Below are positions 1 through 64,000 of a DNA stretch of 64,000 nucleotides, one piece after another. The DNA lies in contig NZ_PRLD01000004.1 of the NCBI RefSeq assembly GCF_003287405.1, positions 160,593 to 224,592 of the forward strand. The letters are read 5' to 3'. A program made the position numbers and the translations under genes. The number at the start of each line of letters is the position of its first letter. Positions within the stretch are counted from its first letter, which is position 1. This stretch comes from Faecalibacterium prausnitzii. GTDB lineage: Bacteria; Bacillota; Clostridia; Oscillospirales; Ruminococcaceae. The notes below the pieces were generated by a model. It was given only the letters and a program-made list of their open reading frames with translations, was not told the origin of the DNA and ran no database searches.

Positions 1-1
1 T

Positions 2-154
2 CTTTTGAACCTGATGCAGGCGCAGCAGAGCGCTGCCCAGTACGGCACCATGTACGCAGGTCTTGTGCTGGTGATGCTGCCCACCCTGATTTTGTACATC
101 TGCGTGCAGCGGCAGCTGACGCAGGGCATGACCGTGGGCGGCCTGAAAGGTTAA
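2..154 (+). CDS. Carbohydrate ABC transporter permease, C-terminal end (partial)
   Basis: Only the last 50 codons are inside the window; the frame is open from the left edge to TAA at 152-154. The visible protein has one hydrophobic segment (AGLVLVMLPTLILYICVQ) and ends in TQGMTVGGLKG, the usual ending of MalG-type permeases of sugar ABC importers (known family feature). It lies 11 bases upstream of a small membrane gene and upstream of the GH112 phosphorylase, so it is probably the inner-membrane subunit importing the disaccharide that the phosphorylase cleaves. The substrate is inferred from context only. Confidence 0.75.
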   Translation, partial: LLNLMQAQQSAAQYGTMYAGLVLVMLPTLILYICVQRQLTQGMTVGGLKG

Positions 155-165
155 GGTGACAAACG

Positions 166-357
166 ATGAAAGCATACTGGAAAAACCATCCCGCCCTGCG
201 CATGATCCTGATGCTGGTGCTGTTCGTACTGGCACTGGTGCTGGTGGTGTCCGGCTGGAAAATGACCGGGCAGCTGGCAGGGCTTGGCATCATGCTGGTG
301 GGCGTAGCGCTGCTGCTGGCAGTGCTGGCCATCTACAATGCGACCTATCAGGATTGA
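166..357 (+). CDS. Small two-helix membrane protein in sugar ABC operon (possible DUF6903)
   Basis: A 63-residue protein with a short basic N-terminus (MKAYWKNHPALR), then two hydrophobic stretches (about residues 12-32 and 37-57) separated by a short polar turn. The start follows an AAGGTG ribosome-binding site and lies 11 bases after the permease stop; the GH112 gene begins 27 bases downstream, so it is within an operon. Small proteins of this size next to sugar ABC permeases in Clostridia are annotated DUF6903; I recall the family but cannot verify membership. No catalytic motif is visible. An accessory or assembly role for the transporter is only a guess. Confidence 0.6.
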   Translation: MKAYWKNHPALRMILMLVLFVLALVLVVSGWKMTGQLAGLGIMLVGVALLLAVLAIYNATYQD

Positions 358-384
358 GGATAAGAGAGGTAAAGGAGAATCCCT

Positions 385-2544
385 ATGGATGAAACAAGAA
401 AGTCCGGGCGCGTGACCATCCCCACCGACTTGGACGTTGTGCCCGAAACGCTGGAGATCTTAAAAAAGTGGGGTGCAGACGCCATCCGCGACTGCGACGG
501 CACCGACTTCCCGCAGCAGTTGAAGGATGCCGATGCAAAGATCTACTCCACCTATTATACCACCCGCAAGGATAACGCATGGGCCAAGGCGAACCCGGAC
601 GAGGTGCAGCAGTGCTACATCATGACCGGCTTCTACACCGCACCCGGCGACACCGTGACCATCCCGCTGATGAAGGGCATCAGCCCGGAGCTGATGCAGG
701 TGAACACCAACGACGACATCACCCGCTGGTGGGAGGTCATGGATCGAACCACCGGTCAGCCCGTGCCGCCGGAGCAGTGGAGCTACGCCGACGGCAGCGT
801 GACCGTGCAGGCTGTACCGTTCCATGAGTATACCGTCAGTTTTCTGGCTTACCTCATCTGGGACCCGGTGCATATGTACAACGCTACCACCAACGGCTGG
901 ACGAATTTTGAGCACCAGATCACCTTTGACGTGCGTCAGCCCAAGACCCACAAGTATTCCATGGAGCGCCTGCGCAAGTTCATTGCAGAGCACCCCTATG
1001 TTAACGTCATCCGCTACACCACCTTCTTCCACCAGTTCACCCTGATCTTCGACGAGCTGAAGCGGGAGAAGTTCGTGGACTGGTATGGATACTCTGCTTC
1101 GGTCAGCCCTTATATCCTCAACCAGTTTGAGCAGGAAGTGGGCTACAAGTTCCGCCCGGAGTACATCATCGATCAGGGCTACTACAACAACCAGTACCGG
1201 GTGCCCAGCAAGGAATTCCGGGATTTTCAGGCCTTCCAGCGCCGCGAAGTGGCAAAGCTTGCCAAGGAGATGGTGGACATCACCCACGCGTGCGGGTGCG
1301 AAGCCATGATGTTCCTCGGCGACCACTGGATCGGCACCGAACCCTTTATGCCGGAGTTCAAGAGCATCGGTCTGGATGCCGTAGTGGGCAGCGTGGGCAA
1401 CGGCTCCACCCTGCGCCTGATCTCTGACATTGAGGGCGTGAAGTACACCGAGGGCCGTTTCCTGCCGTACTTCTTCCCGGACACCTTCCACGAGGGCGGC
1501 GACCCGGTGCGGGAAGCCAAGGAGAACTGGGTTACAGCCCGCCGCGCTATCCTGCGCAAGCCCATCGACCGCATCGGCTATGGCGGCTATCTGAAACTGG
1601 CCTTGCAGTTCCCGGAGTTCGTGGACTACGTGGAGAGCGTCTGCAACGAGTTCCGCGAACTTTACGAGAACATCAAGGGCACCACGCCCTACTGTGTCAA
1701 GCGAGTGGCCGTGCTGAACTGCTGGGGCAAAATGCGGGCTTGGGGCTGCCACATGGTGCATCACGCCCTCTATTACAAGCAGAACTACAGCTATGCCGGT
1801 GTCATTGAGATGCTGTCCGGTGCGCCCTTTGATGTGAAGTTCATCAGCTTTGAGGACATCAAGAACGACCCGCATCTGCTGGATTCGTTGGATGTCATTA
1901 TCAATGTCGGCGATGCCGACACCGCACACACCGGCGGCATCTGGTGGGAAGACCCGGAGATTTCCTCCGCTATCCGCAAGTTCGTCTGGAACGGCGGCGG
2001 CTTTATCGGCGTGGGTGAGCCTTCCGGTCACCCGTATCAGGGCCACATTCTCCAGCTTGCCAGCGTGCTGGGCGTGGAGGAAGAAAACGGCTTCACCCTC
2101 AACTACGACAAATACAACTGGGAGGAGCACCCCGACCACTTTATCCTACAGGACGCCGATCAACCCGTGGACTTTGGCGAGGGCAAAAAGAACATCTACG
2201 CCCTCGAAGGCACCGAAGTGCTGGTGCAGCGGAACAAGGAAGTGCAGATGGCCGCCCACGACTTCGGCAAGGGGCGTGCCGTGTACATCAGCGGCGTGCC
2301 GTACAGCTTTGCCAACAGCCGCACCCTTTACCGCGCTATCCTGTGGAGTGCCCACAGCGAGGAGGAACTGCATACATGGTTCAGCTCCAACTACAACGTG
2401 GAGGTGCACGCCTACGTCAAAAACGGCAAGTACTGCGTGGTGAACAACACCTACGAGCCGCAGGATACCACCGTTTACACCACCGGCGGCAGCAGCTTTG
2501 CGCTGCATCTGGACGCCAACGAGATCAAGTGGTATGAGATCTAA
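385..2544 (+). CDS. GH112 1,3-beta-galactosyl-N-acetylhexosamine (or galactosyl-rhamnose) phosphorylase
   Basis: A 719-residue protein, the normal length for GH112. It opens SGRVTIPTDLDV and continues with WGADAIRDCDGT and the IYSTYYTTR region, which match the N-terminal barrel of lacto-N-biose phosphorylases; the central KRVAVLNCWGKMRAWG and INVGDADTAHTGG segments fit the beta-amylase-trimerisation-like middle region, followed by a small C-terminal beta domain. These intracellular enzymes phosphorolyse beta-galactosides (galacto-N-biose from mucin, lacto-N-biose from milk glycans, or galactosyl-rhamnose) to galactose 1-phosphate. The RBS is AAAGGAG 7 bases before ATG. Which of the three substrates it uses cannot be decided by eye. 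The upstream ABC permease is the likely importer. Confidence 0.9.
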   Translation: MDETRKSGRVTIPTDLDVVPETLEILKKWGADAIRDCDGTDFPQQLKDADAKIYSTYYTTRKDNAWAKANPDEVQQCYIMTGFYTAPGDTVTIPLMKGISPELMQVNTNDDITRWWEVMDRTTGQPVPPEQWSYADGSVTVQAVPFHEYTVSFLAYLIWDPVHMYNATTNGWTNFEHQITFDVRQPKTHKYSMERLRKFIAEHPYVNVIRYTTFFHQFTLIFDELKREKFVDWYGYSASVSPYILNQFEQEVGYKFRPEYIIDQGYYNNQYRVPSKEFRDFQAFQRREVAKLAKEMVDITHACGCEAMMFLGDHWIGTEPFMPEFKSIGLDAVVGSVGNGSTLRLISDIEGVKYTEGRFLPYFFPDTFHEGGDPVREAKENWVTARRAILRKPIDRIGYGGYLKLALQFPEFVDYVESVCNEFRELYENIKGTTPYCVKRVAVLNCWGKMRAWGCHMVHHALYYKQNYSYAGVIEMLSGAPFDVKFISFEDIKNDPHLLDSLDVIINVGDADTAHTGGIWWEDPEISSAIRKFVWNGGGFIGVGEPSGHPYQGHILQLASVLGVEEENGFTLNYDKYNWEEHPDHFILQDADQPVDFGEGKKNIYALEGTEVLVQRNKEVQMAAHDFGKGRAVYISGVPYSFANSRTLYRAILWSAHSEEELHTWFSSNYNVEVHAYVKNGKYCVVNNTYEPQDTTVYTTGGSSFALHLDANEIKWYEI

Positions 2545-2564
2545 GTTCTCCTTTTCATAAACGA

Positions 2565-2604
2565 ACACAACGGGCAGCTCTGTTACCAGAGCCGCCCGTT
2601 GTGT
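2565..2604 (+). terminator. Hairpin terminator after the GH112 gene
   Basis: An 18-base stem (2565-2582 with 2587-2604, one mismatch) closed by a TTAC loop, starting 20 bases after the GH112 stop. The following sequence has only a short T run, so termination may be imperfect. Confidence 0.55.
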
Positions 2605-2678
2605 TTGCTGTATCTGCCGATAACTCAACCTGTGTCAATCGAACGCTGCAATGGAGATGGCTGGAAACGCAGAAATTC

Positions 2679-2777
2679 AGTAATGCGAGCGTAATAGACC
2701 TGCAGAAAAAAGAAACTGCCCGTGCGAGTATGCGTAAGATGGTGAAGCACTTGCTGAAAAAATATAAGTATGCGCCA
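2679..2777 (+). pseudogene. Remnant of type I restriction HsdR C-terminus
   Basis: The frame encodes SNASVIDLQKKETARASMR followed by KMVKHLLKKYKYAP. This pattern (Q-K-E-x-x-R-A-x-M-R-x-M-[IV]-K-x-L-L-x-K-Y-x-Y-P) is typical of the end of HsdR restriction subunits, where it leads into a final helix. Here the helix is missing and the sequence runs directly into a recombinase fragment in another frame. The call rests on remembered motif similarity only. Confidence 0.4.
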
Positions 2778-3439
2778 ACGTCAAGCGGCGTAAGGGCTGC
2801 AACAAAAAGACTGTGCAGAAGGACTGGCTGGAAGATCTGGTCGTCCGGGAGACCATGAATCTGATTCAGGACGATGCGGTGATCGACAAGATCGTTCAAT
2901 TGGTCATGGATGTCCAGAATCAGGAAAATACCACGATCCCGCTGCTGGAAAAGCAACTGCGAGAGGTCAACAAAAAGCTGGACAACCTGATGAAGGCGAT
3001 CGAGGACGGCTTGTACACCCGGACAACGAAAGAGCGTCTGGAAGCGCTGGAAATCCAGAAAGATGAGCTGACTGCAAAAATTGCAGACGAAAAGCTGAAG
3101 AAGCCCAGCTTCAATGAAGATTTCATTCGATTCTGGCTGATGAAATTCAGAAAATTCGATATTTCGCAGAAAAAACAGCGGAAAGCGCGGATTGAAATTT
3201 TTGTAAATGCCATTTTTCTGTACGATGACCGGATGCTGATCACGTTCAACTACAAGGATGGCACCCAAACCGTCCGTTTTGAGGACACTCTGACCACCGA
3301 TTGCGGAGAAAAAAGTTTGCGTTTGCGAAGCAACGAAAGCCCCAGTGGGGCTTTTGAGCAACAGAACGGTCTTGCGCAAGCAAGATGGAGGGGCTTTGCC
3401 CCGACAAGTTCGGATTTGTCCAGCCTTGCTGGACTATAA
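2768..3439 (+). pseudogene. C-terminal remnant of a large serine recombinase
   Basis: From 2768 the frame reads CANVKRRKGCNKKTVQKDW and LEDLVVRETM, then a long coiled coil (IPLLEKQLREVNKKLDNLMK and on to about residue 120) and a helix-rich end with FRKFDISQKKQRKARIEIFV. This is the zinc-ribbon and coiled-coil region of the large serine recombinases of clostridial conjugative elements. The resolvase catalytic domain (about 300 residues with the nucleophilic serine) is absent and the upstream frame is closed by a stop at 2765-2767. An internal GTG at 2813 could be read as a start but is unlikely to be used. It is a dead scar left by an excised or decayed element, fused to the HsdR remnant. Confidence 0.75.
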
Positions 3440-3696
3440 ATCTAACGACTTCACGTTAGAAATTGTTGGATTTTTTTGTTTATAGTCTGGCCTCATTTGA
3501 TTTTGACCACAATGCGGGCGATTTTATCTGGTCGATCGCAGGGGCAAGTGGACTTTTTGCATAGCAGGGCTCTGTACCCCCTCTTCTCTGAAAAAGAGAA
3601 AACAATCCCATTATTCTTATTATCGCAAGTCAAGAAATTAGCGCAACATCAAAACGGCATCTCTGCGATATGCAATTCAACGATGTTGCTGTTGCA
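3440..3696. other. Intergenic stretch without a convincing gene
   Basis: Between the recombinase remnant and the LacI gene. A small hairpin (TCTAACG / CGTTAGA, 3441-3461) followed by a T run at about 3471-3478 could end transcription. A 74-codon open frame here has no recognisable motif and lies in biased AT-rich sequence, so I do not call it. Confidence 0.5.
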
Positions 3697-4740
3697 TTAA
3701 AAAGTTGAATTGCTATAGACCTCCGGCGGCGGGCAGCAGCTTTCCCGGGGGATGAGCTTATGCGGCACGATGATCTTTGTGGCCAGAAGGTTCGGGTTCT
3801 CAATGTGGTTGATGGTCTGGCTGGCGGCTTCCATGCCCAGCTGGTAGGGGTTCACGTCCACGGTGGTCAGCTGCGGGCTGGTGATGCGGGAGAACAGCGA
3901 ATTGTTGAAGGACACGATGGACAGGTCTTTCGGGACGCGCAGCCCCAGCTTGCCGCAGAACTGTTCCAGCACCACGGCAAGGATGTCGTCGCTGACCAGC
4001 ATGGCGGTGGGGTGGTCCGGGGCAGTGAGCAGGGTTTTCAGCGCTCCCTCGTAGGCGTCGTTCAGGGTGTTGACCTCCACACAGTCCTCTTCCCGGGGAA
4101 TGATGCCGTGCTTGAGCAGGGACATCTGGTAACCCCGCTTGCGCTCTGCGGAGAACAGCATGGCGTTATTGACCCCGAAATACGCAATGCGGCGGTGGCC
4201 CATCTCATAAAGGTAATCGGTAGCTTCCTCACCGGCAAGGGCGTTGTCGTTGTCGATGTAGATAGTCTGGTTGGCGGACTGCGCTGCCTTGCCCACAATG
4301 ACATGGAGCAGCCCCTCGTTGCGCAGATACGCCGCCACCGGGCAGTCCTTTTTGGAATAGAGCAAAATAAACCCATCCGCCTGTGCGTTGGCCACCATGC
4401 TCTGGATGGCGTCCAGCACTTCGGCATCGTCCTGCCCGGTGATGACCGTGTTCACATACCGCCGCAGGTTGCAGAACTGCCCGATGCCGCGGATGATCTC
4501 CAGATGAAAGGCGTTTTCGTAGACGTCCCGCTGGGAGGAGGGCAGAATGATGCCGATGGTCTTGGAAAAAGCCTCCACCGGTTCAGTCTCAAAATTCGGC
4601 TCGTAGCCCAGCTGCGCCATGATGCGGCGCACCCGCTCCTTGGTCTCCCGGCTGATGGAAGGGCTGTCCTTGCAGGTGCGGGATACCGTGGAGGGCGAGA
4701 CCCCCGCTGCCGCTGCAACATCCTTGATGGTAACTGCCAT
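3697..4740 (-). CDS. LacI-family transcriptional regulator of the PTS/malQ locus
   Basis: A 347-residue protein with the canonical LacI helix-turn-helix at its N-terminus (TIKDVAAAAGVSPSTVSRTC, hinge near residues 45-60) and a periplasmic-binding-protein-like effector domain (TIGIILPSS..., GHRRIAYFGV, DDILAVVLEQF, VSFNNSLFSRITSPQLTTVD). It is divergent from the PTS gene with a 283-base shared upstream region containing several inverted repeats of the TTGC/GCAA type, so it most likely represses or activates the PTS-EEP-malQ operon and itself in response to an imported sugar or its phosphate. Effector unknown. Confidence 0.92.
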   Translation of the reverse strand: MAVTIKDVAAAAGVSPSTVSRTCKDSPSISRETKERVRRIMAQLGYEPNFETEPVEAFSKTIGIILPSSQRDVYENAFHLEIIRGIGQFCNLRRYVNTVITGQDDAEVLDAIQSMVANAQADGFILLYSKKDCPVAAYLRNEGLLHVIVGKAAQSANQTIYIDNDNALAGEEATDYLYEMGHRRIAYFGVNNAMLFSAERKRGYQMSLLKHGIIPREEDCVEVNTLNDAYEGALKTLLTAPDHPTAMLVSDDILAVVLEQFCGKLGLRVPKDLSIVSFNNSLFSRITSPQLTTVDVNPYQLGMEAASQTINHIENPNLLATKIIVPHKLIPRESCCPPPEVYSNSTF

Positions 4741-5023
4741 AGTTTGTTCCTCCCTGATATAGTAGTTCTATTGTAAAGCTGTTTGCGCGCAATGTCAATG
4801 TTTGCGCACGGGATTGCGTAAACTGTGCAACACCGTGCCTGCGTACCTTCGACAATTTCCACAAATAATCCTTCGCGCGATTGTAGAAAACGTAGAAAGC
4901 TTGTTTTTGACCCAAAAAACTCTTGTAAAAATTGCGGAGTTGGATTATCCTTGTTGCGTAAAGTAATGCAAACGTAGTGCAACGCTTGCACAAAACGATG
5001 CAAAAGGAATAAGGAGGAACATC
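4741..5023. promoter_or_regulatory. Divergent regulatory region with LacI-type operators
   Basis: Contains a perfect 10-base palindrome TTGCGCGCAA (4783-4792, CG-centred as is typical for LacI operators), a second dyad TTGCGT-N6-ATGCAA (4953-4970, one mismatch) and a third GTGCAA-CGC-TTGCAC (4977-4991) just upstream of the PTS RBS (AAGGAGG). Multiple spaced half sites fit looping or cooperative repression by the adjacent LacI protein. Assignment of sites to that regulator is inference. Confidence 0.55.
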
Positions 5024-6706
5024 ATGGCAACAACAAAAGCGGCTCCGGGTAAAAAGGGGCTCATCAACTTCGACTTCTTACAGAAGCTGGGCAAGGTGCT
5101 GATGACGGTCATCGCCGTTATGCCCGCTGCCGGTCTGATGATCAGTCTGGGCAAGCTGGTGCAGATGGGCGGCAGCGACATTGCGGCGGTCATGACCATC
5201 GGCACTACGATGGAGAACATCGGCTGGGCGGTCATCAATAACCTGCACATCCTGTTCGCCGTTGCCATCGGCGGCAGCTGGGCAAAGGAGCGTGCGGGCG
5301 GTGCCTTTGCCGCCGTGCTGGCGTTCGCCCTCATCAACGTCATCACCGGCAACATCTTCGGCGTCACCAGTGCCATGCTGGCAGACCCCAACGCCGTGAC
5401 CCACACCCTGTTCGGGCAGGAGATCGCCGTCAACGGCTATTTCACCTCTGTGCTGGGCGCACCGGCGCTGAACATGGGCGTGTTCGTGGGCATCATCGCC
5501 GGTTTTGTGGGCGGCGTAGCTTACAATAAGTACTACAACTTCCGCAAGCTGCCGGATGCGCTGGCCTTCTTCAACGGCAAGCGCTTCGTGCCCATGGTGG
5601 TCATTGTCTACTCGGTGGTTATTTCCATCGTGCTGTCGCTGTTCTGGCCTGTGGTGCAGACCGGTATCAACAACTTCGGCATCTGGATCGCCAACTCTTC
5701 CGAGACTTCTCCCATTCTGGCTCCGTTCATTTATGGTACGCTGGAGCGTCTGCTGCTGCCCTTCGGTCTGCATCATATGCTGACCATCCCCATGAACTAT
5801 ACCTCCTTCGGCGGCACCTACACCATCGCTACCGGCGTCAACGCAGGCAGTCAGGTGTTTGGTCAGGACCCGCTGTGGCTGGCATGGGCAAACGACCTCA
5901 TCAACTTCAAAAAGGCCGGCGATATGGCCGCTTACAACAATCTGCTGGCTACCGTCACCCCCGCCCGCTTCAAGGTTGGTCAGATGATCGGTGCTACCGG
6001 TCTGCTGCTGGGCATTGCACTGGCCATGTTCCGCCGGGTGGACGCCGACAAGCGCGCAAACTATAAGTCCATGTTCATCTCCACCGCACTGGCTGTGTTC
6101 CTGACCGGCGTTACCGAGCCGTTGGAATTCATGTTCATGTTCTGCGCCATGCCGCTGTACATCGTGTACGCACTGCTGCAGGGCTGCGCCTTCGCCATGG
6201 CAGGCATCATCCATCTGCGTCTGCACTCCTTCGGCAATCTGGAGTTCATCACCCGCATTCCCATGTCCCTGCAGGCAGGTCTGGGCGGCGATATCATCAA
6301 CTTCGTGATCTGTGTCGTGGCATTCTTCGTCATCGGCTACTTCGTGGCCTACTTCATGATCGGCAAGCTTCAGCTGGCAACGCCGGGTCGTCTGGGCAAC
6401 TACACCGATGACAACGCAGACGATTCTGCCGCCGCCGCAAAGACCGAAAAGAAGGCCGACAAAAAGGCCGATAACGGTCAGGCCGAGCGCATCATCGCTC
6501 TGCTGGGCGGCCGGGAGAACATCGTGCTAGTGGACGCCTGCATGACCCGTCTGCGTGTTACCGTAAAAGACCCTGCCAAGGTGGCCGACCTTGCCGCATG
6601 GAAGGCCGAGGGTGCGCTGAGCCTGCTGGTGAAGGGCGACGGCATTCAGGCTGTGTACGGCCCCAAGGCAGACGTTCTGAAATCTGACATCAACGATATT
6701 CTGTAA
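5024..6706 (+). CDS. PTS glucose/maltose-family EIICB transporter
   Basis: A 560-residue membrane permease-phosphotransferase. The EIIC domain spans about residues 12-440 (multiple membrane segments; FIYGTLERLLLPFGLHHM and the TGVTEPLEFMFMF signature, which carries the conserved Glu). An Ala/Lys-rich linker follows (about 450-485), then EIIB (487-560) with the phosphorylated cysteine C506 in DACMTRLRV. There is no EIIA domain, so a Crr-like EIIA must come from elsewhere. The closest overall pattern is the glucose/maltose/N-acetylglucosamine class (MalX/PtsG-like). With MalQ two genes downstream, maltose or a related alpha-glucoside is the likely substrate. The RBS is AAGGAGG. Confidence 0.9.
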   Translation: MATTKAAPGKKGLINFDFLQKLGKVLMTVIAVMPAAGLMISLGKLVQMGGSDIAAVMTIGTTMENIGWAVINNLHILFAVAIGGSWAKERAGGAFAAVLAFALINVITGNIFGVTSAMLADPNAVTHTLFGQEIAVNGYFTSVLGAPALNMGVFVGIIAGFVGGVAYNKYYNFRKLPDALAFFNGKRFVPMVVIVYSVVISIVLSLFWPVVQTGINNFGIWIANSSETSPILAPFIYGTLERLLLPFGLHHMLTIPMNYTSFGGTYTIATGVNAGSQVFGQDPLWLAWANDLINFKKAGDMAAYNNLLATVTPARFKVGQMIGATGLLLGIALAMFRRVDADKRANYKSMFISTALAVFLTGVTEPLEFMFMFCAMPLYIVYALLQGCAFAMAGIIHLRLHSFGNLEFITRIPMSLQAGLGGDIINFVICVVAFFVIGYFVAYFMIGKLQLATPGRLGNYTDDNADDSAAAAKTEKKADKKADNGQAERIIALLGGRENIVLVDACMTRLRVTVKDPAKVADLAAWKAEGALSLLVKGDGIQAVYGPKADVLKSDINDIL

Positions 6707-6711
6707 AAACT

Positions 6712-7530
6712 ATGAAACTGCTGACATTGAATACCCACAGCCTTATCATCCCGGAGCATGAGGCAAAGCGGGAGATTTTTGTAGACTTCATCGCAAAGGA
6801 GCAGCCGGAGGTGTTCGCCCTGCAGGAGGTGAACCAGACCGCCGCTGCGCCGCTGCTGGCAGAGGCTCCGGCGGGGTACTACCCCTGCCCCGGCAATATG
6901 GTGCTGCTGAAAGCGGACAACCACGCCGCAGCCGTGGCAAAAATGCTGGAAGCGCAGGGCGTGCACTATTATTGGAGCTGGCTTCCGGCAAAGGTGGGCT
7001 ACGACATTTACGATGAGGGCGCGGCGGTGTTCAGCCGTGCACCCATCACCGACGCCGAAAACCTGCTGCTGAGCCAGATCAATGATTACAGCAACTGGAG
7101 GACCCGCCGCACGCTGGGCATCTGTGCAGGAGATGTCTGGTATTATACGGTGCATCTGGGCTGGTGGAAGGACGAGGTAGAGCCTTTCGCTCCCCAGTGG
7201 GAAAAGCTTTCAAAGGCGGCGGGCGCTAAAAAGACCGCCTTTCTGCTGGGCGACTTCAACAGCGAAGCCGATGTGCGGGGCGAGGGCTACGACCTCGTGC
7301 TGGGCAGCGGCTGGCAGGATACCTACCGCTTGGCGCAGCAGCGGGATGCGGGCTACACGGTGGTGGAAGCCATTGACGGCTGGCGGGATGCCCCGGATGC
7401 AGCGGCAAAAAAGCGCATCGACCAGATCTGGTGTTCCAAGGCGGTGGCTGTCAAGAGCAGCCGGGTGGTGTTTGGCGGCTTGCAGGAGCCGCAGGTGTCT
7501 GACCACGCCGGTGTTATGATCGAGTTATAA
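6712..7530 (+). CDS. Endonuclease/exonuclease/phosphatase (EEP) family hydrolase
   Basis: A 272-residue cytosolic protein starting 5 bases after the PTS stop, so translationally close-coupled. It shows EEP-fold landmarks: LTLNTHS at the N-terminus, QEVNQT (metal-binding Glu), VHLGWW, LLGDFNSE (Asp/Asn catalytic pair) and the closing SDHAGVM (Asp-His). EEP proteins cleave phosphodiesters or phosphomonoesters. In this operon, between a PTS permease and MalQ, a sugar-phosphate or cyclic phosphodiester substrate is possible, but the sequence does not say which. Confidence 0.8.
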   Translation: MKLLTLNTHSLIIPEHEAKREIFVDFIAKEQPEVFALQEVNQTAAAPLLAEAPAGYYPCPGNMVLLKADNHAAAVAKMLEAQGVHYYWSWLPAKVGYDIYDEGAAVFSRAPITDAENLLLSQINDYSNWRTRRTLGICAGDVWYYTVHLGWWKDEVEPFAPQWEKLSKAAGAKKTAFLLGDFNSEADVRGEGYDLVLGSGWQDTYRLAQQRDAGYTVVEAIDGWRDAPDAAAKKRIDQIWCSKAVAVKSSRVVFGGLQEPQVSDHAGVMIEL

Positions 7531-7546
7531 AGGAAGGGAAAAGAAG

Positions 7547-9049
7547 ATGCAGAGAAGTGCAGGCATTTTGCTGCCCATCAGTAGTCTGCCGTCCCCTTAC
7601 GGCATCGGCTGCTTCTCGCAGGAAGCATACGACTTTGTGGATTGGCTCAAGGAAGCCGGACAGACCTATTGGCAGATCCTGCCGCTGGGTGTGACCAGCT
7701 ACGGCGACAGCCCGTATCAGAGCTTTTCCGCCTTTGCGGGCAACCCCTATTTCAACAATCTGGACGCACTGGTGGAGGAAGGAGTGCTGACCGCCGCCGA
7801 GTGCAAAAAGGCAAACTTCGGCCGCAAGGCAGATGACATTGATTACAGCCGCCTGTATACCGAGCGCGGCCGTCTGCTGCGGCTGGCGTACTCCCGCAGC
7901 GACATCGGCCACAACGAAGCGTTTACGGCATTCTGCGAGAAAAACAAGTGGTGGCTGGACGATTTTGCCCTGTTTATGGCGGTGAAAGGCCGCTTTGAGG
8001 GCAAGCCGTGGATCGAGTGGGCAGAGGATATCCGTCTGCGCTGGCAGCCCGCCATGGACTACTACCGCCGGGAGCTGTACTTTGAGGTGGAGTACCACAA
8101 GTATCTTCAGTTCAAGTTCGACGAGCAGTGGCGCAAGCTGAAAGCCTACGCCAACAGCAAGGGCATCCAGATCATCGGCGACATCCCCATCTATGTGGCG
8201 CTGGATTCTGCGGACGCTTGGGCAAACCCGGGGCTCTTCCAGCTGGACAAGGACAACATTCCCACGGCAGTGGCGGGCGTTCCCCCGGATGGCTTTTCGC
8301 CTACCGGTCAGCTGTGGGGCAACCCGCTCTACCGCTGGGAAACCCACCGCGCGACCGGATATCAGTGGTGGATCACCCGGCTGTGGTACTGCTTTGAGCT
8401 GTACGATGTGGTGCGCATCGACCACTTCCGCGGCTTCGATGAGTATTTCTCCATCCCCTACGGCAGCGAGACGGCGGTGGATGGCCACTGGGAAAAAGGT
8501 CCCGGCATCGAGCTGTTCCGAGCCGTGGAGCAGGCGCTGGGCAAGCGGGAGATCATCGCAGAGGATCTTGGCTACATGAGCGACACCGTGCGGCAGCTGG
8601 TGCGGGACAGCGGCTTCCCCGGCATGAAGGTGCTGGAATTTGCCTTTGATTCCCGCGATACCGGCAGCGCCAGCGACTACCTGCCCCACAACTACCCGGT
8701 GAACAGCGTAGCCTATACCGGCACCCACGACAACGAGACGCTGGTCTCGTGGTACCAGACCATCTCGGACGCCGAGCGCGCCATGGTGCGGGATTACCTG
8801 TACGACTACGCCACCCCGGACGAGCAGCTTTATAAAAGCATGATCGCACTGATTTTGCGCAGTGCAGCGGCAAGGTGCATCATCCCCATGCAGGACTGGC
8901 TGGGGCTGGATAATGCCGCCCGCATCAATAAGCCCTCTACCGTAGGCCAGAACTGGCGCTGGCGGCTGAAAAAGACCCAGCTGACCAAGAAACTCCAAAA
9001 AGAGATCTGCCAGCTGACCACCCGCTACGGCCGAATGAACTGGGCATAA
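7547..9049 (+). CDS. malQ: 4-alpha-glucanotransferase (amylomaltase, GH77)
   Basis: A 500-residue protein of standard MalQ length. It shows RSAGILLPISSLPSPYGIG at the start, WQILPLG, GDIPIYVALDSADAW, the nucleophile D292 in RIDHFRGF, the acid/base E339 in IIAEDLG and the third carboxylate D395 in GTHDNET. The enzyme transfers alpha-1,4-glucan segments between maltodextrins in the cytoplasm, releasing glucose. The start has AGGAAGGG upstream and lies 16 bases after the EEP gene; it is the last gene of the PTS-EEP-malQ operon. Confidence 0.96.
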   Translation: MQRSAGILLPISSLPSPYGIGCFSQEAYDFVDWLKEAGQTYWQILPLGVTSYGDSPYQSFSAFAGNPYFNNLDALVEEGVLTAAECKKANFGRKADDIDYSRLYTERGRLLRLAYSRSDIGHNEAFTAFCEKNKWWLDDFALFMAVKGRFEGKPWIEWAEDIRLRWQPAMDYYRRELYFEVEYHKYLQFKFDEQWRKLKAYANSKGIQIIGDIPIYVALDSADAWANPGLFQLDKDNIPTAVAGVPPDGFSPTGQLWGNPLYRWETHRATGYQWWITRLWYCFELYDVVRIDHFRGFDEYFSIPYGSETAVDGHWEKGPGIELFRAVEQALGKREIIAEDLGYMSDTVRQLVRDSGFPGMKVLEFAFDSRDTGSASDYLPHNYPVNSVAYTGTHDNETLVSWYQTISDAERAMVRDYLYDYATPDEQLYKSMIALILRSAAARCIIPMQDWLGLDNAARINKPSTVGQNWRWRLKKTQLTKKLQKEICQLTTRYGRMNWA

Positions 9050-9135
9050 GGTGCTCTATGAAGCTTGATTAGCCGGAACTGAAAATTCTGCTAATGGCAT
9101 TCGCTGGCTGATTTTGGTGATAGGTTCAAAATGAA

Positions 9136-9234
9136 AAAATGCGAAGATCGTCTTTCCCATGGAAAAATGATCTTCGCATTTTTAAGTGGCGTCCCCGATG
9201 TGATTCGAACACACGGCCTTCCGCTTAGGAGTAG
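9136..9234 (-). repeat. tRNA-Arg(CCT) 3' half with its terminator: attachment-site copy 1
   Basis: Read on the minus strand, 9234-9188 gives an anticodon loop CTCCTAA, the stem GCGGA, a 5-base variable loop, T-arm GTGTG-TTCGAAT-CACAT, acceptor strand CGGGGAC, discriminator G and encoded CCA. It is followed by a 14-base-stem terminator (9136-9183). The 5' half of the tRNA is absent, so this is not a functional tRNA. The same 100 bases recur at 11574-11674; identity stops exactly at the anticodon loop (..CTTAGGAGTAG), as expected for a tyrosine-integrase crossover point. Confidence 0.85.
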
Positions 9235-9662
9235 ACCGTGCATCTGTAAACCCATTGCAAAATAGGGTAATATATTCTACTCTATATCAATGAATTTTTT
9301 GTTGGGATGTCAACGTATGCAAATAGAATCGAACCTTTTTTATTCTGTGTAAACAGATGTTTATTAGCTGGAAATTAGCTGAGCTAATGAAAAGTGGCCG
9401 CTCTATTGTACAACGCTCACCTTTCATTAGCTGGAAGGCGCGTGGCTGTTCATAGGCACCAGAAGAACACCAGTTGCAAAAAGCAGCTGAAGCCTGTTTC
9501 TGGATTTATGATACCATGTCGGAATCGCAGTTGTAATAGGAACATGGCCAGAACACGATATGAAAGGATTCTGACCTATGTGGTGGGAAGTACTTCATCT
9601 TGTAAAAAGAACGGTTTTATGGTATTCTTACCTTAGACAAGGAACAGAAAGCAGGTGAACCG
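9235..9662. other. Left end of the deleted element, no gene
   Basis: Gene-free. Contains stem-forming repeats (AGCTGAGCTAATGAAAAGTGG near 9376-9396 and CACCTTTCATTAGCTGG near 9418-9434), shared with the left end of the second element, likely integrase arm or end sites. A ribosome-binding site AAAGCAGGTG precedes the GTG start of the next gene. Confidence 0.5.
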
Positions 9663-10478
9663 GTGGCAGAAGTCAAAATGCAAAAAGGCCTTGATTTTGA
9701 ACGCAAGCATGAGGAAGATCTGCGGCGTATCCGTGATTTTCGGCTCATGGATGATAACTTTATGAGCAAGGTCTTTGAAGATAAGCCGTGTGCGGAATTC
9801 CTGCTCCGGATCATCCTGAATCGGGATGATTTAAAGGTTAAAGAAGTCCATGGGCAGCATGACCTGAACAATATACAGGGGCGTTCCGTGCGGCTTGACA
9901 TTCTGGCAGTGGATCATGAAAATCGTGCCTACAATGTCGAGGTTCAGCGCAGTGACAGTGGAGCAGTCGCAAAGCGGGCAAGATATAACAGCAGCCTGCT
10001 GGATGCCAATCTCACCCGAAAGGGCGATGCGTATGACGCACTGAACGAGACCTATGTAATCTTTATCACAGAGAACGATGTGCTTCGGGGCGGACTTCCT
10101 ATTTATCATATCAATCGCATCATTGAGGAAATGGGGAAATCTTTCGGAGATGAAGCACATATTATCTATGTAAACTCTCAGATCAAGGACGACACCGCAT
10201 TGGGAAAGCTGATGCACGACTTTACCTGTACGAACCCGGATGACATGAACTATCCTGTTCTGGCACAGCGGGTGCGTTATTTCAAAGAAGATACGAAGGG
10301 AGTGGCAACGATGTGCAGAGCATTTGAAGAAGTGAGAGAAGAGACAAAGCATGAGCAGTCGATTGAAATTGCAAAATCTTTGCTAGAAGTTGGAAAAATG
10401 ACCTATGAAGAAATTGCTCGGTCGGTTCAGCTTCCTGTTGAAGAAGTAAAGGCACTGGATACAAAGAAACCCGCCTGA
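9663..10478 (+). CDS. Rpn/PD-(D/E)XK nuclease-family protein (PF12784-like)
   Basis: A 271-residue protein with the Rpn-family pattern: DNFMSKVFEDKPCAEFLLR near the N-terminus, then the nuclease core RSVRLDILAVD (catalytic Asp), YNVEVQRSD (the E-x-Q equivalent of (D/E)XK) and KRARYNSSLLDA. The C-terminus is a helical HTH-like tail (GKMTYEEIARSVQLPVEEVKALD). Members are often mis-called transposases; some promote recombination or act as phage-defence nucleases. GTG start with a good RBS. It is the only intact gene of the deleted element, occupying the place taken by an AbrB-like gene in the second element. Confidence 0.8.
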   Translation: MAEVKMQKGLDFERKHEEDLRRIRDFRLMDDNFMSKVFEDKPCAEFLLRIILNRDDLKVKEVHGQHDLNNIQGRSVRLDILAVDHENRAYNVEVQRSDSGAVAKRARYNSSLLDANLTRKGDAYDALNETYVIFITENDVLRGGLPIYHINRIIEEMGKSFGDEAHIIYVNSQIKDDTALGKLMHDFTCTNPDDMNYPVLAQRVRYFKEDTKGVATMCRAFEEVREETKHEQSIEIAKSLLEVGKMTYEEIARSVQLPVEEVKALDTKKPA

Positions 10479-10508
10479 TCTTAATTCAGCCAAGATATTC
10501 TTAAAAAC

Positions 10509-10549
10509 AAACAGCGGCAGTTTTCCCAATCGGAAAGCTGTCGCTGTTT
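10509..10549. terminator. Bidirectional hairpin between Rpn gene and integrase remnant
   Basis: Stem AAACAGCGGCAG / CTGTCGCTGTTT (one mismatch). A near copy with a longer stem stands at the same place in the second element (12534-12567). Confidence 0.65.
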
Positions 10550-10561
10550 ATGTATAGAGGC

Positions 10562-11127
10562 TTATAAGTTCTTTGCAAGATTTTTGATGAGTTCGGCCAT
10601 AGAGGGGGTGGCCAGCAATTTGGTAAGTGCTGCTGCCGCGTCGGCATCGACCGCACTGTTTTCAGGGATGGACTGCGCTGCTTGATGGGGCATTTCAGGC
10701 TCTGCGCCATGATGCTGGTAGAAGAAATCATCAAAACGCTGTGCATCCGCATCCAGAAGTCTACCGTTTCTGCTTTCAACTTTCCCTGACGGATGAGTGT
10801 ATAGACAGTGTCAGAGTTTACCTTTAATATTTCAGCAACTTCCAAAATAGAATATGACCGCTTGCAAAGTTCCTCGCCCGGTGGAGGACCATTGACCTTA
10901 TGGTATTTGACCTGATTGGCGTACCATTTTTCAAAACTGGAAATAACGATACGCATTTTGTCGTTTATCAGAATGACTTCAAAGAAATTCTTATGAAGCA
11001 GCCAATAACTATCCGTTTTGCCGAGACCGAGAAGATGCTGCATCTTACGAACCGACATGGTTGTTTTAGCGGTGGTAGGTTCGGCTTTTCCGTATAAGGG
11101 AGCCGAAATATTCTGCACATCATCCAT
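10562..11127 (-). pseudogene. Integrase C-terminus fused to excisionase N-terminus by deletion
   Basis: From ATG at 11127 the frame matches the excisionase-like gene of the second element almost residue for residue (APLYGKAEPTT, KTDSYWLLHKN, EVILINDKMRIVISSFEKWY, SYSILEVAEILKVNSDTVYT) up to VDFWMR at about 10749. The DNA then switches to the end of the integrase gene (equivalent to QRFDDFFYQHHGAEPE ... IKNLAKNL), which would end at TAA 10562-10564 in a different reading frame. Relative to the intact pair, about 1.7 kb (most of integrase plus the excisionase C-terminal half) has been lost. A read-through product of 209 residues exists but has lost both activities. Confidence 0.85.
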
Positions 11128-11573
11128 GAAGGACACCTCCATCTATGTAAAAATTTAGCCGGGAATTCTCGTCCCGGCTAAAGAATAGCAGATTTCGCTT
11201 GAAATGTTGAGGATGTCAAACAGCAGGATTGGGTTCGATAAACCCTCCTTTGATGGATTCGGGAAGTTCAGCCCGAAAACAAAAAAGCGCGTTCCTCTTT
11301 CTGTTCCGAGAGAACAGCGAGTGAACGCGCTATGTATGGAGAAAAGTGTTTTGCACGGCTTCTGATAGGAATGTGAAAAATAGATTTACACAGTTTATCT
11401 TGTATTTACATGGATTTACAGGAAAGCGGCTACCAATTTTAGCAGAGAGCCGGAAAACAGAGTTCAAAAGGTGCTTTATGGGGCATCATTAGCTGGAAAC
11501 CCGATTTTATTAGCTGAAACCGAAAATTCTGCTAATGGTATTCGCTGGCTGATTTTGGTGATAGGTTCAAAAT
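11128..11573. other. Right flank of the deleted element, remnant of small HTH gene
   Basis: 11150-11245 resembles the spacer downstream of the small HTH gene of the second element (hairpin TTTAGCCGGGA.., then codons for the ..EPNPAV ending on the minus strand), so that gene has also been truncated. A hairpin near 11285-11332 (GCGCGTTCCTC..GAACGCGC) may terminate transcription. No open gene. Confidence 0.5.
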
Positions 11574-11674
11574 GAAAAATGCGAAGATCGTCTTTCCCAT
11601 GGAAAAATGATCTTCGCATTTTTAAGTGGCGTCCCCGATGTGATTCGAACACACGGCCTTCCGCTTAGGAGTAG
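11574..11674 (-). repeat. tRNA-Arg(CCT) 3' half with terminator: attachment-site copy 2
   Basis: Near-identical to 9136-9234, including the terminator hairpin (11574-11623) and T-arm/acceptor half (11625-11674). It marks the junction between the two tandem elements. No third copy or complete tRNA-Arg(CCT) was found further right in the window. Confidence 0.85.
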
Positions 11675-12122
11675 GGGCTGAAGCCATAAATCCTAGGCAA
11701 AAGTAGGTAAAACAAGTAACGTTTTATCAATTGATTTTTTGTTGTGCTGTCAATCCGAGTAAAGAACACAACCCCCGAAATAAAACGAGTAAAAGGCTTT
11801 TCATTAGCAGAAAATTAGCAGAGCTAATGAAAAGTGGAAGGTTCATTGTAAAATGCCCACCTTTCATTAGCTGGGAAGTGTACGTTTCCCTACGGATATT
11901 TGCTTGTTTAGCATTTGTGAACCAGACCATACAGCCGTAGCTGGTGTGATGGACAAATGTTTTCAATAGAAAAAGACCAGAGCTTTCTGCGAGAAAACTC
12001 TGGTCTATGTAACAGTGCGAATGGAAATGCGCATTGTCTTGTAAAAGGAAAGGGCTTATGGTATTCTTACGGGAGTAAAGGCACTGGATGCAAGGAACTT
12101 TGCGTGATTTTAGGAGTGTGCG
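11675..12122. other. Left end of the second integrative element, no gene
   Basis: Gene-free 450 bases with the same end repeats as the first element (GCAGAGCTAATGAAAAGTGG about 11819-11838; CACCTTTCATTAGCTGG about 11860-11876) and a hairpin around ACCAGAGCTTTCTGCGAGAAAACTCTGGTCT (11977-12007). Confidence 0.5.
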
Positions 12123-12527
12123 ATGGAAAAGAAATTTAATATTGTAGTCGGTGAAGATGGAACTGTAAAACTCCCAGATGCGGTTCTGGAAAAACTTGAA
12201 GTCAAACCCGGAGAGGAAGTTCGCTTCGAGGTAGATGACAATTTCTATGCAGTCAGGCTTCTATCGCGGATAGAAGCTGAACGCTTGGATTACTTGAATT
12301 GGATGCATAATAAACATTGCCCCTCTATTGAGGAAATGATTGCAGAGTCGAGAAAACAAGCCACTCAGAACATTGTGATCTCCTGTATCCTTGATGGGAT
12401 GCCGGCAGAAAAAATCGCAGAAGGCTATGAAGTTTCACTCGATTATGTAAAACAGCTTACACATCAGCTGAAGATGGACATAGAGGAAGCTAAGGCGAAA
12501 AAACACAAAGAAACGGGATCATCCTAA
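12123..12527 (+). CDS. Unrecognised protein with AbrB/MazE-like N-terminus
   Basis: A 134-residue protein. Residues 1-47 (NIVVGEDGTVKLPDAVLEKL, then VKPGEEVRFEV) have the beta-hairpin pattern of AbrB/MazE/SpoVT DNA-binding domains; the rest is helical and charged, with a C-terminal segment (DGMPAEKIAEGYEVSLDYVK) reminiscent of the HTH-like tail of Rpn proteins. RBS AGGAG 6 bases before ATG. It is alone between the element end and the convergent integrase. It could be an antitoxin-like or element-encoded regulator; no toxin gene is adjacent on this strand. Confidence 0.6.
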   Translation: MEKKFNIVVGEDGTVKLPDAVLEKLEVKPGEEVRFEVDDNFYAVRLLSRIEAERLDYLNWMHNKHCPSIEEMIAESRKQATQNIVISCILDGMPAEKIAEGYEVSLDYVKQLTHQLKMDIEEAKAKKHKETGSS

Positions 12528-12533
12528 AACAGA

Positions 12534-12567
12534 TAGCGGCAGTTTTCCATATACGGAAAACTGCCGC
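12534..12567. terminator. Bidirectional terminator between cargo gene and integrase
   Basis: Stem AGCGGCAGTTTTCCG-like arm against CGGAAAACTGCCGCT, 15 bases; separates the convergent cargo and integrase genes. Confidence 0.7.
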
Positions 12568-12584
12568 TGTTTATGTATAGAGGC

Positions 12585-13976
12585 TTATAGGTTCTTTGCA
12601 AGATTTTTAATGAGTGTAGCCATAGAGGGGTCAGCCAGCAGTTTAGCAAGAGCTGCTGCCGCATCTGTATCGACGGGACTGGCTTTGGGAGTGGATTGCT
12701 CTGCGCGAGGGAGGACTTCAGGCTCTGCACCATGATGCTGATAGAAGAAATCGTCGAATCGTTGTGCGTTCAAACGCCGATCATCATCCAGAATGTGTGC
12801 GTACTGCTCGGTGACCATCGAAGCCTGTGCATGACCGGAATCGCCCTGCACGGCTTTGATATCGCCGCCGTTCAGCTTGAGCTTGTATGTAATGCTGGAG
12901 TGTCGGAAGCTGTGGAAAACCACTTTGGGGAGATCGTTTTCCTCAATCAGCTGCTTCAATGCACCGTTAATGGTGGATTGTTCGGTCGGCATTCCCAGCG
13001 GGCCGGCAACCACGAGATTATAGTCTGCATACTCTGCACCCAGTGCGTCCTTTGTCATGTCCTGCTCGGCTTTATAGTGGACAAGCATTTCAGCAACTGT
13101 TTTGGGGAGAAAAATGGTTCGGATACTGCTGTCTGTTTTAGGGCTTTTCAGAACCTGGACCGTGGTGCAGCGGGAACTCAGCGAGGGAAAACGAGTGATG
13201 ACATTTTTATTTTCCAAGGCGTTCAGCGAAGCAATATCTACACGCTGCAATTCCTTATTTATGTAAATGGAGGCTCGCCCGGCTTCAATGCTTTCGGGGG
13301 AGATATCCACACAATCCCATGTCAGACCGAGCAATTCCCCTAAGCGCAGGGAACAAGAGAAGGAGAGGTTGATGCAAAGCCGGAGCCGTGGATCATCACA
13401 GACTTCTAAGGCATGGAACAGGGTCTCGGCAGTCCAGATATCACGCTTCTTTGCAGTGTATTTGGGCAAGGTGGCATAAATACAGGGATTCTTTTCCATA
13501 AGTTCCCACTTTACAGCCTGCTCAAAGGCACTTCTCAAAATTTTGTGAACCGAACGAACCGTGCCGGGAGAAACGTATTGATGCTGACGCTTTCCACACA
13601 TAGGGTCAACGGCTTCGTATTTAAGCAGCCGCTGATAATATCCCTCAATTACGCGGGTGGTGAGATCTTGCAGCTTCATTGAGCCGATAAGCGGTTCTAT
13701 GTAGTTTGAAATCAGTGCAGTGTTTGATTGATAGGTTGAAAGTGCCCATTTGGTTCTTCCGTACAGGGTGACGTATTCTTTAAGCAGGTCTTTTAGAGTT
13801 CGGCACTGGGGTGCCACAAAGGTACCGACGGATTCTTTGTATTCGACCTCTTTCTTACGGTTTTTGGCATCTGCAAGGTCGGTAAAGGTTTCCCATTTCT
13901 GCTTTAGCGTTCCATTAGTGTGTTTGTAGGTATAGACAACGCAGTATCGGTTATTGCGTTTGACAATGCTAGCCAT
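12585..13976 (-). CDS. Tyrosine site-specific integrase
   Basis: A 463-residue integrase of the Tn916/phage class. Residues 1-60 are an arm-binding/AP2-like domain (SIVKRNNRYCVVYTYK), about 65-170 the SAM-like core-binding domain, and 180-420 the catalytic domain with the first Arg in CSLRLGELLGLTW, the HxxR box HSFRHSS and the nucleophile Tyr in TEQYAHIL. The C-terminal 40 residues are an Ala-rich tail. Its ATG overlaps the stop of the excisionase-like gene (TAATG), so they are co-translated. The duplicated tRNA-Arg(CCT) 3' half to its left is the likely attachment site. Confidence 0.95.
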   Translation of the reverse strand: MASIVKRNNRYCVVYTYKHTNGTLKQKWETFTDLADAKNRKKEVEYKESVGTFVAPQCRTLKDLLKEYVTLYGRTKWALSTYQSNTALISNYIEPLIGSMKLQDLTTRVIEGYYQRLLKYEAVDPMCGKRQHQYVSPGTVRSVHKILRSAFEQAVKWELMEKNPCIYATLPKYTAKKRDIWTAETLFHALEVCDDPRLRLCINLSFSCSLRLGELLGLTWDCVDISPESIEAGRASIYINKELQRVDIASLNALENKNVITRFPSLSSRCTTVQVLKSPKTDSSIRTIFLPKTVAEMLVHYKAEQDMTKDALGAEYADYNLVVAGPLGMPTEQSTINGALKQLIEENDLPKVVFHSFRHSSITYKLKLNGGDIKAVQGDSGHAQASMVTEQYAHILDDDRRLNAQRFDDFFYQHHGAEPEVLPRAEQSTPKASPVDTDAAAALAKLLADPSMATLIKNLAKNL

Positions 13977-14866
13977 TATACATCCTCCTCTACTTTACGT
14001 TTGGACTTCAGAACTTCATCGAAAGCATCTTTTTGGATGCGTTTTACCCTTCCCAACTTCATCGTTGGAATTCCTTCTTTGAGAACCCACGAGTCAAGTG
14101 TTGGGCGGCTGATTCCGTAAAAAGCCTGAATTTCCTGAAAACTGTAGTATTTCCCATTCTTGGGACATTGCAGTTTTAGCGGCGGCTCCTCATGCGTTTC
14201 TTTTTTCGGTTTTTGAAGTTGGTATGTAGATTGGCTTTTAAGCCATGCCTTAAAACTTTTTTTGGTAATGCGCGGCCTGTCGGCCACGCGCTCAATGACG
14301 AAACAATCTCGGTATTTTTTGCAATCAAGAATCCCATAAACATTCTTGCGTGGGATACCGAGTAGTTTTGCCATTTCCGGGATGGAGATGGTTTGCGCTT
14401 CAATCTCCCGGTCACGCTCACGGTCGGCTGCTGTGCGGTAGCGACTTTGTGATCGGTACCACCGCTCAAAGTCCTCTTTGGGAATTCTCATACAGAAGTC
14501 TGCCGTTTCTGTTTTCAACTTGCCCTGTCGGATGAGTGTATAGATCGTTTCGGGTTTCACCTTCAATATCTCGGCGGCGTCAGGAACGGAATAGGACCGT
14601 TTGCAAAGTTCCTCGCCCGGTGGCGAACCATTGACCTTATGATATTTGACCTGATTGGCATACCATTTCTCAAAGCTGGAAATAACGATACGCCTTTTGT
14701 CGTTTATCAGAATGACTTCAAAGAGATTCTTATGAAGCAGCCAATAGCTGTCTGTTTTGCCAAGGCCGAGAAGCTGCCGCATCTCACGAACCGACATGGT
14801 GGTTTTGGTAGTGGCAGGTTCAGCTTTTCCGTATAAGGGAGCCGAAGTATTCCGCATATCATCCAT
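13976..14866 (-). CDS. Excisionase-like protein with three helix-turn-helix domains
   Basis: A 296-residue protein built from successive MerR/excisionase-type HTH modules: one at about residues 65-115 (YSVPDAAEILKVKPETIYTL), one at about 145-200 (ISIPEMAKLLGIPRKNVYGI) and one near the end (YSFQEIQAFYGISRPTLDSW). I take ATG 14866 because GAGAGG lies 8 bases upstream; the GTG at 14875 overlaps that RBS. Its partner is the integrase immediately downstream. A directionality factor or element regulator is the likely role; single-domain excisionases are much shorter, so the triple arrangement is unusual. A truncated copy lies at 10749-11127. Confidence 0.75.
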   Translation of the reverse strand: MDDMRNTSAPLYGKAEPATTKTTMSVREMRQLLGLGKTDSYWLLHKNLFEVILINDKRRIVISSFEKWYANQVKYHKVNGSPPGEELCKRSYSVPDAAEILKVKPETIYTLIRQGKLKTETADFCMRIPKEDFERWYRSQSRYRTAADRERDREIEAQTISIPEMAKLLGIPRKNVYGILDCKKYRDCFVIERVADRPRITKKSFKAWLKSQSTYQLQKPKKETHEEPPLKLQCPKNGKYYSFQEIQAFYGISRPTLDSWVLKEGIPTMKLGRVKRIQKDAFDEVLKSKRKVEEDV

Positions 14867-14956
14867 GAAAGACACCTCTCTATCTATGTAAAAGTTTAGC
14901 CGGGATTTCTCATCCAGGCTAAAGAATAGCAGATTTCGCGTGAAATGTTGAGGATG

Positions 14957-15202
14957 TCAAACAGCAGGATTGCGTTCAACAGTGCCATCATTGAGCCATG
15001 CTTCAAAGCTGGCTTTGGAAATACGGTAAGCGCCGCTTACCTTGAACCAGCGGAATTCGTTCTGCTTCAGTAGACGGTAGACAGTGGGACGGCTCAGGAG
15101 CAGCATTTCCATCAGGTCTTCTACGGTATAGCAGCGGCTGTCCTTTGCTGTGGAAACAGGGGAGGAAACCGAGTTGGGCGAAGGTTCTTCATGGATAATC
15201 AT
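14957..15202 (-). CDS. Excisionase-family HTH DNA-binding protein
   Basis: An 81-residue single-domain protein: CYTVEDLMEMLLLSRPTVYR then LLKQNEFRWFKVSGAYRISK, ending in SFEAWLNDG. This is the classic excisionase/AlpA-like MerR fold. It sits between the ParB-like gene and the triple-HTH gene, all on the minus strand. It may be the true directionality factor for the integrase. The C-terminal codons also survive in the deleted element at about 11220-11245. Confidence 0.8.
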   Translation of the reverse strand: MIIHEEPSPNSVSSPVSTAKDSRCYTVEDLMEMLLLSRPTVYRLLKQNEFRWFKVSGAYRISKASFEAWLNDGTVERNPAV

Positions 15203-15232
15203 TGGATAATACCTCGTTAAATATACTTAAAG

Positions 15233-16018
15233 TTAAAACTTGAGCGGCAATGCAGCCCGGCGGCTGCCACCATTATAAATAGTATAGACCTGCTGAAGGT
15301 ACTTCGTCTTGCCGGGAAGGCTTACGCCTGCGGTTCGTGCAAGGCGAAAAATCGTGAATGCATCGACCTGCCGCAGTTTGGCAATCAGACGGCTTTTACT
15401 GTATTCGGAGTGGTACAGTTCTACAAAGCGGCAGATGCCGAGCAGATTTGCAGAACTCATGGAATCAGGTTCTCCGTCCCACGCATTCAGCAAAACATCA
15501 AGGGATTCGATATACAGTTCAGGACCAAGCCGGATGAATTCGTGATAGGCGGTTGCGATGCAGCTGATCCGCTGCTTGCCCCGGCCTTCTTCAAAAGAAA
15601 GATGAACGCCAGCCAATTCGGTGGCCTGCTGGAATGCAACGGCAGCAGGCTCCCCTGCAAAAATCAGGGCACGGAGCTTCTGTCCTGCACTCAGCCGTTC
15701 CGAAATGCCTGTCTGCTGTGCAAACAGGAGGGCTTCTTCTCGTTCTGTCATACCAAAATAAACCTTGCAGCGAATCTGCAAATCTTCGCCGCCGTTCAGA
15801 AATTTCCGTGCAGCGATGGTGTTCTGTCCGTCCATCACATAGTAGTGACCATCCCGGAAGCTGATCTTCGGCTCATTGGCAACCCACTCGTCAAATTCTT
15901 TTGCGATGCGGGCAACACGAGCGGGGTGAAGAGCACGCTGATAAGTGTCGCGCGGCACGATCAGTTCGCTGCTGTTCAGGCACATCTCATGGTAAGGTTT
16001 TACAACTGCGTTCATCAT
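15233..16018 (-). CDS. ParB/Srx-like nuclease-domain protein (DUF6551-like)
   Basis: A 261-residue protein. The first about 90 residues have a ParB N-terminal-like layout: YQRALHPARVARIAKEFDEW, then FRDGHYYVMDGQNTIAA with the conserved D-G-Q motif. The rest is helical with no HTH I can recognise. Such DUF6551-type proteins are common in clostridial phages and conjugative elements. The start overlaps the stop of the MazF-like gene by 4 bases (ATGA), so the two proteins are translated together. It lacks a ParA partner here, so a plasmid-partition role is not supported. Confidence 0.7.
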   Translation of the reverse strand: MMNAVVKPYHEMCLNSSELIVPRDTYQRALHPARVARIAKEFDEWVANEPKISFRDGHYYVMDGQNTIAARKFLNGGEDLQIRCKVYFGMTEREEALLFAQQTGISERLSAGQKLRALIFAGEPAAVAFQQATELAGVHLSFEEGRGKQRISCIATAYHEFIRLGPELYIESLDVLLNAWDGEPDSMSSANLLGICRFVELYHSEYSKSRLIAKLRQVDAFTIFRLARTAGVSLPGKTKYLQQVYTIYNGGSRRAALPLKF

Positions 16019-16782
16019 AAAGGAACCTCCTTCTTCTTTTGCAGAAAATCAATTCCTGATTGGATAATCAAACCGATTTTCTTCTTTTCGTTATCGGATA
16101 AGCGGAAACTGGAATACCGTTCATAGCAGATATTCCAGCGGAACATAAGCGATTGAAGCGCATCATCCAGTTCTGCAACCATGAACTCAACAGAAGATTC
16201 CGTCGGGGTGGAGAGCATCCTTTCCGATATCTGCTCAATGCTATGTAGCTCGCCTTTTGTGTGCTTGGAGAGAGCAGGGGGCTGACTGTTCAGCACCCGA
16301 AGATTCTGAAACTGCTGGGAGAGCAGCTCTTTTGCAGCGGCGAGAACATCCTCCTGCGGAGGAGCCGTAAGGTATTTTCGGAATGACTTGTATCCAATGA
16401 ACCCAAAGCTGTATTGCAGACACACTGACACTTGCCGCATTTCATATTTGGACAGGTGCCCAAGGTAGCTTAACACTCTGGATTTATCTGCGGGGCGCGG
16501 ACTTTCGCAAATCGCCATAGATGGCGCACTCAAAAAACGATTGTGCAGAATAAAATGCGTCGGCATATTTCGCTTTTTGATCTGTGTTGTCAGCGGAACG
16601 ACCAGAAGAACATTGGAATAAAAATTACCATCATCGTTCTGGACAACAATGGCAGGTCGGATGCCGCCTTGCTCGGAACCGCTGTAAGGATTCAGGTCCA
16701 TCATGTAGACATCGCCGCGCTTGTACATCCAGTTTGCTGGCATAGGCGGATACTCTTTCTCTTTTTTGCCTCGTGTTGCCAA
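16015..16782 (-). CDS. MazF/PemK-type toxin-fold protein with long C-terminal extension
   Basis: A 255-residue protein. Residues 17-130 match PemK/MazF endoribonucleases: YKRGDVYMMDLNPYSGSEQG, GIRPAIVVQNDDGN, NVLLVVPLTTQ. The remaining about 120 residues are a helical extension not found in standard 110-residue MazF toxins. No MazE-like antitoxin is next to it; instead it is coupled by a 4-base overlap to the ParB-like gene. It could be a ribonuclease toxin, or a fold-sharing regulatory protein; similar PemK-like proteins occur in conjugative elements. Confidence 0.75.
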   Translation of the reverse strand: MATRGKKEKEYPPMPANWMYKRGDVYMMDLNPYSGSEQGGIRPAIVVQNDDGNFYSNVLLVVPLTTQIKKRNMPTHFILHNRFLSAPSMAICESPRPADKSRVLSYLGHLSKYEMRQVSVCLQYSFGFIGYKSFRKYLTAPPQEDVLAAAKELLSQQFQNLRVLNSQPPALSKHTKGELHSIEQISERMLSTPTESSVEFMVAELDDALQSLMFRWNICYERYSSFRLSDNEKKKIGLIIQSGIDFLQKKKEVPL

Positions 16783-17367
16783 TTTAGATTTCTCCTCTCT
16801 ATCCGTATATGTAACAGTGGGCTGCTCGCACAGCCCACCCTACTATCTCAAACAGCAAAAATGCTGTGATTTATAGTTCTATACCTTTCCGTATTTGTCC
16901 CCGACATCCCCGGAAACCGAAAACTCTGTTTTCGTGTGGGAAATCTTTCAGCCGTCCGGCAGCGTACCGAATCCATAGGGTTCTCACCTCTCCGTGGTTC
17001 TCACCGAGCTGCCCGAAGGCAGAAGTATCATTATTCTGTGATGGCTCTTAGCTATGGAGAAGCTGTCATCCATTTACCGTCAACCTACCGCTCATTCCCT
17101 CAGTGGGAGATCATCGCATTTGTTACGGACGTGGCTCATCATCACAGGAACGTGACTGAAGAATGCTTGTTCAGTTTTCAAGGGACAGGATAGCTTGAGG
17201 GTCGCTTTGAACGCTTGCAGAAGCTATGGCTGTATTGTAACCGATGCGGAACGAAATGAACAGGAACTCAGAGTTCACAATTTTTGAGGGAAATAGGAAG
17301 TATCGTTCCTGTTTATCGATGAGCCGTCAAAAATATATTTCCTGACTTTATGTAAGAAATGAAGTAT
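16783..17367 (-). ncRNA. Candidate structured leader/ncRNA upstream of the mazF-parB pair
   Basis: About 580 bases without a gene. On the minus strand there are compact hairpins: CTGCC-TTCG-GGCAG (UUCG tetraloop, about 17010-17023), GAAAAC-AGA-GTTTTC (about 16921-16935) and GTGGGCTG-N6-CAGCCCAC (16817-16838). There is also a TTGAAAACTGAACA motif (about 17173-17186) often seen in Firmicute leader and rRNA spacer regions. The density of stems and lack of coding potential suggest a long structured 5' leader. I do not recognise an Rfam family. Confidence 0.35.
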
Positions 17368-17398
17368 TATACTCGTAAGAAACTAACTTACGAGTATA
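17368..17398. promoter_or_regulatory. Perfect 12-base inverted repeat with 7-base spacer
   Basis: TATACTCGTAAG, spacer AAACTAA, CTTACGAGTATA. The arms are identical complements. The size and layout fit either a dimeric repressor operator or a recombinase core site. It lies between the leader of the mazF-parB genes and a truncated ATPase gene. Confidence 0.6.
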
Positions 17399-17419
17399 TA
17401 AATTCGATAAATACACTTT

Positions 17420-17539
17420 GGGGAGGGAACAAACTACCACTACTACATTTTCTCGAAAGGCGGATTTACGGACGGACTACTTCAGGCACAGGAACGCGGA
17501 GAAGTACAGCTGCTTACCCTTGCCGATATTTTTGAATAA
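17420..17539 (+). pseudogene. C-terminal remnant of an AAA/archaeal-type ATPase (DUF234 class)
   Basis: The frame ending at TAA 17537-17539 reads NYHYYIFSKGGFTDGLLQAQ and then ERGEVQLLTLADIFE. The YYIFSK-x-GFT...V-x-L-[VL]-T-L pattern is the end of the large AAA ATPase/DUF234 proteins common in gut anaerobes. There is no start codon and the ATPase core is missing. A strong hairpin follows. Confidence 0.5.
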
Positions 17540-17541
17540 CA

Positions 17542-17586
17542 CAAGAAACGCTCTTGCCGGTGTAAAACTGGCAGGAGCGTTTCTTG
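17542..17586. terminator. Bidirectional terminator
   Basis: CAAGAAACGCTC (17542-17553) pairs with GAGCGTTTCTTG (17575-17586), extended inward by TGCC/GGCA. It sits between the ATPase remnant (+) and the XRE gene (-). Confidence 0.7.
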
Positions 17587-17595
17587 TTGAAGTGA

Positions 17596-17883
17596 TTATA
17601 AAAGACCTTTGATTTTTTCAAGATGATCTATAGCGGCTTGCAGTTCATTTTGAAACTGATCCCTAGAAGGATCTCGACCCAAAAGAAGATAATCCATACT
17701 GACATGGAAGTATTCTGCAATATCGATCAGGATTTTTACAGAGCCATTGGAGCTTCCCCTTTCAAGATCGCCGAGGTGTCGATGGGAAACACCAAGTTTT
17801 TCAGCAAGTTTTTCCTGCGATAACTTCGCATTTGTACGCAAAGTAAAAATACGGTTACCAATAGCATTCGGATCAAAGCTCAT
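17596..17883 (-). CDS. XRE-family HTH regulator
   Basis: A 95-residue protein: MSFDPNAIGNRIFTLRTNAK, then the HTH LSQEKLAEKLGVSHRHLGDL followed by ERGSSNGSVKILIDIAEYF, with a short helical tail. The ATG at 17883 has GGAGGT 5-10 bases upstream; upstream in-frame codons are not needed. Similar in plan to clostridial element repressors and near the ImmA-type protease at 18410-19117, which is also on the minus strand but separated by about 520 bases of hairpin-rich sequence. Confidence 0.85.
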   Translation of the reverse strand: MSFDPNAIGNRIFTLRTNAKLSQEKLAEKLGVSHRHLGDLERGSSNGSVKILIDIAEYFHVSMDYLLLGRDPSRDQFQNELQAAIDHLEKIKGLL

Positions 17884-17989
17884 GTGTGACCTCCAAATTT
17901 TCGATAAAGCGTGAGAAGTCGAAAACTCGGAGTTGCTACGGATATCTAGCCGCTTGGGGCATCCACGAAAAACGGACAAACATAAAGCC

Positions 17990-18203
17990 TGCTCCTTTTT
18001 ACGGGAGCAGGCTTCCTGAAGGCTAAAAAAATAGCCGGACAACAACCAACTGAGGGATCTTCAAAGAAAATCTCTCAATCAGCTGTTGCCCGGCTATTTG
18101 GAGCACGTTTCATACATTGCCTTGCGGCAATGGCCCGTTGCTCGGAGCGAACAGTCCATATTCAGGGTGCAATGCACCCGTATTTGTTAAAATGACTGGA
18201 AAA
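17990..18203. other. Hairpin-rich gene-free stretch
   Basis: Holds GCCTGCTCC-N7-GGGAGCAGGC (17990-18012), a long imperfect inverted repeat in which about 29 bases from 18028 (AATAGCCGGACAACA...) pair with the run ending near 18100 (...TGTTGCCCGGCTATT), and a small GGTGCAATGCACC dyad (about 18166-18178). The long repeat may be a strong terminator or a mobile-element end. Confidence 0.45.
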
Positions 18204-18413
18204 TCACCGGCATCTAAATGCCAGATCAAGTCTCAGGGTTTCTTTGCATCTATTGCACTTAACTTGTAGTATACCTGAACACCCCTCGATTTTTTGGTAT
18301 AACTTATTTCCACAAACAGGGCAAAATCTCCAGCCTATGCTAAATTCTGCCTGCTGTGTAGTAGTCGGTGCTTTACCGGCAAAGGGACGGTTCTTTAACT
18401 GAATCATATTCAT
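18204..18413 (-). CDS. Small zinc-ribbon (cysteine-rich KTR-like) protein
   Basis: A 69-residue protein starting at ATG 18413, which overlaps the stop of the ImmA gene (ATGA). It contains FCPVCGNKLYQKI ... VKCNRCKETLRL: two CxxC knuckles about 20 residues apart, typical of small zinc-ribbon and cysteine-rich KTR proteins of mobile elements. Function unknown; translational coupling to ImmA suggests a joint role in the element. Confidence 0.6.
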   Translation of the reverse strand: MNMIQLKNRPFAGKAPTTTQQAEFSIGWRFCPVCGNKLYQKIEGCSGILQVKCNRCKETLRLDLAFRCR

Positions 18414-19117
18414 TCTCCAAATCGCATGATGTCCAATGGATGGCAGTGGATGGGTTTTCCTTTTATAACCTGCATCTGCTGCAGTCTGATCCTGATTGCA
18501 GACCAAGAAACCCCAATCCGTCGAGCCATCTCCAGAATTTTTTCATAGTTAGGGTCAGACACTGATTTGTACAGAATCCCATTTGGCAGAGTCAACGATA
18601 CACGTTCTATTTCGGCATTGATCAGAAATGTTGGCATCAGCAGCTCTGCTGCAAGGGTATCCGCCTGCCATTCTTCCCACGAGGCATTTCCGTTTCTCTC
18701 CCGATAGGCAATGTGCCCACGGCACTTGACTGCTTTTCCGTAGTCGTTCGGAAACAGATCAGCCAAAATCTGATGTGCTGCTTCATGCGCTATTGTGAAA
18801 TTCCGGCATCCAGTGCATCTGTCTGCCGCAAGAGCAGAATCGATTACGATATCCCTTGGCATAAATACTTCAACAAGCTTTGTTCCATCCTCAAGGGTTG
18901 CTGTGAAGCTACATCTCTGGAAAACCGTTAATCCAAGGATGTGACCATCGCTACACAGCGGCAACATCTTCAGGTTCAGTCCAAGAACAGAATTTGCAAA
19001 CTGCTCTGGGTTAATAGGAGCGGGGTCATTTTTGCTTATTCCGAAGAGTGCATAGTACATTTCAATATATTTGCCTGCTATGTACGAAAGTTCTGCACGC
19101 GATAAGTATCTTGCCAT
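18410..19117 (-). CDS. ImmA/IrrE-family metallopeptidase
   Basis: A 235-residue protein with the zinc-protease motif HEAAHQILADLF (HExxH) at about residue 111, the downstream EEWQADTLAAELLMP element giving the third ligand, and a C-terminal winged-helix-like segment (ARRIGVSWSAIRIRLQQM). In ICEBs1, ImmA cleaves the XRE repressor ImmR to induce excision (established for Bacillus). Here it stands in a minus-strand group with a zinc-ribbon gene and a 93-residue protein, near an XRE gene and a divergent S24 repressor, so an induction role is likely. Confidence 0.88.
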   Translation of the reverse strand: MARYLSRAELSYIAGKYIEMYYALFGISKNDPAPINPEQFANSVLGLNLKMLPLCSDGHILGLTVFQRCSFTATLEDGTKLVEVFMPRDIVIDSALAADRCTGCRNFTIAHEAAHQILADLFPNDYGKAVKCRGHIAYRERNGNASWEEWQADTLAAELLMPTFLINAEIERVSLTLPNGILYKSVSDPNYEKILEMARRIGVSWSAIRIRLQQMQVIKGKPIHCHPLDIMRFGE

Positions 19118-19398
19118 TATGAAGCCCTACCTTCTGATGTGGCACAGTAGGCTTCCACGAACCACTTGCCCTTTTCAAGCCAAAGATTCCGCTTCTGCCC
19201 GCAAATCAGGCAGGTGAAGCAATGTCCTTTCACGCCAAAACGTGATGTACCGTGCTTGACTGCCAAGACACGATCAATTCCATAAGTGCGAGTCTTGTCA
19301 TAGTTTATGGCAAGAGGACGGATCTTGCCGTCAGGAGTAAAACGAACATCCACTTCGACGTATCTTTTCTCACGGCGAAGGTTGTAATCACCACACAT
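19117..19398 (-). CDS. Unrecognised 93-residue protein with CxxC knuckle
   Basis: Begins MCGDYNLRREKRYVEVDVRF and contains DGKIRPLAINYD, TYGIDRVLAV and CFTCLICGQKRNLWLEKGKW. Its stop touches the ImmA start. The layout (basic N-terminus, small beta-rich body ending in LWLE..WFVE) resembles short element-encoded proteins next to ImmA-type genes, but I cannot name a family. Confidence 0.6.
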   Translation of the reverse strand: MCGDYNLRREKRYVEVDVRFTPDGKIRPLAINYDKTRTYGIDRVLAVKHGTSRFGVKGHCFTCLICGQKRNLWLEKGKWFVEAYCATSEGRAS

Positions 19399-19441
19399 CA
19401 GAATTCCTCCTTTTTGCAGATTTATCAGAATGCAGCGTGCA

Positions 19442-19639
19442 TTACTTGCGAGTCATACTGCGTGCCACGAACTGTTTTTCGTTTAACAGAGGAACGGACA
19501 CTGTATGCTTTTTCCACTCATCCATAGAGCAGGTTACTGCTTTGCACAGACGGCATTTTGTCTAGCCATCGGTTGCATCAAGATCTACATCATAGTTCAT
19601 GGTTCCGCACATCGGGCATCTTACGTTTTCTTTTCTCAT
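19442..19639 (-). pseudogene. Zinc-ribbon gene interrupted by an in-frame amber codon
   Basis: From ATG 19639 (RBS GAGGTGATATT): MRKENVRCPMCGTMNYDVDL DATDG, then TAG, then in the same frame TKCRLCKAVTCSMDEWKKHT and on to TAA at 19442-19444. The two knuckles CPMC and CRLC needed to bind one zinc lie on opposite sides of the amber codon, showing that a 65-codon gene has been broken by a single substitution (or is read through). Confidence 0.6.
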
Positions 19640-19785
19640 AATATCACCTCTTAAAAACACCGAACAAATACGATTTCGGTCCAGAATCAACACCAAAAAG
19701 CTGTTATTCGTGGATTTGATTCGATTATATACCTACTTTATGGAGATGTCAATTACGCATTTATCGCTATTTTAGAGATTTCTTA

Positions 19786-19814
19786 TTGATTTCCTGTATT
19801 TTCTATACTATAAT
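19786..19814 (+). promoter_or_regulatory. Promoter of the S24 repressor gene
   Basis: -35 TTGATT (19786-19791), 17-base spacer, -10 TATAAT (19809-19814), 33 bases before the repressor start; RBS AAAGGAG. Confidence 0.75.
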
Positions 19815-19847
19815 AGAGCTACCGGATCACAAAGGAGTGTTCTTGTT

Positions 19848-20675
19848 ATGAAAAAGAAAACCACGCTCACCAAAATACACATAGCCCCATCCACAGTGCG
19901 CTATGATGCAGTCGCTGCGAGGGATAGCAATGAGGTTGGTCAGATTCTCGCAGGCACACGAAAAAGGAATGGCTATTCACTTGTAGCTTTCTCTGAACTT
20001 CTCCGTCACTATGGCGTCGATGTCAGTGATAAAGGAATCAGCAAATGGGAAAAAGGCTATACCACTCCTAGCATCTATCAACTAGTTGCAATCTGCTACG
20101 CATTGAACATCAAGGAGGGTCCTTCCTACTTTACAAAGAACTTTCAGAAACCCGCCCTTCTAAATGACATCGGGCAAAAAAAAGTCGCTGAGTACGAAAT
20201 GGACTTGATTGCATCCCGGCGCTACCAGCCAGACGCAGAAGAGCCCGCGGAAATCGACTACATAATGATGCCTGTATCAGAGTTGCCAGTATCGGCAGGT
20301 CTAGGAGCTTTTCTTGAGGGTGAAATGTTCCAGCAGATACAAGTGCCTGCCAGTAGCGTTCCGGCTGGTGCCGAGTTCGGGATATACGTTAGCGGTGATA
20401 GTATGGAGCCACGTTATCATAACGGACAAATCGTATGGGTGAAGCGCTGCGAAGAACTTAAATGCGGGGATATCGGGATATTCGTATATGATGACTGTGG
20501 ATATCTGAAAAAATACGATGAACATACCCCAGACAAATCCCAAGCAGAGTTCCTTACCGACAGCTATGGCGTGGTGCATAACCAACCGGTTTTGGTTTCT
20601 CTTAACACCAAATATTCGCCGATCCTTATATCTCCAGAGCAAAGATTCGAGGTTGTTGGAAAAGTTTTGAACTAA
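19848..20675 (+). CDS. CI/LexA-like repressor: XRE HTH plus S24 self-cleaving peptidase
   Basis: A 275-residue protein. Residues about 25-85 form an XRE HTH (GTRKRNGYSLVAFSELLRHY, then VSDKGISKWEKGY). The C-terminal S24 domain shows the cleavage dipeptide context PVSAGLGAF, the nucleophile Ser in YVSGDSMEPRYHNGQ and the general-base Lys in CGYLKKYDE. Such repressors keep phage or element lysis/transfer genes off until DNA damage triggers RecA-stimulated self-cleavage. It is divergent from the ImmA group and followed 19 bases on by a Cro-like gene, so this is the likely genetic switch of the element. Confidence 0.9.
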   Translation: MKKKTTLTKIHIAPSTVRYDAVAARDSNEVGQILAGTRKRNGYSLVAFSELLRHYGVDVSDKGISKWEKGYTTPSIYQLVAICYALNIKEGPSYFTKNFQKPALLNDIGQKKVAEYEMDLIASRRYQPDAEEPAEIDYIMMPVSELPVSAGLGAFLEGEMFQQIQVPASSVPAGAEFGIYVSGDSMEPRYHNGQIVWVKRCEELKCGDIGIFVYDDCGYLKKYDEHTPDKSQAEFLTDSYGVVHNQPVLVSLNTKYSPILISPEQRFEVVGKVLN

Positions 20676-20694
20676 AAAGATGGGAGGAGTTTTC

Positions 20695-20898
20695 GTGGAT
20701 ACGATCAAGCGTGTTCAGGATTTGATGCAAGCGCGTGATATGAATCTGTGTGTGTTGGCAAAGAAATGCGGAATATCGTACTCCACGATTCAAACCACCG
20801 CCCGTCGGGGAGGGCAGTTAAGCGTAGAGACGATTGAAAGAATTTGTCAGGGTTTAGGAATTACATTAAAAGACTTCTTCGATTCCTCCTACCTGTAA
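20695..20898 (+). CDS. Cro-like small XRE regulator
   Basis: 67 residues: VDTIKRVQDLMQARDMNLCV, HTH LAKKCGISYSTIQTTARRGG, then LSVETIERICQGLGITLKDF. I choose the GTG at 20695 because GGGAGGAG lies 6 bases upstream; the ATG at 20680 overlaps that RBS. It directly follows the S24 repressor and ends at a strong terminator. Confidence 0.8.
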   Translation: MDTIKRVQDLMQARDMNLCVLAKKCGISYSTIQTTARRGGQLSVETIERICQGLGITLKDFFDSSYL

Positions 20899-20916
20899 AT
20901 ATAGGGGCAGCAAAAA

Positions 20917-20956
20917 AGCCGTTCGCCACGCTGGAAAATCTGCGTGGTGAACGGCT
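20917..20956 (+). terminator. Terminator after the repressor/Cro-like pair
   Basis: Stem AGCCGTTCGCCACGC / GCGTGGTGAACGGCT, 15 bases, followed by TTAATACT. Confidence 0.75.
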
Positions 20957-21173
20957 TTAATACTGCTTCTATTTATCCTTTGGTAATCTCCAGATAAACA
21001 CTAATCTCCATGATTGTTACCATTGAAGGAATACATTTGCGACGATCTTCGGGCATACCGAATAAGATTTGCATTGGCAGTAGAAAACGGCTCATGTTAC
21101 CTATTGCAATTCTGACTATTTGGAAATATACTTGTAAGGATCAAATTATTTCACTTTATGGGAGGAAATTATT
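20957..21173. other. Gene-free upstream region of the coiled-coil gene
   Basis: No gene recognised. AT-rich toward 21110-21165 with a good RBS GGGAGGAAATT at 21160-21170; a promoter is probably here but no clear -35/-10 pair stands out. Confidence 0.4.
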
Positions 21174-21509
21174 ATGGCAAGACCCAAGGGAAGCAAGAAT
21201 AAGGCTCGTACTGTAAAGGCCAGCGTTGATTATGCAGCCGTCGTTGCAGAAAAGACCGCTGAAAAGGAAAAAATCGAATCTGAGGTTGCTACGCTGACTG
21301 CAAATCTCGATGATCTGAAAACGCAGCTGAAAGCCAAGAAAGCAGAATTGAAAGCCGCCACCAAGGAACTTGCCAAAGCCGAAAACAAAAAAGCTGCCGC
21401 CGAAGCAAAAGCAGCAGAAGAAGCAAAGAAGGGCGAAGCAGAAGATGTGCTGAAGAAGCTGCTTGCCAGCGGTATGACGGCTGAAGAAATCCTTGCAAAG
21501 CTCCAGTAA
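21174..21509 (+). CDS. AT-hook-like basic coiled-coil protein
   Basis: A 111-residue protein that starts MARPKGSKNKART, an R-P-K-G-S-K-N-K run like the AT-hook-type tail found in small DNA-binding proteins. It continues as a nearly uninterrupted Lys/Ala/Glu coiled coil (about residues 25-90) and ends in a small helix (LLASGMTAEEILAKLQ). It is probably a nucleoid-type or DNA-bridging protein; no enzyme motif. It stands alone with its own terminator-like hairpin. Confidence 0.7.
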   Translation: MARPKGSKNKARTVKASVDYAAVVAEKTAEKEKIESEVATLTANLDDLKTQLKAKKAELKAATKELAKAENKKAAAEAKAAEEAKKGEAEDVLKKLLASGMTAEEILAKLQ

Positions 21510-21548
21510 TGCAATATGATGAACTGGACAAGCTGCTGAAGTAAAGGA

Positions 21549-21595
21549 AGGGGCTGTTGCACACGGATAAAAGCCGGTGCAACAGCCTCTTTTTC
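21549..21595 (+). terminator. Terminator hairpin of the GGGGCTGTTGCAC family
   Basis: AGGGGCTGTTGCAC pairs with GTGCAACAGCCTCT, followed by TTTTTC. The sequence is related to the hairpins at 25761 and 37374 and to the terminal repeats of the IS1182-like element. Confidence 0.75.
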
Positions 21596-21700
21596 ATTCA
21601 TGCTGCAATTTTTTCAGCGTTTCAAACGTATCTAAATTAAAGTGGCATATCATATTCCTTTTCACACATACTTGCCATTTTCAGACAGGAGGTTGCTTTT

Positions 21701-22489
21701 ATGAAAATATCTGCCGACTATCGTATGCTCGCTCTCGATGCTCTGCGCGGAAAATGGAAAACTGCTGTTCTGACAGGTATTGCCGCCAGTGCGCTCGGTG
21801 CTACCATTGTGAGCAGTTCCAACAGTGTCGTTTCCAATTCCAATCAGGCAAAGGACATTCATTTTAACCTGTTCGCCCAGCCAAACGGCGGTCGGCTGCT
21901 TGCTGTTTTGCTTGTCGGCATTGGTCTGTGGGCAATCCTCCAACTGATCGTGGGCGGTGCAGTTCAACTGGGATATGCTCATTTTAATCTGAACCTTGTA
22001 GATGGAAATGATGCTGCCATCTCGGACTTGTTCTCTCAGAAAGACCGTCTGTGGGATGGCTTCTGCATGAAATTCCTGCAGGGTCTGTACATCGCCCTCT
22101 GGTCGCTGCTGTTGGTGATTCCGGGAATCGTGAAAACATACAGCTATGCGATGACACCTTACATCATGTCCGAACATCCTTCGCTGACCGCAAATGAAGC
22201 GATCACAGAATCCCGGCGGATCATGAATGGCAACAAATGGCGGCTGTTCTGTCTGGATTTCAGCTTCATTGGCTGGGAGTTGCTCTGTTCGTTGCCACTG
22301 TATGCCGGGGGTTTTCTGGTTCTCAAATATTTCACCGGTTCAGAGGCTATGGCGATTTCTCTTGTTCTTCTGCTGACAATTCCATTGAGCATTGGCTTCT
22401 TTTTTGTACGCCCCTATGAGGAAGCTGCATGGGCCACTTTCTACCGCGATATTACCGCAGCACCTACCGAACCGGATGAAGCATACTGA
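21701..22489 (+). CDS. DUF975-family membrane protein
   Basis: A 262-residue protein starting MKISADYRMLALDALRGKWK with several membrane helices (about 22-40, 65-90, 125-150, 190-215, 222-245) and the DUF975 signatures SYAMTPYIMSEHPSLTANEA and ESRRIMNGNKWRLFCLDFSF. The family is of unknown function, widespread in Firmicutes; it resembles glycerophosphoryl-diester-associated membrane domains. RBS AGGAGG 8 bases before ATG. No clear partner gene. Confidence 0.85.
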   Translation: MKISADYRMLALDALRGKWKTAVLTGIAASALGATIVSSSNSVVSNSNQAKDIHFNLFAQPNGGRLLAVLLVGIGLWAILQLIVGGAVQLGYAHFNLNLVDGNDAAISDLFSQKDRLWDGFCMKFLQGLYIALWSLLLVIPGIVKTYSYAMTPYIMSEHPSLTANEAITESRRIMNGNKWRLFCLDFSFIGWELLCSLPLYAGGFLVLKYFTGSEAMAISLVLLLTIPLSIGFFFVRPYEEAAWATFYRDITAAPTEPDEAY

Positions 22490-22538
22490 CTTTTATACTA
22501 TTTCGCAGATGTGACCGGATTTTCGAGGTGGTCTGCGT

Positions 22539-22697
22539 ATGGATAAGAAACCTGACCGTTCCGAAATAATTACAATGAGCCTCTTGTATGCTTTAACGCT
22601 GGTGCTTACGGTATTAAAAGTGACGAGAACGTTTTCACTGCCTTGGTTGTGGGTACTGGGTCCACTTTGGCTTGGCACACGTCGGTACTGTGATTAG
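22539..22697 (+). CDS. 52-residue hydrophobic protein
   Basis: MDKKPDRSEIITMSLLYALT then LVLTVLKVTRTFSLPWLWVL and PLWLGTRRYCD: a polar start, two short membrane segments and a basic tail. It begins 49 bases after the DUF975 gene, with GAGGTGG upstream. Unknown function; possibly co-transcribed with DUF975. Confidence 0.5.
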   Translation: MDKKPDRSEIITMSLLYALTLVLTVLKVTRTFSLPWLWVLGPLWLGTRRYCD

Positions 22698-22704
22698 GGC
22701 TGCT

Positions 22705-22776
22705 TGCGCTGGGAGATCTCTCCCAGCGTTTTCTCTATGAAAGAAAGTTGCTGGAGAAAAAAATTCTCCAGCAACT
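22705..22776. terminator. Two hairpins ending converging transcripts
   Basis: CGCTGGGAGA / TCTCCCAGCG (about 22709-22731) and AAGTTGCTGGAGAA / TTCTCCAGCAACTTT (22744-22776); the second is near perfect. Confidence 0.65.
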
Positions 22777-22807
22777 TTGTCTTTGATGAATAAAGGAAAT
22801 TTTTTGT

Positions 22808-23014
22808 TTAACTATTCTCACTATTATTTGATTTAGTGATTTTTTTCTTCTTTGGAGAAACCAGTTTGTGACCGGAATAAATGGACATACCCATACAAAG
22901 CAATGAAGAATAGGCAAAGTATTTATGCGCAGTCATAGATTTTTTGATTCCAGAATAAATGCATCCAAACATACAGAAAAGTGCGCCTAAGGACCAGTAT
23001 TTATGTGATTTCAT
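22808..23014 (-). CDS. Small membrane protein with tandem SHKY repeat (possible DUF6219)
   Basis: A 68-residue protein from ATG 23014 (RBS AGGAGG 8 bases upstream): MKSHKYWSLGALFCMFGCIY SG and then TAHKYFAYSSLLCMGMSIYSGHK. The two halves are an internal duplication, each an HKY-(F/W)-x-(6)-LxCMxx-IYSG membrane segment. A basic tail follows (SPKKKKITKSNN). I recall DUF6219 for this layout but cannot confirm. Function unknown. Confidence 0.6.
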   Translation of the reverse strand: MKSHKYWSLGALFCMFGCIYSGIKKSMTAHKYFAYSSLLCMGMSIYSGHKLVSPKKKKITKSNNSENS

Positions 23015-23290
23015 GATTTGATACCTCCTTTGATTTAACTGATTCAATTATAACGTTTTTTTACGAAAATGCAAGCATTACCGGGAACGCTTTCATGTGG
23101 ATGCTGTGACTGCCGCTACGGTCATGATCGGTGGGCATTACGAACAAGGCTCACATGTAGCATTCGACTCCGAATATCAGCCGGCACACATATGAGGACG
23201 GAAAATGTAGCAGCTTTTGAAAAAAATTGCTTTTTTCTGCTCAAAGTGCTACAATCGGAATATACCGAATACAAAGGGAGGAAAGCTCCC
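23015..23290. other. Gene-free stretch with a protein trace
   Basis: A short frame near 23091-23195 reads HVDAVTAATVMIGGHYEQGS and HVAFDSEYQPAHI before a stop. It has no start and looks like the end of a lost gene I do not recognise. The region then carries the DUF134 upstream sequence and RBS GGGAGG. Confidence 0.35.
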
Positions 23291-23623
23291 ATGCCAAGAC
23301 CGCCACGGTGCCGTCAAATTTGTGGCGTACCACAGGTCGATACATTCTGTCCCAACGGGTGCGAGAATACCGAGCCGATCCTGCTGACGCTAGACGAATA
23401 CGAGGTCATTCGGCTGGTTGACTTGGAGCAGCAAACCCACGAGCAGTGTGCCGCTCAAATGGACATTTCCCGCTCTACCGTGCAGGAGATTTACGAAAGC
23501 GCACGGAGCAAGATCGCAGCGTGTCTTGTTCACGGGAAACCGCTGCACATCACCGGGGGAAACTACCGCATCTGCGGAGGACAGGAGGCATCTCACTGCA
23601 GCCGTTGCTGCCGGATGCAGTGA
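23291..23623 (+). CDS. DUF134 HTH protein
   Basis: A 110-residue protein beginning MPRPPRCRQICGVPQVDTFC, with LDEYEVIRLVDLEQQTHEQC, then the HTH MDISRSTVQEIYESARSKIA and a Cys-rich end (ICGGQEASHCSRCCRMQ). This is the DUF134 family, sigma-70 region 4-like DNA-binding proteins nearly always next to NifX/NifB-like dinitrogenase cofactor proteins. The ATG at 23291 is chosen from the family start. It lies 45 bases upstream of just such a gene. It may sense metal or Fe-S clusters through its cysteines. Confidence 0.9.
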   Translation: MPRPPRCRQICGVPQVDTFCPNGCENTEPILLTLDEYEVIRLVDLEQQTHEQCAAQMDISRSTVQEIYESARSKIAACLVHGKPLHITGGNYRICGGQEASHCSRCCRMQ

Positions 23624-23668
23624 GCCAACATGGAAAAATCAGGCAAAACTTGCAAAGGAGATTCTATT

Positions 23669-24070
23669 ATGAAAATTGCAGTTGCCTATGAAAACGGTCA
23701 AATCTTTCAGCACTTCGGTCACACCGAGCAGTTCAAGCTTTATGAAGCTGTGGACGGCAAAATCACTCATGCGAAAGTCGTTGACACCAACGGCAGTGGT
23801 CACGGCGCACTGGCAGGCTTCCTAATGCAGCACGGTGTGGACACTTTGGTTTGCGGAGGCATCGGCGGCGGTGCGCAGGCAGCACTCGCCGAAGCGGGCA
23901 TCAAGCTCTACGGCGGTGTCAGCGGGGACGCTGACGCGGCGGTGAGCGCATTGCTCAACGGAAGTTTGGGCTACGATCCCAATGTTCACTGTGACCACCA
24001 TGACCATGAGCACGGCGAGGCTGGTCACTCCTGCGGTGACCACGGCTGCGGCAAGCATAGCTGCCATTGA
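23669..24070 (+). CDS. NifX/NifB-like Fe-Mo cofactor-domain protein with His/Cys-rich tail
   Basis: A 133-residue protein: MKIAVAYENGQIFQHFGHTE QFKLYE with a DTLVCGGIGGGAQAALAEAG core (dinitrogenase iron-molybdenum cofactor domain), then a metal-binding tail over the last 26 residues with eight His and four Cys. RBS AAAGGAG. In non-diazotrophs these proteins are thought to bind Fe-S or other metal clusters. It lies between DUF134 and a Crp/Fnr gene, the latter starting 1 base after its stop. No other nitrogenase genes are visible. Confidence 0.88.
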   Translation: MKIAVAYENGQIFQHFGHTEQFKLYEAVDGKITHAKVVDTNGSGHGALAGFLMQHGVDTLVCGGIGGGAQAALAEAGIKLYGGVSGDADAAVSALLNGSLGYDPNVHCDHHDHEHGEAGHSCGDHGCGKHSCH

Positions 24071-24071
24071 T

Positions 24072-24728
24072 ATGGAACGCACACTGACACAACTTCCGTT
24101 CTGGTCATCCTTGACCGAACGCGAAATGGACACACTACGCCGAAGTGCCTTTGTTCGTCATTATAAAAAGGGTGCGTTCGTTCACAGTAGCGACAATGAA
24201 TGTCTCGGAATGCTGTTTATTCTTTCCGGCGAGATCCGCACCTATCTTCTCTCTGATGAGGGGCGGGAGGTAACGCTGTTCCGCCTGTATCCGGGCGAAC
24301 TATGCGTGCTTTCCGCCTCCTGCGTGATCAGTCAGATCACCTTTGATACGCAAATGACTGCCGGAAGGGATACGGACGTTCTGATTATCCCTGCAAATGT
24401 CATTGCTGCACTCAAGGAGAAAAATCTCCATGTCCGCTGTTTTCTCTATGAACTGACAACGAAACGGTTTTCTGATGTGATGTGGGCGATGCAGCAGATC
24501 ATGTTCAAGGGGCTGGATCAGCGGCTGGCAGAATTTCTCTTTGCCGAAGCGGAACGTACCGGCTCCGACACGATACGTATGACCCATGAGCAGATCGCCC
24601 AGCACATCAGCTCGGCACGGGAGGCAGTGGCACGGATGCTCAAAAGCTTCTCGGAGGACGGACTGGTGGAGCTGAAGCGTGGTGCAATCACGCTGCGGGA
24701 TAAGAACAGACTAAATCGTCTAAAATAA
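24072..24728 (+). CDS. Crp/Fnr-family transcriptional regulator 1
   Basis: A 218-residue protein: cNMP-binding-like beta domain (LGMLFILSGEIRTYLLSDEG, TLFRLYPGELCVLSASCVI), dimerisation helix, then winged helix with MTHEQIAQHISSAREAVARM. ATG 24072 immediately follows the NifX-like stop. Cysteines at CVLSASC and NECLG are present but do not form an obvious FNR four-Cys cluster site. A dyad in front of the downstream rubrerythrin gene lies where such a regulator would act, so control of oxygen-defence genes is likely. Confidence 0.9.
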   Translation: MERTLTQLPFWSSLTEREMDTLRRSAFVRHYKKGAFVHSSDNECLGMLFILSGEIRTYLLSDEGREVTLFRLYPGELCVLSASCVISQITFDTQMTAGRDTDVLIIPANVIAALKEKNLHVRCFLYELTTKRFSDVMWAMQQIMFKGLDQRLAEFLFAEAERTGSDTIRMTHEQIAQHISSAREAVARMLKSFSEDGLVELKRGAITLRDKNRLNRLK

Positions 24729-24736
24729 AAAGGAAT

Positions 24737-24776
24737 GTGACTTCGTCACGGAATAAAATCATAGATTTGCTACAAT
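24737..24776 (+). promoter_or_regulatory. Rubrerythrin promoter with Crp/Fnr-type dyad
   Basis: GTGAC-TTC-GTCAC (24737-24749) followed by a -10 TACAAT (24771-24776). The dyad centre lies about 40 bases upstream of the expected start, a class II activator position. The -35 is poor, which fits an activator-dependent promoter. Confidence 0.5.
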
Positions 24777-24807
24777 AAAAGCAGAAAAGCAGGAAGGAGT
24801 ATCCACC

Positions 24808-25350
24808 ATGAAAGAGACGAAATACGCAGGAACTCAAACCGAAAAAAACCTGATGGCTGCCTTTGCCGGCGAGTCCGAGGCACGCAACAAGTACACCTAT
24901 TTTGCATCCAAGGCCAAGAAGGAAGGCTTTGAGCAGATCGCGGCACTGTTCCTCAAAACCGCTGATAATGAGAAGGAACACGCCAAGCTGTGGTTCAAAG
25001 AACTGAACGGCATTGGCGACACCGCAGAAAACCTTCTCTCCGCCGCTGAGGGTGAGAACTACGAGTGGACGGATATGTACGATGGCTTTGCCAAAACTGC
25101 CGATGAGGAAGGTTTCCATGAGCTGGCTCAGCGTTTCCGCCTGGTCGCCGCCATTGAAAAGCATCACGAGGAGCGCTACCGTGCCCTGCTGCACAATGTG
25201 GAGATGGCGGAGGTCTTCGCCAAGAGCGAGGTCAAGGTGTGGGAGTGCCGCAACTGCGGTCACATCGTCGTGGGCGAGAAGGCTCCGGAGGTTTGCCCCA
25301 CCTGCAACCATCCCCAGAGCTATTTTGAAATTCACGCAGAAAACTATTAA
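24808..25350 (+). CDS. rbr: Rubrerythrin
   Basis: A 180-residue protein. The four-helix diiron domain carries the ligand motifs [26 protein letters not shown] and EKHHEERY; the C-terminal rubredoxin knuckle is [20 protein letters not shown]. It reduces hydrogen peroxide in the cytoplasm with electrons from rubredoxin or NADH-dependent reductases. Strong RBS AGGAAGGAG. It forms an operon with desulfoferrodoxin 21 bases downstream and follows the Crp/Fnr gene. Confidence 0.97.
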
Positions 25351-25371
25351 AGAAAGAAAAGGAGAATTATC

Positions 25372-25746
25372 ATGGAGCAGAAGTTTTACATTTGCAAGCA
25401 TTGCGGTAACATCATTGCCAAAGTTAAGGACGCAGGCGTCCCTGTTGTCTGCTGCGGCGAGCCGATGAGCGAGATCGTTCCCGGCACCACCGATGCCGCC
25501 GTGGAAAAGCACGTCCCTGTCTGGACGGTGGAAAACGGCATCGTCCATGTCAAGGTCGGCTCTGTGGAGCACCCCATGCTGCCGGAGCACTACATTGAAT
25601 GGGTATCTCTCCAGACCAAGCAGGGCAATCAGCGTAAGGAACTGCATCCCGGCGAAAAGCCGGAGGTCTGCTTCGCTCTCTGCGAGGGCGATGAGGTCGA
25701 GGCGGTCTACGCCTACTGCAACCTCCACAGTCTGTGGAAAGCGTAA
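25372..25746 (+). CDS. dfx: Desulfoferrodoxin (superoxide reductase, two-iron class)
   Basis: A 124-residue protein. The N-terminal desulforedoxin iron site is ICKHCGN ... VVCCGEPM; the catalytic iron site is EKHVPVW (Glu and first His), VEHPMLPEHYIEW and the closing AYCNLHSLW (Cys and His). It reduces superoxide to peroxide, which the upstream rubrerythrin can remove. RBS AAAGGAG. Confidence 0.97.
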   Translation: MEQKFYICKHCGNIIAKVKDAGVPVVCCGEPMSEIVPGTTDAAVEKHVPVWTVENGIVHVKVGSVEHPMLPEHYIEWVSLQTKQGNQRKELHPGEKPEVCFALCEGDEVEAVYAYCNLHSLWKA

Positions 25747-25760
25747 TTCACCTTCTTAAA

Positions 25761-25799
25761 GGGGCTGTTGCACAAGGAAGAAAGCCAGTGCAGCAGCCC
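25761..25799 (+). repeat. 39-base repeat, copy A (also the dfx terminator)
   Basis: GGGGCTGTTGCACAAGGAAG and the following 19 bases are repeated without change at 37374-37412. The segment folds as a hairpin (GGGGCTGTTGCAC / GTGCAGCAGCCC) with a following T run and so terminates dfx transcription as well as forming the left IS end. Confidence 0.8.
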
Positions 25800-25937
25800 T
25801 TTTTATATATCTCTCGGCGTAAAAATGTGGAAAACAAGCGTCAAACGAGTAAAATGTTGAAAACTCAGTCAGCAAAAATAGACCCTTCCGACTTTTAGAA
25901 GTCTTTGGAAGAGTCTGCTTTTTCGATTTTCAGAAAA

Positions 25938-26822
25938 TCAGAATTTCAGGTAGGCTTTTGGCTGGATGAGATGCTGTTTCTGTAAGCTGCTGTTGCACTT
26001 GGAAACGAAATGTGCAATGTTCTGAGAAAGCCCCAGAAAGAGCAGTTCTGCCAGAACCTTAATATTCCCACCGGTCAGGAAGCGTTTGAAGCTGCGGTTG
26101 TGCTTGAGCTGTCCGAAAGCTCCTTCCACCTGGATGGAACGGTTGCACCGAAGCAGTTTTCCCTCTTCGGTGGTAATATTCCGGTAAGACTGCTGGCGCA
26201 TTTTCTGGAATTCCCAGCAGACGGAAATCTCTTTTCTTCTGTTCTCCTCTTTTGCCTTGCAGCAGACAGAACGGTAAGGACAATCCGAGCAGTCTTCACA
26301 ACGGTAAACAGAGATTTCTCGCTCTGTACCATCTTTGGCGTGAGAAGTATATTTTGAAACATAGTCCAGATGTCTGCCATTCTTGCAGATAAAGCAGTCA
26401 TCCGGTTTGTAGTAGCCCATGTTTTCCATTCTGCCGATCTGAGCCTTAAAGGAATGCTTCTGACCAGATTCGTAATTGTTAGGCTTAATGAAAGCGGTCT
26501 GCCCATTTTCTTCGAGCCAGCGGTAGTGGCAAGACTTTCATAACCGGAATCCGCAACGACCTTCTCGTACTTCTGTCCGTGTTTCCTTTGCATATATGTA
26601 GGCGCATACCAGCACTTTGAATAACACACGCGGCTCGATCTGCGATTTTCGGATTCCCGAATAAGCGAAATACAATTTTGTATAGTCCAGTTCCTCAAGC
26701 TGGTCGCTTGCCTGACAGAGCGCATGATGTTTGTCGATTTGAATTTCTGTCTGCATTCGAAATTTTAACTGTTGACTTTTCTCCTCAATTTCGATATGCT
26801 GTTCTTGCTTTATCCGTTTCAT
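25938..26822 (-). pseudogene. IS1182-family transposase, deleted and frameshifted
   Basis: The N-terminal part (from 26822) has DYTKLYFAYSGIRKSQIEPR VLFKVLVCAYIYAK. It then jumps directly to HGQKYEKVVADSGYES, skipping the part of the catalytic core that should lie between. A frame change near 26480 leads to the C-terminal part MENMGYYKPDDCF ... YRCEDCSDCPYRSVCCKA ... QVEGAFGQLKHNRSFKRFL (25938-26429). The cysteine cluster and the final E-x-x-F-G-x-x-K motif are the known C-terminal features of IS1182 transposases. At least one frameshift and a large internal deletion make it non-functional. Confidence 0.85.
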
Positions 26823-26917
26823 TTTTGCACTGTTAACGTTAAAGCAAAAGACCAGAGTTGTAAAGCCTTTTGGCTAAATAACTCTGGTCTTTTTGTTGGG
26901 GCTTGTGCAACAGCCCC

Positions 26918-27046
26918 CCATTTGCTGAACCCAGGGGAGGTTCATGATGGACCTCCCAGAAGGACTCACTCTATCGGAGATTTAACACAGAGAAAGAAAC
27001 AAGCGTCACTTCCAGAATTGCTCTAAAACCCTCTATGATATGCAAA
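26918..27046. other. Short gene-free junction
   Basis: Sequence between the IS end and the ATP-grasp remnant. A small AGGTTCATGATGGACCT dyad occurs at about 26939-26955; nothing else recognised. Confidence 0.4.
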
Positions 27047-27484
27047 CTATAAAAGAGCGTATTGGTTATCCGAAGTATAAGTATAACTCTTATTGGATAT
27101 TCTCAGCATATCGTAATCCTTTGGATTTGCGATGGCATCGTAGCAAAACTCAGCACCCATCATTAGTTGGCGCTGACATTCGCCAATCTCAGGAACCACA
27201 TCAGCATAGATGCTATTATTTACATAGCACATAGAACATGATATGGGATTTAACTCTACAATGTCTATATACGAATTACCGTTGCTGTCAATAAATTCGC
27301 CTAAATCTAATGCGTAGTTAGCTGGGAAAACGCCCAATCTTCTAATGTGATCTACCATATGTATGGCAATATTTTTGTGTGATTTTGGCACGGTGTGTTT
27401 GAGTGAATGGAGCGCCCTGAATGAGTTGACAACCTGATTATTCAAAATAATGTGCCTGATTTCGCGTGTGCCTAACTGCGTGAT
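27047..27484 (-). pseudogene. C-terminal remnant of an ATP-grasp protein
   Basis: The frame reads REIRHIILNNQVVNSFRALH, SHKNIAIHMVDHIRRLGVFP ANYALDLGEF and IDIVELNPISCSMCYVNNSI, ending in TYTSDNQYALL. The D-L-G...I-V-E-L-N-P motif is the metal-binding end of ATP-grasp ligase domains. Everything upstream is missing; at about 27484 the DNA becomes a DtxR-type gene in another frame. Substrate unknown. Confidence 0.45.
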
Positions 27485-27638
27485 TAACGCTCGCTTTAGA
27501 TACATTCATGTACTCAGCAACCTCTACTGAACGAACTGAACCATGTTGCGCTTCAAGAATAAATATGGCTTTTAGATAGTCTTCTCCTGAAGAATGAAGT
27601 CTTTCTTTTGTAACCGCCTCAGCCACACTGCTGGACAT
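27485..27638 (-). pseudogene. N-terminal remnant of a DtxR/MntR metal-dependent regulator
   Basis: MSSSVAEAVTKERLHSSGED YLKAIFILEAQHGSVRSVEV AEYMNVSKASVNHAV is the winged-helix start of DtxR/MntR repressors (E-D-Y-L-x-x-I and V-S-x-x-S-V-x-x-A). It is cut after the recognition helix, so the metal-binding and dimerisation domain is lost. Its ATG overlaps the stop of the substrate-binding gene (TAATG), so it was the last gene of the metal-transport operon. Confidence 0.7.
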
Positions 27639-29284
27639 TATTTCACATGAACAGATGCAATGTCTACGTAGCTGGCATCTGTGTAGAAGTCATAGCCAGT
27701 TATCTTATCAGTATTCCACAGAGCCAGATCGTGAGTGCCGGTTACAGGCACCAGAAGATTCTGATCTGCAATACCATTCAGAATCATTCCATAGATTTCC
27801 TGCACACGCTGAGAATCAGAAGTGGAGTCCAATTCTGCGAAAATTTCAGGATTCTCAAAGAAAGCAGAGAACTGGCAGAGGATCGGATCACCTATAGCGC
27901 CAGGAGCCATATTGCTCATATCTGTTGCAGGGTCAAAGGAACCGCCAGCAGTATTGTAGAAGGTCAGATCATATTCGCCAGCCATCAAGGCTCCATACCA
28001 GGTGTTCATGTCTACTGCATCAATAGTAACATCGAAGCCGAGTTCTTTAAGAGAAGCTGCAATAGAAAGAACTGCATTGTCAACACTTGCAAGGCTCTGA
28101 GAATAGTTGAAATGAATGGCGAGAGAAGTTCCGTCCTTCTCCAGGATACCGTCATCATTGGTATCCTCATAGCCGGCTTCCTTCATGAGCTGCTTTGCCT
28201 TTTCCATGTCGGTAGGATAGGTCTTAACCTCCACACCGCAGTTGGGCTTTTCATTCGTAAAGAGGGTTTCGGCAGCAGTCTCCAGGCCATCGAAAACAGA
28301 GGTTTCCAACTCCTGCTGATTAACAGCGTAGGATATTGCTTCCCTTACAAGAGGATCATTAAAGGGAGCCTTATTCAGGTTCATACCCAGATAACGAGTT
28401 TGGTTGGTGCTGTCATCCATGGCATGACCGAAAGCGGCATCCTGGGAAATTTCCGTGTAGCCTTCTGCGCTAAGTCTGCTGGAGCCGAGAATCGCATCGA
28501 TTTCGCCGTTGCGCAGAGCAAGAATTTTTGCAGCATTATCAGGAATCACTTTGACCTTGAACTCGTCCACTTCAGGAGCTTCGCCCCAGTAGTAGGGATT
28601 GCGGATAAAGGTATAGGTATCTTCCTCGACCCGGTCAAACATATAGGGACCAGTACCCATAGTTGCACTCACGCAATTCTCGTAAGCCTTTTCTACGCCG
28701 CCTTCAAAGGCTGCGGGATTCACAATACCAAAAGGCAGCGCCATGGTCAGATTGTCAAGAGCAGCGTAATAAGGGGTCTTCAAAGTCATTACAAAGGTTT
28801 TTTCATCCGGGGTTTCCAGCTTGTCAAACAAAGTAGTGAGCTTACCGAAGGCACCATTCTGGGGCCCCAGATTGGTTACTACTGCTTCAAGGGTCATCTT
28901 TACTGCCTCGGAAGTCAGAGGAGTACCGTCAGAAAATTTGACACCATCACGCAGATGGAAGGTGTAAGTCTTGCCGTCATCACTGATTTCCCAGGTTTCA
29001 GCCAACTCGCCCTGAATCTTCCCGTTATCATCGTAGCTTACCAGAGTGTTGTAAAAATTACGACTCCAGAATCCGGCACCGTAAGTGCTGGATACCATAG
29101 GCGTGATGACAGGATAGAAGCCTACAGAAAAGTCCCAATTCTCGGTGACAGTGATTGAGACCGGCTCTGCATCGGTCTGAGAGGTGGATTCCTCCGGTTT
29201 CTCGTCAGGGTTCGCGCCGCAAGCTGCCATAGCAAGGCACATCACAAGTGCGAGTCCGAAAGCTAAAAGTTTTTTCAGTTTCAT
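27638..29284 (-). CDS. ABC transporter substrate-binding lipoprotein, Nik/Opp type
   Basis: A 548-residue protein of family SBP_bac_5. A lipoprotein signal MKLKKLLAFGLALVMCLAMAACG puts it on the outer face of the membrane. Landmarks: LAETWEISDDGKTYTFHLRD GVKFSDGTPLTSEA, YLGMNLNKAPFNDPLVREAI and FYTDASYVD at the end. The length and the NikBCDE-like partners suit nickel, metal-chelate or peptide binding. ATG 29284 has AAAGGAG 9 bases upstream. Last intact gene of the operon running leftward from 36242. A metal ligand is inferred from context (siderophore-type half-transporters, AraC, DtxR remnant). Confidence 0.85.
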   Translation of the reverse strand: MKLKKLLAFGLALVMCLAMAACGANPDEKPEESTSQTDAEPVSITVTENWDFSVGFYPVITPMVSSTYGAGFWSRNFYNTLVSYDDNGKIQGELAETWEISDDGKTYTFHLRDGVKFSDGTPLTSEAVKMTLEAVVTNLGPQNGAFGKLTTLFDKLETPDEKTFVMTLKTPYYAALDNLTMALPFGIVNPAAFEGGVEKAYENCVSATMGTGPYMFDRVEEDTYTFIRNPYYWGEAPEVDEFKVKVIPDNAAKILALRNGEIDAILGSSRLSAEGYTEISQDAAFGHAMDDSTNQTRYLGMNLNKAPFNDPLVREAISYAVNQQELETSVFDGLETAAETLFTNEKPNCGVEVKTYPTDMEKAKQLMKEAGYEDTNDDGILEKDGTSLAIHFNYSQSLASVDNAVLSIAASLKELGFDVTIDAVDMNTWYGALMAGEYDLTFYNTAGGSFDPATDMSNMAPGAIGDPILCQFSAFFENPEIFAELDSTSDSQRVQEIYGMILNGIADQNLLVPVTGTHDLALWNTDKITGYDFYTDASYVDIASVHVK

Positions 29285-29352
29285 GTACAAAATCTCCTTT
29301 ATTTATTGTTATATCATGCTTTTCAGCAGGGTATACGTATTTATTGAATGGT

Positions 29353-30120
29353 TTAACCCAAATATGGAGCAATAGAATGCAGCAGAAGCTTGGTATACGG
29401 ATGTGTAAAGCAGTCTGTCGAACCGTGAAATGTACGGTCTTCGATAATCTTACCGCAGCGCATCACCATTACACGGTCTGCAAGATATAGCGCAACGTCC
29501 AGGTCATGGGTAATGAAAAAGCAAGTCATTTTTCGCTCCTGATGGAGTCGCTTCAGCAAATCAAGAATATGTTTACGAACCAGGACATCCAGCCCACTGA
29601 CTGCTTCATCAAAAATCAACACATCCGGTTGAGCCGCTAACGCTCTTGCAATACATACACGTTTTTGTTGTCCACCGGATAGCTCATGAGCTTTTCGCAG
29701 CTTGATCTCTTCGGGAAGCTCCATCATGGTAAGAAGATCATTGATTTCCCGTTCTTCTTCCTTTTTGCTGAGTTTTCTGAAATTGCGAATTGGCTCTGCA
29801 ATGATTTGATATACCGTAAAGCGAGGGTCCATTGCTCCCTTGCCATCCTGAAGAATCAGCTGTATTTTAGATTGCAGTACCTGCTTTTGCTTGCCCCGGC
29901 AGAGGGAAATGTTTTTTCCTTCAAACAGTACCTCTCCAGAAGATGGAACCAGAAGACCGCACATGAGCTGAGCCAAAGTGCTTTTACCAGATCCGCTTTC
30001 TCCTACCAAAGCGCAAAATGAACCATTCTGAATAGTAAAATCTACATGATCAACGGCCAGAAGCTCGTTGCTTGTGCCTTGTTCGTGAAATTCTTTTGAT
30101 AGGTTGTTGACTTTAATCAT
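29353..30120 (-). CDS. ABC transporter ATPase, NikE/DppF type
   Basis: A 255-residue cytoplasmic ATPase: Walker A GESGSGKSTL, Q-loop ILQDGKGAMDPRF, signature LSGGQQKRVCIARALA, Walker B VLIFDEAVSGLD and the H-loop FFITHDLDV. The first residues (NNLSKEFHEQG) fit the second ATPase of oligopeptide/nickel systems. It overlaps the preceding ATPase gene by 4 bases, giving a heterodimeric motor for the importer. Confidence 0.92.
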   Translation of the reverse strand: MIKVNNLSKEFHEQGTSNELLAVDHVDFTIQNGSFCALVGESGSGKSTLAQLMCGLLVPSSGEVLFEGKNISLCRGKQKQVLQSKIQLILQDGKGAMDPRFTVYQIIAEPIRNFRKLSKKEEEREINDLLTMMELPEEIKLRKAHELSGGQQKRVCIARALAAQPDVLIFDEAVSGLDVLVRKHILDLLKRLHQERKMTCFFITHDLDVALYLADRVMVMRCGKIIEDRTFHGSTDCFTHPYTKLLLHSIAPYLG

Positions 30121-30920
30121 GATTCCGCCCCTTTCGTGAAAGCATAGGAAAGGGAGTAAGCTTCAATCAGCGACCTTGTATAAGGTTCTGTGGTATGATC
30201 GAAGACAGATTGAACTTCACCGGATTCTATAATTTTTCCTTCCTTCATCACCAATATGTTTCCACCTAATTGAAGAGCTGTTGCGAAATCATGAGTTACC
30301 ATAAGAATCCCAACACCATTTGCTTTCATCTGCGAAAATAAATCTATGATTCCATTTCTGTGAATCACATCCAAAGCAGTTGTTGGCTCATCGGCAAGCA
30401 CGAATTTTGCATCAAGCATCATAGCCATTGCGATAATGACACGCTGAAGCATTCCTCCGGAAAGCATATGGGGGTATGCTCTGTATACCCTGTCAGGATC
30501 ATCTAAGCCTACATCATGCAGAAGCCGCAGAATATAGTTGTAACGTTGCTGGCGGGATTTGTCGGAATGAAGCCGTAGCGTTTCATCCATCTGTCTGCCA
30601 ATACGCATAGAAGGGTCCAATGCAGTCATTGGATTTTGCGGGATATAGACAATCTGGTTTCCGTATATTCCTCGTCTCTGCTTTTCTGACGAATTCAAAA
30701 GATCAGTCTCGCCGAAGAAAACGGAACCCGACACCTTAAATTTTTTAGGGTCCAATAAGTTTAGCACCGCACTACAGGTCATTGTTTTGCCGCTGCCTGA
30801 CTGGCCTAACAAGATCAAAGACTCTCCTTCTTTGATTGCAAAGGATATTTCAGAAACCAAGTTATCCGTGCCTGGCCGAAGATTAATGCTTAAATGATCA
30901 ATTATAAGTGATGGCATCAT
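30117..30920 (-). CDS. ABC transporter ATPase, NikD/DppD type
   Basis: A 267-residue ATPase: Walker A LGQSGSGKTM, Q-loop YIPQNPMTALDPSM, signature MLSGGMLQRVIIAMAMM, Walker B FVLADEPTTALD, H-loop MVTHDFATAL. The P-Q-N-P-M-x-x-L-D-P stretch is characteristic of oligopeptide/nickel importers. Overlaps both neighbours by 4 bases. Confidence 0.93.
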   Translation of the reverse strand: MMPSLIIDHLSINLRPGTDNLVSEISFAIKEGESLILLGQSGSGKTMTCSAVLNLLDPKKFKVSGSVFFGETDLLNSSEKQRRGIYGNQIVYIPQNPMTALDPSMRIGRQMDETLRLHSDKSRQQRYNYILRLLHDVGLDDPDRVYRAYPHMLSGGMLQRVIIAMAMMLDAKFVLADEPTTALDVIHRNGIIDLFSQMKANGVGILMVTHDFATALQLGGNILVMKEGKIIESGEVQSVFDHTTEPYTRSLIEAYSLSYAFTKGAES

Positions 30921-31741
30921 AGGCTGTCCTCCTCCGGCGTCAGAATATCACGGAGTGCTTCTCCAAATAAATTGAAGCCTGCTGCCGTTACGAAGATGCA
31001 CAAGCCTGGATAGATTAGCAATTCCGGATGAGAGTAAAGCGCTGTCCTGGCATCATTTAACATGGCACCCCATTCCGGTGTGCCGGAGGGAAGGCCAAGT
31101 CCGAGGAAAGCAAAGCTGGAAACCATAATGATGGAAGAAGCGACACCAGTGGAAACATACACAAGAAACTGTGGCAGAATGTTAGGAATCAGATGTCTGA
31201 AGACCAGCTTTCCTGTATTGCACCCAGAAATCCGGGCTGCCAAGATATAATCTTTACCCATTTCTTGAACGGAATAAGATCTGACAACACGAACAAACCA
31301 AGCCCAGGTCGCTATCACAACAGAAACGGCAATGTTTTGGAGTCCGTTCCCCAGAACGCCTATAACAGCAATAGCAATGATAAGAGAAGGAAAAGCAATA
31401 AACACATCACAGAGTATAGTAATGAAATGGTCTGCTTTTTTTCCAGCACAGGCGCTAAAAGTACCGACAATCAGACCAATCACAGACAAAATCAGCAGCA
31501 CAGGTAAACTGATTCCGATGGAATATCTGGCTCCATACAGCAGCCTTGATAAGGTACACCTGCCCAATTGATCTGTTCCAAGAGGGTATTCTGCGTCAGG
31601 CTGAGCATACTTTTGCGATAAATTCACCAATTCAGGGTCGTGAGGCGAAAAAGCAGGTGCTGCAATCGCAATCACAATCACAATAGCAATCAGGCACAGA
31701 CCGATAATTGCCTGCGGCCTTTTGAGTAGCTTATGTATCAT
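30917..31741 (-). CDS. ABC transporter permease, NikC/DppC type
   Basis: A 274-residue inner-membrane protein: N-terminal helix (AIIGLCLIAIVIVIAIAAPA), the DppC-type FSPHDPELVNLSQKYAQPDA segment and GTDQLGRCTLSRLLYGARYS, then the EAA loop (AARISGCNTGKLVFRHLIPN) that contacts the ATPases, and further helices. Partner of the NikB-type permease, whose 3' end overlaps its start by 11 bases. Confidence 0.92.
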   Translation of the reverse strand: MIHKLLKRPQAIIGLCLIAIVIVIAIAAPAFSPHDPELVNLSQKYAQPDAEYPLGTDQLGRCTLSRLLYGARYSIGISLPVLLILSVIGLIVGTFSACAGKKADHFITILCDVFIAFPSLIIAIAVIGVLGNGLQNIAVSVVIATWAWFVRVVRSYSVQEMGKDYILAARISGCNTGKLVFRHLIPNILPQFLVYVSTGVASSIIMVSSFAFLGLGLPSGTPEWGAMLNDARTALYSHPELLIYPGLCIFVTAAGFNLFGEALRDILTPEEDSL

Positions 31742-32681
31742 TTTCTTCCCTCACCATCCATGGACAAAGCAGACGGTTGATTATGTCTGCCATGAAATTT
31801 GCGACGACAAAAATTGCTGCAATGACGACTATACAGGTAGAAACTGCAATCGTATCTGCTGCAATCACACTGTCCACCAGATAAGTTCCGATTCCCTTGA
31901 TTGAAAAAATACTTTCGATTACCGCCCCTCCGGCAATTAGAAAGCCGAATTGCTGAAAGAAAATTGTAACAACAGGCGGTAAGGCATTTCGCAGAATGTG
32001 GCATACCAGGATTCTGTTGGCAGATAGTCCACGGGCTTTTGCAAACCGAACATAATCAGAAGATAATTCAGCCAGAAGAGAGGAACGCATAATTCGGATG
32101 AGTGAACACGAACTGGGGACCGCCAGGGCAAATGAAGGTAGTAAAAAGCCCCTCCAACCTGGACTTGGTAAGACACTGAACCATTTCAGATGAATCGCAA
32201 AGAACAGTAGAAGAAGGAATCCCAGCCAGAAAGTTGGCATACAAATACCGCAGATAGTAATGCCTCTGGTAACCTGATCGAAAAGGCGGTTCCGCTTTCT
32301 GGCACAGAGCAAACTAATCGGAACGGTGAGTACGATAATCCATAGAATGGCCATCCCTACAAGAGATGTGGTCGTAGCCAGATACTTGTGCAGATCCTTT
32401 ACAATCGGTTGATGAGTGGTCAAAGAAGTCCCAAGTTCTCCTGTAAACATTCCGGAAAGCCACTGAATATATCGCACAGGGAGAGGTTGATCCAATCCCA
32501 TTTCCACCCGAATCATCTCAATCTGTTCCGGCGTAGGATTGGATACGCCTCGGTGTGCAATAATTTCTGCAGGATCTTTTCCGGACCAAGCAATCAACAA
32601 AAAACTTAGAATGCTGACGCCTACCAGCACAATGAGGAAGTTAATGATCCTTTTTCCAATATATTTCTTCAAATAATGCAC
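31731..32681 (-). CDS. ABC transporter permease, NikB/DppB type
   Basis: A 316-residue inner-membrane protein: IGKRIINFLIVLVGVSILSF LLI at the start, DPAEIIAHRGVSNPTPEQIE (periplasmic loop typical of DppB/NikB), six helices, and the EAA loop FAKARGLSANRILVCHILRN. RBS GAGGTG. It is the first gene of the importer part and lies 88 bases downstream of the half-transporter gene, in the same direction. Confidence 0.92.
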   Translation of the reverse strand: MHYLKKYIGKRIINFLIVLVGVSILSFLLIAWSGKDPAEIIAHRGVSNPTPEQIEMIRVEMGLDQPLPVRYIQWLSGMFTGELGTSLTTHQPIVKDLHKYLATTTSLVGMAILWIIVLTVPISLLCARKRNRLFDQVTRGITICGICMPTFWLGFLLLLFFAIHLKWFSVLPSPGWRGFLLPSFALAVPSSCSLIRIMRSSLLAELSSDYVRFAKARGLSANRILVCHILRNALPPVVTIFFQQFGFLIAGGAVIESIFSIKGIGTYLVDSVIAADTIAVSTCIVVIAAIFVVANFMADIINRLLCPWMVREENDT

Positions 32682-32769
32682 CTCCTCACATCAGAAATCA
32701 GTTAGACATAGTTAATCAAATGCCTTTATGTTACCCTACAGTGCGGTCTGCATCTGAAGGGTAACCTGC

Positions 32770-34494
32770 TTAGTAGTTAAATTTCTCTGCCAGATTGGAC
32801 TTTTCAATCATCTTTCTATATGTGGGCGACTGTTTCAGCAGATGAGCATGTTTTCCGCAGGCTTCTACCGTACCTGCTTTCATAACGACGATCTTATCTG
32901 CATTTTCAATAGACTTCAGTCTGTGTGAAATAACAATCACGGTCTTGCCTTGAATCAAATGATTTAATCCAGTCTGTATCTGGACTTCTGTTTCCACATC
33001 TAACGATGCAGCAATCTCATCCAGAATGATAATTGGAGCATCCTTCAGGATTGCTCTGGCAATGGACAGCCGCTGACGTTCTCCGCCGGAGAGTTTGGCT
33101 CCATTTTCCCCGATTATTGTCTGGTAGGTGTCTGGCAGACGGCTGACAAACTCATTGCAACCAGCCAGTTTTGCAGCTCGTATTACTTCTTCGTCAGAAG
33201 CATCCAGCCGCCCAAGGCGAATATTTTCCATAATAGAAGTATTAAATAGAATGACTTCCTGAAAAACAATGGAAACATACTTGAACAAGCTATCAGTGTG
33301 AATTTCTCGTATGTCGGTTCCTCCGATCTGAACGGTACCGGAATCTGCATCATATAGTCTGCTGATGAGCTTAAGCATTGTTGTTTTTCCGCAGCCGCTG
33401 GGACCGACCAATGCGGTTACCTGTCCTTGCTCCGCCGTAAAGGATGCATGGCGAATCACCTGGGTGTCTTTCTGGTAGGAAAAACAAACATCCTTTATTT
33501 CTACATTGAAATCTGAAAGGACTGCCTTTTCTCCACCCTGAAGTTCATGATTCTTGATTTCACCAATCCGGGCAATTCTTGCGTCCAAATAAAAGATTTC
33601 CGTCAGATAGAGCAAAACACCACCCATGGCCCCGCTGAGTTTCGCCGCCATAATAATATAGCCCAGAAGAATCAGGATACTTACCTGACCGGAGGCGAGC
33701 ATTGAAAGGCCAACAGTCGCCGTGATTCCAATAGGAAGAATAGATAAAGTCTGGCCGATTGTAACAGGAATTGTCTGGGTGATCTGAGCTTTCCATTGAA
33801 GATTTTCTGACTCATCCAACTGCTGGTCCATTTGAGCTTCTACTTTTTCTTTCAACCCATAGCTTTTAATTTCCTGATTCAGTTCGATTGCATTCTGAAA
33901 GCTTTCGGAAATATCTCTCAACTTATCATAATGTTTATTTACATCTCTGACCTGCAGTTTCTTTGTCAAGAAAAGAACCGAAGCAGAAGTAAGAACGGGA
34001 AGCAATACACAGAGACCTAATTTCCAATTCATGATCAGAAGGGCTACGCTGATAACCAAAAAGTAAATTGCAAACCCTATGGAATTAGCCACTGCGTTCG
34101 CAAAAGCATGCTCAATCGAAGCCACATCTGCCATGATTGTTTGAGCAAGGTCAGACAAATTGTGCTTTGAAAAATAGGATAGGGGCAGTTTGGAAAGCTG
34201 TTCCGCCAGATCAATTCTTAAATTTGCAGATTCCTGGTAGGTTTCATCATAGGTCGTTTTATAGTTATAGTTAATAACTAAGTACATCACCAGGGTCGCT
34301 GCCAGCATAAACAGGAGATATACCACCGGTTTCCCGGCATTTCCATTCAACAGCCTGTCTGCAAACAGAAAAACACAGATCATCGGCGGTACAAAAGAAA
34401 CATAATAGAGAAAGAATGACCAGATTGATTTTTCAAGGCCCTTCACACCCGAATCACTCAGCTGGAAGGCTCTTTTTAGATATGTCTTTATCAT
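32770..34494 (-). CDS. Exporter-fold ABC half-transporter B (YbtQ/IrtB-like)
   Basis: A 574-residue fusion of a six-helix membrane domain (about 1-310) and an ATPase (about 340-570) with Walker A VGPSGCGKTT, signature KLSGGERQRLSIARAIL, Walker B IIILDEIAASLD and ISHRLKSI. Start ATG 34494 is preceded by GGAGG and overlaps the stop of the preceding gene (ATGA). Paired half-transporters of this type next to an AraC regulator resemble YbtP/YbtQ, which import metal-siderophore complexes despite an exporter fold (established for Yersinia). Export of a metallophore or drug is the alternative. Confidence 0.85.
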   Translation of the reverse strand: MIKTYLKRAFQLSDSGVKGLEKSIWSFFLYYVSFVPPMICVFLFADRLLNGNAGKPVVYLLFMLAATLVMYLVINYNYKTTYDETYQESANLRIDLAEQLSKLPLSYFSKHNLSDLAQTIMADVASIEHAFANAVANSIGFAIYFLVISVALLIMNWKLGLCVLLPVLTSASVLFLTKKLQVRDVNKHYDKLRDISESFQNAIELNQEIKSYGLKEKVEAQMDQQLDESENLQWKAQITQTIPVTIGQTLSILPIGITATVGLSMLASGQVSILILLGYIIMAAKLSGAMGGVLLYLTEIFYLDARIARIGEIKNHELQGGEKAVLSDFNVEIKDVCFSYQKDTQVIRHASFTAEQGQVTALVGPSGCGKTTMLKLISRLYDADSGTVQIGGTDIREIHTDSLFKYVSIVFQEVILFNTSIMENIRLGRLDASDEEVIRAAKLAGCNEFVSRLPDTYQTIIGENGAKLSGGERQRLSIARAILKDAPIIILDEIAASLDVETEVQIQTGLNHLIQGKTVIVISHRLKSIENADKIVVMKAGTVEACGKHAHLLKQSPTYRKMIEKSNLAEKFNY

Positions 34495-36242
34495 GCCAAC
34501 CTCCACTGATTTGCCTTGCAGTATACATCCTGAAAATCCTTATAACGTCCATTGCAGGCCATCAGTTCATTGTGGGTTCCCTGTTCCACAACTTTTCCAT
34601 TCTGGACAAACAGGATCTGGTCTACATTCTGAATAGAGGACAGCCTGTGTGCAATCATGATAACTGTTTTGCCCCTCATCAGTTTTTGGAAAGCCTGCTG
34701 CAACTCGTATTCATTTTCCGGATCTGCAGCTGCAGAAGCCTCATCCATAATGACGATATTCGCATTCTTTAGAATAGCCCTTGCAATGGCGATCCTTTGC
34801 ACCTCACCACCGGAAAGGTATACGCCCTTTGCCCCTATGACGGTCATCTCCCGCTGGGGGAATTTGTCAAGGATGGATGTGCAGTTCGCTGCGTCAAGTG
34901 CATCCATAATCTGCTGCCGTGTTGCCTGAGGATTTCCGATTCGGACATTTTCGTAAATTGAGGTCTTTAGTAATTGACTGCGCTGGAAAACAAATGCGAT
35001 GTTCTGAATGAGAGCTTTTTCAGAATAACTCTGAATGTTCTTTCCACCAATCAGAATTTCGCCGCCATCGACAGGATAAAAACCTGAAATCAGCTTTGCA
35101 ATGGTAGATTTTCCTCCCCCGGAAGACCCGATGAGCGCATAAGTTTTATTCTGATGAAGTGTCAGGCTGAAATCCTTCAGCACGAAGTTGTCATCATACT
35201 TAAAGTCAACATGACGAAATTCAACATTGAAATCTTGGAAGGTCTCTTCGTTTCCATGTGGAAGCTTTGCCTGATCCATAGAAGTAGTCAGCTCATCAAG
35301 CTGATTCAGCGTATTTTGTGCGCCAAAGTTATCCTGCCCCGTAAACATGATCGATGTGAAAGAAGTAAATACAGCTCCGGAGAACACAGCAAAGAAAACA
35401 ATCTTTGCCAGGATTAGCATAGCAGGTTCTCCATAGCTGATGAATACAACTGCGGCTGGTACAGCAAAAGCATAAAACACGTTGAACAGAACCTGGAATC
35501 CAACGTAGGGATTCTTACAGCTGAGGCTATACTGATAGACGTACTGTTTGTACTCTTTGATCGAGTTAATCAGAGTTTTGTAATACTGTACAGTTACACC
35601 GAAGATTTTTATGATCTGCATTCCTCTGACATATTCTACTGTTGCCGCACTCATCTTTTGAAGCGCCGCTGAATAGCCAGACAGAAATTCAGTACCACCG
35701 GACATTTTACGATACTGAAGAACACCAATCACAGTTGTAAGAATCAGGAGAATACCAAGGCGATAGTCTATTGCAAACATCAGCACAAACATTAACACCG
35801 GCGTCATAACAGCAGTGACGTTGTCCGGAATCAAATGGGCCACTGTTTTGTGTGTTTCTGCTGCGTTATCATCAATAATTTTTCGAATTTCTCCAGAGCT
35901 GTTATGGTCAAAAAAGGAAGAAGAGGCATCCAATAATTTATGAAGCCCATTTTTCCTTAAGTTTGTTTCAAGCCGGAAGCCTAAGTAGTGGGAACACGTT
36001 GCCGATGCAATGTTGAGAATGCCTCGTAAAATCATAAGTATGACTACAATAATTGCGTCATACATAGCCTTCTCATATACGGGAATAACCAGAATAGACA
36101 CAATGAACCGCCACAGAAACCAATATGCTCCCATATATGAGCAGACGGCAGCGGCAGATAGTGCCATGGAGAAATATGCCAAAATTCTTTTATCTGGGAC
36201 ATAATGAAATAGTTTTTTATATAAACTGCGCATTGACTTCAA
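34491..36242 (-). CDS. Exporter-fold ABC half-transporter A (YbtP/IrtA-like)
   Basis: A 583-residue protein: membrane domain about 1-320, ATPase about 345-575 with Walker A IGSSGGGKSTI, Q-loop FVFQRSQLL, signature YLSGGEVQRIAIARAIL, Walker B IVIMDEASAAAD and H-loop IAHRLSSI. First gene of the leftward operon; heterodimer partner of the next gene. The position opposite an AraC gene, with AraC-type direct repeats between them, suggests substrate-responsive activation. Confidence 0.85.
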   Translation of the reverse strand: MKSMRSLYKKLFHYVPDKRILAYFSMALSAAAVCSYMGAYWFLWRFIVSILVIPVYEKAMYDAIIVVILMILRGILNIASATCSHYLGFRLETNLRKNGLHKLLDASSSFFDHNSSGEIRKIIDDNAAETHKTVAHLIPDNVTAVMTPVLMFVLMFAIDYRLGILLILTTVIGVLQYRKMSGGTEFLSGYSAALQKMSAATVEYVRGMQIIKIFGVTVQYYKTLINSIKEYKQYVYQYSLSCKNPYVGFQVLFNVFYAFAVPAAVVFISYGEPAMLILAKIVFFAVFSGAVFTSFTSIMFTGQDNFGAQNTLNQLDELTTSMDQAKLPHGNEETFQDFNVEFRHVDFKYDDNFVLKDFSLTLHQNKTYALIGSSGGGKSTIAKLISGFYPVDGGEILIGGKNIQSYSEKALIQNIAFVFQRSQLLKTSIYENVRIGNPQATRQQIMDALDAANCTSILDKFPQREMTVIGAKGVYLSGGEVQRIAIARAILKNANIVIMDEASAAADPENEYELQQAFQKLMRGKTVIMIAHRLSSIQNVDQILFVQNGKVVEQGTHNELMACNGRYKDFQDVYCKANQWRLA

Positions 36243-36271
36243 ATATACACCTCTTTTTGCTTAAAAACGGT

Positions 36272-36374
36272 TTGACATACATCAGCTCTTTCATTATAAT
36301 TAGATGTAGCTAACTGTAAAGGACAAAACAGATATAAAGTCTAAACAAGGTATTAATAAATCTAAACGAGGTAT
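36272..36374. promoter_or_regulatory. Overlapping divergent promoters with AraC-type direct repeats
   Basis: Rightward: TTGACA (36272-36277), 17 bases, TATAAT (36295-36300). Leftward: TTTACA (complement of 36315-36320), 16 bases, TATAAT (complement of 36293-36298). The two -10 boxes overlap. Two direct repeats TCTAAAC(A/G)AGGTAT at 36340-36353 and 36361-36374 are 21 bases apart (two helical turns), upstream of the leftward -35, as expected for an AraC activator that also represses its own gene. Confidence 0.75.
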
Positions 36375-36389
36375 CCTTGGGAGGAGCCA

Positions 36390-37313
36390 ATGATAGAAGT
36401 TGAACGAGATGATTTCTTTGTTGAATCGATAAAGAATCCAATAGAGTACGGAACATATTATAAGATCAACCCAAAATATGGAACCGGATTTCAATGGACG
36501 AGTGAGGTTCACCACGATTTCATCATTACAGTGACAGATATAAGATTTAACCAGGAAACTATGGTCGGAGAACATATTGGGTCTGGTTATGTACTTGCTC
36601 TCTATATTAGTGGCGCAGGAGATGAATTCTATCCGTATCAAAATATTTCTCCGAATACATTGCGCTGCTATGAACCATCTGAAAAGTATAAAGCTATTTA
36701 TCATCCTCAGATTCCATTAAGATGTATTACCGTGCAGTTTGACCAGGAATTTATTGATCAGTATCTCCAGGAAATTTCCGGTGATCTTGAAGTAAACTTT
36801 TCTGATTTTTTCAAAGAAAAAGGGAAATTCTATTTACCAAATGTTAATCATGCTATGCAAAGCCTATATGAGTATCTGCTTTCCATGAAAGCGTCCAGAA
36901 TTACAGTAGAAGTAAAAATATATGAAATCATCTCTTATCTTGCTTCATATTTGAAAGAAAACAGACTAAATGAAGAGAATGGCCAACCCATTAACAAAAC
37001 AGATTTGCAGGCATTAGATGAACTAACGCATTATATGGACGAACATTACAGTTTTAATATTACGTTGCAGACGCTTTCCACCATTGCATGTATGAGTGAA
37101 AGCAAAATGAAAAAGCTATTTAAGTCAGTTTATAATATGTCCATTACTGAATACATTCAGAGGAAAAGGATCTCTGTAGCCGAGCATATGCTTATTCAGA
37201 CCGACCTCACCATTGCGGAAATTTCAAGAATTGTTGGATACTCCAACCCCAGTAGATTGATTGAAATATTCAAAAGGTATTATGGATTTACTCCCTCAAA
37301 ATACAGAAAATAA
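36390..37313 (+). CDS. AraC-family regulator of the metal-transport operon
   Basis: A 307-residue protein. The C-terminal 100 residues hold two HTH motifs (ITLQTLSTIACMSESKMKKL and LTIAEISRIVGYSNPSRLIE) and the AraC signature FKRYYGFTPSKYRK. The N-terminal about 200 residues do not look like a standard AraC cupin but resemble the sensor part of YbtA/PchR-type siderophore regulators in length. RBS GGGAGGAG. Divergent from the transporter operon; likely responds to the transported metal chelate. Confidence 0.88.
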   Translation: MIEVERDDFFVESIKNPIEYGTYYKINPKYGTGFQWTSEVHHDFIITVTDIRFNQETMVGEHIGSGYVLALYISGAGDEFYPYQNISPNTLRCYEPSEKYKAIYHPQIPLRCITVQFDQEFIDQYLQEISGDLEVNFSDFFKEKGKFYLPNVNHAMQSLYEYLLSMKASRITVEVKIYEIISYLASYLKENRLNEENGQPINKTDLQALDELTHYMDEHYSFNITLQTLSTIACMSESKMKKLFKSVYNMSITEYIQRKRISVAEHMLIQTDLTIAEISRIVGYSNPSRLIEIFKRYYGFTPSKYRK

Positions 37314-37373
37314 AAGTGTTATACTAATTTGGATAAACCTAACCCCCTAAAAATCAACCAAATCAATCGTTAT

Positions 37374-37412
37374 GGGGCTGTTGCACAAGGAAGAAAGCCA
37401 GTGCAGCAGCCC
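37374..37412 (+). repeat. 39-base repeat, copy B
   Basis: Identical to 25761-25799, same orientation, followed by CCTTTTTAT. It forms the terminator hairpin after the AraC gene. No IS interior follows it, so it is a solo end or a recombination footprint. Confidence 0.8.
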
Positions 37413-37502
37413 CTTTTTATCAATGTAACCTCGTCACAGAAAAAGACTTTGCCCTGCGGTATGATAAAGCCACAATCAATAAACAAGAAAGAGGTGGCGA
37501 AC

Positions 37503-37565
37503 ATGAAAATCAAGCTCAATCCCGATCAGGAGATTGTCAATATGAAAAGGAACATGGCTTTTCGC
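37503..37565 (+). pseudogene. Possible N-terminal remnant of a ferredoxin:thioredoxin reductase-like gene
   Basis: A good RBS (AAAGAGGTGG) precedes MKIKLNPDQEIVN, which resembles the start of small ferredoxin-thioredoxin reductase catalytic proteins (K-L-N-P-D-x-E-x-V). The frame then diverges (MKRNMAFR, stop) and the CPC motif is absent. Weak call from 13 residues. Confidence 0.25.
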
Positions 37566-37630
37566 TGAATGGAAAGCGAAGCTGACCCGGGCTGGGGCGG
37601 TCTGTAATAAAGCGATATTTTTTTTGAAAT

Positions 37631-37663
37631 AATCTTGACAAAAATTATCAAGATTGATATGAT
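37631..37663 (+). promoter_or_regulatory. Promoter with Rrf2-type operator
   Basis: -35 TTGACA (37635-37640), 17-base spacer, -10 TATGAT (37658-37663). A perfect dyad AATCTTGA-N9-TCAAGATT (37631-37655) covers the -35 and most of the spacer, ideal for autorepression by the Rrf2 protein whose gene starts at 37699. Confidence 0.8.
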
Positions 37664-37698
37664 GGTATTAACAAGCAAGCGAAAAGAGGATGTGGAGC

Positions 37699-38130
37699 AT
37701 GATCATCACCAAAGAGACGGACTACGCGCTGCGCATTTTGCGGGTGCTGCTGGACGGGGAGAAGCATTCGGTGGCCGAGATGTCGGAAACGGAATTGATC
37801 CCCAATCAGTTTGCCTACCAGATTCTGCGCAAGCTCTCCGCCGGCAATTTGGTGCGGGTGAGCCGCGGCGCTCTCGGCGGCTGCGAGCTGTCCTGCGATC
37901 TGGACGCGACCTCCCTCTACGATCTCATGGGGGTCGTGGGGGAGCGGGGCATCCTGTGCGCCTGCATGGAGCCGGGATATGAATGCCGCTGGCAGGACAA
38001 GCATGGGCGGTGCGCCATCCACTGTCAGCTGGCGGCCTTGCAGAAAAAGCAGGACGAGGCGTTCCGTGCCGTGAGCCTGCGCAGGCTGCTGACCGGCGGA
38101 TCCGATCCCCAAGATACAAGCAAGCTGTAA
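37699..38130 (+). CDS. Rrf2-family (IscR/NsrR-like) Fe-S regulator
   Basis: A 143-residue protein: MIITKETDYALRILRVLLDG, winged-helix with SVAEMSETELIPNQFAYQIL RKLSAGNLV, RVSRGALGGCEL (Rrf2 wing) and a cysteine set CACMEPGYEC then CAIHC suited to hold an Fe-S cluster. ATG 37699 is preceded by GGATGTGGAG. It leads the operon of the dehydrogenase fusion (22 bases downstream), so it probably senses O2, NO or Fe-S status and represses this redox block. Confidence 0.92.
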   Translation: MIITKETDYALRILRVLLDGEKHSVAEMSETELIPNQFAYQILRKLSAGNLVRVSRGALGGCELSCDLDATSLYDLMGVVGERGILCACMEPGYECRWQDKHGRCAIHCQLAALQKKQDEAFRAVSLRRLLTGGSDPQDTSKL

Positions 38131-38152
38131 AATTGTAAAAGGAGGTACCCGT

Positions 38153-40066
38153 ATGCTGTTTCAAACCACGTCGGCGCACGAAGAGCTGCGCGCGAAGATC
38201 CGGAGTTTTGCGGAGGAGGAGATCAAGCCCCTCGCATTTTTAATGGATCAGAACAATGAGTTTCCCGAGGAGGCTGTCAAGAAGCTGGGTAAGCTGGGCT
38301 GGATGGGCATTCCCTACCCCAAGGAGTACGGCGGTGCCGGTCTTGATGCTCTGAGCTACGCCATCGCGGTGGAGGAGCTGGCCCGTGTGGACGGCGGCAC
38401 GGGCGTAATCCTCTCCGCCCACGTCTCCCTCGGCTCATGGCCCATTTTCGCCTATGGCACCGAGGAGCAGAAGAAGAAATATCTGGTTCCGCTGGCCAAG
38501 GGCGAGAAGATCGGCGCCTTCGGCCTTACGGAGACCAACGCCGGATCCGACGCCGGCGGCACGGAGACCACGGCGCTGGATAAGGGGGACTACTACCTCC
38601 TCAACGGCGGCAAGATCTTCATTACCAACGCCCCTAAGGCGGACACCTATGTGATTTTCGCCGTCACCACGCCGGACATCGGCACTCGGGGCATCTCCGC
38701 TTTCATCGTGGAGAAGGGCTGGAAGGGCTTTGAGTTCGGCGACCACTATGACAAGATGGGTATTCGCTCCTCCTCCACGGCGGAGCTGATCTTCAACGAC
38801 GTGAAGGTTCCCAAGGAAAACCTATTGGGCAAGGAGGGCGAGGGCTTCAAGATTGCCATGTCCACGCTGGACGGCGGACGCATCGGCATCGCCGCGCAGG
38901 CGCTGGGCATCGCCCAGGGCGCGTTTGAGCACGCGTTGAGCTATTCCAAGGAGCGCGTCCAGTTCGGCAAGCCCATCGCGGCCCAGCAGAGCATCGCCTT
39001 CAAGCTGGCGGATATGGCAACCAAGCTGCGCTGCGCCCGGTTCCTCATCTACTCCGCGGCGGAGCTGAAGGAGCAGCACGCGCCTTACGGCATGGAGTCC
39101 GCCATGGCGAAGATGTACGCCTCGGACATCGCGCTGGAGGTCACCAACGATGCCTTGCAGATCCACGGCGGCAGCGGCTACCTCAAGGGCATGGAGGTGG
39201 AACGGGCCTACCGCGACGCCAAGATCACCACCCTCTACGAGGGCACTAATGAGATCCAGCGGGTGGTCATCGCCTCTCATCTGTTGGGCAGGCTGGGCAA
39301 GAGCTCCGGCGGCGAGAGCCGTTCGGCGGCCAAGAAACCCGCGCCCATCACCGGCATTCGCAAAAAGACCATCTTCCGGGAGGGGGATGCTGCCCAGCAG
39401 GTGGCCGACCTTGTGGCGGCGCTGAAGAAGGATGGTCACGACTTCTCCGTCGGCATTCCTATGGATACGCCCATCCCGCAGGCGGAGCGGGTGGTCTCCG
39501 CGGGCAAGGGCATCGGGGAGAAAAAGAACATGAAACTGGTAGAGTCGCTGGCCAAGGCCGCCGGCGCGGCCATCGGTTCTTCCCGCCCTGTGGCGGAGAC
39601 TCTCAAATATCTGCCGCTGAACCGCTATGTGGGTATGTCTGGTCAGAAGTTCACCGGCAATCTGTACATCGCCTGCGGCATCTCCGGCGCATCTCAGCAC
39701 CTTAAGGGCATCAAGGACGCCTCCACCATCGTGGCCATCAATAAGAACGGTAACGCGCCTATCTTCAAGAACTGCGACTACGGCATCGTAGGCGATGTGG
39801 AGGAGATCCTGCCCCTGCTCACTGCCGCGCTGGATAGCGGCGAAAAGCTGCCCGCGCCGCCCATGGTAAAGATGAAGCGACCCACGCCGCCGAAGCCCGC
39901 CCCCATCGGCGACCGCTACGTCTGCAGCGGCTGCGGCTACGAGTACGTGCCGGAGTTGGGCGACGAGGACGGCGAGATCGCGCCCGGTACGCTCTTTGAG
40001 CAGCTTCCCGCCGAGTGGGTATGTCCCGAGTGCGCGGAGGCGAAGGATCAATTTGTAAAGGCTTGA
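38153..40066 (+). CDS. Acyl-CoA dehydrogenase / ETF-alpha / rubredoxin fusion
   Basis: A 637-residue three-part protein. Residues 1-380 are an acyl-CoA dehydrogenase (FGLTETNAGSDAGGTETTAL, FAFVIGLDGGRIGIA-type core, catalytic Glu363 in YEGTNEIQR). Residues about 400-565 are the FAD domain of ETF-alpha (GASRP-like IGSSRPVAETL, VGMSGQKFTGNLYIACGISG ASQHL, IVAINKNGNAPIF, CDYGIVGDVEEILP). Residues about 583-637 are a rubredoxin (YVCSGCGYEY ... WVCPECA). Electrons from an acyl-CoA could pass FAD to ETF-FAD to the rubredoxin iron within one chain. There is no separate ETF-beta gene here. A flavodiiron protein gene follows 23 bases later, the natural acceptor. RBS AAAGGAGG. Confidence 0.92.
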   Translation: MLFQTTSAHEELRAKIRSFAEEEIKPLAFLMDQNNEFPEEAVKKLGKLGWMGIPYPKEYGGAGLDALSYAIAVEELARVDGGTGVILSAHVSLGSWPIFAYGTEEQKKKYLVPLAKGEKIGAFGLTETNAGSDAGGTETTALDKGDYYLLNGGKIFITNAPKADTYVIFAVTTPDIGTRGISAFIVEKGWKGFEFGDHYDKMGIRSSSTAELIFNDVKVPKENLLGKEGEGFKIAMSTLDGGRIGIAAQALGIAQGAFEHALSYSKERVQFGKPIAAQQSIAFKLADMATKLRCARFLIYSAAELKEQHAPYGMESAMAKMYASDIALEVTNDALQIHGGSGYLKGMEVERAYRDAKITTLYEGTNEIQRVVIASHLLGRLGKSSGGESRSAAKKPAPITGIRKKTIFREGDAAQQVADLVAALKKDGHDFSVGIPMDTPIPQAERVVSAGKGIGEKKNMKLVESLAKAAGAAIGSSRPVAETLKYLPLNRYVGMSGQKFTGNLYIACGISGASQHLKGIKDASTIVAINKNGNAPIFKNCDYGIVGDVEEILPLLTAALDSGEKLPAPPMVKMKRPTPPKPAPIGDRYVCSGCGYEYVPELGDEDGEIAPGTLFEQLPAEWVCPECAEAKDQFVKA

Positions 40067-40089
40067 GGCCGTGAAGGAGGCAAGATAAG

Positions 40090-41301
40090 ATGTATTGCGT
40101 GCGTAAAGTAACGAACGACCTCTACTGGGTGGGCGCCAACGACCATCGCCTGGCCCTGTTTGAAAACTGCTTTCCCATTCCCCGGGGCGTAAGCTACAAC
40201 GCCTACTGCCTGCTGGATGAAAAGACGGTGCTCTTTGACACGGTGGACTGGTCTGCCTGCCGCCAGCTTTTGGAAAATCTGGCGTATGTGCTGGATGGCC
40301 GCGAGCTGGACTACCTGCTGGTCAACCATCTGGAGCCGGATCACGCCGCCTGCATCGAGGAGATCCTGCTGCGCCATCCCAAGGTGAAACTGATCTCCAA
40401 CGAGAAGGCATTCATGCTCATGCGGCAGTTCGGCTTCCATGTGGACGGACATGAGTGCATCGAGGTGAAGGAGGGCGACACCTTCTCCTTCGGCAAGCAC
40501 ACCGTCACCTTTGTGGGCGCGCCTATGGTTCACTGGCCGGAGGCCATGGTGACCCTCGACGTCACCGACGGCGTCCTCTTTTCCGCCGACGCCTTCGGCA
40601 CCTTCGGCGCGCTGGACGGCAAGCTGTTCGCCGACGAGGTGGACTTCGAGCGGGACTGGCTGGACGACGCCCGCCGTTACCTCACCAACATCGTGGGCAA
40701 GTACGGCCCCCACATCCAGCTCCTGCTGAAAAAGGCCGGCGGCGTTTTGGATCAGATCAAGTACATCTGCCCGCTCCACGGCCCCGTGTGGCGCAAGGAT
40801 CTGGGCTGGTTCATCGAAAAGTACGACACATGGAGCCGCTATGCCCCTGAAACCCAGGGCGTGCTCATCGTCTACGCCTCTATGTATGGCAACACGGAGA
40901 ACGCGGCGCAGGCGCTGGCGACCTCGCTCTGCGATAAGGGCATGAGCAAGGTGGCGATGTACGATGTGTCCTCCACTCATGTCTCCCAGCTAATCTCCGA
41001 GGCGTTTAAGTACAGTCACATTGTCTTGGCCTCTGTGACCTACAACCTCGGCATCTACCCCGCCATGCATGACTTCCTCATGGATATGAAGGCACTGAAT
41101 CTGCAAAACCGCACCTTTGCCATCATTGAAAACGGCTCATGGGCGGTGAAGTCCGGTGACCTCATGCAGAAATTCGTCAACAATGAGCTTAAGAACATGA
41201 CGGTGCTCAACGAGCGGCTCAGTCTCGCCTCGTCCATGGGCACGGACAAGCGCACTGAGTTGGAAGCACTGGCGGACGCCATTCTGGAATCTATGAAGTA
41301 A
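40090..41301 (+). CDS. fprA: Flavodiiron protein 1 (FprA, A-type flavoprotein)
   Basis: A 403-residue O2/NO reductase. The metallo-beta-lactamase-like domain (1-250) carries the diiron ligands H80, E82, D84, H85 (HLEPDH), the later MVHWPE His, SADAFG Asp and CPLHGPVWR His. The flavodoxin domain (about 256-400) binds FMN through ASMYGNTENAA. These enzymes reduce O2 to water with electrons from rubredoxin. RBS GGAGG 9 bases before ATG; directly after the rubredoxin-containing fusion, ends at a strong terminator. Confidence 0.95.
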   Translation: MYCVRKVTNDLYWVGANDHRLALFENCFPIPRGVSYNAYCLLDEKTVLFDTVDWSACRQLLENLAYVLDGRELDYLLVNHLEPDHAACIEEILLRHPKVKLISNEKAFMLMRQFGFHVDGHECIEVKEGDTFSFGKHTVTFVGAPMVHWPEAMVTLDVTDGVLFSADAFGTFGALDGKLFADEVDFERDWLDDARRYLTNIVGKYGPHIQLLLKKAGGVLDQIKYICPLHGPVWRKDLGWFIEKYDTWSRYAPETQGVLIVYASMYGNTENAAQALATSLCDKGMSKVAMYDVSSTHVSQLISEAFKYSHIVLASVTYNLGIYPAMHDFLMDMKALNLQNRTFAIIENGSWAVKSGDLMQKFVNNELKNMTVLNERLSLASSMGTDKRTELEALADAILESMK

Positions 41302-41383
41302 CTGGCAAGGAAAGCCAAAACCAAGACAACAGACAACAAACAGCCCCGCCGCGTCGGCTGCAGAAAAACCGGCTTTCAAAAAC

Positions 41384-41420
41384 AGAGCGGGCAAGCGTGA
41401 TACTGCGCTTGCCCGCTCTT
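41384..41420 (+). terminator. Terminator after fprA
   Basis: Stem AGAGCGGGCAAGCG / CGCTTGCCCGCTCT, 14 perfect base pairs, 8-base loop, followed by TTTG. Confidence 0.8.
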
Positions 41421-41467
41421 TGCCCAAAAGGACATGAGAAGTGACCGGAGAAGATGAGAGGATCGAA

Positions 41468-43984
41468 ATGGAGATCAGAAAACGAAACGGGGAGTCTGTT
41501 CCCTTTCAACAGGAGAAAATTTTCAACGCCATGAAAAAGGCGTTTGACGGACAGGGCAAGGAGATCGGGAGCAGAGAGATGGATGAGATCCTCGCCACCG
41601 TTCTCAACAATCTCTCCGTCACAGTGCCGCTCACCGTAGAACGTGTGCAGGACGAGGTGGAGCGAACGCTCATGGAGCGCGGACACTATGAGGTGGCCAA
41701 GGCGTACATTCTCTACCGCGAAAAGCGGTCTGCGCTGCGCCGTGTCCGGCATACCATCGCGCGGACGGTAGGGGATGACTCGCTTGACGAGGTGCTGCGT
41801 CGCATCCAGATGGATTTTACCGAGGAAGTCTACTCCCTCGCGGCGCTTCAAATGAAGTTTGAGAGCTTCTGTCGCCTGGGCATGACGGAGGATGAGCGGG
41901 CTGAGGCACTGACCAAGGCAGCGGTAGAGCTGACTACGGCAGAGGCACCCAAGTGGGAGTTCATCGCGGCGCGGCTTCTGAACCACTCCTTTCGCTGTCG
42001 CAACGCACAGGAATGGGAGGGGCGCGGCGTCGGCGACCTCTATGGCAAGCTTCGCTATCTGACGGATAAGGGACTCTACGGTGACTATATCCTTGCCCAC
42101 TATACCCACGAGGAGATTGCCATGGCGGAGGACTTTCTCTGCCCGGAACGGGACGAGCTGTTCACCTACTCCGGCCTTGACCTGCTGCTCAAACGCTATG
42201 TGATCCAGTCACGCAGCCGCGTGCCGCTGGAAACACCGCAGGAGATGTTTTTGGGTATCGCGCTGCATCTTGCTATGAACGAAGGCTCTGACCGCATGGG
42301 GTGGGTAAAACGCTTTTACGATATGCTCAGCCGTATGGAGGTCACGATGGCGACACCTACCATGTCCAACGCACGAAAGCCCTACCATCAGCTTTCAAGC
42401 TGCTTTGTGGACACTGTGCCGGACAGTCTGGACGGCATCTACCGCTCGCTGGACAACTTCGCAAAGGTCTCTAAATTCGGCGGTGGAATGGGGATGTACT
42501 TCGGTAAGGTGCGCGCTGCAGGCAGCACCATCCGCGGCTTTCAAGGGGCGGCGGGCGGTGTTATCCGCTGGATTCGGCTGGTCAATGACACCGCCGTGGC
42601 TGTGGATCAGTTGGGGATGCGGCAGGGCGCTGTGGCGGTTTACTTAGACGCATGGCACCGGGATCTGCCGGAATTCCTTCAACTGCGCACCAACAACGGC
42701 GACGACCGCATGAAGGCACATGATGTGTTTCCCGCCGTGTGCTATCCGGATCTCTTCTGGCGACTGGCGGAGGAGAACATAGACGCGCCGTGGCATCTCA
42801 TGTGTCCGCATGAGATCCTCACGGTCAAGGGCTACGCACTGGAGGATTACTGGGGTACAGAATGGGAGAAGCGGTATCTGGACTGCGTCAATGACCCGCG
42901 CATCGAAAAGCGCAGCGTCACCGTCAAGGACATCGTGCGGCTGGTGCTTCGCTCGGCAGTGGAGACCGGCACGCCCTTCGCTTTCAATCGCGACAGTGTA
43001 AATCATATGAACCCAAACGGCCACACGGGAATGATCTATTGCTCCAATCTCTGTACGGAGATCGCGCAGAACATGGCGCCCATCGAGCACATCAGCACTG
43101 AGGTGCACACGGAGAACGGCGACACAATAGTGGTGACGGCCACACGCCCAGGTGAGTTTGTGGTCTGCAATCTGGCGAGTCTGTCTCTCGGTAATCTGCC
43201 GGTGGAGGACGAGGCCTATATGGAACGCACGGTGGAAACGGCCATCCGCGCACTGGATAATGTGATCGACCTCAACTTCTACCCGTTGGAATACGCGCGG
43301 CTTACCAATCAGAAGTACCGCAGCATCGGCTTGGGCGTCAGCGGCTACCACCACATGCTGGCAAAGCGCGGCATCCACTGGGAGAGCGATGAGCACCTTG
43401 CCTTCACCGACGCAGTGTTCGAGCTCATCAACTACGCCGCCGTCAAGGCGGACACAGCACTGGCACGGGAAAAGGGTCGTTACGCGCTCTTTGAGGGCAG
43501 CGACTGGCAGACGGGCGCGTATTTTGAAAAGCGGGGTTATACCTCCGAAAAGTGGCGGGCACTTGCGAAAACGGTGGCGGTGCAGGGAATGCGCAACGCC
43601 TATCTGCTGGCGGTCGCACCGACCTCCAGCACATCTATCCTCTCCGGCACGTCGGCGGGCATAGATCCAATTATGAAGAAATTCTTCTTAGAGGAAAAAA
43701 AGGGCAGCATGCTGCCCCGCGTTGCTCCGGAGCTTTCTATGGACACATGGTGGTACTATAAGGCAGCGCATCTAATCGACCAAAGCTGGTCGGTACGCGC
43801 CGCGGGCCTTCGCCAGAGACATATTGACCAGGCGCAGAGCATGAATCTCTATATCACCAACGACTATTCCATGCGTCAGGTGCTCAGACTGTATTTGGAG
43901 GCGTGGAGGGCCGGCGTCAAGACCATTTACTATGTCCGCAGCAAGGCCCTTGAGGTCGAGACCTGCGAAAGCTGCTCGTCATAA
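41468..43984 (+). CDS. nrdA: Class Ia ribonucleotide reductase, alpha subunit
   Basis: An 838-residue enzyme. An N-terminal ATP-cone (about 1-90: EIRKRNGESVPFQQEKIFNA) gives allosteric activity control. The catalytic core has the first cysteine in LSSCFVDTV, the active-site N-x-C-x-E in YCSNLCTEIAQNM and PTSSTSILSGTSAGIDP, and a C-terminal redox pair in ETCESCSS, reduced by thioredoxin. It makes deoxyribonucleotides from ribonucleoside diphosphates. I prefer ATG 41468 (GAGAGG 7 bases upstream, start MEIRKRNG as in the family); a GTG at 41441 would add 9 residues. Followed 10 bases on by the beta subunit. Confidence 0.95.
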   Translation: MEIRKRNGESVPFQQEKIFNAMKKAFDGQGKEIGSREMDEILATVLNNLSVTVPLTVERVQDEVERTLMERGHYEVAKAYILYREKRSALRRVRHTIARTVGDDSLDEVLRRIQMDFTEEVYSLAALQMKFESFCRLGMTEDERAEALTKAAVELTTAEAPKWEFIAARLLNHSFRCRNAQEWEGRGVGDLYGKLRYLTDKGLYGDYILAHYTHEEIAMAEDFLCPERDELFTYSGLDLLLKRYVIQSRSRVPLETPQEMFLGIALHLAMNEGSDRMGWVKRFYDMLSRMEVTMATPTMSNARKPYHQLSSCFVDTVPDSLDGIYRSLDNFAKVSKFGGGMGMYFGKVRAAGSTIRGFQGAAGGVIRWIRLVNDTAVAVDQLGMRQGAVAVYLDAWHRDLPEFLQLRTNNGDDRMKAHDVFPAVCYPDLFWRLAEENIDAPWHLMCPHEILTVKGYALEDYWGTEWEKRYLDCVNDPRIEKRSVTVKDIVRLVLRSAVETGTPFAFNRDSVNHMNPNGHTGMIYCSNLCTEIAQNMAPIEHISTEVHTENGDTIVVTATRPGEFVVCNLASLSLGNLPVEDEAYMERTVETAIRALDNVIDLNFYPLEYARLTNQKYRSIGLGVSGYHHMLAKRGIHWESDEHLAFTDAVFELINYAAVKADTALAREKGRYALFEGSDWQTGAYFEKRGYTSEKWRALAKTVAVQGMRNAYLLAVAPTSSTSILSGTSAGIDPIMKKFFLEEKKGSMLPRVAPELSMDTWWYYKAAHLIDQSWSVRAAGLRQRHIDQAQSMNLYITNDYSMRQVLRLYLEAWRAGVKTIYYVRSKALEVETCESCSS

Positions 43985-43994
43985 GGAGGATAGC

Positions 43995-45038
43995 ATGACG
44001 GAACTGAAGAAAAAGCCCCTCTTTAACCCGGAGGGCGACCCTGATGTGCGCCTGCGGCGCATGATCGGCGGCAATACCACTAACCTCAACGACTTCAACA
44101 ATATGAAGTACGCTTGGGTCAGCGACTGGTACCGGCAGGCCATGAACAACTTTTGGATTCCTGAGGAGATCAATCTCTCGCAGGATGTGAAGGACTATCC
44201 CCGCCTGCTGTCAGCCGAGCGCAACGCCTACGATAAAATTCTGAGTTTTCTTGTCTTTTTGGATTCCATTCAGACAGCGAACCTGCCTAATATCGGCGCC
44301 TACATTACCGCCAACGAGGTCAATCTCTGCCTGTCCATTCAGGCGTTTCAGGAGTGTGTCCACTCACAGAGCTACAGCTATATGCTCGACACCATCTGTT
44401 CCCCCGTGGAGCGCAATGACATCCTCTACCAATGGAAAACGGACGAGCATCTGCTGCGCCGCAACACCTTCATTGGGGACTGCTACAACGCGTTTCAGGA
44501 GCGGAAGGACGCTCCCACGCTGCTGCGCGTGATGATGGCAAACTATATTTTGGAGGGCATCTATTTTTACAGCGGCTTTATGTTCTTCTACAATCTCTCC
44601 CGAAACGGGAAGATGCCCGGCTCGGCGCAGGAGATTCGCTACATAAACCGCGATGAGAACACGCACTTGTGGCTGTTCCGCAATATCATCACGGAGCTGC
44701 AAAAGGAGCAGCCGGAGTTGTTCACCGCCGAGAGCGTACAAGCGCTGCGCGAGATGATGCGTGAGGGCGTGGAGCAGGAGATCGCATGGGGGCATTATGT
44801 AATCGGCGACGACATCCCAGGGCTGAACCGGCAGATGATCAGCGATTACATCCGCTATCTCGGCAACCTCCGCTGGACGAGCCTTGGCTATCCCGCATTG
44901 TATCCAGGCTTTGAGAGCGAACCGGAGAGCATGGAATGGGTCAGCCAGTACGCCGACGCCAACATGGTCAAGACCGATTTCTTTGAGGCACGCAGTACCG
45001 CCTACGCCAAGAGCACCGCACTGATAGACGATTTATAA
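43995..45038 (+). CDS. nrdB: Class Ia ribonucleotide reductase, beta subunit
   Basis: A 347-residue radical-generating subunit. The diiron ligands are visible: the Asp in FLVFLDSIQTAN, Glu and His in QECVHSQSYSY, Glu in LEGIYFYSGF, Glu and His in RDENTHLW. The radical tyrosine is present four residues after the His (HSQSY). Oxygen is needed to form this radical (established for class Ia), notable in an anaerobe. ATG 43995 has AAGGAGG 5 bases upstream. Confidence 0.95.
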   Translation: MTELKKKPLFNPEGDPDVRLRRMIGGNTTNLNDFNNMKYAWVSDWYRQAMNNFWIPEEINLSQDVKDYPRLLSAERNAYDKILSFLVFLDSIQTANLPNIGAYITANEVNLCLSIQAFQECVHSQSYSYMLDTICSPVERNDILYQWKTDEHLLRRNTFIGDCYNAFQERKDAPTLLRVMMANYILEGIYFYSGFMFFYNLSRNGKMPGSAQEIRYINRDENTHLWLFRNIITELQKEQPELFTAESVQALREMMREGVEQEIAWGHYVIGDDIPGLNRQMISDYIRYLGNLRWTSLGYPALYPGFESEPESMEWVSQYADANMVKTDFFEARSTAYAKSTALIDDL

Positions 45039-45072
45039 GAAAACCAAAGACATCAGAATAGGAGATACTACT

Positions 45073-45936
45073 ATGAATTACAGCGCTATGATTCAAAATC
45101 GCAGATCCGTTCGCGCATTCCGCGAAAAGGAAGTTCCGAGCGAGGCTATCGGCCAGCTCCGATCCTACTATGAAAAGACCTGCCCCCGTCTTGTCCCGGA
45201 GATTGCAACGGAGTTGATCGTCTTGGACAAGGATGCACAGCCGGCGCTGGAGAGCTCAGCGGGCTATAATCAATTTCTCATCGGAGCACCGCACTACCTG
45301 CTCCTTATGTCTGCCCCGCATTCCTATGCGGCCATCAACGCCGGCTACATGATGGAAGATCTCGTCCTCAAGTTGACTGAGTTGGACATTGACACCTGCT
45401 GGATGACCTTCACCGACAGCGACAAAATCAAAATGGCACTGTCTCTCGCCACCCCGTTAGAGGTGGCGGCAATCGTTGCCTTTGGCTACGGGGAAAAGAC
45501 CGCAAAAAAGCTGCGGCTGAATATCCTAAGTATGTCTCAGATCGATGTGCGGGCCGAGCAGCAGTACTACGCGCCCAAAAAGGGCGTGCACGATTTGGTT
45601 CACATGGGGAGCTGGAGCAACAAGTCTGGGCTTGACGAGATGATGGACTTCTACGACGATATGCTCTGGCAGTCCATCTACGCCGCTTCGCTCTCCCCCA
45701 GCTATCTCAACCGTCAGCCCTATGGCTTCCTTGTGCAGGACCACAGCATCTATTTGGTGCAGCAGGAGGATGCCTACACCGATAATTTGGATGCCGCATT
45801 GGATCTCGGTATTGTCATGCTCCACTTCTCCGCCGTCGCCTCCCAGTGGGCGGGGCAGGTACGCTGGGAACTTTCACCTGCTGCGCCCGACGGCCTGCCG
45901 GAAGGACTTCGCTCCGCTGCGGTGTACCACATGTAA
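45073..45936 (+). CDS. Nitroreductase-family flavoprotein (TM1586-like)
   Basis: A 287-residue protein: MNYSAMIQNRRSVRAFREKE VPSEAI (FMN-binding start of nitroreductases), then GAPHYLLLMS, INAGYMMEDLVLKLTELDID TCWM and VAAIVAFGYGEKTAKKLR. The second half repeats the fold (WQSIYAASLSPSYLNRQPYG), the arrangement of the TM1586-type putative nitroreductases in which one chain forms the two-lobed unit. Probably reduces quinones, nitro compounds or flavins with NAD(P)H. RBS TAGGAG; 34 bases after nrdB, so likely same operon. Confidence 0.85.
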   Translation: MNYSAMIQNRRSVRAFREKEVPSEAIGQLRSYYEKTCPRLVPEIATELIVLDKDAQPALESSAGYNQFLIGAPHYLLLMSAPHSYAAINAGYMMEDLVLKLTELDIDTCWMTFTDSDKIKMALSLATPLEVAAIVAFGYGEKTAKKLRLNILSMSQIDVRAEQQYYAPKKGVHDLVHMGSWSNKSGLDEMMDFYDDMLWQSIYAASLSPSYLNRQPYGFLVQDHSIYLVQQEDAYTDNLDAALDLGIVMLHFSAVASQWAGQVRWELSPAAPDGLPEGLRSAAVYHM

Positions 45937-46159
45937 CGACTCTGGGGGGAAGCAAGGCAACGGTGAAATGCGCGACCGTCGATCCGCGGTTGAGCGTATG
46001 TTTCATTAGAAAGGAAGAACCTATCAGTCAGAGTCTGAGTAAGGAAAATAGGAGGTATTTTTTATATGGCTACCGTCATCTCAGGATGAGGTCACAATGT
46101 GGTGTGGGGCGAGACCGGAGTCTTGAGAATACCCAAACAAAGGAAAGGAGCTGACAGAT
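45937..46159. other. Gene-free spacer with an abortive start
   Basis: No gene. An excellent RBS (AGGAGG) precedes ATG 46066, but the frame stops after seven codons (MATVISG), which looks like the front end of a lost gene. The trxA RBS (GGAAAGGAG) is at 46141-46149. Confidence 0.4.
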
Positions 46160-46483
46160 ATGGCAGCTATGAATATGAATCAGGAGCAGTTTAAGCAGTT
46201 GATCCGGGAGGAAAAGCCTGTTTTGGTGGATTTCTGGGCGCCCTGGTGCAGCTATTGCCGGAGGATCGGCCCTGCGTATGAGAAGATTGGAGAGGAATAC
46301 GCGGACAGCCTTGCCGTCGGCAAAATCAACATTGACGAGGAGCCGCGGCTGGCGAGGGCCGAGGGGATCGAGGACATCCCAACTCTGGTGCTGTACCGGA
46401 ACGGAAAGGCCGTGGATTCCATCATCGCGCCCGGCTCAAAGGCAGAAATCGACCGTTTCATTCAGGAAGCCTTGGCGAAATAA
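46160..46483 (+). CDS. trxA: Thioredoxin with atypical CSYC active site
   Basis: A 107-residue protein of standard thioredoxin length: VLVDFWAPWCSYCRRIGPAY, GKINIDEEPRLARAEGIEDI PTLVLYRNGKAV (cis-proline). The active site is C30-S-Y-C33 instead of the usual C-G-P-C, which should change redox potential or partner choice. Encoded 15 bases upstream of thioredoxin reductase; the two together can reduce the ribonucleotide reductase upstream. Confidence 0.95.
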   Translation: MAAMNMNQEQFKQLIREEKPVLVDFWAPWCSYCRRIGPAYEKIGEEYADSLAVGKINIDEEPRLARAEGIEDIPTLVLYRNGKAVDSIIAPGSKAEIDRFIQEALAK

Positions 46484-46497
46484 CGGAGGGTTCAGAT

Positions 46498-47427
46498 ATG
46501 AACAACAATCATGTTTATGATATGCTCGTGGTGGGCGGCGGACCGGGCGGCTACACCGCCGCCCTGTACGCGGCACGGGCGGGGCTGGACACCATCGTGC
46601 TGGAAAAACTGTCCGCCGGTGGGCAGATGGCCCTGACCGAGCAGATCGACAACTATCCCGGCTTTGAGGACGGGATCGACGGCTTCTCTCTGGCGGAGAA
46701 GATGCAAAAGCAGGCGGAGCGCTTCGGGGCACGCAGCGAATACGTAGAAGTCCTCCGCATGGATCTGACGGCGGTTCCCAAGCTCGTGGAGACCAGCGAG
46801 GGGATTTTCCTGGGGAAAACCGTGGTGCTGGCCACCGGTGCGAACCCCAGAAAGCTGGGCGTGGCCAGAGAGTCGGAACTGGTGGGCCGAGGCGTGGCCT
46901 ACTGCGCCGCCTGCGACGGGATGTTTTACAAGGGCAAAACGGTGGTCGTGGTGGGCGGCGGCAATTCCGCCGCGGCAGATGCCCTCCTTCTCAGCCGCGT
47001 GGCGAAAAAAGTGATCCTCGTCCACCGCAGAGACACCCTGCGGGCCACCAAAATCTATCACGAGCCGCTGACACAGGCCGAAAACGTGGAATTCCGTTGG
47101 AACAGCGTCGTTTCCGCACTGCTTTCCGGGGACAGGCTGACCGGCGTCCGCCTGCGGGACACCGTCACCGGTGAGGAAAGCGTGGTGGACTGCGACGGCG
47201 TATTTGTCAGCGTGGGCCGACAGCCCGCCACGGCGCTGGCGGTGGGTCAACTGGAGCTGGACGGCGGCGGCTATATCGTGGCCGGAGAGACCACGGAAAC
47301 CAGTATTCCCGGCGTTTACGCCGTGGGCGACGTGCGGACGAAGCCCCTCCGTCAGGTGGTCACCGCCGTGGCGGACGGCGCGGTGGCAGTTCACATGGCG
47401 GAGAAGTATATCGCGGAAAACCGATAA
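46498..47427 (+). CDS. trxB: Thioredoxin reductase
   Basis: A 309-residue flavoenzyme: FAD site VVGGGPGGYTAALYAARAGL, redox-active disulfide CAAC in VAYCAACDGMF, NADPH site VVVVGGGNSAAADALLLSRV with VHRRDTL, and the C-terminal FAD motif GVYAVGDVRTKPLRQVVTAV. It passes NADPH electrons to thioredoxin. RBS GGAGG. Ends the operon; a terminator with a T7 run lies downstream. Confidence 0.96.
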   Translation: MNNNHVYDMLVVGGGPGGYTAALYAARAGLDTIVLEKLSAGGQMALTEQIDNYPGFEDGIDGFSLAEKMQKQAERFGARSEYVEVLRMDLTAVPKLVETSEGIFLGKTVVLATGANPRKLGVARESELVGRGVAYCAACDGMFYKGKTVVVVGGGNSAAADALLLSRVAKKVILVHRRDTLRATKIYHEPLTQAENVEFRWNSVVSALLSGDRLTGVRLRDTVTGEESVVDCDGVFVSVGRQPATALAVGQLELDGGGYIVAGETTETSIPGVYAVGDVRTKPLRQVVTAVADGAVAVHMAEKYIAENR

Positions 47428-47735
47428 GGAAGGTAGATTGAAAAAGCCATGTTTAAGGTCAGGCCGGATACGACCGCAGTGGGGATGCCGACATATCTGC
47501 AAGGCAAACTGCCAGAGTGATGGCAGATAAGAAACCCATGTAAGATCGGGAGATATGTTGTCTCTCCATATCCAGTCCACGCAACAGTAAGCAACTGAAC
47601 ACAAAACACAGCCACAGATGTACTCTGCGGCTGTGTTTTTTTGCGTAGTATAGCTGCTTCTTCCATCTGCAAAACCCCGACGCTCCGTGGCTGACGGGGT
47701 TATCCGCACTTGCCAATACGCCCAAAGAGGGCTCC
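47428..47735. terminator. Gene-free 3' region with strong terminator (47606-47641)
   Basis: ACACAGCC / GGCTGTGT with an inner CAG/CTG pair, followed by TTTTTTT at about 47635-47641. No gene is recognised in the remaining sequence between trxB and the convergent Crp/Fnr gene. Confidence 0.75.
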
Positions 47736-48431
47736 TTAACGCGCAGAAGGAAAGGGACGGTCAGTCTCCGGCGTTTTGAGAAGGAAATGGCTTTTGTGAA
47801 AGTCGAGCAGGCCCTCATCCCGCATTTTTCCAAGCTCCACAGACAGCCCGCTGCGATCCACACCGAGGTAATCCGCAAGCTGCTGCCTTGAAAACGGAAT
47901 GTCGAACTCATAGACGCTGCGCCGCTGTGCCTCGGCGGAAAAATAGGACATCAGCTTTGCACGCGTCGTGCGCTGGGCCATGTGGGTGAGCTTTTCGTTG
48001 AGCCGCAGGTTCTTCTCTGCCAGTTCGTCCAGCAGGTTGCGGATGATCCGGCTGTGGTGGGAGCAGGCGGAGGGGCACACGCTCAAAACGCGCCTTATGT
48101 GCAGAAACATCACCGTCACCGCGCTCTCCGCCTCTACGCTCACGTTCAGCACCGCTCCCGGCGCGCAGGCGAATACCTCCGCGAAGGTCTGCCCCGGCCC
48201 GGTCTTAGAGAGGATGTTGCGGTTTCCCCAGATATCCTCCTGCACGATGAGGGTGCTGCCCGCCAGCACGAGACCCACCTCCTCCACCGGCTCCCCGGCG
48301 CGGAGCAGGCGTGAGCCTTTGGGGAAGGTGTCGATCCTCGCCCCAAGGTAGGAGAGCATGACGGCAAGCTCATCGTCGGAAATGCCGGAGAAAAGCGCCG
48401 CCGTATGAAGTAGCGGAAAAAATTCTTTCAT
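47736..48431 (-). CDS. Crp/Fnr-family transcriptional regulator 2
   Basis: A 231-residue protein: MKEFFPLLHTAALFSGISDD, cNMP-like barrel (EVGLVLAGSTLIVQEDIWGN, GPGQTFAEVFACAPG), dimer helix, HTH FSRQQLADYLGVDRSGLSVE. Cysteines occur at FACAPG and SVCPSAC, so an Fe-S or thiol sensor is possible but not shown. Faces away from the DUF2249/flavodiiron genes across a 87-base region that carries a palindrome at an activator position. Confidence 0.9.
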   Translation of the reverse strand: MKEFFPLLHTAALFSGISDDELAVMLSYLGARIDTFPKGSRLLRAGEPVEEVGLVLAGSTLIVQEDIWGNRNILSKTGPGQTFAEVFACAPGAVLNVSVEAESAVTVMFLHIRRVLSVCPSACSHHSRIIRNLLDELAEKNLRLNEKLTHMAQRTTRAKLMSYFSAEAQRRSVYEFDIPFSRQQLADYLGVDRSGLSVELGKMRDEGLLDFHKSHFLLKTPETDRPFPSAR

Positions 48432-48446
48432 AAAAAGTTCTCTTTC

Positions 48447-48488
48447 GTTGAAAATTCAACTGACTTGTTGCTCTTAGTATAGTACAAT
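48447..48488 (+). promoter_or_regulatory. Promoter with Crp/Fnr-type palindrome
   Basis: Perfect 14-base palindrome GTTGAAAATTCAAC (48447-48460) and a -10 TACAAT (48483-48488). The palindrome centre is about 41.5 bases upstream of the expected start, the class II activator position, and between the divergent Crp/Fnr gene and the ferredoxin remnant. No good -35. Confidence 0.55.
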
Positions 48489-48518
48489 GAACGCACAAAG
48501 GCAACAGGAGGATCGAAC

Positions 48519-48711
48519 ATGAAACGACGGATCATTGAAATCGATCAGGATAAACGCCCCGTATTTTGACGGCGCACGGCTCCTGATTGCCGCCGACTGC
48601 ACCGCCTACGCCTACGCCGCTTTCCACGAGCGGTTCATCAAGGGACACACCACCCTGGTGGGCTGTCCTAAGCTGGACGGCGTGGGTAAGGATTCCTTCG
48701 AAGAGGCGTGA
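48519..48711 (+). pseudogene. Ferredoxin-type gene with central deletion
   Basis: A good RBS (AGGAGG) and start MKRRIIEIDQD match the first residues of clostridial 4Fe-4S proteins of the MKRKIIxIDEExCxGC type. The DNA then jumps, in another frame, to NAPYFDGARLLIAADCTAYA YAAFHERFIKGHTTL and VGCPKLDG, which is the C-terminal part of the same class. All cluster-binding cysteines are lost with the deleted middle. Frame continuity breaks at about 48553. Confidence 0.65.
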
Positions 48712-48736
48712 GCTTTCTGCAAGAGAGGCAAAGACT

Positions 48737-48994
48737 ATGAGTTATGAAAACTGGAAGGACAAAATCGGCACATTTGAAGTGATGGACGTGCGGGGCAAAA
48801 AGATGGACTTCTTCCCCGCATTGAAGGCGAAGGCTGCCGCGCTGAAAAACGGCGAAGGACTGCATATCATCCAGACCTTCGAGCCTGTCCCCCTGTACCC
48901 GGTGCTGGCTCTTATGGGCTTTGAGCATCACACGGAGAAGGTAAGCGGCAGCGAATATCACATCTGGTTTTATCGAGTGAAGAAAGGAGAATAA
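48737..48994 (+). CDS. DUF2249 (TusA-like) protein
   Basis: An 85-residue protein: MSYENWKDKIGTFEVMDVRG KKMDFFPALKAKAA, then GEGLHIIQTFEPVPLYPVLA LMGFEHHTEK. The D-V-R-G opening and G-E-x-L-x-I-x-x-x-x-x-P-x-P-L-Y pattern are DUF2249, structurally TusA-like, found in anaerobes with nitrogen-oxide or oxygen stress genes. No TusA cysteine in the D-x-x-G-x-x-C-P position. Tandem with a longer paralogue 4 bases downstream. Confidence 0.8.
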   Translation: MSYENWKDKIGTFEVMDVRGKKMDFFPALKAKAAALKNGEGLHIIQTFEPVPLYPVLALMGFEHHTEKVSGSEYHIWFYRVKKGE

Positions 48995-48998
48995 CCGC

Positions 48999-49691
48999 AT
49001 GAGCTACGAAAACTGGAAGAATAAGGCGCAGGGGTTTCAGACCGTGGATGTGCGCCATATACAGGGCAGCTTCTTTGAAGGGCTGAAGAAAAGAGCCGAG
49101 GCGTTGGAGGTGGGCGAAGGATTACACATCATCCAGACCTTTGAGCCGCATCCACTGTACGCTGTCATGGAGGGCTTGGGCTACGAGCACCACACCGAGC
49201 GGCGGAGTGAGGCGGAGTTCCATGTCTGGTTCTGCCGTGTGGAGAAGAAGGAAGGCGACAGCTCCGCTCCCTTCAAGCCGCTGGCTCTTTTGAACTATCC
49301 CATGATCGATGAAAAGCTGGGGCAGATCGCCGTGGATTTTTGGGAGACCACATGGCAGAGCGAGAAGCGCGTACTGCCCTACGAAACGCGGCTGCTGCTG
49401 TCCCTGACCAACGCTGTCGGTGCGGGCCGGATGAGGCAGGCGGCGCGGGAGCTGGTAAAGGCATATATCCACGGTGTGGAGAGCGCCGCGTTGGACGACG
49501 TGTTCGAACTGCTGGCATGGAATCAGGGCATCGGCTTTTTCAGCAGCGAGATCGGCCCCTCGGCGCTGTTTCAGGCGTACAAGCTCATTAAAAACGGTGA
49601 GAAGCAGGGCAAGTCCCGGGAGGATATCTGCAGCGCGCTGCGCGAGAAATTCGGGGAGAAGAACCCAGAGATGCAGGTCTTGAACAGATGA
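48999..49691 (+). CDS. DUF2249 fused to a CMD/AhpD-like helical domain
   Basis: A 230-residue protein. Residues 1-85 are a close paralogue of the preceding DUF2249 protein (MSYENWKNKAQGFQTVDVRH, GEGLHIIQTFEPHPLYAVME). Residues about 95-215 are helical and resemble the carboxymuconolactone decarboxylase/AhpD fold (LPYETRLLLSLTNAVGAGRM RQAARELVKAYIHGV ... AWNQGIGFFSSEIG), but without the CxxC of AhpD. Function unknown. It lies 19 bases upstream of the second flavodiiron gene. Confidence 0.7.
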   Translation: MSYENWKNKAQGFQTVDVRHIQGSFFEGLKKRAEALEVGEGLHIIQTFEPHPLYAVMEGLGYEHHTERRSEAEFHVWFCRVEKKEGDSSAPFKPLALLNYPMIDEKLGQIAVDFWETTWQSEKRVLPYETRLLLSLTNAVGAGRMRQAARELVKAYIHGVESAALDDVFELLAWNQGIGFFSSEIGPSALFQAYKLIKNGEKQGKSREDICSALREKFGEKNPEMQVLNR

Positions 49692-49710
49692 TAAGGAGTT
49701 GTTTTGTATT

Positions 49711-50892
49711 ATGACCATTCAAACGGTAACAGATGCCATCCGCTATGTAGGGGTGGATGATAACACATTGGCACTCTTTGAAAACCAGTACCCCGTCCAG
49801 CCTATGGGAGTGAGCTACAACTCCTATGTCATTCTGGACGAGAAAATCGCCGTGATGGACAGCGTGGACGCACGGGCGGCGGAGGAATGGCTTTCCAATG
49901 TAGCGCAGGTGTTGGAGGGGCGCAACCCCGACTATCTTGTGGTCACACATATGGAGCCGGATCATTCCGGCAGCCTCATGCAGCTGGCACAAAAGTACCC
50001 GGAGATGAAGATCGTGGGAAACGCGAAAACATTTACCCTGCTCAAGCAGTTCTTCGGCACAGGTGCATTGTCGGAAGACCGTATGCTGGAGGTTGGTGAA
50101 AGAGATACGCTTTCCTTGGGTTTGCACCGGCTGCGCTTTCTGCTGGCGCCGATGGTACACTGGCCGGAGGTGATGGCAGCGTATGAAGAGGAGGAAAAGA
50201 TCCTGTTCTCGGCGGATGCCTTCGGCCGCTTCGGTTCACTGGAACGGACTGCCCGTGCCCCCTGGGCGCCGCAGGCCCGGCGGTATTATTACAACATCGT
50301 CGGAAAGTATGGCGCACAGGTGCAGGCGCTGCTGAAAAAAATCTCCGCGCTGGAGATCAAAACGATCTGCCCGCTCCATGGCCCCATGCTCACAGAAGAC
50401 TTGGGGAAGTATCTGCGGCTCTATGATCTCTGGTCACAATGGAAACCGGAAGAACCGGAGGGCATCCTGATCGTCCACGCGTCCATCCATGGAAATACCG
50501 CATACGCATCGGAGGCCCTCAAGAGCAAGCTGGAGGGAAAAGGTGCGCAAGTCACCATGTGCGATCTGACGGCAACAGACCTTTCCTATGCCGTGACCAG
50601 CGCATTCTACTGTGGGAAACTGGTGTTGGCCTGCGCCACCTATGACGGAGGACTGTTTCCGCCCATGAAGGAGTTTTTGGATCATTTACAGACAAAGGGA
50701 TTCCGAAACCGCCGGATCGGCCTTATTGAAAACGGCTCTTGGGCCCCTGCTGCCGCTCGGCTGATGCGCACCAAATTGGAGGAGATGAAGGATATCTACC
50801 TTTACGAAACGGTAGTGTCTCTGCGTGGTGCATTGAACCAAACCAGCGAAGCGCAGATGGACGCTCTGGTGGCGGAGCTCTGCGCGGAGTAG
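49711..50892 (+). CDS. Flavodiiron protein 2 (FprA paralogue)
   Basis: A 393-residue protein with all recognisable diiron motifs (HMEPDHSG, MVHWPE, SADAFGRFG, CPLHGPM) and a flavodoxin domain (HASIHGNTAYASEAL). Relative to flavodiiron protein 1 it lacks the LFADEVDFERDW segment after the Asp ligand (here TARAPWAPQARRYYYN), so substrate access may differ. I choose ATG 49711 (AAGGAG upstream); the TTG at 49699 is too close to that RBS. Last gene of the DUF2249 group. Confidence 0.92.
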   Translation: MTIQTVTDAIRYVGVDDNTLALFENQYPVQPMGVSYNSYVILDEKIAVMDSVDARAAEEWLSNVAQVLEGRNPDYLVVTHMEPDHSGSLMQLAQKYPEMKIVGNAKTFTLLKQFFGTGALSEDRMLEVGERDTLSLGLHRLRFLLAPMVHWPEVMAAYEEEEKILFSADAFGRFGSLERTARAPWAPQARRYYYNIVGKYGAQVQALLKKISALEIKTICPLHGPMLTEDLGKYLRLYDLWSQWKPEEPEGILIVHASIHGNTAYASEALKSKLEGKGAQVTMCDLTATDLSYAVTSAFYCGKLVLACATYDGGLFPPMKEFLDHLQTKGFRNRRIGLIENGSWAPAAARLMRTKLEEMKDIYLYETVVSLRGALNQTSEAQMDALVAELCAE

Positions 50893-51007
50893 GCGGCGAG
50901 TCTGGCTTCGTCCGGCCGCCCGATGCCTCAAAAGCAAAACATCGTCGCTGATTTATTTAGACAACAATATGGCGTTGAGTGATGCCGAAGCTTTGAAAAT
51001 GGATCGA

Positions 51008-51045
51008 AGCGCAGCCGTAGAGAATATCTGCGGCTGCGCTTTTTG
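51008..51045 (+). terminator. Terminator downstream of flavodiiron gene 2
   Basis: AGCGCAGCCG / CGGCTGCGCT followed by TTTTTG. Confidence 0.8.
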
Positions 51046-51113
51046 CATTTTGACCATGGTGCAAACGGATGGCTTTGACCGTTACCCTCGGTTTCTAAAG
51101 AGACACGAAGTGT

Positions 51114-51349
51114 GCTACATGGAAGCGTATCATAGATCTGCTCCATATGAAGAGATCCGGGAGTACGTCAAGGAGCACACCGGTCTGAACGTGAGCAACC
51201 TCTATATTGCACAGGTCAAGCGCAAGTGCGGCATCAAGGAGCGGCAGAACTACAACAAGCCTAAGGCTGAGAACCCCAAGCAGCTTAAGTGCCCGCCGGA
51301 GAAGGAAAAAGCCATCCGGGAGGCACTGAAGTATTTTAAGATGATTTGA
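51114..51349 (+). pseudogene. C-terminal remnant of an RlmD-type 23S rRNA methyltransferase
   Basis: PYEEIREYVKEHTGLNVSNL, YIAQVKRKCGIKERQNYNKP and KQLKCPPEKEKAIREALKYF KMI match the C-terminal extension found on clostridial RlmD/RumA-type uracil methyltransferases. The SAM-binding and TRAM domains are absent. An upstream in-frame ATG at 50969 passes through a terminator hairpin, so expression of the fragment as a domain is doubtful. Confidence 0.5.
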
Positions 51350-51360
51350 AATAAAAAAAT

Positions 51361-51398
51361 AGACGGATGTCTGTCAACTGGCAGACATCGTCCATTTT
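51361..51398. terminator. Hairpin between converging genes
   Basis: GGATGTCTG / CAGACATC with flanking weaker pairing and a T run (CATTTTTA). Confidence 0.55.
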
Positions 51399-51410
51399 TA
51401 TGATAATCTG

Positions 51411-51863
51411 TTATGATCGCAGTTCCTCAAGCAATGCCGTGCATCCTTCCAGTATATCCTGCCATGTGGCTTCAAAATCTCCTGTGAACCATGGGTCTGC
51501 CACTTCACGGGGATGATCCGTATGCGCCATCAGCAGCGAGACTTTATGCTGTGGGTCTCCGCCGACAAGCCGCAGGATGTCGCACAGATTACTTTCGTCC
51601 ATGCCAATCAGATGATCATACCGTGCATAATCCAGCCGGGTCATCTGCCGGGCGGTCTTGCCGTTGCAGTCGATGCCATGTTCTGCCAGCTTCTGCCGTG
51701 CAGGAGGATAGACCGGATTTCCGATTTCCCATGCACTGGTGGCGGCTGATGCAATTTCAAATTGCTCGGAAAGTCCTGCCCTAGACACAAGGTCTTTCAT
51801 CACATACTCTGCCATTGGGCTTCGGCAGATATTTCCGAGACAAATAAATAAGATTCTGGTCAT
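51411..51863 (-). CDS. Low-molecular-weight protein-tyrosine phosphatase
   Basis: A 150-residue enzyme: P-loop FICLGNICRSPMAEYV (C-x5-R-S), and the general-acid loop REVADPWFTGDFEATW (Asp-Pro). It dephosphorylates phosphotyrosine or phosphoarginine on proteins. Its start overlaps the stop of the winged-helix gene by 4 bases, and both follow the riboflavin operon at 20 bases, so it may be transcribed from the FMN-riboswitch promoter. Confidence 0.95.
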   Translation of the reverse strand: MTRILFICLGNICRSPMAEYVMKDLVSRAGLSEQFEIASAATSAWEIGNPVYPPARQKLAEHGIDCNGKTARQMTRLDYARYDHLIGMDESNLCDILRLVGGDPQHKVSLLMAHTDHPREVADPWFTGDFEATWQDILEGCTALLEELRS

Positions 51864-52276
51864 GCCGGGTCGTTCTCCTTTTGGCTTACAAAAGTATAGC
51901 CGCCGTGGGTAGTGCGGATAAAGCTGCCGCAGCCGGCCAGCTTCTTTCGCAGATTGGAAACGGTATTTGCCACGACCTTTAAGGTGTCGTCACAGTTTTG
52001 TCCCCACACAGCACGGAAAAGCTCTTCTTTTGAGAAGATTTGTCCTTCGTGGGAGGCAAGCATCAGCAGCAAATCGAACTCCAGTCGTGTAAGGGAGACT
52101 TTTCTGCCTTTGCACGACACTTCGTGGGTCATTCCATCCAGTGTAAGCCCCGGAAGAACCAACTTCTCCCATGAATCAATGGATATTTGCTCTGCCTCGA
52201 TGTGCTCTCGTTCCAGAAGCATCCGGATCTTCTGCTCCAATTCCGGGTCAGGCTGTCGGGTTTTTATAACGATCAT
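51860..52276 (-). CDS. Orphan winged-helix (OmpR/PhoB-type) regulator
   Basis: A 138-residue protein. About 45 residues of N-terminus without a receiver domain are followed by an OmpR-type DNA-binding domain: VSLTRLEFDLLLMLASHEGQ IFSKEELFRAVWG, VANTVSNLRKKLAGCGSFIR TTHGGYTFV. With no Asp-phosphorylation domain it cannot be a normal response regulator. Coupled by a 4-base overlap to the tyrosine phosphatase, suggesting joint regulation by protein dephosphorylation. Confidence 0.88.
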   Translation of the reverse strand: MIVIKTRQPDPELEQKIRMLLEREHIEAEQISIDSWEKLVLPGLTLDGMTHEVSCKGRKVSLTRLEFDLLLMLASHEGQIFSKEELFRAVWGQNCDDTLKVVANTVSNLRKKLAGCGSFIRTTHGGYTFVSQKENDPA

Positions 52277-52296
52277 GGCAAACTCCTGCGTGTATT

Positions 52297-52773
52297 TTAC
52301 TCTGCGGCGGTATCCATTTCCCGGAGCAGGTTTACCATCTCGATGGCACTGACTGCGCAGTCATAGCCTTTATTACCTGCTTTGGTGCCTGCCCTCTCGA
52401 TGGCCTGCTCGATGTTTTCGGTGGTCAGAACACCAAAGAGGACGGGAACCCCGCTTTCCAGCGAGACCGTGGCAATGCCTTTGGAAACCTCATTGCACAC
52501 ATAGTCGTAATGGCTGGTAGAACCGCGAATCACGGCACCAAGGCAGATCACAGCATCATACTTTCCGCTTTTTGCCATTTTAGAGGCAACCAGTGGGATC
52601 TCAAAAGCACCCGGAACCCATGCAACATGAATATCAGCGTCCTGCACATCGTGCCGGAGCAGACCATCCATTGCTCCGCTCAGAAGTTTGGACGTGATAA
52701 ATTCGTTGAATCGGGCAGCTACGATACCGACCTTGACGTTCTGAGAAACCAGCTTACCTTCAAATGTTTTCAT
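52297..52773 (-). CDS. ribH: 6,7-dimethyl-8-ribityllumazine synthase
   Basis: A 158-residue enzyme: [98 protein letters not shown]. It joins 5-amino-6-ribitylaminouracil with the 4-carbon product of RibBA. Last of the four riboflavin genes. Confidence 0.97.
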
Positions 52774-52794
52774 TTTTAAATACCTCTTTCGTTG

Positions 52795-53991
52795 TTAATA
52801 TTCCAGAAGATGTCCCATCCGTGCCTGCTTCGTTTTCAGGTAAAACAGGTCATACGGGGTCGCCGTCATCTGAATGGGTACGCGCTCGGAGATCTCCAGC
52901 CCAAACTCGGAGAGCTGATATACTTTGTCCGGGTTATTGGTAAGCAGGCGCAGGCTTTTTACGCCAAGTTCCCGGAGGATCTGTGCGCCGAGATAATACT
53001 CCCGTTCATCTCCATGGAACCCCAGAGCGAGATTGGCTTCCAGCGTATCCATGCCCTGCTCCTGAAGTTCATAGGCACGCAGCTTGTTGATCAGACCGAT
53101 GCCCCGGCCTTCCTGCCGCATATAGAGCAGGATACCCCGGTCTTCTTTTTCGATCTGCGTCATGGCAGCGGCCAGCTGTTGGCCGCAGTCACAACGCAAA
53201 GAGCCAAATGTATCTCCTGTCAGGCATTCCGAGTGGACGCGGCACAGAATATCCTTTCCATCGCCAATGTCACCTTTTACCAGTGCAATGTGATGCTCTC
53301 CGTTCAGGCGGCTCACAAAACCATACGCTCTGAAGGTGCCATACTTGGTGGGAAGGTTCACTGCCGTCACCTGATCGACCAGTTTATCGTGACACTTGCG
53401 GTACTCCTGTAAATCACGGATGGTGATGAATTTGATCTGGAAACGCTCTGCCAGCTTTGCCAGTTCAGCGGTGCGCATCATCGTGCCATCCTCCCGCATG
53501 ATCTCGCAGCACAGGCCGCATTCTTTCAGCCCTGCCAGACGGCACAGGTCAACGGTTGCTTCCGTGTGACCGTTGCGCTCCAACACACCGTTCTTTTTTG
53601 CCAGAAGGGGGAACATATGACCCGGTCTGCGGAAATCTTCTGCTTTTGCGTGATCGTCCACACAAGCCATCGCCGTAATGGAACGCTCTGCGGCAGAAAT
53701 GCCCGTAGAAGTAGAAACGTGGTCGATGGACACCGTAAATGCCGTTTCATGGTTGTCGGTGTTATGCTGCACCATCTGCGGGAATTGCAGCTTCTGGACG
53801 AAAGCCTCGGACATCGGCATACAGATCAGACCTTTGCCGTGGGTCGCCATAAAGTTGACGTTTTCGGTGGTGGCAAATTCGGCAGCACAGATGAAGTCCC
53901 CCTCGTTTTCACGGTCGGGGTCATCCGTTACCAGAATGATTTTTCCTTGCTTCAGGTCTTGCAAAGCTTCGGGAATGGTATTGAAGTTCAT
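52795..53991 (-). CDS. ribBA: Bifunctional DHBP synthase / GTP cyclohydrolase II
   Basis: A 398-residue bifunctional protein. Residues 1-200: DHBP synthase ([45 protein letters not shown]). Residues 205-398: GTP cyclohydrolase II with its zinc cysteines in [20 protein letters not shown] and RQEGRGIGL. It supplies both branches of riboflavin synthesis. Stop-to-start gap with ribH is 21 bases. Confidence 0.97.
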
Positions 53992-54003
53992 CGTAAACTC
54001 TCC

Positions 54004-54645
54004 TTAAAAGCCGCAGCGCAGCAGCATTTCTTTTGTGAGCGTGTTTTGCTTCGGTGTTTCTGATGGAAGCAGCCTCTCGATATATTTTCCAACAACATCG
54101 GTTTCCAAATTGACAAAATCCCCTTTGTGCCGTTGATTCAGGTTCGTCTGACGGACGGTGTGCGGTATCGTGGACACGGAAAAGCCCGTAGGTTCCACCG
54201 CAGCCACGGTCAGGCTGATACCGTCTATTGTGATAGAGCCTTTTTCAACGACATAGCGAAGGATCGCAGGATCTGCATGAATAGTGTACCAGATAGCCGT
54301 ATCGTCTTTTCGGATATTAGCAATGCGTCCGACGCCATCCACATGGCCTGCTACGATGTGTCCGCCAAAACGTCCGTTGGCCGGCATGGCACGTTCCAGA
54401 TTGACAGCACTTCCAACGGTGAGCTGTGCAAGCGCAGAGCGGTTCAAGGTCTCGTGCATGACATCCGCAGCAAAGCTATCCGGGAAGAGCTGCCTGACGG
54501 TCAGACAGATGCCGTTGACGGCGATGCTGTCGCCGATCCTGGTTCCTTCCAGAACCGTTTTTGCACGAACAGTCAGTACGGCGGAATGCTGTCCCCGATT
54601 GATGGATTTTATTGTTCCGACTTCTTCCACGATTCCGGTAAACAC
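54004..54645 (-). CDS. ribE: Riboflavin synthase alpha subunit
   Basis: A 213-residue protein with two lumazine-binding repeats: MFTGIVEEVGTIKS opens the first, GGHIVAGHVDGVGRI the second, with GDSIAVNGICLTV and GSITIDGISLTV as matching halves. It dismutates two lumazines to riboflavin. Its start overlaps the ribD 3' end by 37 bases. Confidence 0.97.
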   Translation of the reverse strand: MFTGIVEEVGTIKSINRGQHSAVLTVRAKTVLEGTRIGDSIAVNGICLTVRQLFPDSFAADVMHETLNRSALAQLTVGSAVNLERAMPANGRFGGHIVAGHVDGVGRIANIRKDDTAIWYTIHADPAILRYVVEKGSITIDGISLTVAAVEPTGFSVSTIPHTVRQTNLNQRHKGDFVNLETDVVGKYIERLLPSETPKQNTLTKEMLLRCGF

Positions 54646-55733
54646 GGGTACTCCACCTCACTTTCGATCAGAAAATCTTTGCCAAGCTGTTCCAATCGGC
54701 TGTTCTTCAGGCGGAATGCAGCATCCGGAAACGGGACACCCGCACCCTCAATGGGTGCTTTGGCATCCCTTCCTCCGAACAGCTTCGGGGCAATGTAAGC
54801 CTGTACCTGCTGCACGATGCCGCTTTCCAGTGCAGACCAGTTCAAGGTTCCGCCGCCTTCCAGCAGAATGCTGTCGATCTGCTCCTGCCCCAGCTGTTCC
54901 ATCAGTTGCAGAAGATTCACATGACCGCAATGCGCTTCCAGACAAAGGACCCGGCACCCGGCCTGTTGATATGCCGCCTGCTTCTCCGGGTCGCCGCAGC
55001 AGGTCGCAAGAATGGTCGGAACCTGTTTGGCGGTCGTGACCACCTGTGATTGCAGCGGTGTCCGCAAATGTGTATCACAGATGATCCGGACGGGATCACG
55101 GCTACCCTCTATCCGGCAGGTCAGCAGCGGGTCATCTGCTAGGATGGTTCCGACTCCCACCATAATGCCGCGGAATCGGTGTCGCTGCCGTTGAACATGA
55201 TTCCGGGCAATTTCCCCGGTGATCCATTTGGAAGCGCCTGTGTATGTGGCGATTTTTCCGTCCATCGTCATGGCGTATTTCATGGAAACGAAGGGGCGTT
55301 TTGTGGTGATATAGTGGAAGAACACCTTGTTCAGCGCATCGCATTCCTCTTGCAGAACATTTTCGGTCACATCTATGCCGTGTGCGCGCAGGATTGCAAT
55401 TCCTTTTCCAGCCACCAGCGGATTCGGGTCAGCAGAACCCACGACCACCCGGTGAATGCCCGCGTCCAGAATCGCATCCACGCAGGGCGGCTGCTTTCCG
55501 TAATGGCAGCACGGCTCCAATGTCACATACAGGGTCGCTCCCTGCGGATCTTCAGTGCAGGATGCCAGCGCATTGCGCTCCGCATGAGCCTGACCGTATC
55601 TCTGGTGCCAGCCCTGTCCGATGATCCTGCCCTCTTTTACGACCACGGCACCCACCATCGGGTTGGGCGATGTCCATCCGCAACCCTTTTTTGCAAGCTG
55701 CAAAGCCAGACGCATATAGTCTTTGTCGTTCAT
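54609..55733 (-). CDS. ribD: Riboflavin biosynthesis deaminase/reductase
   Basis: A 374-residue bifunctional enzyme. N-terminal zinc deaminase: HAERNAL and EPCCHYGKQPPCVDAIL; C-terminal reductase: KYAMTMDGKIATYTGASKWI, GVGTILADDPLLTCR, ILLEGGGTLNWSALE. ATG 55733 is preceded by GGAGG 6 bases upstream. First gene after the FMN riboswitch. Confidence 0.97.
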   Translation of the reverse strand: MNDKDYMRLALQLAKKGCGWTSPNPMVGAVVVKEGRIIGQGWHQRYGQAHAERNALASCTEDPQGATLYVTLEPCCHYGKQPPCVDAILDAGIHRVVVGSADPNPLVAGKGIAILRAHGIDVTENVLQEECDALNKVFFHYITTKRPFVSMKYAMTMDGKIATYTGASKWITGEIARNHVQRQRHRFRGIMVGVGTILADDPLLTCRIEGSRDPVRIICDTHLRTPLQSQVVTTAKQVPTILATCCGDPEKQAAYQQAGCRVLCLEAHCGHVNLLQLMEQLGQEQIDSILLEGGGTLNWSALESGIVQQVQAYIAPKLFGGRDAKAPIEGAGVPFPDAAFRLKNSRLEQLGKDFLIESEVEYPCLPESWKKSEQ

Positions 55734-55751
55734 CGTGTCGCCTCCAAAAGA

Positions 55752-55779
55752 AAAAGCCCTGAACAAAAACGTTCAGGGC
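55752..55779 (-). terminator. Riboswitch-controlled terminator
   Basis: Minus strand: GCCCTGAAC-GTTTTT-GTTCAGGGC followed by TTTTTCTTTT, immediately upstream of the ribD RBS. The expected off-switch of the FMN riboswitch. Confidence 0.85.
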
Positions 55780-55886
55780 AAGCCGAAAAGACACAAGGGA
55801 CCCTTGTGCAAAAAAGAAAGCTCCAGAATGCAAACGCATCCCAGAGCAGCCTCCACAAGCGCAGAACCGTGCGGACTCTGCGCTTG

Positions 55887-55995
55887 GTATCTTCTTTCAT
55901 CCAGACTGTACTGTCGGCTTCGGAGTTTCACCGAATCATGCCTTACGGCTCGTGGGCTGTACCACCGGTAGGGAATCGCACCCTGCCCTGAAGAT
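55887..55995 (-). promoter_or_regulatory. FMN riboswitch (RFN element)
   Basis: Reading the minus strand: GGGCAGGGTGCGATTCCC, ACCGGTGGTACAGCCCACGA GCC, GATTCGGTGAAACTCCGAAG CCGACAGTACAGTCTGGATG AAAG. These are the conserved segments of the RFN aptamer. It binds FMN and shuts off the rib operon through the downstream terminator. Confidence 0.95.
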
Positions 55996-56318
55996 TTCTG
56001 ATTCAATTACAGCGGCATTATAGCACGGCTCCTTTCGGATTGCAAGGGCATTCTGCAAACCGGGACGAAACCGGGATGAAGCGAATCGCTACAACAATAA
56101 AATCACATCGTCCGTAGGACAATGTGAACGGAGAATCCAAAGGGGCGCGGGTCGCCAGTGGCGACCTCAAAATGCGTTGCATTTTGAAGCGCTTGACCGA
56201 GCCGACAGGCGAGAGCAGCGCCCTTTGGCACACGACTTTGCTTGCAAAGTCTATTCCGAACAAGACGGTACGAATGGGAGGTGCTGGAAATGGCAGCAGA
56301 AAAGACCAAGGTCTACAC
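55996..56318. other. Gene-free stretch at a recombination scar
   Basis: Contains an inverted repeat GTCGCCAGTGGCGAC (about 56150-56164) and AAAATGCGTTGCATTTT (56168-56184); likely mobile-element debris leading into the recombinase remnant. No gene or clear promoter seen, though the rib transcript must start here on the minus strand. Confidence 0.45.
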
Positions 56319-56748
56319 ATGAAGGTAGATACCACTGCCATTGAGCAGGAGATCGCCGCCTATGAGAAGCAGCTACGGCAGCACTACTCCACAAAATCCC
56401 GGCTTATGGAGGAGATCGACAGCCTTGACCCGGACGACCGCCTTTATAAGATGTACGATAAAATCGAAGAGGTGGAAAATGGACTGATGGATGCCCGGGC
56501 AAAGAAGCAGGCCATTGAAGCCGACAAAATCACAGGCGACAACATCTATAAGATCCTGATTTGCTTTGACAAGTTTTATGCCACCATGACCGAGGCGGAA
56601 CGCCGCAGACTGGTGGAAATTTTGATCGACGAGGTGCAGATCTGCCCGGAACGCCAGCCTAATGGACAGTGGCTGAAGTCCGTCTGGTTCAAGCTGCCCA
56701 TCATCGACCATGACCTTGAATTGAGTTTGGACAATCAGGATCGTGTCG
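56319..56748 (+). pseudogene. C-terminal remnant of a serine recombinase
   Basis: VDTTAIEQEIAAYEKQLRQH and LMEEIDSLDPDDRLYKMYDK IEEVENGLMDARAKKQAIEA is the coiled coil of large serine recombinases; YKILICFDKFYATMTEAERR RLVEILIDEVQI and ELSLDNQDRVE follow. Resolvase domain absent. The reading frame continues past 56748 into antisense rhodanese sequence, proving a recombination joint. Confidence 0.8.
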
Positions 56749-57131
56749 AAGTCGCAGACGCTCTGATACCCCAGCGCCAGCAGCTTTTGTGCAGCATCCT
56801 TGCTGCGGCGGCCGCTGCGGCAGTAGATCAGCAGCGTCGCCTCCTTATCGGGCAGCGTCTCGGGCATTTCGCTCCCGATGCTCTCGTTGGGCACAAGGAC
56901 GGCGTTTTCAATATGCCCGCCATCGTATTCCTCCCGGGTGCGGACATCCACCACCACGATCTCCTGCGAGATCATCATCTCATAGGCTTCCTCGGCGCTG
57001 ATCTTATGATACGCCGCCTTGCCGGGAGCGTCCTCCTCTGTCGGCACCGGCTTGTCCTTGGTTCCCCCGCAGCTCACCAGAAGCAGTGCAAGCACGGCGG
57101 CAAGTGCCGCGAAAAGCAATATCTGACGCAT
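56749..57131 (-). pseudogene. Rhodanese-like lipoprotein, C-terminus lost at recombinase joint
   Basis: From ATG 57131 (RBS GGAGG): lipoprotein signal MRQILLFAALAAVLALLLVS C, then a rhodanese domain (YHKISAEEAYEMMISQEIVV VDVRTREEYDGGHIENAVLV) with active-site loop LIYCRSGRRSKDAAQKLLAL GYQSVCDFD. The usual ending (..GGIxxWPY..) is replaced by antisense recombinase code down to a stop at 56373. The catalytic cysteine is retained, so a fused product of 252 residues might fold poorly or not at all. Confidence 0.8.
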
Positions 57132-57252
57132 AATCAACCTCCAATGCAACTGTGTTTACTGCTGATACAGTTTATATTGAAATATAACAGATACAGTTAA
57201 AACTGTTAAGGTACTTCGAGGCAGCTTTTGGAGCACAAGCCCTTTGTGGTTG

Positions 57253-57280
57253 TTGACAGAGAAAAAAATATAGGTATAAT
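57253..57280 (+). promoter_or_regulatory. Promoter upstream of Fur remnant and ferritin
   Basis: TTGACA (57253-57258), 16-base spacer, TATAAT (57275-57280). It drives the ferritin transcript now that the intervening regulator gene is broken. Confidence 0.8.
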
Positions 57281-57318
57281 AAAAGCAAAATAATAAGACT
57301 CATTCTTGCATTTAGAGG

Positions 57319-57513
57319 GTTGGCGGTATTCCAAAATACGCAGAGGAGATATTGGCCGCCGTAACGGAGCTGCAGCAGCATCCCAAGGCGGAGCAGGTGT
57401 TCCTGGAGATGAAAAGGGAGCATCCCAGTGTCGCTCTGGGTACGGTATATCTGTCCCCCTGCCGGGAGCAGGAAAAAGACAATCTTATGGAGGAGAAGTA
57501 TTATGAATGCTAA
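57319..57513 (+). pseudogene. Fur/PerR-family regulator remnant (N-terminal HTH)
   Basis: GIPKYAEEILAAVTELQQHP KAEQVFLEMK and REHPSVALGTVY match the Fur/PerR winged helix up to the L-G-T-V-Y motif; then unrelated residues lead to a stop that overlaps the ferritin start. No start codon is in place and the metal-binding half is gone. Confidence 0.7.
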
Positions 57514-58012
57514 CGTATCTAAGCTGCTCAACGAGCAGATCAATAAGGAGTTCTACTCCGCCTATCTGTATCTGGACTTTGCCAACTACTACGCCGCCGT
57601 CGGACTGGACGGCTTTGAGAACTGGTACCGGGTACAGGCGCAGGAGGAACGGGATCACGCCATGCTGTTTTATCAGTATTTGCAGAATAACGGCGAGGGC
57701 GTCACCTTTGAGGCTATCGCAAAGCCGGAGTGGGAGCGAGTCGATCACATGACCCCGCTGAAAAAGGCACTGGAGCACGAGAAGCTGGTCACCGCCAGCA
57801 TCGATGCCATCTACGCCGCCGCACACGAGGTCAGGGACTTCCGCACCATGCAGACGCTGGACTGGTTCATCAAGGAACAGGGCGAGGAGGAGAAGAACGC
57901 CGCCGACCTCATTACCAAGATGGAGCTGTTCGGCGGTGACAGCAAGGGGCTGTATATGCTAAACAGCGAGCTGAAGGCACGGGTCTACACCGCGCCCTCG
58001 CTGGTGCTGTAA
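57503..58012 (+). CDS. ftnA: Ferritin
   Basis: A 169-residue non-haem ferritin: NEQINKEFYSAYLYLDFANY YAAVGLDGFENWYRVQAQEE RDHAMLFYQYL (ferroxidase Glu, Glu, His), and KEQGEEEKNAADLITKMELF G. It stores iron and removes Fe2+ that would react with peroxide. ATG 57503 with GGAGGAG 8 bases upstream; the larger upstream frame is the Fur remnant in another frame and is not used. Confidence 0.96.
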   Translation: MNANVSKLLNEQINKEFYSAYLYLDFANYYAAVGLDGFENWYRVQAQEERDHAMLFYQYLQNNGEGVTFEAIAKPEWERVDHMTPLKKALEHEKLVTASIDAIYAAAHEVRDFRTMQTLDWFIKEQGEEEKNAADLITKMELFGGDSKGLYMLNSELKARVYTAPSLVL

Positions 58013-58080
58013 GCCCCGCGCGTCTGCGGGCTTTCGCATCAGGCAAAAGGCAGACTGCATACAGGTGGCCTGCCTTTTCT
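58012..58080 (+). terminator. Terminator hairpins after ferritin
   Basis: AGCCCCGC / GCGGGCTT (58013-58035) and AAAAGGCA / TGCCTTTT (58045-58079). Confidence 0.6.
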
Positions 58081-58122
58081 TCCACCAGACGGTTAGATTT
58101 TGCTAACTGCGTATAATAAATA

Positions 58123-58160
58123 AGCAGCGCCCGCCGGGAGATCTCCCGGCGGGCGCTGCT
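58123..58160. terminator. Perfect 38-base palindrome between convergent genes
   Basis: AGCAGCGCCCGCCGGGAGA followed at once by its exact complement, with no spacer, bordered by AT-rich sequence (TTATTTATTA on the minus side). Works as a bidirectional terminator; the length without a loop is unusual. Confidence 0.75.
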
Positions 58161-58189
58161 GTGTTCAGAGGAACGTTATTTTTCTTGTC

Positions 58190-59527
58190 TTACTTTGCGG
58201 CATCCACCAGCACACCAACGTAGCCGGCAGTATCCACCAGCGTGGCACCGGAAACGGCGTCCACAGCCTTTTCATCTTTGCTCAGAGCCTCGGCGTCGGC
58301 AATGCTCATGCCGTTCACGTGGTTCTGGATGGCGTCGTAGTTGGCATCCAACGAAACGGTGGAACCAGCCTTTTCGGCCATCATCTTGCTGTAGTAATCG
58401 GCGTTGACCCGCTTGGACATCAGCACCTTGCCCTCGGCGTAGCCTGCGCCGAAGTCAGAATCGGAGTTGGGCACACCGACGACCCCGGCGTCCGAACCGG
58501 CAAACTGGAACTCGTCAATGTAGCTCAGCACGATGGTGTCCCCGGCAGTGGCGACAGCGCCGGAGGTGAAGCACTTGGTGCCGTGTGCGGCCCCATAGAC
58601 CACATTCAGCTTCAGGTCCTCGGAGCTGCCGTTGAACTCCACGGCCTGCGTGGTCTGGGCGTTTTTGGCGGCATCCACGATGGCAGAGAGATAACCGGCG
58701 GTATCCACCAGCGTTGCGCCGGAGACGGCGTCCACAGCCTCGGCACCCTTGGCGGCTACATCCTCCAGCTCGGAGATGGTCTTGCCGACGGCAAAGTTCT
58801 GGATGGCGTCGAAGTTTGCATCCAGAGCGACCGTGGAGCCGCCCTTTTCAGCCATCATCTTGCTGTAATAATCGGCGTTGGTCCGCTTGGACATCAGCAC
58901 CTTGCCCTCGGCGTAGCCTGCGGCAAAGTCGGAGTCGGAGTTGGGCACGGCGGTCACGCCTGCATCGGTGCTGGTGAACTGAAAATCGTCGAGGTAGGCG
59001 GCGAGGATGACGTCATCCTTCACCACAGCCACCGCTTCGGTGAAGCACTTGGTGCCGTGGGCGGCAGCATAAGCCTGACCGATCTGGATGCCGCCTTCCA
59101 CCGGGACGATGGCGGCGGGCTCAGCGGGGGCTGCGGCAGCAGAGTCGGCGGGGGCTTCTTCGGCCAGCTCCACACCCAGTGCGGCGGCAACGGCCTTCCG
59201 GACGGCCTTGGTGGTCACCGTGGCACCGGCAACGCCGTCGATGGCGGGGCCGTTGGCGGCCACGACCTGCTTGGACAGCTCTTCCAGTGCAGCGCCGCCG
59301 ATGCTCTCGGTCTCCTGTGCGCCTTCCAGCTTGCAGTCGGTAACGGTGCCGTTGGCATCCACGGTCAGAGTGGCGGTGACAGCACCGCCAAAGCCTTCGG
59401 CAGAGCCGGTCTTAGTTACACCAGCGGCGGTGGAGCTGCTGCCGCCGCCGCAGGCGGCCAGAGAGACGCCAACAACGAGGCTCATGGCCACGGCAGCGAT
59501 CAGTTTGCGGATGATCTCCTGTTTCAT
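58190..59527 (-). CDS. Three-repeat FMN-binding lipoprotein
   Basis: A 445-residue secreted protein. Lipobox at C26 (SLAACGGG). Residues about 40-120 form a small FMN-binding domain (GGAVTATLTVDANGTVTDCK, IDGVAGATVTTKAV). Two further units of about 145 residues follow, each starting AYAAAHGTKCF or VYGAAHGTKCF and ending DAVSGATLVDTAGY; they share long identical runs (VPNSDSDF, AGYAEGKVLMSKR). The G-A-T threonines are the kind of site to which ApbE attaches FMN covalently (known for this family). A role in extracellular electron transfer or flavin-linked reduction at the cell surface is plausible. RBS GGAGG. Confidence 0.85.
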   Translation of the reverse strand: MKQEIIRKLIAAVAMSLVVGVSLAACGGGSSSTAAGVTKTGSAEGFGGAVTATLTVDANGTVTDCKLEGAQETESIGGAALEELSKQVVAANGPAIDGVAGATVTTKAVRKAVAAALGVELAEEAPADSAAAAPAEPAAIVPVEGGIQIGQAYAAAHGTKCFTEAVAVVKDDVILAAYLDDFQFTSTDAGVTAVPNSDSDFAAGYAEGKVLMSKRTNADYYSKMMAEKGGSTVALDANFDAIQNFAVGKTISELEDVAAKGAEAVDAVSGATLVDTAGYLSAIVDAAKNAQTTQAVEFNGSSEDLKLNVVYGAAHGTKCFTSGAVATAGDTIVLSYIDEFQFAGSDAGVVGVPNSDSDFGAGYAEGKVLMSKRVNADYYSKMMAEKAGSTVSLDANYDAIQNHVNGMSIADAEALSKDEKAVDAVSGATLVDTAGYVGVLVDAAK

Positions 59528-59995
59528 GGGTCTTTCCTCCAGAGAAAAATCGGTTTATGTTCGGTCCACAGAAAAGGTCATATCTTTTCAAGAATGTTTA
59601 CAAAAGATAACATATTTTGCGAGGTGCTGTCAAGAGATTTTAGCACATACTTCGTGAAGAATGATAAATTGGTGTCAATTTGTGACGCTGACGGTATACG
59701 AAGCGAACGGACGGTCTACGCTGTTAGTAATTCCTGAATGGAAACCAAGCAAGCAGTTTTGCCACTTTCGGCCCCAGTTAGTACTTCAATATTACTATGT
59801 TTTGGAAATCGGCACAACCATATAACCGTCTTTGATAAAACTAGTTTTGTTTCATCGATGACATTGTACCGGCAAGCAGTGCAGACGTATATACATCTGC
59901 TTATTTTGCGTTGCAAAACGCTTGTTGGGGAATGCCCCAAGCCCCTTTGATCTGCATTTTCCAATGCAGGCTGCGCATCCCTACGGGACGCTTTT
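59528..59995. other. Gene-free stretch at the edge of a mobilizable element
   Basis: Nothing convincing is encoded. The segment around 59905-59990 read on the minus strand (CGTCCCGTAGGGATGCGCAG.. and TGGGGCATTCCCCAACAAG) resembles the conserved trailing sequence of clostridial conjugative modules; TGGGGCATTCCCCA is a perfect dyad (59926-59939). Confidence 0.4.
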
Positions 59996-60508
59996 TTACC
60001 CGGTGATATGCTCCGGGTCGTTGAGGACTTGCATGAGGTGAGAAGCAGCTTCTGCAAGAAAATCGTACTTCATCTGTTCGGGAACAGACGTATCCAGAAG
60101 CGAAACACCCCACGCTTGCATACGGTCCGCAAGTTCTTTCTGTGCCTGCAATGCCGCTACCTTACGCACATCCGGGGTGGTTTCTGTATCCAGAACGTAG
60201 GCTGTGGAGTATTTTCCGTTGCGATCTTCCGTCAACTGCACCATGGAATAGTGCTCATTCCAAAAGCGGCAGAAGCGAACCCTGCCGCCGATATTCTCCA
60301 TGTCATGGCACAGTTCTTCTTCGCTACTCCATTGTGGAGTCTCGGACAAAATGCAATTCAGTTCCGAAAGAGCCAGCCGCTCTTCAGCCGATAGCTCTCC
60401 ATGCAGGCATTCACGTTTTAGATTATTCTGCCAATACGGGCTCAACTTTCCATTCCGGGCATCTTCCATTGCTTCTTCGATATTGGGTAGGATTGTCATG
60501 TCATTCAC
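59996..60508 (-). CDS. Unrecognised mobile-element protein, 170 residues
   Basis: An acidic helical protein (MNDMTILPNIEEAMEDARNG ... ETPQWSSEEELCHDMENIGG RVRFCRFWNEHY ... MKYDFLAEAASHLMQVLNDP). No domain is recognised. On the same strand as the XRE and relaxase genes; likely cargo of the mobilizable element. Confidence 0.55.
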   Translation of the reverse strand: MNDMTILPNIEEAMEDARNGKLSPYWQNNLKRECLHGELSAEERLALSELNCILSETPQWSSEEELCHDMENIGGRVRFCRFWNEHYSMVQLTEDRNGKYSTAYVLDTETTPDVRKVAALQAQKELADRMQAWGVSLLDTSVPEQMKYDFLAEAASHLMQVLNDPEHITG

Positions 60509-60619
60509 CTCAAATACTTGCCATTGGCGTTAGATACACGCTTCTAGTGTTGATTATAAACTATTTGAGGGCAAAAAGAAAGAGCGTCAGCACGTTTGCT
60601 GCGCTCCCTGACATAGGTG

Positions 60620-60952
60620 TTATTTTGTAATATAGGGAATGTTGTCGGTGTATGCATTCAGAATGTCAATGGCAGCTTTCTTCTGCCCCGGTGTGAGCTG
60701 GCTCAGCTTTCTGCTCAGTTCGTCATCTGCCACATGGGATGCGGATGGAACGGAATCCCGGATTAGCACATCAGCAGATACGTCCAACACCTCTACGATT
60801 CGGATAAAGGTTTCCAGTTTGGGGATTTTTACTCCGCGCTCTAAATCTCCAACATAATTTGCTGACAAATCGACCCGTTCTGCAAACTGTTCAATCGTCC
60901 AGCCTTTTTCCTTGCGCTGCTCTCGTATTCGTTGACCCAAAAGCGTATTCAT
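60620..60952 (-). CDS. XRE-family HTH regulator of the mobilizable element
   Basis: A 110-residue protein: MNTLLGQRIREQRKEKGWTI EQFAERVDLSANYVGDLERG, then VKIPKLETFIRIVEVLDVSA DVLI and a helical tail (LSQLTPGQKKAAIDILNAY). ATG 60952 with GAGGT upstream. Divergent from a small gene at 61185. Confidence 0.85.
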   Translation of the reverse strand: MNTLLGQRIREQRKEKGWTIEQFAERVDLSANYVGDLERGVKIPKLETFIRIVEVLDVSADVLIRDSVPSASHVADDELSRKLSQLTPGQKKAAIDILNAYTDNIPYITK

Positions 60953-61184
60953 AGCGACCTCACATTCTAATTGTGTTTGTTGCACACCAATAGCATACCT
61001 GTCGCAATTTTTGTTATACACAATCCATTTGCGTTTATTCAACGCTATTCGGATAATTTCAAGGTGGAAAATTTTTGTGCGTATCTTTGGTCAAAAAAGC
61101 AATGGTCTTTGGGGACGGTACATGGTACAATAGCAAATGTTGTGCCCCTTGGCACATGAACGAAGGTAAAAGGAGCTGCTGAAC

Positions 61185-61379
61185 GTGGATACGATCTATC
61201 TGCTGCCCGGTGAGGAACGCTGCGTTGATTTTCGAGATGCTAATGGAGTCCCGAAGGTACACTACACTTACTGTTCCATCCGTGGCAAACTTTTCAACTG
61301 CACCTGCTGCACAAAGGACGAAGCCCAGCGGCTGTGTGAAGATTGGCTTATAAAACAGGACCGCTGCTATATAAACTAA
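61185..61379 (+). CDS. Small cysteine-rich protein
   Basis: 64 residues starting GTG (RBS AAAGGAG): MDTIYLLPGEERCVDFRDAN, then VHYTYCSIRGKLFNCTCCTK and DEAQRLCEDWL. Six cysteines, four of them within 12 residues, suggest metal binding or a compact disulfide/zinc fold. Family not recognised; typical small cargo of clostridial conjugative modules. Confidence 0.6.
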   Translation: MDTIYLLPGEERCVDFRDANGVPKVHYTYCSIRGKLFNCTCCTKDEAQRLCEDWLIKQDRCYIN

Positions 61380-61382
61380 AAA

Positions 61383-61427
61383 AGCCGCCGAGGACATCTC
61401 CCCAAAATGGGAAGAGTCCTCGGCGGT
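61383..61427. terminator. Bidirectional terminator before the relaxase
   Basis: GCCGCCGAGGAC / GTCCTCGGCGGT, 11-12 base pairs, with A run on the left (AAAAAA) serving the relaxase transcript. Ends converging transcripts. Confidence 0.75.
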
Positions 61428-61433
61428 ATTCGT

Positions 61434-62819
61434 TTATCGGGTCTGCGCTTTTTCGATGGTGTCCTTTTCTCCCGCAAAAAATCGTTCCACGTTTTTCTGT
61501 GCCCGAACCAGTTCTTGCATCTCGTTCCGTGCCTTGCGGTAGTCCGGGTAAGCGGCTTTCTTCTTGGTCAGTAGCTCTGCAAACTCCGCATCCAACTCCT
61601 TGACCTTCGGCAGCTTCTGCAGCCCGGCTTCGTCAAAGGCAGCTTTCGCCGCCTTGTGCAGAGTGATTTCCTCCCGATGGGCTTCCAAAAACTTTTTACT
61701 GTACCCCGACTTGCGGTAGGCATCATGGACCGGGCGAGTCTTGGCATAGTTGATGATGTGGGTTTTCAGCACGGCAATCTCTGTCAGCCTTGCTTCTGCT
61801 GCCTTGATGGAATCGCCCATGGCATGATAGCGTTCCGTTGCCGCCGCTGTACGTTCTCGCAGTTCCTCGGCACTGCCAATTTTCTGCTCCTGTAAAAACA
61901 GCAGCGTCTTGGACATCTCCTTCAGGTTGAATTTGGTTGCCCACTTTTTGTAGCCAACACTTTTGCCCTCTGCCATTTTCTCCTGAATGTCCACCAGCAA
62001 CTGGAAGGGCTGCTCTTTGGCCTGCTTTTTCTGGTACGGCTGGTGCTTCGCCTTTCCCTCCAGCACCGCCTTGATTTCGTCCTCGCCATAGCCGGTGCCC
62101 AGAGTTCGGAACCGAATAAAGCGTTTCTGTCCCTTGCCCTTCACCGCCGTGTACTTGCCACGCTTCACCTCGTAGCCCTGCTGCTCTAGCTTTTGCAGAA
62201 ACGTTTCATAATCTCCCGGTTTTTCTGCAAGGATTGTGTCGATGATTCCGCATAGGCGGTCCCTGTTGCTTTCCTTGGGAGGATAGAGAACACGCTTCTG
62301 CCGTTCCCGATAGGGCTTCTTCTCAATGACGGACAACTGGTGTTCCAAGCAAATCAGGTCGCTCAACCGCTGCACTGCCAACGCCGAAAAGAAAAAATCC
62401 CGGAACTTTCTGGTGCCATCCAGTGCCGTGGAGTTAAAGATCACATGGTTGTGGATGTGCTGCCGGTCCGTATGGGTGGCAACAACAAACGCATACTTGC
62501 CCTTGGTAAAACGCATGGCAAGTTCGTAGCCCACCTTGTTAGCTTCCTCTGCAGTGATTTCCCCCGGACGAAAGGACTGCCGTATCTGATAAGCGATCAC
62601 ATCGCTTTTCTGCCTGCGTCCGTTTACGAGATCATACTGCCGCTTGGTAAGCATAAATTCTTCATCTGCTGTCAGGGCGCTGCAAGCATAGCTGCTGACA
62701 AACTGTCCCTGCTCGGTCTTGTCCGGGTTTTCAATATAGTCTGTGCGATTTTTCAGGCAGGCCGCAACGGTCATGCCCTTGTTTTTGTGCAGCGCAATCA
62801 GCCGTGTTGCTGCCAGCAT
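61434..62819 (-). CDS. Relaxase/mobilization nuclease (MobP-type)
   Basis: A 461-residue protein. The relaxase domain (about 1-165) contains ATRLIALHKNKGMTVAACLK, YACSALTADEEF and the histidine triad THTDRQHIHNHVIFN, which holds the metal used to nick oriT; the conserved Tyr region is the DY(I/S) near residue 28. The C-terminal half is long charged helices. It nicks and pilots DNA for conjugative mobilization. ATG 62819 is chosen for the MLAATRLIAL opening and GGGGGTG upstream. Confidence 0.93.
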   Translation of the reverse strand: MLAATRLIALHKNKGMTVAACLKNRTDYIENPDKTEQGQFVSSYACSALTADEEFMLTKRQYDLVNGRRQKSDVIAYQIRQSFRPGEITAEEANKVGYELAMRFTKGKYAFVVATHTDRQHIHNHVIFNSTALDGTRKFRDFFFSALAVQRLSDLICLEHQLSVIEKKPYRERQKRVLYPPKESNRDRLCGIIDTILAEKPGDYETFLQKLEQQGYEVKRGKYTAVKGKGQKRFIRFRTLGTGYGEDEIKAVLEGKAKHQPYQKKQAKEQPFQLLVDIQEKMAEGKSVGYKKWATKFNLKEMSKTLLFLQEQKIGSAEELRERTAAATERYHAMGDSIKAAEARLTEIAVLKTHIINYAKTRPVHDAYRKSGYSKKFLEAHREEITLHKAAKAAFDEAGLQKLPKVKELDAEFAELLTKKKAAYPDYRKARNEMQELVRAQKNVERFFAGEKDTIEKAQTR

Positions 62820-62842
62820 CATCACCCCCTATTGCAAAGAAA

Positions 62843-62864
62843 AAATGCCGCCCGGAGGCGGCAT
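62843..62864 (-). terminator. Terminator upstream of the relaxase
   Basis: Minus strand ATGCCGCC-TCCG-GGCGGCAT followed by TTTTTTC; ends the 63855-62870 transcript or attenuates relaxase expression. Confidence 0.65.
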
Positions 62865-62869
62865 CGAGA

Positions 62870-63127
62870 TCATTTGGATAATTTTTCGTAATCGGTAGCA
62901 CCTGCCAGATACATTGCCTTATATCGGGTGCACTCCAGCTCGTTGCCGATCTCATCTAAGGCGAGATATTGCTTCCATGCTTCTTTGCTGATGACGTTCT
63001 GCAATGCTTTCTCGGCTGCTCTTTTGGCTTTTTTCAGCCGTTGATAGTTTTCGTCCTCGTCCAGCATTTCAGAAAAGATCGTGCTGTTGCGCTCAAAATA
63101 ATAATCCTCTAACTTCTGTTTGTCCAT
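62870..63127 (-). CDS. Small helical protein of the mobilization module
   Basis: 85 residues from ATG 63127 (RBS GAGGG): MDKQKLEDYYFERNSTIFSE MLDEDENYQRLKKAKRAAEK AL, then a helix ending TDYEKLSK. A coiled-coil-like charged protein; similar small genes near clostridial relaxases are annotated DUF6809, which I only recall. Function unknown. Confidence 0.6.
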   Translation of the reverse strand: MDKQKLEDYYFERNSTIFSEMLDEDENYQRLKKAKRAAEKALQNVISKEAWKQYLALDEIGNELECTRYKAMYLAGATDYEKLSK

Positions 63128-63135
63128 AATATCCC

Positions 63136-63414
63136 TCACAGTTCTGCAAGCCACTCACTGAAACGCCCGATGCCCTCGGTGATGGCAGTTGCGCCGAAAA
63201 AGAAGACAAAGCAGAGGAATTCGGCTACCAGCAAGATAAAGAACTGATTCCAAGTCTGACGGTAAGCAGTGTAGATGCCGCAGCCGAAGATGTAGAGCAT
63301 CAGCGGAGCAACTACATAGCTGGACAGGATTAGCAGCCACCTTGCCATCAGAGCCAGAAACGCCACAAAGAGAGAAATCGGGAAAAGAACAATTTTCTTC
63401 AGCATAGACATCAT
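63136..63414 (-). CDS. Small membrane protein of the mobilization module
   Basis: 92 residues: MMSMLKKIVLFPISLFVAFL ALMARWLLILSSYVVAPLML YIFG ... FFILLVAEFLCFVFFFGATA ITEG. Three or four hydrophobic helices. ATG 63414 chosen because AGGAAG is 9 bases upstream. Located between MobC and the small helical gene; unknown role in transfer. Confidence 0.65.
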   Translation of the reverse strand: MMSMLKKIVLFPISLFVAFLALMARWLLILSSYVVAPLMLYIFGCGIYTAYRQTWNQFFILLVAEFLCFVFFFGATAITEGIGRFSEWLAEL

Positions 63415-63491
63415 ATCAAGCACTTCCTTTCTGTTCGCCCTTATTATAAAGGTATCGACTACTACGTTGCAAGGATGTCAAGCATTATATG

Positions 63492-63516
63492 TACACCCGC
63501 AGTCCTCCAACTGCGG
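63492..63516. terminator. Hairpin between mobC and the membrane-protein gene
   Basis: ACCCGCAGT-CCTCC-AACTGCGGG followed by AATTTTTA on the plus strand. Confidence 0.5.
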
Positions 63517-63522
63517 GAATTT

Positions 63523-63855
63523 TTATAGCTCTGCCAGCTTGGAAAGAATTTGCTTGCCAATGTCAATCAGTTCATCCAGACGCTGCCGCAGATCTTCCAT
63601 GTCGGCGGCGTAGACCTTGCCGCACTCGTTGGCACGCTTGGCGTACTGGTTCAGATTGTTGCTACACATCTGCAAGAGATATGCCATGCGTTGCAGTTCT
63701 TTCAAGTCAAGGTGTAGGCAATAGCCGTCCAGTGCCATCTTGCGGATATAGGCACTCAGGCTTCGGATGCCCATGCTGAGCATCTTTTCATAGATACGGT
63801 TCTTTTCTGTTTTGCTCAAGCGCAGGATGATGGTTTCATCCCGCTTTTCTTTCAT
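63523..63855 (-). CDS. mobC: MobC-type relaxosome accessory protein
   Basis: 110 residues: MKEKRDETIILRLSKTEKNR IYEKMLSMGIRSLSAYIRKM ALDGY (ribbon-helix-helix), then ELQRMAYLLQMCSNNLNQYA KRANECG, the signature helix of bacterial mobilization protein MobC. It binds near oriT and helps the relaxase. Its ATG overlaps the stop of the gene entering from the right (ATGA). Confidence 0.9.
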   Translation of the reverse strand: MKEKRDETIILRLSKTEKNRIYEKMLSMGIRSLSAYIRKMALDGYCLHLDLKELQRMAYLLQMCSNNLNQYAKRANECGKVYAADMEDLRQRLDELIDIGKQILSKLAEL

Positions 63856-64000
63856 CGTGCATCACCATCCTTATCATAATAGCTGCGGAACGGTTTGACA
63901 GGCTCCGGCTGATTGGTCTTTTCCCCCAGTGCAGCCAGCACAGACGGACGAGTTGCAGGTGTTTCGGTTTCCTCGGTTTCTTCGGGAGCATCCTGCGAGG
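63852..64000 (-). CDS. C-terminal end of a mobile-element protein (partial)
   Basis: The frame is open from the right edge and ends SVLAALGEKTNQPEPVKPFR SYYDKDGDAR before TGA at 63854-63852, overlapping the mobC start. The Pro/Thr/Glu-rich linker and conserved-looking ending suggest the tail of a larger conjugation-module protein. Family not decidable from 49 codons. Confidence 0.6.
   Translation of the reverse strand, partial: SQDAPEETEETETPATRPSVLAALGEKTNQPEPVKPFRSYYDKDGDAR

Follow-up and report, generated by a model that had tools for sequence, protein, structure and literature searches.

A likely BOOR-type fusion operon with predicted Rrf2 control in a probably transferred oxygen-defence block of Faecalibacterium prausnitzii

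Butyryl-CoA oxygen oxidoreductase (BOOR) was described by Bystrom and Wolthers in 2024 as the FN1424/FN1423 pair of Fusobacterium nucleatum (PMC12288474, PMC12630350). According to a review it is an alpha4beta4 complex that couples the conversion of butyryl-CoA to crotonyl-CoA to the reduction of O2 to H2O and has no NO reductase activity, and its fusion protein, which the discoverers named butyryl-CoA reductase (BCR), contains only the C-terminal part of EtfA (PMC12288474). In a 2026 preprint, the BOOR genes of gut Clostridia, F. prausnitzii among them, have an Rrf2 regulator, ribonucleotide reductase (RNR) and thioredoxin as neighbours (PMC13404960). The main text of that preprint has no word starting with mobile, conjugative, operator or palindrom, and its sole use of "horizontal" concerns Bacteroidia.

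Here, we analysed a window, the whole stretch of 64,000 nucleotides of F. prausnitzii DNA, in which a BCR-type gene is followed by the gene for a flavodiiron protein (FDP). Our results indicate that the two are a BOOR-type pair that likely uses butyryl-CoA, a fermentation intermediate of the host, to turn O2 into water, and we put the probability of the whole explanation, a BOOR pair with Rrf2 control of the operon in a likely transferred O2-defence block, at about 0.88. What is added to the preprint is the near-identity of the block across genera, the predicted operator, the larger O2-defence block around the operon and the finding that the BCR rubredoxin is the only PF00301 domain of the genome.

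The fusion protein and its flavodiiron partner

The BCR gene (38153..40066, forward strand) encodes 637 residues in which Pfam finds three domains, all above curated cut-offs: an acyl-CoA dehydrogenase (Acyl-CoA_dh_N/M/1, 6-377), an ETF_alpha FAD-binding domain (441-521) and a rubredoxin (588-634). This is the one-chain architecture that the initial annotation had read from the translation, and the catalytic Glu363 that it called intact is indeed present, in the context TLYEGTN. Residue checks found Glu363 and the four rubredoxin cysteines (591, 594, 624 and 627) to be identical in 72/72 full-length sequences (71 relatives and the window), as were Ser476-Ser477-Arg478, Val493-Gly-Met-Ser496 and His516. 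The relatives are from the 80 loci whose BCR is most similar in its C-terminal part, the best 80 of at least 559, and the same set underlies the locus counts below; loci L009, L107, L108, L110-L120 and L142-L145 were left out of the analysis.

Both by sequence and by fold (61% identity in the fold comparison), the closest PDB entry to the dehydrogenase domain is 5ol2_C, the Bcd of the Clostridium difficile Etf/Bcd complex, and the identity to the host's own Bcd is 54%. The best NCBIfam model was the acryloyl-CoA reductase AcrC, with a score of 492 against a cut-off of 640 bits, so no substrate is claimed from it, and the sequence leaves the acyl chain length unsettled. An AlphaFold model (pTM 0.57) left the domain arrangement unfixed; the segments 382-402 and 569-581, which flank the ETF domain, had pLDDT values below 50, as did three short stretches within the dehydrogenase domain, and the low-confidence flanks of the model would fit a tethered, movable domain. 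Pfam found no N-terminal ETF domain (PF01012) in BCR, and there was no ETF-beta among the window proteins scanned. The suggestion that the missing ETF-beta may be unneeded agrees with the published protein, whose EtfA is likewise limited to the C-terminal part, and its absence is thus normal (PMC12288474).

It is conceivable that BCR is chiefly fermentative, a second crotonyl-CoA (enoyl-CoA) reductase for which O2 reduction is incidental, as its resemblance to the host Bcd and the discoverers' choice of name might suggest (PMC12288474). We regard this as highly improbable, since a full Bcd-EtfB-EtfA set is encoded elsewhere in the genome, BCR lacks both the N-terminal ETF domain and an adjacent ETF-beta, and it is surrounded by FDP, rubrerythrin, superoxide reductase and an Fe-S-type Rrf2 regulator.

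The FDP gene (40090..41301, forward strand; 403 residues with Pfam ODP/beta-lactamase and flavodoxin domains) begins after a gap of 23 bases, just as initially annotated. His80, Glu82, Asp84 and His85 were present in 73/73 sequences from the best 80 loci, and His148, Asp167 and His230 in 72/73, the remaining one being gapped there; these seven residues are presumably the diiron ligands. An FDP was present in 76/80 of the best loci, and in the other four the sequence stops within 89 bases past the BCR stop or inside BCR. Since the FDP follows BCR within 1.5 kb in all 71 relatives whose downstream sequence exceeds 1.3 kb (best 80 of at least 559), the pairing is non-random, and the possibility raised beforehand, that the fusion would be found mostly without an FDP, fails for these loci. 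The sequence features expected of BOOR, namely the BCR architecture, the adjacent FDP with its flavodoxin domain, the catalytic Glu, the rubredoxin cysteines and the FDP ligand residues, are thus all present in the window.

NAD(P)H is the primary donor of most FDPs studied (PMC12288474), the FDP here has thioredoxin reductase and other flavoproteins near by, and the genome has two further FDP genes. On these grounds another reductase could pass electrons from NAD(P)H to the FDP, with BCR as a minor donor or one of several, which we consider very unlikely: a genome-wide scan found PF00301 in BCR only, the FDP follows BCR in every eligible relative among the best 80, and the published BOOR pair forms a complex (PMC12288474).

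Regulator, predicted operator and ribonucleotide reductase

The operon starts with an Rrf2-family regulator (37699..38130, forward strand; Pfam PF02082), for which the open reading frame is listed from 37690 while the start common to the relatives is 37699. Asp8, Cys89, Cys96 and Cys105 were conserved in 44/44 sequences including the window (from the best 80 loci), and the window protein thereby carries the Asp8 and three cluster cysteines of C0FN14/NsrR-type Fe-S regulators. Rrf2 was detected in 45/80 of the best loci, and just 42/68 eligible ones have it upstream, so regulation by Rrf2 is not universal.

An inverted-repeat search gave a predicted Rrf2 operator at 37631..37655 (forward strand), the perfect palindrome AATCTTGA-N9-TCAAGATT, which overlaps the -35 element and the -35/-10 spacer of a sigma-70-type operon promoter, TTGACA-17-TATGAT (37635..37663, forward strand), predicted from a comparison of upstream regions. 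The comparison comprised the window and 41 of the best 80 loci, that is, those of the 45 Rrf2 loci with enough upstream sequence (L031, L057, L076 and L087 were dropped). Promoter spacing was 17 in 40/42 regions and 18 in the other two, and the T, C and A of the TC.A element were invariant in 42/42; the regions were anchored on TTGA and the best -10, hence TTGA itself was selected for. The strict operator pattern occurred in 31/41 Rrf2-linked loci (scanned over 171 bases before Rrf2) versus 1/26 loci without Rrf2 (scanned over 400 bases before BCR), again within the best 80, and in 81/8200 random and 11/8200 shuffled control pieces. L031 and L076 were excluded from the group without Rrf2 because they have the regulator but too short an upstream sequence.

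The 23-base operator core has a single exact match in the window and in the genome. A wider palindrome regulon was considered and rejected: with up to 2 mismatches there were 15 genome sites versus 6 for a reversed control, the exact site occurring only before Rrf2, and when up to 3 were allowed, the 6 window sites were near chance (mean 3.65; reached by 11/100 shuffles). Given the lone exact site and the near-chance window count, we claim only the local operator. Rrf2, with its NsrR-like ligand set, would sit on the palindrome over the operon promoter and would leave it once its cluster is damaged. The open-licence papers searched had nothing on point about this operator, and a specific candidate sequence is now available for the regulator.

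Downstream of the FDP are the alpha subunit of RNR (41441..43984, forward strand; NrdA type by Pfam and NCBIfam) and the beta subunit (43932..45038, forward strand), whose listed start overlaps NrdA and whose true start is probably further downstream; the beta subunit beside NrdA makes the pair class I. Class I RNR is generally O2-dependent. Its presence among the neighbours argues against removal of nitric oxide rather than O2 by the BCR/FDP pair, as does the lack of NO reductase activity in the F. nucleatum complex (PMC12288474). Some FDPs are NO reductases (PMC12288474), the best NCBIfam models of this FDP are NO-reductase flavorubredoxins, albeit below cut-off, and the Rrf2 ligand set resembles that of the NO sensor NsrR (PMC13404960), but on balance we find a role in NO removal very unlikely.

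The oxygen-defence block and its spread among gut Clostridia

Beyond RNR, the forward strand encodes a nitroreductase-family flavoprotein (45073..45936; not found in the C. fessum copy), thioredoxin (46160..46483), thioredoxin reductase (46498..47427) and a second FDP of 397 residues (49699..50892), which has the ligand pattern of the first and only its ODP/lactamase part above the Pfam threshold. In F. longum, F. prausnitzii ATCC 27768 and Oscillibacter MSJ-31 the second FDP separates the nitroreductase from the thioredoxin pair, and in C. fessum it separates NrdB from thioredoxin. A ferritin gene (57428..58012, forward strand) lies in a region common to the F. longum, ATCC 27768 and Oscillibacter MSJ-31 copies. 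Riboflavin genes lie next to the block, and the suspicion that a misassembly had put them there was rejected, as the order of window positions 37547-58116 is retained in the single-contig genome G620, small breaks aside.

The left part of the block (23069..25746, forward strand) encodes a DUF134 regulator, a Nitro_FeMo-Co protein, a CRP/FNR regulator, rubrerythrin (24808-25350) and desulfoferrodoxin/superoxide reductase (25372-25746). Positions 23136-25747 have about 90-98% DNA identity in C. fessum, F. longum and two Oscillibacter genomes, and ATCC 27768 retains only 22783-23294 and 24730-25760. An 11.65-kb insertion (25761..37413), absent in ATCC 27768, separates superoxide reductase from the Rrf2 operon. 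One repeat of about 39 bases recurs at its two ends, and it contains a transposase, an Opp-type ABC importer, an AraC regulator and two ABC-exporter-like open reading frames (32770-34506 and 34491-36242, called by eye from the translations).

The block core of 6-9 kb is 97-99% identical at the DNA level in F. longum, ATCC 27768, C. fessum and two Oscillibacter genomes, and three more loci (L014-L016) match at 94-96% over shorter stretches. The chromosomal Bcd-Etf region, used as a control, is 86% identical in F. longum, 72-73% in Oscillibacter and 68% in C. fessum; in ATCC 27768 it is 97% identical compared to 98.9% for the block, so that this genome is no argument for transfer. Within the genus, 8/31 genomes carry the block at 99%, 2 have divergent copies and 21 are unmatched, 13 of which are at least 90% complete. 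BCR was found in 4/197 genomes of the family, its own included, and the best foreign DNA match among 391 genomes of the class was 74%. The BCR tree groups the window with two Faecalibacterium sequences and then with Oscillibacter and C. fessum, and a bin named Faecalibacterium (L042) falls elsewhere.

With a core that is almost identical in other gut genera, the block has likely passed between them recently. Vertical inheritance under strong selection, or assembly contamination, would account for the near-identity without transfer, and the restriction of all carriers found to gut Clostridia, the similarity of the ATCC 27768 control region and the left flank shared at 97-98% by carriers G620 and G621 could be cited in its support. 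This is nevertheless most improbable given the far lower control identities in F. longum, Oscillibacter and C. fessum, the 21 unmatched genomes of the genus, 13 of them at least 90% complete, and the left flank of the window (1-9049), which is unmatched beside the block in four single-contig genomes. The presence of the block in these genomes (G597, G609, G620 and G621) and on an 884,797-base contig of C. fessum also speaks against this reading.

We propose that in Faecalibacterium the likely transferred block would be carried on elements with integrase and relaxase genes, and in the window such genes flank it on its two sides: a tyrosine-type integrase on the left (12585..13976, reverse strand) and a MobA/VirD2-type relaxase on the right (61434..62825, reverse strand). 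The integrase region is 99% identical in F. longum and ATCC 27768, yet on contigs other than that of the block; in G620 (92%) it is directly beside the block and in G621 (96%) about 11 kb from it. The relaxase region (93.5-94.6%) directly follows ferritin in F. longum and ATCC 27768, and the F. longum contig also has a serine recombinase and a MobA/MobL-type relaxase. No coupling protein, VirB4-type or conjugation ATPase was found among the 58 window proteins (small open reading frames excepted) and ten F. longum proteins scanned, and no integrase or relaxase among the ten C. fessum flank open reading frames scanned. The flank of the window differs from those of the four single-contig carriers, no exact element ends were found, and the contig of the window stops at the window end. 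On the block as a mobile element, the open-licence papers searched had nothing on point.

Proposed function and relation to known systems

Faecalibacterium, one of the major butyrate producers in the human gut, is noted for its oxygen sensitivity. The host genome has genes for thiolase, crotonase, hydroxyacyl-CoA dehydrogenase, Bcd, EtfB and EtfA together in one cluster, and an RnfC gene; this cluster would be both source of butyryl-CoA and sink for crotonyl-CoA, and with these genes the host would be able to run the O2-driven cycle that has been proposed for F. nucleatum. Substrate, complex formation and product of the pair are taken by analogy from the F. nucleatum homologue, as are its activity and electron route in this organism. 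The initially annotated path, in which electrons would pass from acyl-CoA via FAD, the ETF FAD and rubredoxin to the FDP and O2, is supported by this analogy, but it is in essence that of the homologue and hence already published (PMC12288474).

Tentatively, and with greater doubt than for the pair itself, butyryl-CoA might be the common reductant of the island, with the BCR rubredoxin feeding its own FDP, the second FDP, superoxide reductase and rubrerythrin, and with the island moving between Faecalibacterium, Oscillibacter and C. fessum. If so, a mobile island would give strict butyrate producers a tolerance to O2 that is paid for in butyrate. The 8/31 carriers and the 21/31 unmatched genomes offer a natural comparison of tolerance to O2, its uptake and the butyrate yield in its presence. 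Our findings also suggest that BOOR, so far known as an enzyme, can travel with a redox support kit.

BCR shares a homologous dehydrogenase and EtfA FAD domain with the bifurcating butyryl-CoA dehydrogenase-EtfAB complexes (C. difficile 5ol2, C. kluyveri) but has a rubredoxin. With neither EtfB nor the N-terminal ETF domain, it would not be expected to hold a bifurcating flavin site. The VGQT of canonical EtfA is replaced by VGMS in 72/72 BCR sequences, those of the window and of 71 relatives from the best 80 loci. Moorella Hrb-FprA and the multidomain FDP of C. difficile are similar in that a rubredoxin-domain donor feeds an FDP, but they are described as driven by NADPH or NADH, not acyl-CoA (PMC12288474). 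The Rrf2 (C0FN14)-BOOR loci of the preprint resemble the window in having BCR, FDP and an Rrf2 with Asp8 and three cysteines, with RNR, thioredoxin and rubrerythrin near by (PMC13404960). Kinship with FN1424/FN1423 is judged by architecture. Fusobacterium is absent from the few named rows among the 120 matches listed. Both systems join a Bcd domain, a C-terminal EtfA domain and a rubredoxin in one chain with the FDP as the adjoining gene; the window system, as predicted from its genes, differs in that Rrf2 and class I RNR belong to its operon, which lies within a likely mobile O2-defence block.

A fused dehydrogenase-rubredoxin protein and its flavodiiron partner

BCR (38153-40066; open reading frame and domain calls) joins an acyl-CoA dehydrogenase domain (residues 6-377), an ETF-alpha FAD-binding domain (441-521) and a rubredoxin domain (588-634) in one chain of 637 residues. 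Glu363 and Cys591, Cys594, Cys624 and Cys627 are in place and invariant in all 72 full-length sequences (71 relatives and the window). The top PDB matches of the structure model were Bcd-type dehydrogenases, 5ol2_C first, in agreement with the sequence search, and with a mean pLDDT of 76.3 and a pTM of 0.57 the model leaves the domain arrangement unfixed. Near the FAD site, residues 493-496 read VGMS in 72 of the 72 BCR sequences compared, and the canonical EtfA motif at this position is VGQT. The VGMS variant may adjust the potential of the flavin, and it could be used to recognize the fusion.

The next gene (FDP; 40090-41301) starts 23 bases past BCR and encodes a flavodiiron protein of two domains, in which the ligand residues are as expected. 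In the 80 loci closest to the C-terminal part of BCR (the best 80 of at least 559, so that the pairing figure is valid for close relatives), an FDP gene was found in 76, and in the remaining 4 the contig stops within BCR or at most 89 bases past its stop. Wherever the sequence ran on for more than 1.3 kb past BCR (71 related loci), the FDP gene lay no more than 1.5 kb after it.

The Rrf2 regulator and a predicted operator

BCR is preceded by an Rrf2 regulator gene, which was detected in 42 of the 68 loci with sufficient upstream sequence, and Asp8, Cys89, Cys96 and Cys105 of the regulator are present in 44 of 44 sequences. This ligand set is of the kind described for C0FN14, an Rrf2 gene that adjoins BOOR (butyryl-CoA oxygen oxidoreductase) in gut Clostridia, in a 2026 preprint (PMC13404960). 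A perfect palindrome, AATCTTGA-N9-TCAAGATT, overlaps the predicted promoter before the Rrf2 gene (TTGACA-17-TATGAT), and we infer this palindrome to be the Rrf2 operator; its 23-base core had no second exact match anywhere in the genome. Between the promoter hexamers lies a TC.A element whose T, C and A are invariant in the window and 41 relatives. A stricter operator pattern fitted 31 of the 41 Rrf2-linked regions but only 1 of the 26 loci in which no Rrf2 gene was detected (28 were tested, two of which in fact had one) and 81 of 8200 random pieces.

An oxygen-defence block shared across genera

Around the operon of BCR and FDP we find genes for rubrerythrin, superoxide reductase, two CRP/FNR regulators, a class I RNR, a nitroreductase, thioredoxin and its reductase, a second FDP, riboflavin synthesis and ferritin. 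The same preprint reports RNR, thioredoxin and rubrerythrin as enriched near BOOR, above all in F. prausnitzii. The order thioredoxin reductase, CRP, DUF2249, second FDP, riboflavin genes and ferritin recurs in the single-contig genome G620, which rules out an assembly error; two DUF2249 genes (48587-49691) lie between the CRP/FNR regulator and the second FDP. RibH, RibBA, RibE and RibD (52297-55766, minus strand) stand beside the second FDP and could supply flavin to this flavin-rich block. Loci 98.8% identical to 51418-56081 occur in F. longum and ATCC 27768 on contigs other than that of the block, and in G620 the riboflavin genes stand beside the block as in the window. In the window the superoxide reductase is separated from the operon by an 11.65-kb insertion (25761-37413), absent in ATCC 27768, with an identical repeat of about 39 bases at either end. 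It is composite (a DDE transposase, an Opp-type ABC importer, two ABC-exporter-like ORFs recognized by eye and an AraC regulator), and its right end lies about 220 bases upstream of the Rrf2 promoter.

The core (37547-46072) is 98.7% identical to F. longum over 8,528 columns, 98.9% to ATCC 27768 (8,659 columns, from 37414) and 97.0% to Oscillibacter MSJ-31 (8,526 columns). Part of it matches C. fessum, which lacks the nitroreductase (97.6%, 7,523 columns), and Oscillibacter ER4 (97.1%, 6,238 columns), and three further loci (L014-L016) carry shorter stretches at 94-96%. Identity is 88-99% for the rubrerythrin-superoxide reductase part, the second FDP and the thioredoxin pair, whose order and gaps differ; in the ER4 stretch examined, neither the second FDP nor the thioredoxin pair was found at the threshold used. 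A further stretch (L011:4753-8036 and L010:4753-8036) is missing from the window. In F. longum it adds to the block genes for a thioredoxin, a rhodanese-domain protein that resembles CoA-disulfide reductase and a RelA/SpoT-domain protein, and ORFs that match these in size stand in C. fessum at 93.6% DNA identity.

The chromosomal Bcd-Etf region, used as a control, is 97% identical in ATCC 27768, 86% in F. longum, 72-73% in Oscillibacter and 68% in C. fessum, and the rest of this 19-kb stretch is 92% identical in ATCC 27768 and 72-80% in F. longum. Against these lower values, the near-identity of the block in F. longum, Oscillibacter and C. fessum argues for transfer, whereas ATCC 27768, nearly as similar in the control, is by itself no argument. 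We conclude that recent horizontal transfer of the block is likely. An integrase and a relaxase flank the block in the window, one per side, and the F. longum contig carries a serine recombinase and a MobA/MobL relaxase. On the other side of the balance, the single-contig carriers G620 and G621 have a common left flank, no conjugation ATPase was seen among the 58 window and ten F. longum proteins scanned, and no integrase or relaxase among ten proteins from the C. fessum flank. Window positions 1-2771 are 96-97% identical to F. longum and ATCC 27768, as befits a Faecalibacterium host, and two genomes assigned to this genus have the operon at the very coordinates seen in these two records; a lacto-N-biose phosphorylase gene (385-2544) lies in this host part, left of the integrase region.

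The full 8.5 kb was present at 99% in 8 of 31 genomes of the genus, the window's own included, and divergent copies (75-77%) in 2; the other 21, 13 of them at least 90% complete, gave no match at E up to 1e-100. BCR occurred in 4 of 197 genomes of the family sample, and some part of the operon had a DNA match in 16 of 391 of the class sample (own genome included in both), the best foreign match in the latter being 74%. In the BCR tree the window clusters with two Faecalibacterium sequences (starred 97), and this trio joins Oscillibacter, C. fessum and two others (starred 98); a bin named Faecalibacterium is placed elsewhere.

Host metabolism and the known system

The host genome (99.64% complete) has one cluster with thiolase, crotonase, hydroxyacyl-CoA dehydrogenase, Bcd, EtfB and EtfA, as well as an RnfC gene, so that the host should have both butyryl-CoA and a sink for crotonyl-CoA. 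Its only PF00301 rubredoxin domain is that within BCR, the rubredoxin-like internal domains of rubrerythrin and superoxide reductase belonging to other Pfam families. Among 14 other genomes with BOOR, 4 likewise have no PF00301 match besides BCR (F. longum, ATCC 27768, Pseudoflavonifractor Marseille-P3106 and E. plexicaudatum), and 10 have at least one more, weak in one case. A stand-alone rubredoxin gene lies 6-8 kb from BCR in C. fessum and in the two Oscillibacter genomes; neither the window nor the loci of F. longum and ATCC 27768 have a match to it. The host genome has three FDP genes, the third on another contig (G000:C18:292703-293866) and 44% identical to the operon FDP.

The initial annotation proposed an electron path from acyl-CoA through the two flavins and rubredoxin to the flavodiiron protein and O2. 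The match to BOOR and the loci of the preprint support this mechanism, which is in essence already published. What is added here, in testable form, is the near-identity across genera, the predicted operator and BCR as the genome's only PF00301 rubredoxin. In conclusion, BCR-FDP is well supported as a new representative of an already known system, with the three-domain architecture and FDP pairing of the Fusobacterium nucleatum BOOR as described in a review (PMC12288474), and its surroundings look mobile.
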